Source: Sphaerotilus hippei (GTDB taxonomy: Bacteria > Pseudomonadota > Gammaproteobacteria > Burkholderiales > Burkholderiaceae_C). Taken from it: 32,527 nt of DNA. The stretch spans positions 1 to 32,527 of the forward strand of contig NZ_QJJS01000028.1 of assembly GCF_003201595.1 (NCBI RefSeq). Reading direction: 5' to 3'. A model generated the notes under the pieces. It made no database searches, was not told where the DNA came from, and saw only the letters and a list, made by a program, of their open reading frames with translations. Shown piece by piece: positions 1 through 32,527 of the stretch; the first letter of the stretch is position 1, and each line of letters starts with the position of its first letter. Position numbers and translations under genes: made by a program.

Positions 1-140
1 GACAGCGCGCCCGAGGACTCGCGCACGCCCAGCGTGATCGAGCCGCTGTCCTTGATCTTCTTGAGGGTGTCGGTGCTCTGCGCCTGGGCGGCGCCGGTCA
101 CGACGAGGGCGGACAGCAGCAGGTTGAGGGTCTTGTTCAT
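1..140 (-). CDS. gltI: Glutamate/aspartate ABC transporter substrate-binding protein, N-terminal part (cut by window edge)
   Basis: Only the first 46 codons are visible. The protein opens with a Sec signal peptide (MNKTLNLLLSALVVTGAAQA, cleavage probably after AQA), then TDTLKKIKDSGSITLGVRES, the typical start of GltI-type periplasmic binding proteins where the first strand of the amino-acid-binding fold begins. The family captures L-glutamate and L-aspartate in the periplasm for an ABC importer. The gene starts 52 nt after the asparaginase stop on the same strand, so it is probably co-transcribed, and its paralogue lies at 1376-2269. The asparaginase product, aspartate, would be its substrate. 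The permease and ATPase genes presumably lie beyond the window edge. Confidence 0.8.
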   Translation of the reverse strand, partial: MNKTLNLLLSALVVTGAAQAQSTDTLKKIKDSGSITLGVRESSGAL

Positions 141-192
141 GGCGGATGGATCAGTGTTCAGGACGGGAAGGAATCCGATCGGTCGGGCCGGA

Positions 193-1359
<1,167 letters not shown>

Positions 1360-1375
1360 GGAAAGGGGCGCGGGG

Positions 1376-2269
1376 TCAACCGCGCGGCTGGTCGTCGGGC
1401 TGGCGGTAGAGCCTCAGCAGGTCCTCCGACGCAGGCCAGTTCAGGTTCAGCCCCTTGGGCGGGATCGGCCTCTGGAACCAGCGCTGATGGATCTTCAGGG
1501 CCTCGCCGGACTGCATCAGCCGCGTCAGCCCGAGGTCGACCACCCGCTTGAAGGCCGTGTCGCCGCGGCGCAGCATGCAGCCGTAGACCTCGGAGGACAT
1601 CGGCGCGCCGACGACCACCCAGTCCGAGGGCCGCGCCGCCTTGGCCCGCTCGCCGTAGAGCAGCGCGTCGTCGAGCATGAAGGCATCGGCCTGGCCGTCC
1701 TCGAGCAGGCGGAACGAGGCGCTGTGCTCCTTGGCCTGGACGATCTCGATGTCGCGGCCGCGGCGTTCGCTGAAGAGCCGCAGCAGCCGCTCGGAGGTGG
1801 TGCCCGAGGTGACGACGACCCGCCGGCCGGCCAGGTCGTCGAAGCCGTGGATGCCCGAGCCCTGGCGGGTCATCAGCCGGGTGCCGACCACGAAGATCGA
1901 CACCGAGAAGCCGACCTGGCGGGCCCGCTCGGCGTTGTGGGTGGTCGAGCCGCATTCGAGGTCGACGGTGCCGTTCTGGATCAGCGGGATGCGGTTCTGC
2001 GAGGTCAGCGGCACCAGCTTGATCGTCAGCGCCGGCAGCTTCAGCTCGGCCTTGACGGTCTCGAGCACCTTCAGCATCAGCTCGTGCGAATAGCCCACCA
2101 CCTGGTGGCGGCCGTCGTGGTAGGAGAACGGCACCGACGACTCGCGGTGGCCCAGCCGGATCGTGCCGGTCTCGGCGATGCGGCCGAGCGTGTCGAGCTC
2201 CTGGGCGCCCGCCTGCCGGCCGCTCGACAGCAGGATCAGCAGGCACAGCAGGGTGGCAAGGCGGTTCAT
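1376..2269 (-). CDS. GltI-like periplasmic amino-acid-binding protein
   Basis: This is an extracellular solute-binding protein family 3 member of about 297 residues. The signal peptide (MNRLATLLCLLILLSSGRQAGA, cleaved before QELDTL) is followed by TGTIRLGHRESSVPFSY and VVGYSHELMLKVLE, then the hinge-region segment RIPLIQNGTVDLECGSTT, all characteristic of glutamate/aspartate-binding GltI proteins. GltI relatives also recognise dicarboxylic amino-acid analogues, so the exact ligand is uncertain. It is the first gene of the minus-strand group that continues with asparaginase and a second gltI. An in-frame GTG lies directly before the chosen ATG (2272); neither has a strong Shine-Dalgarno sequence. 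The upstream gap holds a paired palindrome that could regulate the unit. Confidence 0.85.
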   Translation of the reverse strand: MNRLATLLCLLILLSSGRQAGAQELDTLGRIAETGTIRLGHRESSVPFSYHDGRHQVVGYSHELMLKVLETVKAELKLPALTIKLVPLTSQNRIPLIQNGTVDLECGSTTHNAERARQVGFSVSIFVVGTRLMTRQGSGIHGFDDLAGRRVVVTSGTTSERLLRLFSERRGRDIEIVQAKEHSASFRLLEDGQADAFMLDDALLYGERAKAARPSDWVVVGAPMSSEVYGCMLRRGDTAFKRVVDLGLTRLMQSGEALKIHQRWFQRPIPPKGLNLNWPASEDLLRLYRQPDDQPRG

Positions 2270-2405
2270 CACGATCTCAGCGGCAGGACGGGAGCGGCAT
2301 CATGAGCCCGTGATTTGCAGGAGCCGTGCCAGGCCGCAACCCCCCCGATCCGTGACGCAAGTCATTGATGTGCAAGCCATCTGGCCGGTGCGGGCCTGCG
2401 TCTGG

Positions 2406-2458
2406 ACGGATTTCCGTTCGCCGGGTGCCAGCTTGCGCACGGAAGTCCGTTCCGTGCG
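2406..2458. promoter_or_regulatory. Paired palindromic operator candidate (ACGGA-N2-TCCGT twice)
   Basis: The 267-nt gap between the divergent gltI-like and diguanylate cyclase genes contains ACGGATTTCCGT at 2406-2417 and ACGGAAGTCCGT at 2439-2450, with centres 33 bp apart (about three helical turns). The second copy lies inside a larger 9-bp dyad, CGCACGGAA-GTCCG-TTCCGTGCG (2436-2458). Repeated, phased palindromes in a divergent promoter region suggest a dimeric transcription factor site. The regulator is unknown, and either flanking gene could be the target. Confidence 0.45.
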
Positions 2459-2539
2459 ACCCGGCGGATCCGCCCCACCATCAAGTCGCGGCGCGCGACG
2501 CCGACAACCCGGACAGTCGCCTGCGTTGATGCCCTCTGC

Positions 2540-3754
2540 ATGTCCTCCCACGATCTCGTCGCGCTGATCCAGCTGGTCGGCTTCCAGATGCTGCTGTATG
2601 CGGGCATGTGGGTGGCCGCGTACGCGATCGTCGGCGAGGAGCGTGCCGCCGTGCGGCACTGGCTGGCTTTCTCGCTGCTGTCCGGCCTGGGCCTGCTGCT
2701 GATCGGGCTGCGCCCTCACGGCCATCCCTGGGTGACCCACACCCTGCCCAATCTGTGCTTCGTGCTCAGCTTCGTCGCGGTGCGCCGCGGCAGCGAGCTG
2801 TTCCTGCGCATGCGCCCGCTCGACCTCGAGCATGCGGTGCTCACGTGCGGCGCGGTGTCGATGCTGCTGCTGGTGGGGCCCGACCCGGCCGACGTGGCGC
2901 CGCGGGTGGCCACGGTGTCGGGGGTGGCGGCCTGGGTGCTGCTGCGCTCGAGCTGGGTCGGCTTCGCGCCGGTGCACCAGCAGTTCGGCGAGCGCACCGC
3001 CTGGGCGGCCACGCTGGTGCCGGCGCTGTTCGGGCTGCTGCACTTCCTGCGCATGGCCCGGGCGGTGGCCTCGCCGGAGCAGTCGATGGAGCTCGACACG
3101 CCCGTGCTGATCAACCAGGCGGTGCTGTACTTCAGCATGGTCGCGGCCGCGGTCTTCAACCTGCTGTTCCTGTTCCTGATCGTGCTGCGACTGATGGCGC
3201 GGCTGACCTATCTGGCCCAGCGCGATCCGCTGACCGGCCTGCTCAACCGGCGCGCGATGCAGGGGCTGCTGGAGCGCGAGTGGCAGCGTTACGCCCGGCT
3301 GCGCCAGTCCTTCGCGCTGATCAGCCTCGACGTCGACCACTTCAAGCGGGTCAACGACCACCATGGTCACGAGGCCGGCGACCGGGCGCTGGTGCATGTC
3401 GCGCAGCTGCTGCAGGGCCAGGCGCGCGAGCTCGACGGCGTGGCGCGCATGGGGGGCGAGGAGTTCCTGCTGATCCTGCCGGGCCACGAGGTCTCGATGG
3501 CGGCCCAGGCGGCCGAGCGGCTGCGCCAGGCGCTGGCGGGCGGCCCGGTGATGCTGCGCGAGGGCCTGGACTGGCCGCTGACGGCCAGCTTCGGCGTGGC
3601 CGCGCCGCGCCCCGGCGACCACGAGCTCGAGGACGTGCTGCGCCGCGCCGACGAGGCGCTCTACCGCGCCAAGGCGGCCGGGCGCAACCGTGTCGTGGTC
3701 CAGCCGCCGGGGTCGTCCGACCACGAGCCGGTGGTGCAGGCCTGCACCGGCTGA
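2540..3754 (+). CDS. Membrane-anchored diguanylate cyclase (GGDEF protein)
   Basis: Makes cyclic di-GMP from two GTP. The 404-residue protein has an N-terminal membrane region of roughly six hydrophobic segments (about residues 5-220) with no recognised soluble sensor domain, then a GGDEF domain from about 225 to 390. The active-site motif is GGEEF (305-309), a catalytically competent variant. The auto-inhibitory I-site RELD (296-299) lies exactly five residues before it, so product feedback is expected. The phosphate/Mg region LDVDHFKRVND (263-273) is intact. The start at 2540 puts the protein directly in front of its first membrane helix; no clear Shine-Dalgarno sequence is visible. It ends 12 nt from the convergent acetyltransferase gene. 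The signal it senses cannot be read from the sequence. Confidence 0.93.
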   Translation: MSSHDLVALIQLVGFQMLLYAGMWVAAYAIVGEERAAVRHWLAFSLLSGLGLLLIGLRPHGHPWVTHTLPNLCFVLSFVAVRRGSELFLRMRPLDLEHAVLTCGAVSMLLLVGPDPADVAPRVATVSGVAAWVLLRSSWVGFAPVHQQFGERTAWAATLVPALFGLLHFLRMARAVASPEQSMELDTPVLINQAVLYFSMVAAAVFNLLFLFLIVLRLMARLTYLAQRDPLTGLLNRRAMQGLLEREWQRYARLRQSFALISLDVDHFKRVNDHHGHEAGDRALVHVAQLLQGQARELDGVARMGGEEFLLILPGHEVSMAAQAAERLRQALAGGPVMLREGLDWPLTASFGVAAPRPGDHELEDVLRRADEALYRAKAAGRNRVVVQPPGSSDHEPVVQACTG

Positions 3755-3766
3755 ACCGCGGGCCCG

Positions 3767-4366
3767 TCAGGCCTCGCGGGGCCGGTCGAGCTGGTGCAGC
3801 AGGTGGGCCCGGACCTCGGGCCACTCGCCACGCGCCAGGCTGTACATCACCGTGTCGCGCACCGTGCCGTCGCGGCGCAGCGCGTGGTGGCGCAGCACGC
3901 CGTCCTTGCGCGCGCCCAGGCGCTCGATGGCCCGCTGGCTGGCGAAGTTGTAGTGGTCGGTGCGCCAGCCCACCAGCTGTGCGCCGAGCGTGTCGAAGGC
4001 GTGCTCGAGCAGCAGCAGCTTGCAGCTGGTGTTGACCGCGCTGCGCTGCACCCGGCGTGCATACCAGGTCCAGCCGATCTCGAGCCGGTCGATGGCCGGC
4101 ACGATGTCGTGGTAGCTGGTGCAGCCGATCACCTGGCCGGTGGCCCGCTCGATCACCGCGAAGGGCAGGCGGTGGCCCGCGGCCTGACCGGCCAGCGCGG
4201 CGTCGATGTAGGCGCGGGTCTGCTGCGGCTCGGGCACCGAGGTGACCCGCACGGTCCACAGCTCGCCGTCGGCCGCCGCCGCCTTCAGGCCTTCTTCATG
4301 CTGCAGGCCCAGCGGCTCCAGGCGCACGGGGCCACGCTGCAGCGTGACCGGGGTGATGTCGAGCAT
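3767..4366 (-). CDS. GNAT-family N-acetyltransferase (RimJ/RimL type)
   Basis: This 199-residue protein fits the acetyl-CoA-dependent GNAT family most similar to RimJ/RimL ribosomal-protein acetyltransferases. It opens with VRLEPLGLQHEEGL, continues with the VIERATGQVIGCTSYHDI beta-strand region (about 71-88), then RLEIGWTWYARRVQRSAVN and the late NFASQRAIERLGARKDGVLR segment in which the conserved Asn and the glycine before the final strands are found. Such proteins often modify peptides, antibiotics or small amines, and the substrate here is unknown. It starts 16 nt after the MoxR stop on the same strand, so the two are very likely one transcript. Confidence 0.85.
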   Translation of the reverse strand: MLDITPVTLQRGPVRLEPLGLQHEEGLKAAAADGELWTVRVTSVPEPQQTRAYIDAALAGQAAGHRLPFAVIERATGQVIGCTSYHDIVPAIDRLEIGWTWYARRVQRSAVNTSCKLLLLEHAFDTLGAQLVGWRTDHYNFASQRAIERLGARKDGVLRHHALRRDGTVRDTVMYSLARGEWPEVRAHLLHQLDRPREA

Positions 4367-4382
4367 GCGGGTCTCCGGTCGG

Positions 4383-5237
<855 letters not shown>

Positions 5238-5382
5238 GGGCGTGCGGGCCTGCAGGTGGAAGGACGGGGAGGGGGCGCCAGCCGGGTCGGCCGGTCCGGA
5301 TCCAGTATATCGGCGCCCTCCGGCCGGGCGATCGGCCGCGCGGGCGCGGTGACAGTGTGTCCCGGTCGCAGGACAGCCTGCG

Positions 5383-5457
5383 GGCCCGCGGGCCGTGGCC
5401 GCCCCGCCCGCCGGCCCGGCGGGCCCCGCCGACCCCGGGAATCCACCGGGGTCGGCG
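5383..5457. promoter_or_regulatory. Cluster of three GC-rich dyads in the moxR / H4MPT intergenic region
   Basis: Three consecutive perfect palindromes occur in 75 bp: GGCCCGCGGGCC (5383-5394), GCCCGCCG-GCC-CGGCGGGC (5406-5424), and a 12-bp stem CGCCGACCCCGG / CCGGGGTCGGCG with a 7-nt loop (5427-5457). The last is 56 nt upstream of the first H4MPT gene and has no T-run. It may be a leader hairpin or a regulator site for the C1 operon. A TATACT hexamer on the minus strand (5309-5304) could be the moxR -10 box, but no matching -35 is obvious. Confidence 0.4.
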
Positions 5458-5512
5458 TGGAATACCGCTTGCAGATCCGCAGGTCCAGACCAACGACCTC
5501 CGGGCTCCTGTC

Positions 5513-6571
5513 ATGACCACCACGGCTGCCGGTACCGCCTCTCCCGTCGCGACCCCGCTGGACCGCGCCGTGACGGTCGACGCCCCCGCGCGACTGCACC
5601 TGGGTTTCCTTGATCCGGCGGGCACGCTGGGGCGGCGCTTCGGCAGCCTCGGCCTGGTGGTGCAGGGGCTGTCGACCCGCATCGTGCTGCGGGCGGCGGC
5701 GCAGGACCGGGTCAGCGCCGATCACCCGGACGCCGCGGCCGACCTGGACCGGGCCGCGGCCCACCTGCGCCAGCTGCAGGCCCGCAGCGGCTGCGAGCAG
5801 CCGCTGCACCTGCACCTGGTGCACACGCTGGCGCCGCACAGCGGCCTGGGCTCGGGCACGCAGCTGGCGCTGGCGATCGGGCGGGGCTTCGCGCGCTGGC
5901 ACGGGCTGGCCTTGTCGAGCGCCGAGCTGGCGGCCTGGCTGGGGCGTGGACGCCGCTCGGGCATCGGCATCGCCGGCTTCGACCAGGGCGGGCTGCTGCT
6001 GGACGGCGGACCGATGGCCGACGGCCGCCCGGCGCCGCTGCTGGCCCGCCTGGGCCTGCCGCCGGCCTGGCGGGTGCTGGTGGTCAGCGATCCGTCCCGC
6101 AGCGGCCTGTCCGGCCCGGCCGAGCAGCAGGCGCTGGCCCGGCTCGCGCCGCTGGGCCGGGCCCAGGCCGCCGAGATCTGTCACGAGACGCTGATGCGGG
6201 TGCTGCCCGGCGCGGCCGGCGACGACTTCGCCAGCTGCGCGGCCGGCATCAGCCGCATCCAGCAGGTGCTGGGCGAACACTTCGCGCCGGCACAGCACGG
6301 CGAGCCCTACACCAGCCCCGCGGTGGGCCGGCTGATGCGCTGGCTGGCGCATGCCGCGCGGAACGTCGACGGCGACACGCCTGCCGGCGCGGGCATCGGC
6401 CAGAGCTCCTGGGGGCCGACCGGCTTCGCGCTGCTGCCTTCGGCCGAGCGGGCGCAGGCCCTGCTGCAGGCCGCGCGCGCCGCGGGCGTGGTGGAGGACC
6501 GGCTGCGGCTGCGCATCGTCGCCGTGCGTGACCAGGGCGCCACCGTCATCGACACCCGCAGCGACCGCTGA
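5513..6571 (+). CDS. mptG: Beta-ribofuranosylaminobenzene 5'-phosphate synthase (H4MPT biosynthesis)
   Basis: Catalyses an early committed step of tetrahydromethanopterin synthesis: condensation of phosphoribosyl pyrophosphate with an aromatic acid (4-aminobenzoate or 4-hydroxybenzoate), releasing CO2 and pyrophosphate. The 352-residue protein has the family opening VDAPARLHLGFLD (22-34) and the GHMP-like glycine-rich loop HSGLGSGTQLALAIG (109-123). GIGIAGFDQGGLLLDGG follows, matching the central family motif, and AGIGQSSWGPTGFAL near the C-terminus. I chose ATG 5513; an open frame extends to a GTG at 5357 but runs through the palindrome cluster and encodes a low-complexity Pro/Arg stretch. 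It heads the C1 cluster, 35 nt before mtdB. Confidence 0.92.
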   Translation: MTTTAAGTASPVATPLDRAVTVDAPARLHLGFLDPAGTLGRRFGSLGLVVQGLSTRIVLRAAAQDRVSADHPDAAADLDRAAAHLRQLQARSGCEQPLHLHLVHTLAPHSGLGSGTQLALAIGRGFARWHGLALSSAELAAWLGRGRRSGIGIAGFDQGGLLLDGGPMADGRPAPLLARLGLPPAWRVLVVSDPSRSGLSGPAEQQALARLAPLGRAQAAEICHETLMRVLPGAAGDDFASCAAGISRIQQVLGEHFAPAQHGEPYTSPAVGRLMRWLAHAARNVDGDTPAGAGIGQSSWGPTGFALLPSAERAQALLQAARAAGVVEDRLRLRIVAVRDQGATVIDTRSDR

Positions 6572-6606
6572 CCGAGATCCCGAACCCCGACCGACGAGAG
6601 CACGCC

Positions 6607-7515
6607 ATGGAACGCCCCTACATCCTCCACCTCTTCACGCCGGGCGCGCAGATGAGCCCGTTCGACATCAACATGGCGGCCGACGCCGGCTACCAGGTGC
6701 TGGCGCCGTACTGCGGCGTGACGCTCGACGGCGTGGCCGCGCTGACGCAGGACACCATCTTCTCGCGCAGCCCCAAGGGCCTGGCGCGCACCGGCATCTT
6801 CATCGGCGGACGCGACGCGCTGCTGGCCGCCGACATGCTCGAGCGGGCCCGCCGCGCGCTGGTGCCGCCGTTCGCGGTCTCGCTGATGGCCGATCCCAGC
6901 GGCGCCTACACCACCGCGGCGGCGATGGTCGCCTGCGTCGAGTCGGTCCTGCAGCAGCACCATGGCAGCGGCCTGGCCGGCCGGCGGGTGCTCGTGCTGG
7001 GGGGCACCGGGCCGGTGGGCCGCATCGCCGCGGTGATCGCCGCCCGCTGCGGCGCCGACGTGGCGCTGTCCAGCCATGGCGGCCAGGCGACCGCCGCCAG
7101 TGCCGCCAGTGCCACCGGCCAGCGCTTCGGTGTCACGCTGGGGGCGGTGTCCGGGGCCGGGCCGGCCGATCTGCAGGCCTCGATCGCCGATGCCGAGGTG
7201 CTGCTGGCCTGCGCGGCCGCCGGGGTCCAGGTGGTGGGGGCGGCCGACCTGCCGGCGGCCCGCCGGCTGCGGGTGGTGGCCGACCTCAACGCCGTGCCGC
7301 CCGAAGGGGTGGCCGGGGTGGGCGTGATGGACGACGGTCGTCCGATCGAGGGCAGCCCGGCGGTGGGCATCGGCGCGCTGGCGATCGGCAACGTCAAGTA
7401 CCAGACCCAGCAGCAGCTGCTGCGCCTCATGCACGAGGCCGAGAAGCCCCAGGTGCTGGATTTCACCCAGGCCTTCGAGCGGGCCCGCGTGCTGCGCGGC
7501 GGGAGCGTGGCGTGA
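6607..7515 (+). CDS. mtdB: NAD(P)-dependent methylene-tetrahydromethanopterin dehydrogenase
   Basis: Oxidises methylene-H4MPT to methenyl-H4MPT using NAD+ or NADP+ in the cytoplasm, the first oxidation after formaldehyde capture. The 302-residue protein opens with ILHLFTPGAQMSPFDINMAADAG (split motif at residues 6-28), diagnostic of the MtdA/MtdB family, and has a Rossmann loop VLVLGGTGPVG (128-138). Placement among H4MPT genes and the length favour MtdB over MtdA. The C-terminal VGIGALAIGNVKYQTQ segment is also conserved in this family. The stop overlaps the next gene's GTG start by 4 nt (GTGA), implying translational coupling. Confidence 0.94.
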   Translation: MERPYILHLFTPGAQMSPFDINMAADAGYQVLAPYCGVTLDGVAALTQDTIFSRSPKGLARTGIFIGGRDALLAADMLERARRALVPPFAVSLMADPSGAYTTAAAMVACVESVLQQHHGSGLAGRRVLVLGGTGPVGRIAAVIAARCGADVALSSHGGQATAASAASATGQRFGVTLGAVSGAGPADLQASIADAEVLLACAAAGVQVVGAADLPAARRLRVVADLNAVPPEGVAGVGVMDDGRPIEGSPAVGIGALAIGNVKYQTQQQLLRLMHEAEKPQVLDFTQAFERARVLRGGSVA

Positions 7516-8681
7516 CCCGCCTCGTGCTGGCCGGCGTGTCGGTGCGCGCCCTGGCGCAGGCCGCGCGGCGCGACGGCCTGGACGTGGTGGCGTTCGATGC
7601 TTTCGGTGACGCCGACACCCGCGAGGCCTGCGAGCGCTGGCAGCCGCTGCCGGCCCGCCCGGGGTCGCCGGTCGACGGCGAGGCGCTCGCCGCCTGCCTG
7701 CATGCGCTGGTGCGGCAGGATGGGCGCGAGTGGCTGGGCTGGGTGCCGGGCAGCGGCTTCGAGCCCCGCGACAGCGGCCTCGAGGCGGCGGCCGAGGCGC
7801 TGCCGCTGCTGGGCACGACCCCGGCCGCGGTGCGTCGGGTGCGCGACCCCGCGTTCTTCTTCGGCGTGCTCGACGCCCGTGGCATCGAGCACCCGCCGGT
7901 GCAGCTGCGGCCCGTGACGTCCCGCGGCTGGCTGCGCAAGGACTTCGGCGGCAGCGGCGGCGAGCACATCCATGCCGCCGACGCGCCGGATCTGCCCCCC
8001 GCCACCGGTCAGACCTACTGGCAGCAGTGGATGGCCGGCCAGCCCCTGTCGCTGACGCTGATCGGCAACGGCAGCCGGGCCGCGCTGCTGGGGGCCAACC
8101 GCCTGCTGTGCGGCACCGACGCCGCCCATCCCTGGCGCTACACCGGCGTGATCGGGCCGCTGCCCTGGCCGTCCGGGCGCCAGCAGACCGCCTGGCAGGG
8201 CCTGGCCGACCGGCTGGTCGCCGCCTTCGAGCTGCGGGGCCTGTGCGGCATCGACCTGCTGCTCGACGGTGAGCGCTGCCTGGTGCTGGAGGTCAATGCC
8301 CGCCCGCCCGCCAGCCTGGTGCTGTACGGCCGTGGCGGCGGGCTGATGCAGGCCCATCTGCGAGCCTGCTGCCAGGGCCGCCTGCCCGATGCGGCGGCGC
8401 TGGCCGCGCTGCGTGGTGGCCTGGCGGCGGACGCGATGGAGGTGGGGGGGCAGGCCGTCGTGCATGCCCCCCGGCCGCTGCGCCTGGACCCGCGCCAGCT
8501 CGAGCGGCTGAGGCAAGACCGGCGCACGACGCACGATCTGCACGACCTTCCCTCGGCACCGATCGAGGTGGCGGCGTGGCAGCCGGTCTGCAGCGTCAGC
8601 GCCCGGGCCGCCGATCCCGACACGGTGGCTCGCCTGCTGAGCCAGCGCCACGATCACATCCTGAACCTGCTGGACACCTGA
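7512..8681 (+). CDS. ATP-grasp protein of the bacterial H4MPT cluster (Orf17-like)
   Basis: This is a 389-residue ATP-grasp-fold protein. It has an N-terminal pre-ATP-grasp segment (TRLVLAGVSVRALAQAARR), a central RKDFGGSGGEHIH glycine-rich loop and the metal-binding strand CLVLEVNARPPAS near 260-272. Proteins of this type occur in methylotroph H4MPT clusters (the orf17 group). They are thought to form an amide or ester bond during pterin or methylofuran cofactor assembly, but I know of no firmly assigned reaction. The GTG start overlaps the mtdB stop by 4 nt, and mch begins 2 nt after its stop, so it is translated with two core enzymes of the pathway. Confidence 0.75.
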   Translation: MTRLVLAGVSVRALAQAARRDGLDVVAFDAFGDADTREACERWQPLPARPGSPVDGEALAACLHALVRQDGREWLGWVPGSGFEPRDSGLEAAAEALPLLGTTPAAVRRVRDPAFFFGVLDARGIEHPPVQLRPVTSRGWLRKDFGGSGGEHIHAADAPDLPPATGQTYWQQWMAGQPLSLTLIGNGSRAALLGANRLLCGTDAAHPWRYTGVIGPLPWPSGRQQTAWQGLADRLVAAFELRGLCGIDLLLDGERCLVLEVNARPPASLVLYGRGGGLMQAHLRACCQGRLPDAAALAALRGGLAADAMEVGGQAVVHAPRPLRLDPRQLERLRQDRRTTHDLHDLPSAPIEVAAWQPVCSVSARAADPDTVARLLSQRHDHILNLLDT

Positions 8682-8683
8682 AC

Positions 8684-9688
8684 ATGACCTTGCACCAAGC
8701 GCCCTGGCGAGATTCCCCGCTGCGTGTCAACGAACGTGCGGCCGTGCTGGTCGACCGGCTCTGCGCCGAGGCCGATGCGCTGCAGGTGCGCGTGCACCGC
8801 GACGAGCGGGGCCTGTGCCTGATCGATGCCGGCATCACGGTGCCCGGCAGCGTCGGCGCGGGCCTGCTGATCGGCGAGATCTGCATGGGCGGCCTGGGCC
8901 GGGTGCGCCTGGGCACCGGGGCGCGGCCCGGCTGGCCGACCTGGCTGGAGGTGTCCAGCGACCAGCCGGTGCTGGCCTGCCTGGCCAGCCAGTACGCCGG
9001 CTGGAGCCTGTCGGCCACGAAGGAGGAGACCGGAGGCAAGCGCTTCTTCGCCCTCGGCTCCGGTCCGGCCCGCGCGCTGGCCGGGCGCGAGCCGCTGTTC
9101 GACGAGCTGGGCTATCGGGACCGGCCGGGCCGCGCCGTGCTGGTGCTCGAGGTCGATCGTGAGCCCCCTGCGGTGGTGATCGACAAGGTGCTGCGCGACT
9201 GCGGCCTGTCGCCCGCGCAGCTGACCTTCATCCTGACCCCCACCACCAGCCTGGCCGGCACGACCCAGGTGGTCGCCCGGGTGCTGGAGGTGGCGCTGCA
9301 CAAGGCCCACACCGCCGGCTTCGCGCTGGATCACATCGTCGGCGGCTCGGCCTGCGCGCCGCTGCCGCTGCCCAGCCCCGATGGGGTGCAGGCCATGGGG
9401 CGAACCAACGACGCCATCCTCTACGGCGGCCAGGTGCACCTGAGCGTCGCCGGGGAGCTGGTGGCCGCGCGCGCGCTGGCCGAGCGCCTGCCGTCGCTGC
9501 GCTCGCGTGACCATGGCCGGCCGTTCGCCGAGCTGTTCGAGCAGGCCGGACACGACTTCTACCGCATCGACCCCGAGCTGTTCGCCCCGGCCGAGGTCTG
9601 GGTCAGCCACCTGGGCAGCGGCCAGACCTTCCACGGCGGCCGGCTCGACCTGGCGCTGCTGCAGCGTGCCTGGCTGCAGGAGGCCTGA
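8684..9688 (+). CDS. mch: Methenyl-tetrahydromethanopterin cyclohydrolase
   Basis: Converts N5,N10-methenyl-H4MPT to N5-formyl-H4MPT in the formaldehyde oxidation branch. The 334-residue protein shows the family pattern throughout: SVNERAAVLVDRL-like start, DAGITVPGSVGAGLLIGEICMGGLG (residues about 46-70, quoted in part), the segment QYAGWSLSATKEETGGKRF-type motif near 105-125, and FILTPTTSLAGTTQVVARVLE near 184-204. The GGSACAPLPLPSPD segment and the C-terminal VWVSHLGSGQTFHGG-like region are also typical. The length is normal for the family. It starts 2 nt after the ATP-grasp stop and is followed within 4 nt by another ATP-grasp gene. Confidence 0.96.
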   Translation: MTLHQAPWRDSPLRVNERAAVLVDRLCAEADALQVRVHRDERGLCLIDAGITVPGSVGAGLLIGEICMGGLGRVRLGTGARPGWPTWLEVSSDQPVLACLASQYAGWSLSATKEETGGKRFFALGSGPARALAGREPLFDELGYRDRPGRAVLVLEVDREPPAVVIDKVLRDCGLSPAQLTFILTPTTSLAGTTQVVARVLEVALHKAHTAGFALDHIVGGSACAPLPLPSPDGVQAMGRTNDAILYGGQVHLSVAGELVAARALAERLPSLRSRDHGRPFAELFEQAGHDFYRIDPELFAPAEVWVSHLGSGQTFHGGRLDLALLQRAWLQEA

Positions 9689-9692
9689 GGCC

Positions 9693-10700
9693 GTGGCCAC
9701 GCCGGCGTGCCGGGGCCTGCGGGTGGCCATCATGACCGACGAGATCGGCTGGCACACCCGCCAGCTGCAGCGTGCATTGCGCGAGCGGGGGGCGCTGGGC
9801 CGCTGCGTCGACCTGGCCGACATCGACATCGACACCCAGGCATCGTGGCACGGCCTGCTCGTCCCCGGTTTCGGCCGCGAACTGCCCGATGCGGCGATCG
9901 TGCGGGGCGTGGCCGGCGGCAGCTTCGAGCAGGTCACCAAGCGCCTGGGGGTGCTGCATGCGCTGACGGCGCTGGGCGTGCCGGTCTACAACGATGCCCG
10001 GGCGATCGAGCGCTGCGTCGACAAGTCGATGACCAGCCTGCTGCTGCATGCGGCCGGGGTGCCGACCCCGCCGACCTGGGCCACCGAATCCGAGGCCCGC
10101 GCCCGTCGCCGGGTCGTGCGTGAAGGCGCCGCCGGCCGATCGCTGGTGCTCAAGCCCCTGTTCGGCTCGCAGGGCAAGGGCCTGCAGCAGGTCGGCGAGG
10201 TCGACGGCCGCCACCAGCCGCTGCCGGCGCTGGACCGCCACTACGGCCGGCTGGCCTATCTGCAGCGTTTCGTGCCGCCGCTGGCCACCGGTGGCGCCGC
10301 GGGCCACGACTGGCGGGTGCTGGTCATCGGCGGGCGGGCGGTGGCGGCCATGCGCCGCGTCAGCGACCACTGGGTGCACAACGTGGCCCAGGGGGCCCGC
10401 TGCGAGGCCGCCGAACTCACCCCCGCGCTGGCCGGCCTGGCCGAGGCGGCCAGCGCCGCGCTGCAGGTCGACTACGCCGGTGTCGACCTGATGCCCGCCG
10501 CCGGCCGGGATCCGGTGCTGGTGCTGGAGGTCAACGGCGTGGCCGCCTGGCGCGGCCTGCAGCAGGTGACGGACTTCAACATCGCCCGCGCGCTGGTCGA
10601 CGACCTGATCGACCGCAAGCTGGCGGGCTCGCACCTGCACCTGCGCGAGGGCGCCGTGCGGCTCCCGGCGGCCACGGCGCGTGCGCCGCGGCGTGCATGA
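9693..10700 (+). CDS. RimK-like ATP-grasp ligase of the H4MPT cluster (Orf7-like)
   Basis: This is a 335-residue ATP-grasp ligase related to RimK and to archaeal H4MPT:glutamate ligases. Visible motifs are YNDARAIERCVDKSMTSLLL (about 98-117), SLVLKPLFGSQGKGLQQVG (about 150-168, the ATP-binding region), HDWRVLVIGGRAVAAMRRVS and the metal site VLVLEVNGVAAWRGLQ near 275-290. In methylotrophs the equivalent orf7 is required for or associated with H4MPT synthesis, and addition of an acidic side-chain residue is the plausible role. The GTG start at 9693 is chosen because AGGAGG lies about 10 nt upstream inside the mch end; an in-frame ATG occurs 13 codons later. Its stop overlaps the next start as ATGA. 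Confidence 0.82.
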   Translation: MATPACRGLRVAIMTDEIGWHTRQLQRALRERGALGRCVDLADIDIDTQASWHGLLVPGFGRELPDAAIVRGVAGGSFEQVTKRLGVLHALTALGVPVYNDARAIERCVDKSMTSLLLHAAGVPTPPTWATESEARARRRVVREGAAGRSLVLKPLFGSQGKGLQQVGEVDGRHQPLPALDRHYGRLAYLQRFVPPLATGGAAGHDWRVLVIGGRAVAAMRRVSDHWVHNVAQGARCEAAELTPALAGLAEAASAALQVDYAGVDLMPAAGRDPVLVLEVNGVAAWRGLQQVTDFNIARALVDDLIDRKLAGSHLHLREGAVRLPAATARAPRRA

Positions 10701-11647
10701 GCGCGGTGATGACCCCGGTCGAACGCCCGGCCCGGCGTGCGCGACAGGCACGCCAGGCCTTCCTGCGGGCCTGCCACTGGGACGTGGCCGTGCGCAAGCC
10801 GGGCAACGTCAGCCACCTGTCGACCGGCCACGGCATGCAGGCGCGGCAGTTCATCGACAGCGCGCTGGCCTGCGCGGACCTGCTGTGCCGCCCGGGTGCG
10901 GCGGTGGGCGAGCGCATCGAGGCGGCCGTCACCGCCACGCGTGCCCGCGTCGGCTGCAACACCAACCTGGGCATCCTGCTGCTGTGCGCGCCGCTGGCCC
11001 GGGCCGCCGAGGCGCTGGAGGGACTGCCGGCCGACGCCTCGACGCTGCGTGCGGCCGTGCAGTGGGTGATGGCCGGCCTGACGCTGGAGGATGCCGCGGC
11101 CGCCTTCCGTGCCATCGCCCGCGCCAGCCCGGGCGGGCTGGGCGAGGTCCAGGCTCAGGACGTGCGCCAGCGACCCGGCGTCACGCTGCGCGAGGCCATG
11201 GCGCTGGCGTCTGGCCGCGACCGCATCGCGCTGCAGTACGTCACCGGCGGGGCCGAGCTGTTCGACGTGGGCCTGAAGGCCCTGGCGGCCGCCGATCCGG
11301 GCGGCGGGCGGCTGGGCGGGCAGGGCCTGCCGGCGACTGCGGCCCGGCCCGCCGAAGCGGCCGTGGTGCAGGCCGTCTACCTCGCCTACCTGGCCTCGGC
11401 CCCCGATTCACACATTGTGCGCAAGCACGGCCCGGCGCTGGCACAGACTGTCATGGATCAGGCCGGCCCCTGGCGCGACCGGCTGCGCGACGGGGGCGCG
11501 CTCGATGCCGACCCGGCCTGGGTGGCATGGGATGAAACCCTGAAGGCGCGGGGCCTGAACCCCGGCACGAGTGCCGATCTGACCGTCGCGACGCTGATGC
11601 TGGCCGATCTGCTGGCCTGGCCCGATGCCGCGGATGCGTTGGCATGA
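10697..11647 (+). CDS. CitG/MdcB-like (triphosphoribosyl-dephospho-CoA synthase family) protein of the H4MPT cluster (Orf5-like)
   Basis: The 316-residue protein resembles CitG-type triphosphoribosyl-dephospho-CoA synthases. It has the N-terminal VRKPGNVSHLSTGHGM substrate-binding region (about 33-48) and the RVGCNTNLGILLLCAPLARA segment (about 88-107), and is helical throughout. Authentic CitG transfers ribosyl from ATP to dephospho-CoA. In methylotroph clusters the orf5 homologue is inferred to do an analogous ribosyl or phosphoribosyl transfer in H4MPT assembly, but I know of no established reaction. Its ATG overlaps the preceding stop by 4 nt. The nearest downstream gene is fae after an 84-nt leader. 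Confidence 0.8.
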   Translation: MSAVMTPVERPARRARQARQAFLRACHWDVAVRKPGNVSHLSTGHGMQARQFIDSALACADLLCRPGAAVGERIEAAVTATRARVGCNTNLGILLLCAPLARAAEALEGLPADASTLRAAVQWVMAGLTLEDAAAAFRAIARASPGGLGEVQAQDVRQRPGVTLREAMALASGRDRIALQYVTGGAELFDVGLKALAAADPGGGRLGGQGLPATAARPAEAAVVQAVYLAYLASAPDSHIVRKHGPALAQTVMDQAGPWRDRLRDGGALDADPAWVAWDETLKARGLNPGTSADLTVATLMLADLLAWPDAADALA

Positions 11648-11669
11648 AACGTGATTTGAAGCATGTGTT

Positions 11670-11689
11670 CGCGGACAGGGATGTCCGCG
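11670..11689 (+). promoter_or_regulatory. Leader hairpin upstream of fae
   Basis: An 8-bp stem CGCGGACA / TGTCCGCG with a GGGA tetraloop sits 42 nt before the fae ATG in the 84-nt CitG-like/fae gap. The local sequence is less GC-rich than its surroundings, and a CGGAG Shine-Dalgarno-like element follows. It could mark a separate fae transcript (a stabilising 5' end) or a processing/attenuation point allowing fae to be expressed at a different level from the biosynthetic genes. Confidence 0.4.
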
Positions 11690-11731
11690 CAACAGCCCTC
11701 GAAGCACCCATTCAACGGAGACTGAACAACC

Positions 11732-12244
11732 ATGGCAAAGATCGATCGCATGATGGTGGGCGAATCGCTCATCGGTGACGGCAACGAAGTGGCCCACATC
11801 GACCTGCTGATCGGGCCGCGTGGCTCGGCGGCCGAAACCGCTTTCGCGAACGCCCTGGTCAACAACAAGGACGGCTTCACGTCCCTGCTGGCCGTGGTGG
11901 CGCCCAACCTGCTGGCCAAGCCGGCCACCGTGATGTTCAACAAGGTGACCATCAAGGGCGCCAAGCAGGCCGTGCAGATGTTCGGCCCGGCCCAGCGGGG
12001 CGTGGCCATGGCGGTGGCCGACTGCGTCGAGGACGGCACCATCCCGCTGGACGAGGCCGACAACCTCTTCGTCTCGGTGGGCGTGTTCATCCACTGGCTG
12101 GCCGAGGACGACAAGAAGATCCAGGACTACAACTACGCCGCGACCAAGGAAGCCCTCAAGCGGGCCGTGGCCGGCTCGCCCACGGCCGCCGAAGTGGTCG
12201 CGAAGAAGGGCGCCGCGGCCCACCCCTTCGCCGCCCACCTCTGA
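11732..12244 (+). CDS. fae: Formaldehyde-activating enzyme
   Basis: Condenses formaldehyde with H4MPT to give methylene-H4MPT, the entry reaction of the pathway. The 170-residue protein is very close to the canonical bacterial Fae. It opens [20 protein letters not shown] and continues [12 protein letters not shown], which puts the catalytic histidine at residue 22 as in Methylobacterium Fae. [20 protein letters not shown] and the [20 protein letters not shown] region (about 110-130) are also conserved. CGGAGA about 11 nt upstream is the likely ribosome site. Codon use looks strongly biased, consistent with an abundant cytoplasmic enzyme. It closes the plus-strand cluster and is followed at once by a terminator. 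Confidence 0.98.
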
Positions 12245-12291
12245 GCTCAGGGGTGCATCAGCACCTGAGCGTCTGAGCGCCTGATCCAGCG

Positions 12292-12319
12292 ACGAGGCCG
12301 GCTCCTGAGCCGGCCTCGT
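12292..12319 (+). terminator. Terminator-like hairpin after fae (probably bidirectional)
   Basis: A near-perfect 13-bp inverted repeat (ACGAGGCCGGCTC / GAGCCGGCCTCGT, minimal 2-nt loop, effectively 12 bp with CCTG at the tip) lies 48 nt after the fae stop, between fae and the convergent folB-like gene. The U-rich tail is weak (GTGTCGTCTG). A second, smaller hairpin with GCTCA/TGAGC arms overlaps the fae stop (12245-12270). Together they probably end both converging transcripts. Confidence 0.65.
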
Positions 12320-12349
12320 GTCGTCTGCCGCACGGGGTGGCCGGCGTGC

Positions 12350-12850
12350 TCAGGTCCGCTCGCCCGGGACGGTGCCCGCGCCCATCCACTGCAGGATCTG
12401 CGCACCGCCCACGGCGCCCGCCGGGCCACGCTCGTCGGCTTCGCTGCGGCGCCGCTCGATCATCACGCCGACCGCCTCGACGTCGTCGAACTTGCGCGGC
12501 TTGATGATGCGCACCCGCACCCAGGCCGCGCCGAAATCCACCAGCAGCATCGTGGCGATGCGCTCGGCCAGCGCCTCGAGCAGCTGCACGCCGTGGTGCT
12601 GCATCAGGCCGACCAGGCGCTCGCGCACGACGCCGTAGTCGATCGTGTCGGCGATGCGGTCGCTGCGGCAGGCGTGGGCGCGAGGCAGGCCGGCGTGCAG
12701 GTCGATGCACAGCGGCTGCGGGTGATGCAGCTCGCTGTCGTGGATGCCGATCACCGTCTGGCCGCGGAAGCCCTCGATGAAGATCAGGTCCATCGGCGCG
12801 CTGGCCGGGTTCGGGGAGGGCAGCTCGAAGCTCGGGGCGGTCATCGGCAC
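12350..12850 (-). CDS. Dihydroneopterin aldolase family protein (FolB-like)
   Basis: FolB-type enzymes cleave 7,8-dihydroneopterin to 6-hydroxymethyl-dihydropterin and glycolaldehyde, a step shared by folate and H4MPT synthesis. The family core is clear: MDLIFIEGFRGQTVIGIHDSE, then CRSDRIADTIDYGVVRERL, VQLLEALAERIATMLLVDF (with the catalytic-helix Glu) and VRVRIIKPRKFDDVEAVGVMIER. The core starts 19 residues into the chosen frame. I prefer GTG 12850 because AGGAG lies 8 nt upstream; ATG 12844 and 12793 are alternatives. The tail after residue ~145 is longer than usual. Its position against fae suggests a paralogue dedicated to methanopterin rather than folate, which is inference. Confidence 0.8.
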   Translation of the reverse strand: MPMTAPSFELPSPNPASAPMDLIFIEGFRGQTVIGIHDSELHHPQPLCIDLHAGLPRAHACRSDRIADTIDYGVVRERLVGLMQHHGVQLLEALAERIATMLLVDFGAAWVRVRIIKPRKFDDVEAVGVMIERRRSEADERGPAGAVGGAQILQWMGAGTVPGERT

Positions 12851-13021
12851 GGTGGGGTCTCCTGGGTGGGTGATCACGGACATGGCCGCCAGGCAGCAAG
12901 ATGCGAGCCGCACCGGCGCGGCATTGAGCCGGCGCAGGTTCAGCGTGCGAGCCCGTGCTAATACCGGTGACAGGGTGGACGTTCGGTGGCAAGAATGCAC
13001 ACTCTGCGAAGGATCTGCCCC

Positions 13022-15094
13022 ATGTCCCTGAGCTTGCTGGAACCCGAACGCCACGCCGCGCGTGTCTTCGACGTGGTCCGTGGCCATGTCGAAGCAGACA
13101 GCGCCGACGTGGTGGCGCAGTCCTGGCGCCGCTGCCTCGATGACTACCGCCTGCACCCTGATCGTCCGCGGCACCTGAAGGTCGTCGAGCCGCATTCGCT
13201 CGAGCAGCGCTGCGAGCGCCTGTCCGACCTGATCGACTGCGCCCGCTACGAGATGACCACGCTCTACCAGCAGCTCGCCGACACCGAGTCGGCGGTGGTG
13301 CTGACCGACACCGACGGCGTGATCCTGCACATGGTCTCGTCGGCCGAGTTCGCCGCCGAGGTCGGCCCGGTCGGCCTGCGCACCGGCGCGGTCTGGAGCG
13401 AGACCGAAGCCGGCACCAACGGCATGGGCACCTGCCTGGCGGCGGCCTGTCCGGTGGCGGTGCGGCGCGAGGACCACTTCTTCACCCATTTCACCGGCCT
13501 GACCTGCTCGGCCGTGCCGGTCTACGACCCGTCCGGGCAGATGGCGGCGGTGCTCGACGTGTCCAGCCGCTCCAGCCTGGCCCAGCAGCACCTGCTGGTG
13601 CTGCTGGGCATGACCGCCCGCATGATCGAGAACCGGCTGATCGACCGCTCGTTCCGCCATGCCCACCCGCTGCACTTCCACAGCCGGCCTGAGTTCGTCT
13701 ACACGCTGCACGAAGGCCGTCTGGCGGTGTCCGACGACGGCCGCATCCTGGCGGCCAACCGCAGCGCGCTGTTCCAGCTCGGCCTGCAGTCGGTCGCCGA
13801 CATCCGCTCGCGCCGCATCGAGGACATCTTCCAGACCTCGCAGGAAGACCTGATGCAGCGCAGCAACCAGTCGTCCTTCCATCCGGTGGTGACCTACCGG
13901 GCCAACGCCGCCCACCGCTTCTTCGCGGTGATGCGCCGCCCGGCCGAGGACCCGGCCCGCCCGGGCACCGGCGGCCCGTTCGGCCCGATCCCGTCGGCCA
14001 CGCCGCCGCGTCCGGCCGGCCCGCGCACCCCGGCGGTGGTGCCGGCCCCGACCGTCGCCGCACCCGCTGCCGGCTCGACGATGAGCGATGCGCGCCTGGC
14101 CAACCACCTGCGGGTGGCCCGGCGTGTCATCGCCCGCCAGACGCCCGTGCTGCTGAGCGGCGAGACCGGTTCGGGCAAGGAGGTGTTCGCGCGTGCGGTG
14201 CACGACGGCAGCCCGCATGCCCAGGGCCCGTTCGTCGCCATCAACTGCGCCAGCCTGCCCGACAGCCTGATCGAGTCCGAGCTGTTCGGCTACCGCGCCG
14301 GTGCGTTCACCGGCGCGCAGCGCAACGGCCGGCGCGGCAAGATCCTGCAGGCCGACGGTGGCACGCTCTTCCTCGACGAGATCGGCGACATGCCCCTGGA
14401 CCTGCAGGCCCGCCTGCTGCGCGTGCTCGAGGAGCGCCAGGTCACGCCGCTGGGTGCCGAGGAGACCGTGACCGTCGACTTCCAGCTGCTCAGTGCCAGC
14501 CACCGCAACCTGATCGAGCTGGTCGAGCAGGGGCGTTTCCGCGAGGACCTCTACTACCGCCTGGCCGGCATCGAGCTGGCGCTGCCCGCGCTGCGCGAGC
14601 GCAGCGACCGGCGCGAGCTGATCCACCACCTGCTGGTGGCCGAAGGCGGGGCCGAGGCCCGCCTGACCCCACAGGCCGAGCAGCTGCTGATGGCCTACCA
14701 CTGGCCGGGCAACGTGCGCCAGCTGCGCCATGCGCTGCGCTCGGCCTGCGCGCTGGCCGACGGCCTGCCCATCGAGCCCGAGCATCTGCCCGCGCCGCTG
14801 CGCACCGTGCGTCCCTCGGTGGCGCCCGTCGCCCTGCCGGTGCCGTGCGGGCCGGCCATGGCCGGCGAGCCGGTGCCGGTGGTGCGCGGCGAGGCCGGTG
14901 CGGCCGACGACGAGGCCGCCCAGGCCGTCGCGCGGCTCAACCCCATCCTGGCCAACGAGCGCCAGGTGCTGCTGCAGATGCTGGAGCACCACCGCTGGAA
15001 CGTCAGCAACGTGGCCAAGGCGCTCGACGTCAGCCGCAACACCCTCTATCGCAAGCTGCACAAGCTGCACATCCAGATCTCGCACACCGATTAG
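13022..15094 (+). CDS. acoR: AcoR-type sigma-54-dependent transcriptional activator
   Basis: This is a 690-residue enhancer-binding protein. The order is an N-terminal GAF-like sensor (about 60-205, with [15 protein letters not shown], the signature of AcoR-type GAF domains), a PAS-like segment (about 220-305), a Pro/Ala-rich linker (305-350), an AAA+ domain and a C-terminal Fis-type helix-turn-helix (about 660-690). The AAA+ domain has Walker A GETGSGKE (380-387), the sigma-54 contact loop GAFTGA (427-432) and Walker B LFLDEIG (449-455), so it should activate RNAP-sigma54. Relatives control acetoin or alcohol oxidation genes. ATG 13022 has AAGGA 8 nt upstream; a GTG at 12986 also opens the frame. 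It diverges from the folB-like gene. No clear -24/-12 promoter was found nearby, so its targets may be elsewhere. Confidence 0.9.
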
Positions 15095-15113
15095 ATGTTT
15101 GCATCATGGAAAC

Positions 15114-15146
15114 GCTTTCACAGCATCTCTGATGTGAAAGCTTATT
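15114..15146. terminator. Terminator between the AcoR gene and the convergent tannase gene
   Basis: A 9-bp inverted repeat GCTTTCACA / TGTGAAAGC (15114-15122 and 15133-15141) encloses GCATCTCTGA; the alternative pairing GCTTTCA-CATC-TCT-GATG-TGAAAGC also works. TTATTC follows on the plus strand and GTTTCC on the minus strand, so it can end both converging genes. It lies at the point where base composition drops. Confidence 0.65.
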
Positions 15147-15154
15147 CATGAAGC

Positions 15155-16807
15155 TCACCGGGGCGGTGCAACGCAGCGATAGGAAGAAATATGATTCGGG
15201 TCGCCCGTTTGATAGCGTGCGATTGCAGGGTAAGAGCAGAGGGGCTGATTTTTACCAGGGAAAGCCTCTCCTGTCGCAGCAAGAAGGCTCGGCTCTTTTC
15301 CGGTTTCGACCCATTGCTCGATTGCGCCTAGAGGATCGAAATCGTCGAGGGCAGGGCCGCCGCCGCAATGTGTCATGCCAGGAACCATGAAAAGCCGTGC
15401 CCATTTGGCGCGGGCTGTGACGTCGCCCCCGTTCGTGTCTCGTGTCAACGAATCAAACCACGTCATGATGTCGTGAGCGGAAAATACCGGATCTGACATT
15501 CCATGGAATGCGATCAATTTGCTGCCGCGCGTCGAAAATGTATTCATGAACGTGGACGTCGCGTCGTTGAGTGCTCCGGTCTGCTGAACGCGTGACATGT
15601 CGCGGTCAAAATCAAAAGTCAGTGTGTCGAATCCCGGGGCAGGAGGCGTCATGAAGTACCCTGTCAGCGAATCTGAACCCAAGGTCGCGTTCAAAGCATC
15701 GGGGCGTCCAGCATCCTTGGAAAAGCCAAGCTTCCAGACGCGCCATCCAGTCGACGCGATCCCCGTGTCATAGGGCCAAGAACTGTACAGAGCTTCACCC
15801 TTGCTGTTTTTGGGGCCGCCAAAGATGGCATCAAGTGCATTGACCTGCGCTTTGCTCAAACAGTCTGCCTGCTTGCCTGATGCGCATTGCAAGGCAGCTG
15901 GCTTGAAGCGACAGGCACCATAATCGTTGATCAATCCATCCTTGATTCCATCTAGCCCGTCACAAGCATCACGAACACCATTTCCTACTATTTTCAAATC
16001 TGCCTCGGAGAAAGCTTCTGATAATATTGGCCGTCCTTTTGCATCCTTCGGTGCAATTTTCATAAAAGCCTGTGTATCCCAAGCTTCTGCCACGGCGGCG
16101 CGACTAAGGCGGAAACCTGCATTGCCCGCGACGACGCCATCGAACTCTAAGGGGTAGCGTTGAGCTGCAATCATGGCCTCGCGACCACCGTTTGAACAAC
16201 CCATGAAATATGAGTGTGCCGGAGCCGAAGCATAATACTGAGTCACGAACTGCTTGGCCCGCATGGTCACCTTCCCAATCGCAGCATAGGCAAATTCAAG
16301 CCTCGCCTGCTGGTCGTTGCCAAAACTTATATCCTTTTCAGGATGGCCTCCGTCCATCGATACAACAGCATAGCCGCGGGCTAATGCGGGCAAAGCAGAT
16401 GAGCCAAGTGTCGGTACGGTGCCCAGCGCGTTAGCAAGAAAGCCATCCGAGCCACCGCCACCTTGAAACATCAGGCGCTGTTGCCAATTGTCTGGAAAAC
16501 GAATTTCAAAGCGAATTCCATAATGTTTTCCATCTGCGCCAGTACGTGGTTCGATCTCACCCTGAACGACGCAGTGTGCTGGCAACATGGCACCCCGTCC
16601 ACTGGCGCCGGTCATCATCCTTTCAGGATCGGCAGCGGCCGGACCTTCCGGTACGTATTTTGTCATGGTGATGATCGTCTTCTCTGCCTTGGAAGAAGCC
16701 ATGGCTTGGCATTTCTCATGAGCAGATGTCGCCATGGCTGGGGTTGTGCCCAGGCAGTACAGCATGGAAGCGAAAAGCAGTGATGGAGATCGTGAAGGTA
16801 TAAGCAT
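15155..16807 (-). CDS. Tannase/feruloyl esterase family hydrolase, secreted
   Basis: Family members hydrolyse ester bonds of phenolic acids (gallate, ferulate, hydroxycinnamates). The 550-residue protein has a signal peptide (MLIPSRSPSLLFASMLYCLG, ending near AMA) and the family's catalytic layout. That layout is the nucleophile elbow GCSNGG with Ser at about 205, Asp about 439 in HGMSDPV and His about 480 in PGMTHCGGG. The Cys beside the Ser (204) and the Cys after the His (481) form the family's CS-D-HC disulfide. ATG 16807 is chosen because AGGA lies 8 nt upstream and it leads straight into the signal peptide; an in-frame ATG at 16876 gives a less plausible N-terminus. It is the last gene of the mipA-regulator-hydrolase group. 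The exact substrate is not known. Confidence 0.9.
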   Translation of the reverse strand: MLIPSRSPSLLFASMLYCLGTTPAMATSAHEKCQAMASSKAEKTIITMTKYVPEGPAAADPERMMTGASGRGAMLPAHCVVQGEIEPRTGADGKHYGIRFEIRFPDNWQQRLMFQGGGGSDGFLANALGTVPTLGSSALPALARGYAVVSMDGGHPEKDISFGNDQQARLEFAYAAIGKVTMRAKQFVTQYYASAPAHSYFMGCSNGGREAMIAAQRYPLEFDGVVAGNAGFRLSRAAVAEAWDTQAFMKIAPKDAKGRPILSEAFSEADLKIVGNGVRDACDGLDGIKDGLINDYGACRFKPAALQCASGKQADCLSKAQVNALDAIFGGPKNSKGEALYSSWPYDTGIASTGWRVWKLGFSKDAGRPDALNATLGSDSLTGYFMTPPAPGFDTLTFDFDRDMSRVQQTGALNDATSTFMNTFSTRGSKLIAFHGMSDPVFSAHDIMTWFDSLTRDTNGGDVTARAKWARLFMVPGMTHCGGGPALDDFDPLGAIEQWVETGKEPSLLAATGEAFPGKNQPLCSYPAIARYQTGDPNHISSYRCVAPPR

Positions 16808-16997
16808 CTGTTTTTTCCTGCGCATGCTCTGTGGATTATGCAAAAACGTGTACCAGACTTTTGTGATTATGTGCATGATGGTCGTCTATTTAAACCTGTT
16901 GCACTAAAAATTAATGAGGCTGGTGTATTTGGTGGATTTGGCTTGCGTGATATTGGTATTATGAATTTTTAGCGTGCTCCGTAGTGTCGCCATGGCG

Positions 16998-17159
16998 TTA
17001 CAGCATGGGCTTGATGGTGTTGACCAACCACTCGCCGATCAGCATGCCCAACAATCCCAGCAATCCAATCAAGGGTGGAGCAGGGGATTTGGTATGAAAA
17101 AAACCATAAATACCTCCGGCCAAAACTCCCATCGACAAGGATACGATGTATGGTTTCAT
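16998..17159 (-). CDS. XapX-domain small membrane protein
   Basis: This is a 53-residue protein. It starts MKPYIVSLSMGVLAGGIYGF, contains SPAPPLIGLLGLLGMLIGEW, and ends NTIKPML. Two hydrophobic segments around the conserved SPAPPLI turn identify the XapX (DUF1427) family, whose function is unknown. GGAG lies 9 nt before the ATG. It sits between the DAPG-hydrolase-like gene (26 nt upstream) and the tannase gene on the same strand, so it is very likely co-transcribed with both. A role in membrane passage or sensing of the same aromatic compounds is only a guess from context. Confidence 0.8.
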   Translation of the reverse strand: MKPYIVSLSMGVLAGGIYGFFHTKSPAPPLIGLLGLLGMLIGEWLVNTIKPML

Positions 17160-17185
17160 GTTCTTGTGCTCCGGAAATTGTGGTG

Positions 17186-18088
17186 CTATTTAAACTCGGC
17201 ATAAAGTTCTGGTAAAAAACTAGCCAGATGATTCATTTCCTGCGCACAGTGAAACATCATGTCAGGCCCGAACTCTCGCAACTTCACAAAGTTCTTTGAC
17301 GACAGAATTGTGTTCGCCAAGCCGTTCACTACAGGCAGGGTCATGATTTTTCCTGTGGCGCTGTGTGTCGAACGCGAGGGCAAATTCAAGACTTCCACGC
17401 AATTCGCGAAAAATCGACTGCGCATTTCCGAACCATCCGGGGTGGCTCGGACTTGGTGGATCAGCCACGCAAATGAGAGGGGTAAGGGGGTTAGGCCACC
17501 ACGCGCCACGATCACGGTGTTTCCCGGCTTGCTGGGCGCAAACCCGACGCTCTGCGGGTCAACGAAGCGAACGGTCAGAGGAGAAAAGCTGGCGCCAAGG
17601 TATTCGTCCACATAGGATACATTGTTGATGTATTTCTGACGATCACTCAGGCCTGGTATCTGACTGCGGTCTTCGCCCATTCCGGTGTAGACATGTGCAT
17701 CTGGATGCCATAACTTGTAGCGAGCGGTTTCAGCGCCATGCCATCCGAACCACCAGTCCCACATTTCGCCTGTCACGCCGGGCATTTTCGTCAAAACCGA
17801 TACCACGATGTGTCCATCAGAGTTTAGCGTGTAGCCTGTCTCCTGAGGAAGGTAACCTGGGCGGGCCAACATGTCTGCTGCATTCGAAAGTCGGATTCCA
17901 TATTCTGCGGCAACGGGACCGGTGATCATGGCTTCGCGCGCGTGCGCCTGAATAGGTAATGCACATTTCTGAAAATATTTTGCGTAGGGTTTTGCGTGGT
18001 CCTCGGTGCGATAGCCCAGATAGCGAGCTTCGATGTCATAGCTCGCGGGAATGGGCGCCCGGTCAGCCGAAGTTAATTGGTATCGCAT
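17186..18088 (-). CDS. 2,4-diacetylphloroglucinol hydrolase (PhlG)-like enzyme
   Basis: PhlG-type enzymes are zinc hydrolases that cleave a carbon-carbon bond in acylated phloroglucinols, releasing acetate. The 300-residue length matches the family. Recognisable segments are MWDWWFGWHGAETARYKLWH (109-128), PDAHVYTG, VDEYLG (160-165) and a C-terminal FHCAQEMNHLASFLPELY containing H280-x3-E284. His 128 or 132, Glu 162, His 280 and Glu 284 line up with the four expected zinc ligands (His, Glu, His, Glu). The start has GGAG 8 nt upstream. No signal peptide is seen, so it acts in the cytoplasm. It follows the histidine kinase by 79 nt and precedes xapX and the tannase, suggesting breakdown of an acylated phenolic. 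The real substrate may differ from DAPG. Confidence 0.8.
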   Translation of the reverse strand: MRYQLTSADRAPIPASYDIEARYLGYRTEDHAKPYAKYFQKCALPIQAHAREAMITGPVAAEYGIRLSNAADMLARPGYLPQETGYTLNSDGHIVVSVLTKMPGVTGEMWDWWFGWHGAETARYKLWHPDAHVYTGMGEDRSQIPGLSDRQKYINNVSYVDEYLGASFSPLTVRFVDPQSVGFAPSKPGNTVIVARGGLTPLPLSFAWLIHQVRATPDGSEMRSRFFANCVEVLNLPSRSTHSATGKIMTLPVVNGLANTILSSKNFVKLREFGPDMMFHCAQEMNHLASFLPELYAEFK

Positions 18089-18167
18089 GTGCGTCGCTCC
18101 GTGAATCCTGTATCGCAGGTGGTTAGGCCATCAGTGCCATGACTGTCGGCGGTTTTAGAACTCTGTC

Positions 18168-19481
18168 TTAATTCAGCCAATGCAGTGTGAACGATGCGCC
18201 TATTTTGGGGCTGTCAACCGTAATTTCCCAGCCATGTGAACGTGCGATTTCCTCGCATATCGACAGGCCTAAGCCGGCGCCTTCGTGGCGGCGCTGCGGA
18301 CTACGCCAGAAACGCTCAAAAAGGTGCGGTAGGTGATTCGGTGAAATGCCTGGCCCTTGGTCCCGAACGGCAAGTGAATTCGTTTGCAGTGACAGTTCGA
18401 CCTTGCCATTTTTCGGGGAAAAGTGTAATGCGTTTTCTAGAAGATTTTTCACCAATGCGAACAGTGCCATGCGGTCACCTACAACCGTGGTGTGGGTGTT
18501 GTCAAATGTAATGCGCATGTGCACTTGACGTTTTATCGCTATGGGGCGAAGAAAATTAATGACCTCTTGGGTCAATGGTAATAGTTGAATTGGCTCGATC
18601 CTGAAACTGCTGGTTTCACTGACTTCTGTCAATAAAAGTAGTTGCTGTACTTGTCGTGTCATGTGATCTATATCGCACAACAACTGATCTTGTTGCAAGT
18701 TGCCGTTTAATTCAATTTGACCACGTAATAGTGACAAAGGTGTTTTGAGTTCGTGTGCCGCGTCAGCCAAAAAGCGTTGCTGATTGCGAAATCCTGATTC
18801 CAGTCTACTCAGTGCTTCGTTGAAAGCCTGCACCAAGGGTCGCAATTCGCTGGGTAGGTTGCGATCAGTCAAGCGTTGAGAAATTCTTCTTGGTCCGATT
18901 TCTTTGGCTTGAGCCGAAGCGATATGGAGTGGGCGCAGAAGCCGCTTCACGGTCAACGACAGAACAATTCCGAGAACGACTGCTGACAATAATGTTGTAG
19001 CGAGTGTTGCCCCGCCAATCCTCCGGTTGGAATCCAAGTGGATCACAGTCACCAGTCGCTCACTGACCTTGGCCTCGATGATCCAAGAGATTTTTCCTCG
19101 ATTGATCGGCAGTGAGTAGGTCGACATTGGAGTTTCAGCGGCGCCTGAAAAATGCGGTATATCGCGTGATTTCAGGTGTACATGGCCGGAGGGATCACTC
19201 ACCTGATAAGCCAAGTCTCGCGGAAGCGCCTCAAGCAGCCATGGGAGTTGGTCCGGCCAATCCAGGTTGACAGGGCTGCCTTCTGCATCGAATTCCAGTG
19301 ACTGGGCAATTATATTTGCCAACTTCTCTGCACTGTGGAGTGAGCCTCTGTCCGTCTGTGGGGAAAAAGCAAACCAGACAGTCGTGCCGACACATGAAAG
19401 TGTTGCAACCATGGCTGCCAAGTAGGTTGCCATCAGCCTGATTGCCAAGCTTTGGTGCCAGTCAGCCCTCAATGGCTGCAT
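18168..19481 (-). CDS. Two-component sensor histidine kinase
   Basis: This 437-residue membrane kinase is of the QseC/PmrB type. It has one transmembrane helix at about 14-40, a periplasmic sensor of roughly 110 residues, a second helix at about 157-180, HAMP, then the H-box FLADAAHELKTPLS with the phosphorylated His at about 243. The N-box LVKNLLENALHF, the G1 loop VRDQGPGIS and the G2 loop GAGLGLS of the ATPase domain follow. ATG 19481 is preferred because GGAG lies 6 nt upstream; another ATG at 19499 is possible. Either way it overlaps the response regulator gene, which indicates coupled translation. The ligand is unknown; genomic context suggests phenolics or envelope stress. Confidence 0.93.
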   Translation of the reverse strand: MQPLRADWHQSLAIRLMATYLAAMVATLSCVGTTVWFAFSPQTDRGSLHSAEKLANIIAQSLEFDAEGSPVNLDWPDQLPWLLEALPRDLAYQVSDPSGHVHLKSRDIPHFSGAAETPMSTYSLPINRGKISWIIEAKVSERLVTVIHLDSNRRIGGATLATTLLSAVVLGIVLSLTVKRLLRPLHIASAQAKEIGPRRISQRLTDRNLPSELRPLVQAFNEALSRLESGFRNQQRFLADAAHELKTPLSLLRGQIELNGNLQQDQLLCDIDHMTRQVQQLLLLTEVSETSSFRIEPIQLLPLTQEVINFLRPIAIKRQVHMRITFDNTHTTVVGDRMALFALVKNLLENALHFSPKNGKVELSLQTNSLAVRDQGPGISPNHLPHLFERFWRSPQRRHEGAGLGLSICEEIARSHGWEITVDSPKIGASFTLHWLN

Positions 19482-20136
19482 ATCCAACTCCGCGGACATT
19501 GTTGATGCGCAGGTTGGAACCTATATCGGTTAGTTTGCGCCGTATTCTGTGCAGGGCTACATCCAGCGCGTTGGGCGTCACTGCCTCCTGCAAGCCCCAA
19601 GCTGCCGCATCGAGGGTTGAGCGCCGTACAGGACTGCCTTCATTTCTGAATAATGTCAGCATGATTTGCATTTCCGCACGTGCCAGCGGGCAGGTATAGT
19701 TATTGCATAGCATCACACCTTGCTCCGGTATCAGACGCACGTCACCCCAGCTTGGATTGAGTGCTACTTGGATTGGCGGTCGCCGCAGCAATGCGCGAAC
19801 ACGCGCCACCAGTTCGGACATTGGAAAGGGCTTACTCAAATAATCATCGGCGCCTGCTTCAAGTCCATCCACTCGATCGTGTAGGGCGTCTCTTGCCGTG
19901 AGCATCAGGCATGGAATGAACTGACGATCTGTCCGCAAGCGGCGCACCAAGTCAAGGCCATCTCCATCAGGCAGTCCTCGATCAACGATGATGCATGAGT
20001 AGTCCATGGTCTGCAGTGCTTCCCAAGCCAAGTTCGCACGTTCGACCGTATCGCATGCCAGGCCAGCGTTATCCAGTGCCTGCCTCACCAAGGCTGCCAA
20101 GCGATCATGATCTTCCAGCAAGAGCACGCGATACAT
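19462..20136 (-). CDS. OmpR/PhoB-family response regulator
   Basis: This 224-residue regulator has a receiver domain (1-115): acidic pocket LEDHD (8-11), phospho-acceptor Asp52 in IIVDRGLPDGDG and Lys102 in LSKPF. A winged-helix DNA-binding domain (about 130-222) follows, ending RINNVRGVGYAAIEG, the typical C-terminal recognition helix and wing. It starts 15 nt after the mipA stop and overlaps the kinase start by 20 nt, forming a mipA-regulator-kinase operon. OmpR-type dimers bind tandem half-sites about 10-11 bp apart. Two exact TTACCGG copies 11 bp apart lie upstream of mipA, so autoregulation of the operon is likely. Confidence 0.93.
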   Translation of the reverse strand: MYRVLLLEDHDRLAALVRQALDNAGLACDTVERANLAWEALQTMDYSCIIVDRGLPDGDGLDLVRRLRTDRQFIPCLMLTARDALHDRVDGLEAGADDYLSKPFPMSELVARVRALLRRPPIQVALNPSWGDVRLIPEQGVMLCNNYTCPLARAEMQIMLTLFRNEGSPVRRSTLDAAAWGLQEAVTPNALDVALHRIRRKLTDIGSNLRINNVRGVGYAAIEG

Positions 20137-20151
20137 GGTGTGATCAATACC

Positions 20152-20925
20152 TTAAAAACTATATAGATAGCTCGCCCGAACGGCTGATATACCACTGCGC
20201 CCCACCAGCGGGCTGTCCTTGATGGACGATCCAAGGATCGTGTGACTCACGTCTACGGAGGTGCTGTGCTTCGGAGCAAGAGAAATGTTCATGCGCAGTC
20301 CCAATTCAGTGTTGATGCTCGATGTGCCATCGTATGCAGCGCGGCCTACTCGCGATTCGGTGGCACGAATACCATAATAGTAGTCAACATATGAACTGTC
20401 CTGCCATACCATGGCTAATCGAGGCATTACATTCACGCTGCCAAACTGCGATCGATGACTGGCTTCCAGCCTGATTTGCTGACCACCGCTTCGGTTTGAA
20501 GCGTCGCCCAGCCATTCGGCAGATAAATTTGCCAGAGGGAGACGCAAGTCGGTTCGGGCGCCCAGCCACAAGCCTCCATTGCGTTTTTCCATGCCTTGAA
20601 GTTCAGCTGCATCGCTCGCCTCATAGCCTGCATCCGAATAACGTGCACGCAGAGTAAAGGAGACCAATCCAGCTGAAGGCAACTTCACATCGAGTGAAGG
20701 ACCGAATAACCGTGCATAATCATTTTCGAAAGTCAGAAGGGGTAGAATTTTTGTGTCGGTTTTGACGCTGCGGTAAGGCGATGTCTCCCGGCCGATTCCC
20801 AAGCCCAAGCCCCAGCGGGAATTTTTCTCTTCTTTGGGTGGGCTTTCGGCTTGAGCTACGGCCGAATGCAGCGTCATGGCGAGCGTGAAGGCGGCAATCA
20901 ATGGGGGGCGGGATGTGAAGTACAT
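20152..20925 (-). CDS. MipA/OmpV-family outer-membrane protein
   Basis: This is a 257-residue beta-barrel protein. A signal peptide (cleavage after AQA near residue 26) is followed by WGLGLGIGRETSPYRSVKTD, alternating amphipathic strands, and a C-terminal ASYLYSF ending in Phe, the outer-membrane insertion signal. MipA was described as an MltA-interacting scaffold and OmpV as a porin-like protein; many family members are induced by two-component systems responding to cationic or phenolic stress. It leads the mipA-regulator-kinase operon, with a GAGA-like ribosome site. A role in entry or exclusion of the compounds handled by the downstream hydrolases is inference. Confidence 0.88.
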   Translation of the reverse strand: MYFTSRPPLIAAFTLAMTLHSAVAQAESPPKEEKNSRWGLGLGIGRETSPYRSVKTDTKILPLLTFENDYARLFGPSLDVKLPSAGLVSFTLRARYSDAGYEASDAAELQGMEKRNGGLWLGARTDLRLPLANLSAEWLGDASNRSGGQQIRLEASHRSQFGSVNVMPRLAMVWQDSSYVDYYYGIRATESRVGRAAYDGTSSINTELGLRMNISLAPKHSTSVDVSHTILGSSIKDSPLVGRSGISAVRASYLYSF

Positions 20926-20971
20926 GTTGATCTTTCTCGATGGTCAGAATTGAATGTTAGTTCGCTTTGAC

Positions 20972-20989
20972 TTACCGGATTATTACCGG
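20972..20989. promoter_or_regulatory. 11-bp-phased direct repeat, candidate response-regulator box upstream of mipA
   Basis: TTACCGG occurs at 20972-20978 and again at 20983-20989, exactly 11 bp start to start, 47-64 bp upstream of the mipA ATG. OmpR/PhoB-family regulators bind such head-to-tail half-sites. The position and the identity of both copies make this the best candidate site for the regulator encoded at 19462-20136. Confidence 0.6.
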
Positions 20990-21249
20990 CCAACGGTTGA
21001 CGGCATGGGTCATTCGAGGTGAGTTAATTTTTGCTGTACCGGGTCATCCATGTTGGTGGCGATGGCGCGTACATATGTACGACCCTGTCGATGATTGTGG
21101 TTCATCTATTTTGAACGATGGCCTGAGTCGATCTTCATGCCAGCCGCATTGCCAACCAACCACTTGCTTTGGCCGCATCTGTTCTTGTGCATCATTGCAA
21201 TGACTCAGATATGTCGGTGGTCTCAGGCTTATTGAGTGGCCAGAAGATA
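20990..21249. other. Non-coding gap between mipA and TetR genes, with two palindromes
   Basis: The mipA-tetR gap is 324 nt in all (20926-21249); this entry covers the part beyond the TTACCGG repeat. I see no convincing gene in it. It contains CGTACATATGTACG (21068-21081), a 14-bp perfect palindrome, and TCATTGCAATGA (21192-21203), a 12-bp perfect palindrome. Either may be an operator for one of the TetR proteins or part of the end of the efflux operon. No strong intrinsic terminator was found after tetR. Confidence 0.4.
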
Positions 21250-21936
21250 TCAATTTTTTGAAATAACCAAACCCAAACCATCAAGATAAGTCTTGACTGC
21301 CAATCGGCCTGAAGCGATCGCAGCATCGCTGCCCAAGCCAAGGGAGCACTGCGCTGCCAATCCATGTCCGATCGCCAGCAAGCCGAGTGCCGCATATTGA
21401 GGGTCCACTGTCTGTTCAAGCCTGCCTTCAAGTTTCAGAGCTTGAATCAATGTGCAGATTTCATTCGCACGATGTGATGAGATTAATTTCTCATTCCATG
21501 CTGGATCGATCAGCAGTGAATGGCATTCGGAGTTCCGGATGACTCCCATCAGTCTGAGCAGCCGAACTTCATCGTCAAGGTGTTGAAGCGGCTTCAACGC
21601 GAGCTTGGCTAGGTGTTCAGATATTTCTGCCGCTTCTTCGTCGATGGAGCTTTTGGCGGGATATTCTGCAAGCCATAGACGTCGTTCCAGCACAGCTCGA
21701 AGGATCGAGCACTTGCTGTCGAAGTGCCAGCGGAAGGCGCCTCTGGACAGCCCGGCGATTTCGGCAATATTTTCCTGCGTAGTGCAGGAAAAACCCTGTT
21801 TCAAAAATAGCTCTTCAGCGGCATCCAGTAATTTTTCCCTGGTTTTTTGCGAGGCGGTTCCAGTGCTGATTGATCGGCAGGAACGGCTGCCTGTCCCTGC
21901 TGGAGCCGTACCTGACTGACGACTCAGGGAGTCCAT
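21250..21936 (-). CDS. TetR/AcrR-family regulator at the end of the RND operon
   Basis: This 228-residue repressor-type protein has a TetR helix-turn-helix at about 30-78 (TREKLLDAAEELFLKQGFS, then IAEIAGLSRGAFRWHFDSK) similar to AcrR/TtgR regulators of efflux pumps, and a helical C-terminal ligand-binding domain. The first ~28 residues are Ser/Thr-rich and may not be translated if a later start is used, but no other Met is available. Its ATG lies inside the last codons of the outer-membrane channel gene (13-nt overlap), so it is co-translated with the pump it presumably controls. Ligands of such regulators are usually pump substrates, often phenolics or antibiotics. Confidence 0.9.
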   Translation of the reverse strand: MDSLSRQSGTAPAGTGSRSCRSISTGTASQKTREKLLDAAEELFLKQGFSCTTQENIAEIAGLSRGAFRWHFDSKCSILRAVLERRLWLAEYPAKSSIDEEAAEISEHLAKLALKPLQHLDDEVRLLRLMGVIRNSECHSLLIDPAWNEKLISSHRANEICTLIQALKLEGRLEQTVDPQYAALGLLAIGHGLAAQCSLGLGSDAAIASGRLAVKTYLDGLGLVISKN

Positions 21937-23318
21937 CCGCCACCCAATCCCTTGTACAAAGCCAGATCGTTGTTCAGCTTGTTTAAGCGAAGACTGATCA
22001 AACCCTGCGCTGCGCTGTACCTGCTGCGTTGCGCATCCAGTACCGGCAGATAGCTGTCAACGCCATGGGTGTAACGGGCTTCGGAAAGTTTCAGCACCTG
22101 CTCACTGGCGGTCAGCAGCGCGCGCTGCGACTGCAATTGTGCAGAGATGGATGTGCGCTGTGACAGCCCATCCGAGACTTCCCGGAATGCGGCCTGAATC
22201 GCTTGCTCATACTGCGCCAAGGCAATGCCTTGCGCTGCCTTGGCGCTGTCGAGATTGGCTTGATTGGCCCCACCATCGAAGATGGGCAAGCTGATTTGTG
22301 GCACAAAGCTCCAGGCGCTCGAGCCACTCTTGAACAGATCAGACAAGGCTGTGCTGCTGCTGCCTGCCGCCGCAGTGAGGCTGATGCGTGGATAAAACGC
22401 CGCACGTGCAGCGCCAATATTGGCGTGACTTGCCTTCAACTGATGCTCGGCTTGCAGCACGTCAGGGCGTCGCAACAACAACTCGGACGGCAGACCAACG
22501 GGCAGATCACCCATGGCATTGAGTTCGTCGACCAGCGCTGCAGGCTGCAGCGCTTCTGGCAATACTGTGCCGACCAGCAGCGACAATGCATGCTGGTCAG
22601 CGGCTACTTGTCCTGTGTAGCGAGCCACGTCACCTCGTGCGGTTTCGACGCTCGTCTCGACCTGCCGCAAGCTGAGTTCAGTGCCGTAACCGTTGTTCAG
22701 GCGCGCCTGGGTCAGCGCCAGCGTTTCGGCCTGACTGCGCAGAGTTTCCCGTGCAAGCCCCAGTCGTTCCAGATCAGCAGCAAGGCCCAGCCAAGCTTGG
22801 GCAACCGAGGCCACGACGCTCAGTTGCGTAGCGCGACGTGCCTGATCTGTGGCGAGGAATTGCTCCAGTGCTTGTTCGTTCATGCTTCGCACTCGCCCGA
22901 ACAAGTCCAGTTCGTAGGCGGTGATGCCCAAGTTGGCACTGTACTGACGTCCAATCACGGCCGAACCCGCACCAGACAAGCTGGCCGGTACGCGACTGAT
23001 GGAACCGGCTGCATTGGCAGCAACGCTGGGCAACGATTGTGCGTCCTGAATTTGGTACGTCGCGCGTGCCCTGTCGATGTTCAGTGCAGCGATCCGCAGA
23101 TCACGGTTGTGTTGCAGGGCGCTCTCGATCAACTGACGCAGCGTTGCATCGGAAAAAAATTCTTTCCAGCCAATATCCGGAGTGGTTGTGGAGGTTGACG
23201 TCTCATCATAGGCAGCTGGTATGGGCGCTGCCGGCTGTTCATAGCGTGGCGCCAAGTTGCTGCAAGCCACCAGCGAAGATGCCAGAGCCACGATGGTCAA
23301 AGAGAGGAAGCGGGGCAT
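21924..23318 (-). CDS. RND efflux outer-membrane channel lipoprotein (NodT/OprM family)
   Basis: This 464-residue TolC-like channel forms the outer-membrane exit duct of the tripartite pump. It starts MPRFLSLTIVALASSLVAC with a lipobox, so Cys19 should be lipidated. NLAPRYEQP and the repeated coiled-coil/beta-strand halves of the NodT family follow, including LRIAALNIDRARATYQIQ and the segment LLLRRPDVLQAEHQLKASHA, the family hallmark. The frame extends upstream to 23486, but ATG 23318 is clearly right: AGGAGG lies 9 nt before it and it starts 1 nt after the pump stop. It overlaps the downstream TetR gene. Confidence 0.94.
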   Translation of the reverse strand: MPRFLSLTIVALASSLVACSNLAPRYEQPAAPIPAAYDETSTSTTTPDIGWKEFFSDATLRQLIESALQHNRDLRIAALNIDRARATYQIQDAQSLPSVAANAAGSISRVPASLSGAGSAVIGRQYSANLGITAYELDLFGRVRSMNEQALEQFLATDQARRATQLSVVASVAQAWLGLAADLERLGLARETLRSQAETLALTQARLNNGYGTELSLRQVETSVETARGDVARYTGQVAADQHALSLLVGTVLPEALQPAALVDELNAMGDLPVGLPSELLLRRPDVLQAEHQLKASHANIGAARAAFYPRISLTAAAGSSSTALSDLFKSGSSAWSFVPQISLPIFDGGANQANLDSAKAAQGIALAQYEQAIQAAFREVSDGLSQRTSISAQLQSQRALLTASEQVLKLSEARYTHGVDSYLPVLDAQRSRYSAAQGLISLRLNKLNNDLALYKGLGGGWTP

Positions 23319-23319
23319 C

Positions 23320-26300
23320 TCAGTGGCCCTCCTGCAATGAGGTGGAGCTGTCGACAGTCGATGCCTTGCGCGGCACCAGTCTCTGCACGACAACAAAAAA
23401 CAGGGGTACGAAGAAAATCGCCAGAACAGTGCCGGAAACCATGCCACCCACCACCGCAGTGCCCAGCGCATTTTGTGCACCAGCACCGGCGCCTTTGCTG
23501 GTCACCAGCGGCAGAACGCCCAGAATGAAAGCCAGCGAAGTCATCAGGATGGGACGCAGGCGCTGGCCGGCTGCCATGATGGCTGCCTCGACCACACCCT
23601 TGCCTTGCGCCACCAGCTCCTTGGCGAACTCGACGATCAGGATCGCATTCTTTGATGCCAGGCCTACAGTCGTGAGCAGGCCAACCTGAAAGTACACATC
23701 GTTCATCTTCCAGCTCAGCAGTGCACCGACAATGGTGCCCAGCACGCCCAGCGGCACCACCATGATCACCGAAACCGGAACTGCCCAACTTTCATAGAGT
23801 GCGGCCAAGCAAAGGAAGACGACGAGAATGGATACCGCATACAACACGGCTGCCCGGCCTCCAGCTTCGCGCTCTTGGCGTGAGACACCCGTCCACTCGA
23901 AGCCTATGCCCTTGGGCAGTTCGGCTACATGCTTTTCCACCAGATCCAGGGCCTGTCCGCTGGACAAGGCGCCAGGCAGTGCCATGCCAAGAATCTCGAC
24001 CGAGGGTACGCCGTTGTAGCGTTCCAGGCGCGGCGAACCGACGACCCAATCAGCAGTTGCGAAGGCACGGAACGGAACCATGGTGCCGCTTGCGTTGCGT
24101 ACATGCCAGCGGTCAATGTCGCCAGGCAACATGCGATGAGGTGCATCAGCCTGCATGAAGACCTTCTTGACGCGGCCGCGGTCAATGAAGTCATTGACGT
24201 AACTGCTGCCCCAGGCGGCGGACAGGGTGTTGTTCACATCAGCCATTGACAGGCCGAGCGCCCCGACCTTCTCCTGATCGATCTCGAGTTTCAGTTGAGG
24301 TGTGTCTTCCAGTCCGTTGGGTCGGATGGCCACGAGGCCCGGCTCCTTCATCAGTGCTGCAAGCAACTGGTTGCGTGCAGCCATCAGCGCTTCATGACCC
24401 AGGTTGGCTCGGTCCTGCAGCATCAGGTCGAAACCACTGGCATTGCCCAGTTCGGACACGGCAGGAGGTGCAAACACGAAGGCTGAAGCATCACGGAACT
24501 TGGACATGGCCATCATGGCTGCACCAGCCACGTTCTGTGCCTTCTGGTGTTTGGCCGTGCGCTGGTCCCAGGGCTTGAGCTTGATGAAGGCAAAGCCGGC
24601 GTTCTGGCCACTGCCCGCAAAGCTGAAACCTGCCACGGTGAAGATCGAATCCACCGAGTCCTTTTGCTCGACCAGAAACTGGTTCTCCAGAACTTTCAAT
24701 GCTTTGATCGTACGGTCCTGAGTTGCACCTGCAGGCAGTTGCACCACGGCAAACAGCGTGGCTTGGTCCTCGTCAGGAAGAAAGCCGCCGGGAATCTTCG
24801 TGAAGACGAATCCCACCAGCCCTGCAAGCGCGGCATAGATGACCATGTAACGGCCTGCGCGGTTGACCATGTGGCGCACTGCGCCCTGATAACCAGTGTT
24901 GCTGCGATCAAACAGTCGGTTGAACGCACCAAAGAAGCCAGTGGTAGCCAATGCATGGCCTTTGTGCACAGGCTTGAGCAGCGTCGCGCACAGTGCCGGC
25001 GTCAGGATCATTGCCACCAGGACTGACAAGGTCATCGCCGAAACGATGGTGACGGTGAACTGGCGGTAGATGACACCCGTGGAACCTCCGAAGAACGCCA
25101 TGGGAACGAACACGGCAGCCAGCACGAGGGCCACGCCAACCAGAGCTCCCGAGATCTGGCCCATGGATTTGCGGGTCGCCTCCAGTGGAGAAAGCCCTTC
25201 TTCGCTCATCACCCGCTCGACGTTCTCGACGACGACGATCGCATCGTCGACCAGCAGGCCGATGGCCAATACCATCGCCAGCATGCTCAGCGTGTTGATC
25301 GTGTACCCGAAGGCTGCCAGCACGCCGAAGGTACCCAGAAGCACGACCGGCACTGCGATCGTAGGAATCAGCGTGGCACGGAAGTTCTGCAGGAACAGGT
25401 ACATCACCAGGAACACCAGCACCACTGCCTCGACCAGGGTCTTGACCACTTCCTCGATGGACAGGCGCACAAATGGAGTGGTGTCGTAGGGCTTGATCAC
25501 GTCGACACCTTGAGGGAAGAAGGGCCGTAACTCCTCCAATTTGGTGTCGATGCCACGTACCGTGGCCAGCGCGTTGGCGCCCGTGGCCAGCTTCAGTGCC
25601 AGACCCGCTGCCGGCTTGCCGTTGAACCGGCTGGAAACGTCGTAGCTTTCGCTGCCCAGTTCGATGCGAGCCACATCCTTGAGCCTGACTGAAGATCCTG
25701 CAGTCGAGGTACGCAGCAGAATGTTCTCGAACTCAGCAGCCGTCTTCAGTCGAGTCTGGGCGCTGATGGTCGCGTTCAACTGCTGGCCCTGCACCGCAGG
25801 CAAGCCACCGACCTGACCTGCCGAGATCTGGGCATTCTGTGCCGTGATGGCCGCCTTCACGTCGGTCGGCGTCAACTTGAACTGGTTGAGCTTGTTCGGG
25901 TCCAGCCAGATGCGCATGGCGTATTGCGACCCGAACAGTGTCGTGTCACCCACACCCTCGACCCGGCTCAGCGGTTCCTGGATGTTGGCTGCCACGTAGT
26001 CCGACAAGTCGCTGCCAGTCATCCGCCCGTCGGTGGACACGAACGCCAGCACGTTCAGGAAGTTGTTGGCGGACTTGGTGACTTGGACACCTTGCTGCTG
26101 CACCTCTTGTGGCAGCAACGGCGTGGCCAGGGCCAGCTTGTTCTGTACCTGAACCTGCGCGGTGTCGGGGTTCGTGCCTGTCTTGAAAGTCAGCGTGATG
26201 GTGACCGCGCCGGAAGACTCGCTGGTCGAAGAGATGTACTCGAGCTGATCCAGCCCTTTCATCTTCTGCTCGATGACCTGGGTGACCGTGTCTTCCAGTG

Positions 26301-26466
26301 TCTTGGCAGATGCCCCGGGGTAACGCGCCGAAATGGCAACGGCAGGCGGAGCGATCGTCGGGTATTGGGCAATGGGCAGGGTATTGACTGCCATGATGCC
26401 GCTCAGCATCACGATGATCGCCAGCACCCATGCGAACACAGGCCTGTCGATGAAAAAACGTGCCAT
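23320..26466 (-). CDS. RND multidrug efflux pump, AcrB/MexB type (HAE1 family)
   Basis: This 1048-residue inner-membrane proton/drug antiporter has the usual family length. It opens [20 protein letters not shown], the signature first transmembrane helix of HAE1 pumps. [21 protein letters not shown] follows, in the porter domain. The proton-relay pair of Asp residues is in [18 protein letters not shown] (about residue 405), and the C-terminal half has [17 protein letters not shown]. Substrates are typically hydrophobic and amphiphilic drugs, solvents and phenolics. GGAG lies 7 nt upstream of the ATG. It lies 21 nt after the adaptor gene and 1 nt before the channel gene. Confidence 0.97.
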
Positions 26467-26487
26467 GAATATTCTCCGTCAGCCGGA

Positions 26488-27636
26488 TCAGTTCGCCGCA
26501 GCAGTCTGAGGCTTGGCCTCGACCACCATGCCTGGCCGTGCCTTCTGTTGCCCTTCCACGGCAACACGATCACCCGCCTGCAGGCCTGAGGTGACCAGCC
26601 ATTGATCGCCCATCGCACGACCCGTCCGGATCGGACGCTGCACCAGCTTTTGCGCGGAATCCACGACAAACACAAGGGGCTTTCCGGTCGGGTCGCGGCT
26701 GACGGCCGGTTGCGGCACCAGCAGCGCGTTCTCCATCACCCCCTCTTCCACCACCGCCCGCGCATACATTCCAGGCAGCAGGGCTCCTTTGGGGTTGGGA
26801 AACTCGGCCCGCAGCGTGACCGCACCCGTGCTCTGGTCCACGGTAACTTCCGACGACTGCAGCTTCCCCGTGAGCGGGTAGGTGCTGCCGTCTTCCAGCA
26901 CCAGTTTTACCCGTGCCGTACCAGTCTTCAGCTGACCACTGGCCAACGCATTGGCAAGCGACAGCATGGTTGAACTGTTCTGGGTCACGTCGACGTAGAT
27001 CGGGTCAAGTTGCTGGATCGTGGCCAGAGCAGTCGCCTGATTGGCCGTCAACAAGGCGCCGGGTGTGACCGTGGATCGACCGATGCGGCCACTGATGGGT
27101 GCCGTGACACGCGTGTATTGCAGGTTGATCCGTTGGGTCTGCAGCGCGGCCTTGGCGGAAAGGATTTCCGCCTCGGCCTGCAGCAGTGCGGCAGCGGCAT
27201 CATCCGCATCTTGTTGACCGACAGCTTTCATCGCTGCCAGATCCTTGAGACGTGCCGCCTTGAGCTTCACAGCGACCAAGCTGGCTTCCGCCTTGGCCAG
27301 GGCAGCCTGCGCGCTGTCGACCGCAGCCTGATAAGTGGCGGGTTCAACCTGATAAAGCAACTCACCGGCCTTGACCACCGTGCCTTCCTTGAAGAGCCTC
27401 GCCTTCACCAGCCCTGTCACCTGAGGGCGAACCTCCGCGATCTGGACCGGGGCAACGCGTCCAGGCAAGTCGGTGGTCAGGGTCAACGACCTAGGCTCCA
27501 CCGTCATCACGGTGACCTGTGGGGTGCCCTGTGTTCCTGTCACTGGAGGGCCTGGAGGATCACCACACCCGGTAAGCAACGCTGAAACGACGGCCAGAAG
27601 GGTGCCTGGCAAGGCGGTTGATCGCGTGGAACACAT
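26488..27636 (-). CDS. RND efflux periplasmic adaptor lipoprotein (AcrA/MexA family)
   Basis: This is the membrane-fusion subunit that joins pump and channel across the periplasm. The 382-residue protein has a lipobox (LLTGC, Cys24) after a signal peptide. The barrel-sandwich/lipoyl halves follow (PGRVAPVQIAEVRPQVTGLV and the later TAPISGRIGRSTVTPGALL), with an alpha-hairpin rich in Ala/Lys/Gln between them. QNSSTMLSLANALASGQL and the C-terminal ITSGLQAGDRVAVEG-type region (here VTSGLQAGDRVAVEG) are typical of AcrA/MexA. GGAG lies 7 nt before the ATG. It is the first gene of the operon adaptor-pump-channel-TetR and diverges from a second TetR gene. Confidence 0.95.
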   Translation of the reverse strand: MCSTRSTALPGTLLAVVSALLTGCGDPPGPPVTGTQGTPQVTVMTVEPRSLTLTTDLPGRVAPVQIAEVRPQVTGLVKARLFKEGTVVKAGELLYQVEPATYQAAVDSAQAALAKAEASLVAVKLKAARLKDLAAMKAVGQQDADDAAAALLQAEAEILSAKAALQTQRINLQYTRVTAPISGRIGRSTVTPGALLTANQATALATIQQLDPIYVDVTQNSSTMLSLANALASGQLKTGTARVKLVLEDGSTYPLTGKLQSSEVTVDQSTGAVTLRAEFPNPKGALLPGMYARAVVEEGVMENALLVPQPAVSRDPTGKPLVFVVDSAQKLVQRPIRTGRAMGDQWLVTSGLQAGDRVAVEGQQKARPGMVVEAKPQTAAAN

Positions 27637-27691
27637 GTCAAGACTCCAGATGGAAGAGAGCTGGCAATGATTTGCATCAAGTCATTACTGT

Positions 27692-27757
27692 ACCGTACGG
27701 TTCATTATTGACTTGACACTTGAACTTCGTCAAGTCGATACTGAACACCCTGGTTCA
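27692..27757. promoter_or_regulatory. Divergent promoter/operator region between the RND operon and tetR
   Basis: The 135-nt gap holds a 10-bp perfect palindrome ACCGTACGGT (27692-27701), an 8-bp inverted repeat GACTTGAC-N11-GTCAAGTC (27710-27717 / 27729-27736), and TGAAC-N6-GTTCA (27742-27757). On the plus strand TTGACA (27713-27718) with GATACT (27737-27742) 18 bp later is a plausible promoter for the divergent tetR. The inverted repeat overlaps the -35 box, as expected for repression by a TetR dimer of both directions. Confidence 0.55.
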
Positions 27758-27771
27758 TTTACGAAGGCACT

Positions 27772-28377
27772 GTGAAAGTTCGCACTGAAGCGCGGTACGA
27801 CCGCATCCTCGAGATCGCATCTGGCGTCTTTCTTGAACAAGGCTTCGAGAGGGCCTCGATGTCCGAGATCGCACGCCGTGTCGGGGGGTCCAAAGCCACC
27901 CTGTATGGCTACTTCCCGTCCAAGGAGAACTTGTTTCTTGCGGTGGTTGAAGCAGAAGGTCAGCGTCACATGGCCGCAGCTGAAGCCGAAGTGATGTCGG
28001 CGATTGCAGGCACCTTGAGAGACGCATTGATCCGCCTCGGTGAAGCGGTCGTGACCTTCATGTGCTCTGAGGTCGCCTGCTCGGCCCACCGCATGGTGCT
28101 GGGCGCTGCGGGTCGCTCCGACATCGGTCAGGCGTTCTACGAGATGGGCCCCAAGCCTGCGCTGGAACGCGTCGCCGTCGCCCTGAGTGCGGCCATGGAT
28201 CGCAACGAGATTCGCCGTGCGGATCCATGGGTCGCAGCGCAGCACCTCTCCGGTCTTCTGACAGCTGAAATTCAGCCTCGCTGGTTCTGTCGTGACCTGC
28301 AAGCGCTGGCGCCAGGAGAGGCGCAAGCCATTGCTGAACGAGCGGTGGACGTCTTTTCGCGCGGCTACAGCATCTGA
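27772..28377 (+). CDS. TetR/AcrR-family regulator, divergent from the RND operon
   Basis: The 201-residue protein has the TetR DNA-binding domain at about 5-52: YDRILEIASGVFLEQGFERA, then SEIARRVGGSKATLYGYFPS. A helical C-terminal domain resembles the AefR/TetR-C type and includes VACSAHRMVLGAAGRSDIG. It starts with GTG, 135 nt from the adaptor gene on the other strand, the standard layout for a local repressor of an efflux operon. With the TetR gene at the operon's distal end, the pump has two candidate local regulators. Its stop is followed by a small TGGCCT/AGGCCA hairpin without a T-run (28378-28396). Confidence 0.92.
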   Translation: MKVRTEARYDRILEIASGVFLEQGFERASMSEIARRVGGSKATLYGYFPSKENLFLAVVEAEGQRHMAAAEAEVMSAIAGTLRDALIRLGEAVVTFMCSEVACSAHRMVLGAAGRSDIGQAFYEMGPKPALERVAVALSAAMDRNEIRRADPWVAAQHLSGLLTAEIQPRWFCRDLQALAPGEAQAIAERAVDVFSRGYSI

Positions 28378-28638
28378 TGGCCTGGCTCCAAGGCCACGTT
28401 GACTGAAGCAAGCTGGAAGGCTAGTCGGCATCAGCAGGTCTCCGGGTGTGTGGCAGCGCCACGTCAGCGCGCGAGTCGGCTCAAGAGGCATGCATCTTCA
28501 TTCATCAGGGTCGTCGGTCAGTGCCTGAAAAGCTTGAGCATTGACCACGAGTTCGATCGATTCCACGCAGCCATGCAGAGATGTAATGAGGCTTGGCGCA
28601 ATGTGCAGCCCTATCACGGATGCAACAGGACCCCCCCC

Positions 28639-30096
28639 ATGCCCTCGTCAGAGCAGACAGCCCACCAGCCCATATGCAAACGCCCGTTCACTGCGCTCAT
28701 CGCGCTGGCATTCGGGCTCACGGCCTGCGGCGTGACCATTGACAACGGTCCCAGGAATCAGTCCCTGGTGGCAGGATTTGCTGCGCAGGACATGGACAAG
28801 ATCGGTAGCTCTCTGCCCGCGACGAACCAGCCGCTTCCAGAGGTCAGCGTAGCCATGGCCTTCTCCGGTGGTGGTGCACGAGCGGCTGCATTTGCCCTCG
28901 GTGCTCTGCAGGGGCTGTCCTCCTTGCCTGCACCAACTCCATTCGACGGCACGCTGCTGGATCATCTCGGATTCATCACCAGCGTCTCCGGTGGCTCGAT
29001 GACTGCAGCCTGGGTCGGGCTGTACGGCACCGGGTCACTGGACGAGTTCCGCCACAAGGCCCTGCTTCGGGACAGTGAACAAGGCTTGCGTGCGAGCCTG
29101 CTGAATCCGACCAACCTTCTGCGCCTTGCCGCAGGCGGGCTGAATGATCGAAACAATTTCCAGCATTGGCTGGACAACGAGGTCTTTCACCAAGCCACCT
29201 TTGCCGAGATGAGTCGTCCTGGGCATCCTCTGGTGTGGATCAATGCAACCGATCTGCAACAGCGCATGCCATTCACGTTCCATCAAGGAGTCTTCAGCAC
29301 CTTGTGCAGTGACCTGAGCACCTACCCGGTGGCCGAGGCTGTGGCGGCATCGATGGCCGTGCCACTTGTGTTCGCACCCATCGTGCTGGAGAAGCACACC
29401 GAGCACTGTCCCGTCGACTTGGGAGTGGACTCGTCAACGAAGAGCAAAGCACTCAGTTCGACCATGCTGGGGCAAGCCATCGCCGGTGCCATGCGCGACC
29501 TTCGTGACGCGCACAGCGGCCGTTACGTCAAGCTGGTCGATGGTGGACTGACGGACAACTTCGGTTTGACCAGTGTCCAGCAATTCAGGACTCTGGCAGG
29601 GACCACCTACGCGCCACTCAGTCGCGCCGAGGCTCTGCATCTCCGGCGCCTGCTGTTCGTGGTCGTCGATGGTGGACGTCGACCATCGGTGGCCTGGAAC
29701 CGCGTCGTGGAAGGTCCTGATGGCATCGACATGGCGTCTGCCTCCATCGATGCAGCCATCGACACCAATGTCAGGCTCAGCTACGACGGCTTCTTGCGCA
29801 TGATCCAGCAGTGGCAGCGAGACGTGGTTCAGTTGCGATGTGCGCTGCCACACGAGGAGCAGCTTCTGCTGAAGACCGGGCGACCGCACTGGCGCTGCGA
29901 CGACGTGGAGCTGTCCGTCACCCGCATCAGCTTCGATGATTTGGCGCCAAGTCGCGCTGCCATGCTGCATGAGGTGTCCACGCGACTGACTCTTCCTGCC
30001 AGTCAGGTCGACGCCGTCACCGCTGCGGGCAGGGACGCCGCGATTGGAAACGCAGCGATACGCGCTTTCTCCAGTCAGTCGCTGCTCAGGCACTGA
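28639..30096 (+). CDS. Patatin-like phospholipase lipoprotein
   Basis: This 485-residue protein has a lipoprotein signal (ALIALAFGLTAC, Cys30) and a patatin fold. The oxyanion loop AFSGGGARAAAFALGAL is at 74-90, the nucleophile motif TSVSGGS puts Ser at about 117 (first position Ser instead of the usual Gly), and the catalytic Asp is in VDGGLTDNFG (D301). It should be an envelope-anchored serine acyl hydrolase acting on phospholipid or other acyl esters. I chose ATG 28639: AGGA sits directly before a run of eight C and then the ATG, and the lipoprotein signal begins there. The open frame runs back to 28399 without coding character. The 28378-28638 gap holds no other gene that I can see. No obvious operon partner. 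Confidence 0.85.
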   Translation: MPSSEQTAHQPICKRPFTALIALAFGLTACGVTIDNGPRNQSLVAGFAAQDMDKIGSSLPATNQPLPEVSVAMAFSGGGARAAAFALGALQGLSSLPAPTPFDGTLLDHLGFITSVSGGSMTAAWVGLYGTGSLDEFRHKALLRDSEQGLRASLLNPTNLLRLAAGGLNDRNNFQHWLDNEVFHQATFAEMSRPGHPLVWINATDLQQRMPFTFHQGVFSTLCSDLSTYPVAEAVAASMAVPLVFAPIVLEKHTEHCPVDLGVDSSTKSKALSSTMLGQAIAGAMRDLRDAHSGRYVKLVDGGLTDNFGLTSVQQFRTLAGTTYAPLSRAEALHLRRLLFVVVDGGRRPSVAWNRVVEGPDGIDMASASIDAAIDTNVRLSYDGFLRMIQQWQRDVVQLRCALPHEEQLLLKTGRPHWRCDDVELSVTRISFDDLAPSRAAMLHEVSTRLTLPASQVDAVTAAGRDAAIGNAAIRAFSSQSLLRH

Positions 30097-30316
30097 ACAG
30101 CATTCAAGCTGCAGCAGCAGAGCCGCTGATCATGGGGTGCAAAAACTTGTATCCGCAAGGCAAGACGAGAGAAGCATTCCACAAGCTAATGGCTCTTTTC
30201 TCCATGCGTTCACTCGATGCGACTGTCCAGTCAAGTTGATGGCAGTCGATATCCGATGCTACGCAAGTCGCCCGATGGGCGAATCCGTCGACGATCCACA
30301 CTCAGGACCACCATCC

Positions 30317-31873
30317 ATGCACATCTCCAAACACTGGACCGTATCAGTCCGCATGTACGTTGCGTTCGCCTTGATCGGGCTGGTGGTGCTCAGCGGTCTC
30401 GGTTTTGGCTATGCGCAGCAACGCCACAATGACACCACTCTGACGGTGGTGAGTCAACGAGAGTACGGACGCATGCAACAAGTGCACGCGTGGCAACTGC
30501 TCGCGACGGGTACCGCCGTGCGTATCGTCGCAGTCAACCGCAGCGCAGATCCTGTGCTTGGACGATTTTTTGGACCAGAAATCGGCCCTGGCATCACCGT
30601 CATCAGGCAGAAGTTTGACGAAATCAAAAAATGGGCGACATCACCAGATGAAGTGGCGATCCTCAAGGAGATCGACGAGGTCGGTGTCTTGATCGGCTTG
30701 ACGCTCGACAAGATCGCCATGGCTCGCAAGTCGAGCGATGAGGCGGCCGCGGCGGCTGCTTTTGAGCAAAGCTTCATGCCGCTGGTGGCTCGTTACCAAA
30801 AGTCCATCGACAGGTTCGCGGCTCACCAGCAGCAGAAGCTCAACGATGGCATTGCCGCCGAGAATGCGGCGCAGTGGCAGCAATACTGGACAGGCACGGC
30901 CGTGATGGCCTTGCTTGTTGTCATCGCGGGATGTCTGGTGATGAGCCTGATGCGCTACATCCGGCGATCGCTGGCCAGTGCCATTCACGTGGCGGGTACG
31001 ATCCGTTCGGGTCAGCTGGGGCTAAGCGTGGACACCGGGGGGCAGGACGAGTTTGGCGCGTTGATGCGTGCACTCGATGGCATGGCCAACAGCCTGCATC
31101 AGGTCGTGACCCAGGTGCGCAGCAGCGCCGACCAGATCGCAGACGCCTCGCAGCAGATCGCCGACGGCAACCAAGATCTTTCGGAGCGTACCGAGCGTCA
31201 GGCCAGTCATCTGCAGCAGACCGCGTCCACCATGGAAGAACTGGCCGCCACGGTACAGCAGTCTGCAACCAATGCGGTCGAAGCCAACCAACTTGCACTC
31301 GAGGCCAGCGCGGTGGCCCAGCGTGGTGGTGAGGTGGTTCATCGGGTTGTCGAGACGATGAGTGAGATCGAGAAGTCGTCCCACCGCATTGGAGAGATCA
31401 TCTCTGTCATCGACGGCATCTCGTTCCAAACCAACATCCTGGCGCTGAACGCGGCGGTCGAGGCGGCACGTGCGGGCGAGCAGGGTCGGGGTTTTGCTGT
31501 CGTGGCGGGTGAGGTTCGTAACCTTGCACAACGCTCAGCCACGGCCGCCAAAGAGATCAAGTCACTGATCGTGGATTCTGCAGAGAAGGTACGCAACGGC
31601 AGCGGACAAGTCGAGGCGGCAGGTCAGACGATGACCGAACTGATGCGGTCGGTACAGCAGGTCAGCACCTTGATCGGAGAAATCAGTGCGGCCGCGGTTG
31701 AACAGCGCTCAGGCATCAATGGAGTCACTGAGGCGGTCGGACAACTCGATCAAGGCACACAGCAGAATGCAGCCTTGGTGGAGCAGGCTGCTGCTGCGGC
31801 TTGTTCGCTGAGCGAGCAGACACGCGAGCTGGCTCGGGCTGTCTCCGTCTTCAAGCTGACGCCTGCTCACTGA
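30317..31873 (+). CDS. Methyl-accepting chemotaxis protein
   Basis: This 518-residue chemoreceptor has a transmembrane helix at 12-32, a helical periplasmic ligand domain of about 155 residues (four-helix-bundle type), a second helix at about 191-211, HAMP, and a long cytoplasmic signalling coiled coil. The kinase-contact tip is canonical (FQTNILALNAAVEAARAGEQ starting at 370, then GRGFAVVAGEVR). No C-terminal NWETF-type receptor-modification tether is present. ATG 30317 has CAGGA 9 nt upstream; the open frame before it (from 30044) is not coding. The 220-nt upstream gap holds a small hairpin TCGCCC-GAT-GGGCGA (30268-30282) and no recognisable sigma-28 promoter. The ligand is unknown; in this context it could be an aromatic compound. 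Confidence 0.94.
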   Translation: MHISKHWTVSVRMYVAFALIGLVVLSGLGFGYAQQRHNDTTLTVVSQREYGRMQQVHAWQLLATGTAVRIVAVNRSADPVLGRFFGPEIGPGITVIRQKFDEIKKWATSPDEVAILKEIDEVGVLIGLTLDKIAMARKSSDEAAAAAAFEQSFMPLVARYQKSIDRFAAHQQQKLNDGIAAENAAQWQQYWTGTAVMALLVVIAGCLVMSLMRYIRRSLASAIHVAGTIRSGQLGLSVDTGGQDEFGALMRALDGMANSLHQVVTQVRSSADQIADASQQIADGNQDLSERTERQASHLQQTASTMEELAATVQQSATNAVEANQLALEASAVAQRGGEVVHRVVETMSEIEKSSHRIGEIISVIDGISFQTNILALNAAVEAARAGEQGRGFAVVAGEVRNLAQRSATAAKEIKSLIVDSAEKVRNGSGQVEAAGQTMTELMRSVQQVSTLIGEISAAAVEQRSGINGVTEAVGQLDQGTQQNAALVEQAAAAACSLSEQTRELARAVSVFKLTPAH

Positions 31874-31957
31874 TCTGGCTGGACAAGTCGCCAAGTGGTT
31901 TTCTTGGATGGACCAAAGTTTCCTGTCCCGCATGCAGGGAATGGGTTCATCCGCCGC

Positions 31958-32079
31958 TTTGGCGGGCGTGCGCAGGTCCGCCACGCGCTTTGCTCGGCCT
32001 GCCCATCGAGCCCAAGCACCTGCCTGTGCCGCTGCGCACCGTGCGTCTCTCGGTGGTGCCTGTCTGGATGTTCGCGTGA
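31958..32079 (+). pseudogene. Decayed remnant of the 3' part of an acoR-type gene
   Basis: This stretch matches the C-terminal part of the AcoR gene at 14703-14830. From 32003 to 32064 it is 55/62 identical, with all seven differences transitions; the preceding ~36 nt match at about 30 positions. Relative to the AcoR gene it lacks exactly 19 bp lying between two CGGCCTGC direct repeats (14742-14768) and has small indels, so the frame is broken. The readable remnant is LPIEPKHLPVPLRTVRLSVV followed by a stop, against [20 protein letters not shown] in the intact protein. It has no start and no ATPase domain. Confidence 0.8.
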
Positions 32080-32145
32080 GGTCGCAGGATCGCCCACCCT
32101 TCGGACCCCTTCCTCTGCGTCGCGCTGAACTTGGTAGACTGCCGA

Positions 32146-32234
32146 TCATGGGTGCTGCGCCGCGAGTGGCGCATCAGGTCGTTCACGCAGGTCGGGCCGC
32201 CTCGTGAGCATGCTCACGACTTGAGACCCCATGA
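32146..32234 (+). promoter_or_regulatory. Candidate structured leader RNA (riboswitch-like) covering the antiporter start codon
   Basis: The sequence folds as a closed multi-stem unit. The outer stem is TCATGGGT (32146-32153) with ACCCCATGA (32226-32234, one bulged C), which includes the ATG at 32231. Inside are a hairpin TGCGCC-GCGAGT-GGCGCA (32156-32173) and an 18-bp palindrome TCGTGAGCATGCTCACGA (32202-32219). Burying the start codon suggests control of translation. Known RNA classes upstream of Na+/H+ antiporter genes (nhaA-I/Li-I, DUF1646/Na-I) sense Li+ or Na+; whether this belongs to one of them needs a covariance-model search. No Shine-Dalgarno outside the structure is visible. Confidence 0.5.
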
Positions 32235-32420
32235 CGCCTGACCTCGTCCAGATCATCGCCACCGTGCTGTTCGCCGTGGCCCTGACGCACACCTTCGCCA
32301 CCAGTCAGTTCGAGCGCCTGGCGCACCGCTACCCGCGCCACGCCGGGATGTTCCACCTGCTGGGTGAAGTGGAGGTGGTGTTCGGCTTCTGGGCCATGGT
32401 GCTGGTGTTGGTGATGGCGC
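32231..32420 (+). pseudogene. Putative Na+/H+ antiporter (former DUF1504 family), truncated by an insertion sequence
   Basis: About 63 codons remain: MTPDLVQIIATVLFAVALTH, then SQFERLAHRYPRHAGMFHLL, GEVEVVFGFWAMVLVLVMAL. The membrane helices and the HLLGEVEVVFGFWA segment resemble the N-terminus of the putative Na+/H+ antiporter family formerly called DUF1504. At 32421 the sequence switches to an insertion element, and the frame ends at TAG 32441-32443 after six foreign codons. The rest of the gene, if it survives, lies beyond the element outside the window. The GC-rich composition returns to that of the host chromosome here, in contrast with the island before it. Confidence 0.6.
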
Positions 32421-32527
32421 TGACCCCCCCCGCGTCAGAATAGTTGCCGCGTCGATAGAACCCAAAGAGGGGGCGAAGACGAGGAGAAGACGTGGCTCGA
32501 TACGGCAAGGAATACAAGGACCGGGTG
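32421..32527 (+). mobile_element. IS3-family insertion sequence, left end (cut by window edge)
   Basis: The element begins at about 32421 with TGACCCCCCCCGCGTCAG, fitting the TG...CA ends of the IS3 family, directly where the antiporter frame is interrupted. A ~70-nt non-coding leader and a GAGGAG ribosome site lead into the transposase start at 32492. The right end, target duplication and orfB are outside the window, so the exact boundary is inferred from the loss of antiporter similarity. Confidence 0.65.
32492..32527 (+). CDS. IS3-family transposase OrfA, first 12 codons
   Basis: A GTG start preceded by GAGGAG gives MARYGKEYKDRV before the window ends. This is the characteristic N-terminus of an IS3-family OrfA, the small helix-turn-helix protein that precedes the DDE transposase OrfB. 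Too little is visible to name the element. Confidence 0.6.
   Translation, partial: MARYGKEYKDRV

Follow-up and report, generated by a model that had tools for sequence, protein, structure and literature searches.

Six neighbouring genes of Sphaerotilus hippei encode a MipA-family protein, a two-component system (TCS), a predicted C-C hydrolase, a XapX protein and an esterase. Do they belong to one system, or is their tandem arrangement accidental? In the window (the whole stretch of DNA analysed, 32,527 nt of contig NZ_QJJS01000028.1) all six ORFs are present on the minus strand. We suggest that they belong to an island, gained by horizontal transfer, with which the host senses acylated phenolics of plant type and cleaves them, and we put the probability of this reading slightly below one half (about 0.48).

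Locus layout and surroundings

The family assignments made in the initial annotation all hold, each with a score above its curated Pfam cut-off. The first gene encodes a MipA/OmpV-family outer-membrane protein (20152..20925; PF06629, 118.8 bits), whose N-terminus is signal-peptide-like by hydropathy. It is followed by an OmpR-type response regulator (RR; 19462..20136; Response_reg/Trans_reg_C, PF00072 and PF00486) of PmrA/TctD/QseB-like type, for which the best NCBIfam models, PmrA (171 bits) and TctD (169 bits), both remain below their cut-offs. Pfam, NCBIfam and hydropathy define the sensor histidine kinase (HK; 18168..19499), with HAMP, HisKA and HATPase_c domains and two hydrophobic stretches near residues 18-41 and 161-188. 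Then come a PhlG/phloretin-hydrolase-like protein, a putative zinc C-C hydrolase (17186..18088; PF18089, DAPG_hydrolase, 185.9 bits against a gathering score of 22.7), and a XapX/DUF1427 protein of 53 aa (16998..17159; PF07235, 61.9 bits, cut-off 27.1; TIGR03510, 56.3 bits, cut-off 27.8). The last gene encodes a tannase/feruloyl-esterase-family serine hydrolase (15155..16807, ORF extendable to 16876; PF07519, 369.9 bits, cut-off 29.8).

Recomputed from coordinates, the spacing is as originally described: 15 nt between mipA and the RR gene, an RR/HK overlap of 38 nt (counted from the first HK ATG), then gaps of 79 nt and 26 nt on either side of the PhlG-like gene. The final gap of 190 nt holds for esterase start 16807, just 5´ of which sits AGGA; with the first ATG, at 16876, it shrinks to 121 nt. 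The six genes may form one transcript, and the 190-nt gap could also have separate transcripts on either side. A scan of positions 15000-21400 found no excess of promoters (4, against 5.3 in shuffles) or terminators (6, against 6.1).

The unit lies in a low-GC region (15100..32527) which reaches the contig end and is probably an acquired island. Its GC content is 0.52 up to about 22 kb and 0.60 thereafter, against 0.72 in flanking DNA. An island edge formed by tRNA insertion was considered and dropped; no tRNA is found in the window. Upstream of the six genes, on the same strand, lie a gene for a TetR-family, AcrR/MtrR-like regulator (21250..21936) and an RND efflux operon (21924..27636), composed of adaptor (26488-27636), pump (23320-26466) and outer-membrane channel (21924 to about 23321). 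Neither the island nor these upstream genes had been mentioned in the initial annotation.

A composite unit and its sensor

If the six genes formed one conserved unit, they should recur together. PhlG-like loci were taken from four sources: the 399 genomes of the order (7 with a PF18089 match, 6 above cut-off; five of the six others examined wide), the best 80 of at least 563 contig stretches encoding a PhlG-like relative, 3 of 21 plasmid matches, and 21 further loci from two families. A conserved six-gene unit was not found across any of these sources and is rejected; the full set is absent from every other locus examined, which speaks against our reading. With the window proteins as tblastn queries, neither esterase nor MipA was detected in 107 other PhlG loci (109 before two repeats were set aside; flanks of up to 10 kb, 1.5 kb in 21 of them), and RR/HK matches occurred in only two (L055 and L088), far from PhlG. 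The closest PhlG-like relative among the matches listed, from Paludibacterium (59-61%), lacks every unit partner over the 10 kb around it and has just a TetR gene, in divergent orientation; this too counts against us. What does recur are the sub-units MipA-RR-HK and PhlG-like plus XapX, so that the expected co-occurrence stands for the parts and fails for the whole. The unit is a composite of three elements: MipA-TCS, PhlG-like plus XapX, and esterase.

Such a composite might be just a collage, in which the three elements move separately, stand in tandem by chance, act on different substrates and share neither pathway nor signal. We regard this as a real possibility, albeit one short of probable. 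MipA-RR-HK occurs without the enzymes in two other genomes, PhlG-XapX is found without sensor or esterase, the two esterase homologues examined lie apart from such genes, and the complete set was seen once. On the other hand, the first five genes share a strand, with gaps of 15-79 nt and the 38-nt overlap, and all six are similar in GC (0.475-0.554).

Among 30 MipA loci examined, the order MipA-RR-HK is identical in two other genomes of the order (G007 and G138). A TCS of this type thus adjoins MipA in only 3 of the 30 loci, the window included, which weakens our reading; in a published survey of 50 MipA homologues, a TCS lay beside most mipA genes. A 71-residue PhlG match in one MipA locus (L138) overlaps the mipA match there and was taken as chance. 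The nearest described counterpart is the polymyxin-sensing MipA-MipB/ParRS system of P. aeruginosa, where MipA, according to PMC10936184, is an outer-membrane co-sensor that acts with ParRS to raise MexXY. The MipA family, the adjoining OmpR-type TCS and nearby RND pump genes are common to both. In contrast, the window mipA has the RR and TetR genes as neighbours and no MipB-like ORF beside it (the longest ORF within 20925-21250 has 78 aa), and hydrolase genes sit behind the TCS.

This precedent allows another view, in which the TCS senses envelope stress on behalf of the adjacent RND pump, in the manner of MipA-ParRS-MexXY, with the downstream hydrolases as minor passengers. The RND operon and TetR gene lie immediately upstream on the same strand, the triad of G138 likewise adjoins an RND pump, and the link between MipA, ParRS and MexXY is published (PMC10936184). 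Yet the operon has its own TetR gene, mipA lacks the MipB-like partner, hydrolases and not the pump follow the TCS, and no RND match was found within the 13 kb covered around the G007 triad. We therefore consider this view improbable.

Two predicted hydrolases and a possible pathway

That the PhlG-like protein is a zinc C-C hydrolase is a confident prediction. The structure model (pLDDT 96.3) retrieves 5xey, 5xe5 and 3hwp in Foldseek with E-values of 2e-20 to 3e-16 (3e-19 for 3hwp), the next folds, of Bet v1/PYL type, following at about 1e-4 to 1e-3. The predicted metal ligands H132, E162, H280 and E284 are kept in all 38 subfamily rows, and H211 and Y124 are likewise invariant (38/38). We take the zinc ligands of PhlG to be H129, E160, H270 and E274, a numbering which fits the alignment given an 8-residue chain offset, and its substrate residues to be Y121, N132 and Y229. 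Fold and metal site thus appear PhlG-like, as supported by prediction and conservation.

Similarity to PhlG (PDB 3hwp, EC 3.7.1.24) covers the fold, four metal ligands and equivalents of H214 and Y121, but identity is 26% (Foldseek) and only Y121 of the presumed substrate residues is kept, as Y124. N132 is replaced by T135 (N in 3 of 38 rows) and Y229 by F226, which is Phe in every one of the 38 rows. The NCBIfam PhlG equivalog NF047887 gives 99.2 bits, against a cut-off of 600. By phmmer the protein is nearer to phloretin hydrolase (120 bits) than to PhlG (97 bits), and the Mycobacterium abscessus phloretin hydrolase (5xe5, 5xey) is its closest solved relative in both sequence and fold; this enzyme, at 27-28% identity (Foldseek), keeps Tyr where the window protein has F226. 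From the invariant Phe at the PhlG Tyr position, a C-C hydrolase with a different range of substrates is predicted.

The initial annotation had named DAPG as one possible target. Because Phe replaces Tyr229 and the equivalog score falls so far short, DAPG is probably not the substrate; on this score and the two altered substrate positions we reject it as the literal one. A dedicated defence against this Pseudomonas antibiotic, with the TCS sensing DAPG and the enzyme converting it to MAPG, is consequently very unlikely: the fold and metal site are as in PhlG, whose fold is Bet v1-like (PMC8003664), but the two substrate positions and the phmmer preference disagree, and the same source places known phlG under the TetR protein PhlH and not under a TCS.

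For the esterase, whose N-terminus is signal-peptide-like, the closest solved structure is MHETase 8ekg (E 1e-101). Both belong, with feruloyl esterases, to PF07519, and the Ser/Asp/His triad and adjacent Cys pair are kept in alignment (GCSNGG, HGMSD, MTHC). The substrate residues of MHETase are absent, however: in a hand-read alignment S131, R411, F415 and S416 correspond to G, A, T and G, the last three beside a gap where the register is uncertain. Considering the roles of these residues in the substrate pocket (PMC7568301), MHETase function was rejected. Among plasmid homologues, the best (52.7%) is encoded in a hydroxycinnamate-type cluster, together with genes for a p-hydroxycinnamoyl-CoA hydratase/lyase, an AMP-binding protein and an MhpT transporter.

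Families and gene positions thus bear out the earlier claim that sensor genes lie beside those of a C-C hydrolase of acylphloroglucinol type and of a hydrolase for phenolic esters. Further, the phenolic theme remains the most plausible one, because the plasmid homologue of the esterase belongs to the hydroxycinnamate-type cluster and XapX is found beside PhlG-like and quercetinase genes in other genomes. The host genome also has matches to LigB-type dioxygenases in 4 places and to intradiol-type ones in 3 (both broad families), in favour of our reading.

A possible pathway would start with MipA and the overlapping HK/RR pair, which may sense a phenolic or envelope stress and activate the genes behind them; we include this step because of the MipA-ParRS precedent. 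The tannase/feruloyl-esterase relative would split galloyl, hydroxycinnamoyl or depside esters in the periplasm or outside the cell. XapX, as a putative two-helix inner-membrane protein, might aid passage of the product across the membrane or anchoring at it, which is the weakest step. In the cytoplasm, the PhlG-like enzyme, whose start has no signal-peptide-like segment, would perform a zinc-dependent cut of the ring-to-acyl C-C bond in an acylphloroglucinol or dihydrochalcone-like compound. Toxic compounds would probably leave the cell through the RND pump encoded upstream.

XapX as a neighbour of PhlG-like and quercetinase genes

We know of no function assigned to XapX/DUF1427. PMC554113 called its function unknown in 2005, when the family was known only from plant-associated Proteobacteria. 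Our model (pLDDT 71, from 3 rows) predicts a two-helix hairpin, H2-21 and H28-49, with an SPAPP hinge. Family members found elsewhere, beside isochorismatase or Amidohydro_3, carry the same 50-residue motif with SPAPP, whereas the window XapX is a single-domain protein and adjoins a PhlG-like gene.

XapX neighbours were finally sought by HMM and tblastn instead of a regular expression, which among the best 80 of at least 563 PhlG-like loci matched a single copy (L027). An intact PhlG-like plus XapX pair occurs in the window and in two Streptomycetaceae genomes (G409, G482), in three arrangements; these are only 3 rows of a clade of 16, and at 92/92 the support for this clade falls short of the star level of the tree program. 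Two further PhlG-like loci hold probable XapX remnants. The remnant at L028 consists of a single tblastn match (E 3e-7, with 56% over 50 alignment columns) and a reading frame, and is missed by both PF07235 and the XapX HMM; the fragment at L160 scores below the PF07235 cut-off. In two other genomes (G659 and G644, counting XapX-linked QueD only) XapX lies directly downstream of the quercetinase QueD.

Co-occurrence was also counted by genome. With weak XapX matches included, XapX and PF18089 are found together in 4 of 249 Streptomycetaceae genomes (XapX in 12 overall and PF18089 in 6; p 4.5e-5), one of the four (G642) having a weak XapX match on a contig other than that of its PhlG. With XapX matches above cut-off only, the same genomes give 2 (8 and 6; p 0.013). 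The 399 genomes of the window's order likewise give 2 (XapX in 15 overall and PF18089 in 7; p 0.025), and in one genome of this order (G133) the two genes lie on different contigs. These counts, like those on the clade and the two remnants, weaken the picture. Within the order, Pfam was also applied to six XapX loci: isochorismatase or Amidohydro_3 adjoins XapX in four and a phenolic enzyme in none, which speaks against our reading.

Tentatively, and with the odds against it, we propose that XapX may be a small membrane partner of enzymes which release or open phloroglucinol-ring plant polyphenols, recruited independently by PhlG-like enzymes and QueD, and moving or channelling the product at the membrane. 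The window would then be one instance, a compact polyphenol-scavenging island with its own MipA sensor and a depside/feruloyl esterase. The new element is XapX as a recurring neighbour of enzymes which open up flavonoid-like compounds. Being linked to PhlG-like and quercetinase genes both in Actinomycetota and in a host that has an outer membrane gives the family a first testable role, and the six genes offer a tractable sensor-enzyme set for phenolics.

Gene layout and genomic setting

We suggest, at a tentative probability of about 0.48, that the window harbors a phenolic sense-and-cleave island. Its six minus-strand genes are MipA (20152-20925), response regulator (19462-20136), histidine kinase (18168-19499), PhlG-like enzyme (17186-18088), XapX (16998-17159) and tannase-family esterase (15155-16807, alternative start 16876). 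The families given by the initial annotation hold, as each product exceeds its Pfam cut-off, and its spacing was reproduced on recomputation (15 nt, overlap, 79, 26 and 190 nt). A TetR gene, 324 nt from MipA, and an RND operon are located upstream on the same strand.

The window, which is entire contig C28 and contains no tRNA, shifts in GC from 0.72 (1-15100) to 0.52 (15101-21960) and 0.60 beyond. We read the part from 15100 onward as an acquired island, composition being the sole basis. At the GC step, between convergent genes, an inverted repeat found by eye (GCTTTCACA...TGTGAAAGC, 15114-15141) is perhaps a shared terminator. The high-GC side carries, near the island, a tetrahydromethanopterin C1 gene set (5513-12244, plus strand: GHMP kinase-like, methylene-H4MPT dehydrogenase, Mch, Fae) and a GAF/sigma-54 activator of AcoR/DhaR-like type (12986-15094, plus strand), convergent with the last gene of the island. 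On the plus strand, 27772-31873 encodes an AefR-like TetR regulator, transcribed divergently from the RND operon, then a patatin-like product followed by a methyl-accepting chemotaxis protein.

Two putative hydrolases

Among solved structures, M. abscessus phloretin hydrolase comes nearest to the PhlG-like enzyme at 120 bits, followed by PhlG at 97 bits. Its AlphaFold2 model (mean pLDDT 96.3), built like the residue alignment from 38 subfamily sequences (the window's and 37 from the best 80 of at least 563 PhlG-like loci), strongly matches only these two folds, with Bet v1/PYL-like folds next. The PhlG residues compared here are the metal ligands, H214, and the presumed substrate residues Y121, Y229 and N132. 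The metal ligands align with H132, E162, H280 and E284, and H214 and Y121 with H211 and Y124; all six are present in 38/38 rows. In contrast, Y229 is replaced by F226 (F in every row) and N132 by T135, at a variable position with N in three of the 38. The PhlG equivalog model gives a score of 99 against a cut-off of 600. Because of this fold, the conserved ligands, the changed substrate positions and the equivalog score, the protein is very likely a C-C hydrolase of PhlG/phloretin hydrolase type, while DAPG, one of the substrates initially envisaged, should probably give way to another compound.

In a tree of 57 rows, including 44 from the best 80 of at least 563 loci, the enzyme pairs with Paludibacterium (100/99), and Amycolatopsis and Pseudonocardia sequences adjoin (95/93); its relatives are therefore scattered between Pseudomonadota and Actinomycetota. 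Within Burkholderiales, PF18089 matches 7/399 genomes, six over cut-off. An outer-membrane efflux-channel match adjoins the PhlG gene in G235 (locus L011), and a Patulibacter contig (L062) shows two adjacent PhlG-like matches (18-722 and 868-1707).

Closest to the esterase among solved proteins is MHETase (E 1e-101), whose triad and adjacent cysteines it keeps, whereas S131, R411, F415 and S416 become G, A, T and G in a by-hand reading with a gap at the last positions. Published work describes the roles of these residues and finds glycine at position 131 in 91% of family members (PMC7568301). The best plasmid homologue (Roseomonas mucosa, 52.7%) occupies a hydroxycinnamate-type locus; the one Rhizobium plasmid homologue examined does not. 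We infer a feruloyl-esterase or depside-esterase role.

The predicted sensing block

MipA relatives were found in 41/300 genomes of the order, and 30 loci were fetched. The arrangement MipA, regulator, kinase recurs in the same order in three of them, namely the window, G007 and G138 (regulator 55-60%, kinase 32-36%), the latter two being the best MipA matches apart from the window's own. The other 27 show no match to the window regulator or kinase within about 1.5 kb, and the pairing is therefore a minority trait in the order. In one published study, MipA is an outer-membrane co-sensor working with ParRS, and a two-component system adjoins most mipA genes among 50 homologues (PMC10936184). 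Thus the sensing block belongs to a module type that is already known.

The triads of G007 and G138 stand without the enzymes of the window unit. That the island is a collage of separate pieces is a possible reading, if a less probable one than a sense-and-cleave island. The G138 triad (L177) and an RND efflux operon are divergently oriented, which recalls the window, whose MipA and two-component genes also neighbour an RND operon. A second MipA-family gene of the host genome (G000:C10:165876-166562, 30% identity) has no match to the unit's other proteins in the 12 kb fetched.

XapX and the proposed pathway

The window XapX has 53 residues and carries the family motif; a model built from three rows (pLDDT 71) gives a hint only of two helices (2-21 and 28-49). 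We searched 109 PhlG-like loci (L009-L096 and L155-L175; 107 without two repeats) for XapX with an HMM from 23 XapX genes and with tblastn. Intact XapX was found in Streptomyces actuosus (G409, L027; phlG-XapX-XapX, MFS gene after, TetR gene before) and G482 (L159; XapX-XapX-phlG). A fragment adjoins broken phlG in G605 (L160; HMM E 1e-6), a probable truncated copy follows phlG in L028 (tblastn only), and both methods found none in the other 103/107. The pair in G409 comprises that genome's only XapX matches, and PF07235 has no match in the 14 other genomes of L017-L031. The three intact cases, window included, fall into one 16-row clade (92/92, below star level), where they occupy separate branches and show three different gene orders.

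XapX matches 12/249 Streptomycetaceae genomes, eight over cut-off. It adjoins PhlG in two of the eight (G409, G482) and lies directly downstream of QueD on the same strand in G659 (L179/L194) and G644 (L181/L195), with 14 and 23 nt between match ends; G659 QueD matches 5fli at E 8e-106 and shares 77% identity with its G644 counterpart. The remaining four (G460, G485, G501, G525) show no PhlG match beside XapX; QueD is absent from G485 and only weakly matched elsewhere in G501 and G525. A second XapX is present in G659, with an Amidohydro_2 gene next to it.

In the order, XapX occurs in 15/399 genomes, the window's included; none of the other 14 has a PhlG match 1.5 kb or less from it. Pfam on six of those loci placed Amidohydro_3 beside XapX in three and isochorismatase in two (one or both in 4/6), and the four annotated of seven fetched plasmid loci carry hydrolase, amidohydrolase, DoxX or MFS genes. 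The neighbours of XapX are therefore not confined to phenolic enzymes. A census from 2005 reported DUF1427 in plant-associated Proteobacteria only (PMC554113). A bolder reading, which we hold to be less likely than not, makes XapX a shared partner of phloroglucinol-ring enzymes; the supporting cases are few (PhlG in two genomes, QueD in two, plus the window and remnants), and genome-level co-occurrence statistics with PhlG are modest once weak matches are dropped.

Under the sense-and-cleave reading, hydropathy of the N-termini suggests that MipA would reside in the outer membrane, XapX and the kinase in the inner membrane and the PhlG-like enzyme in the cytoplasm, the esterase being exported. 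The host genome has LigB-type dioxygenase matches in four places and intradiol-type in three, both broad families that match in control genomes too; aromatic products could therefore be used.
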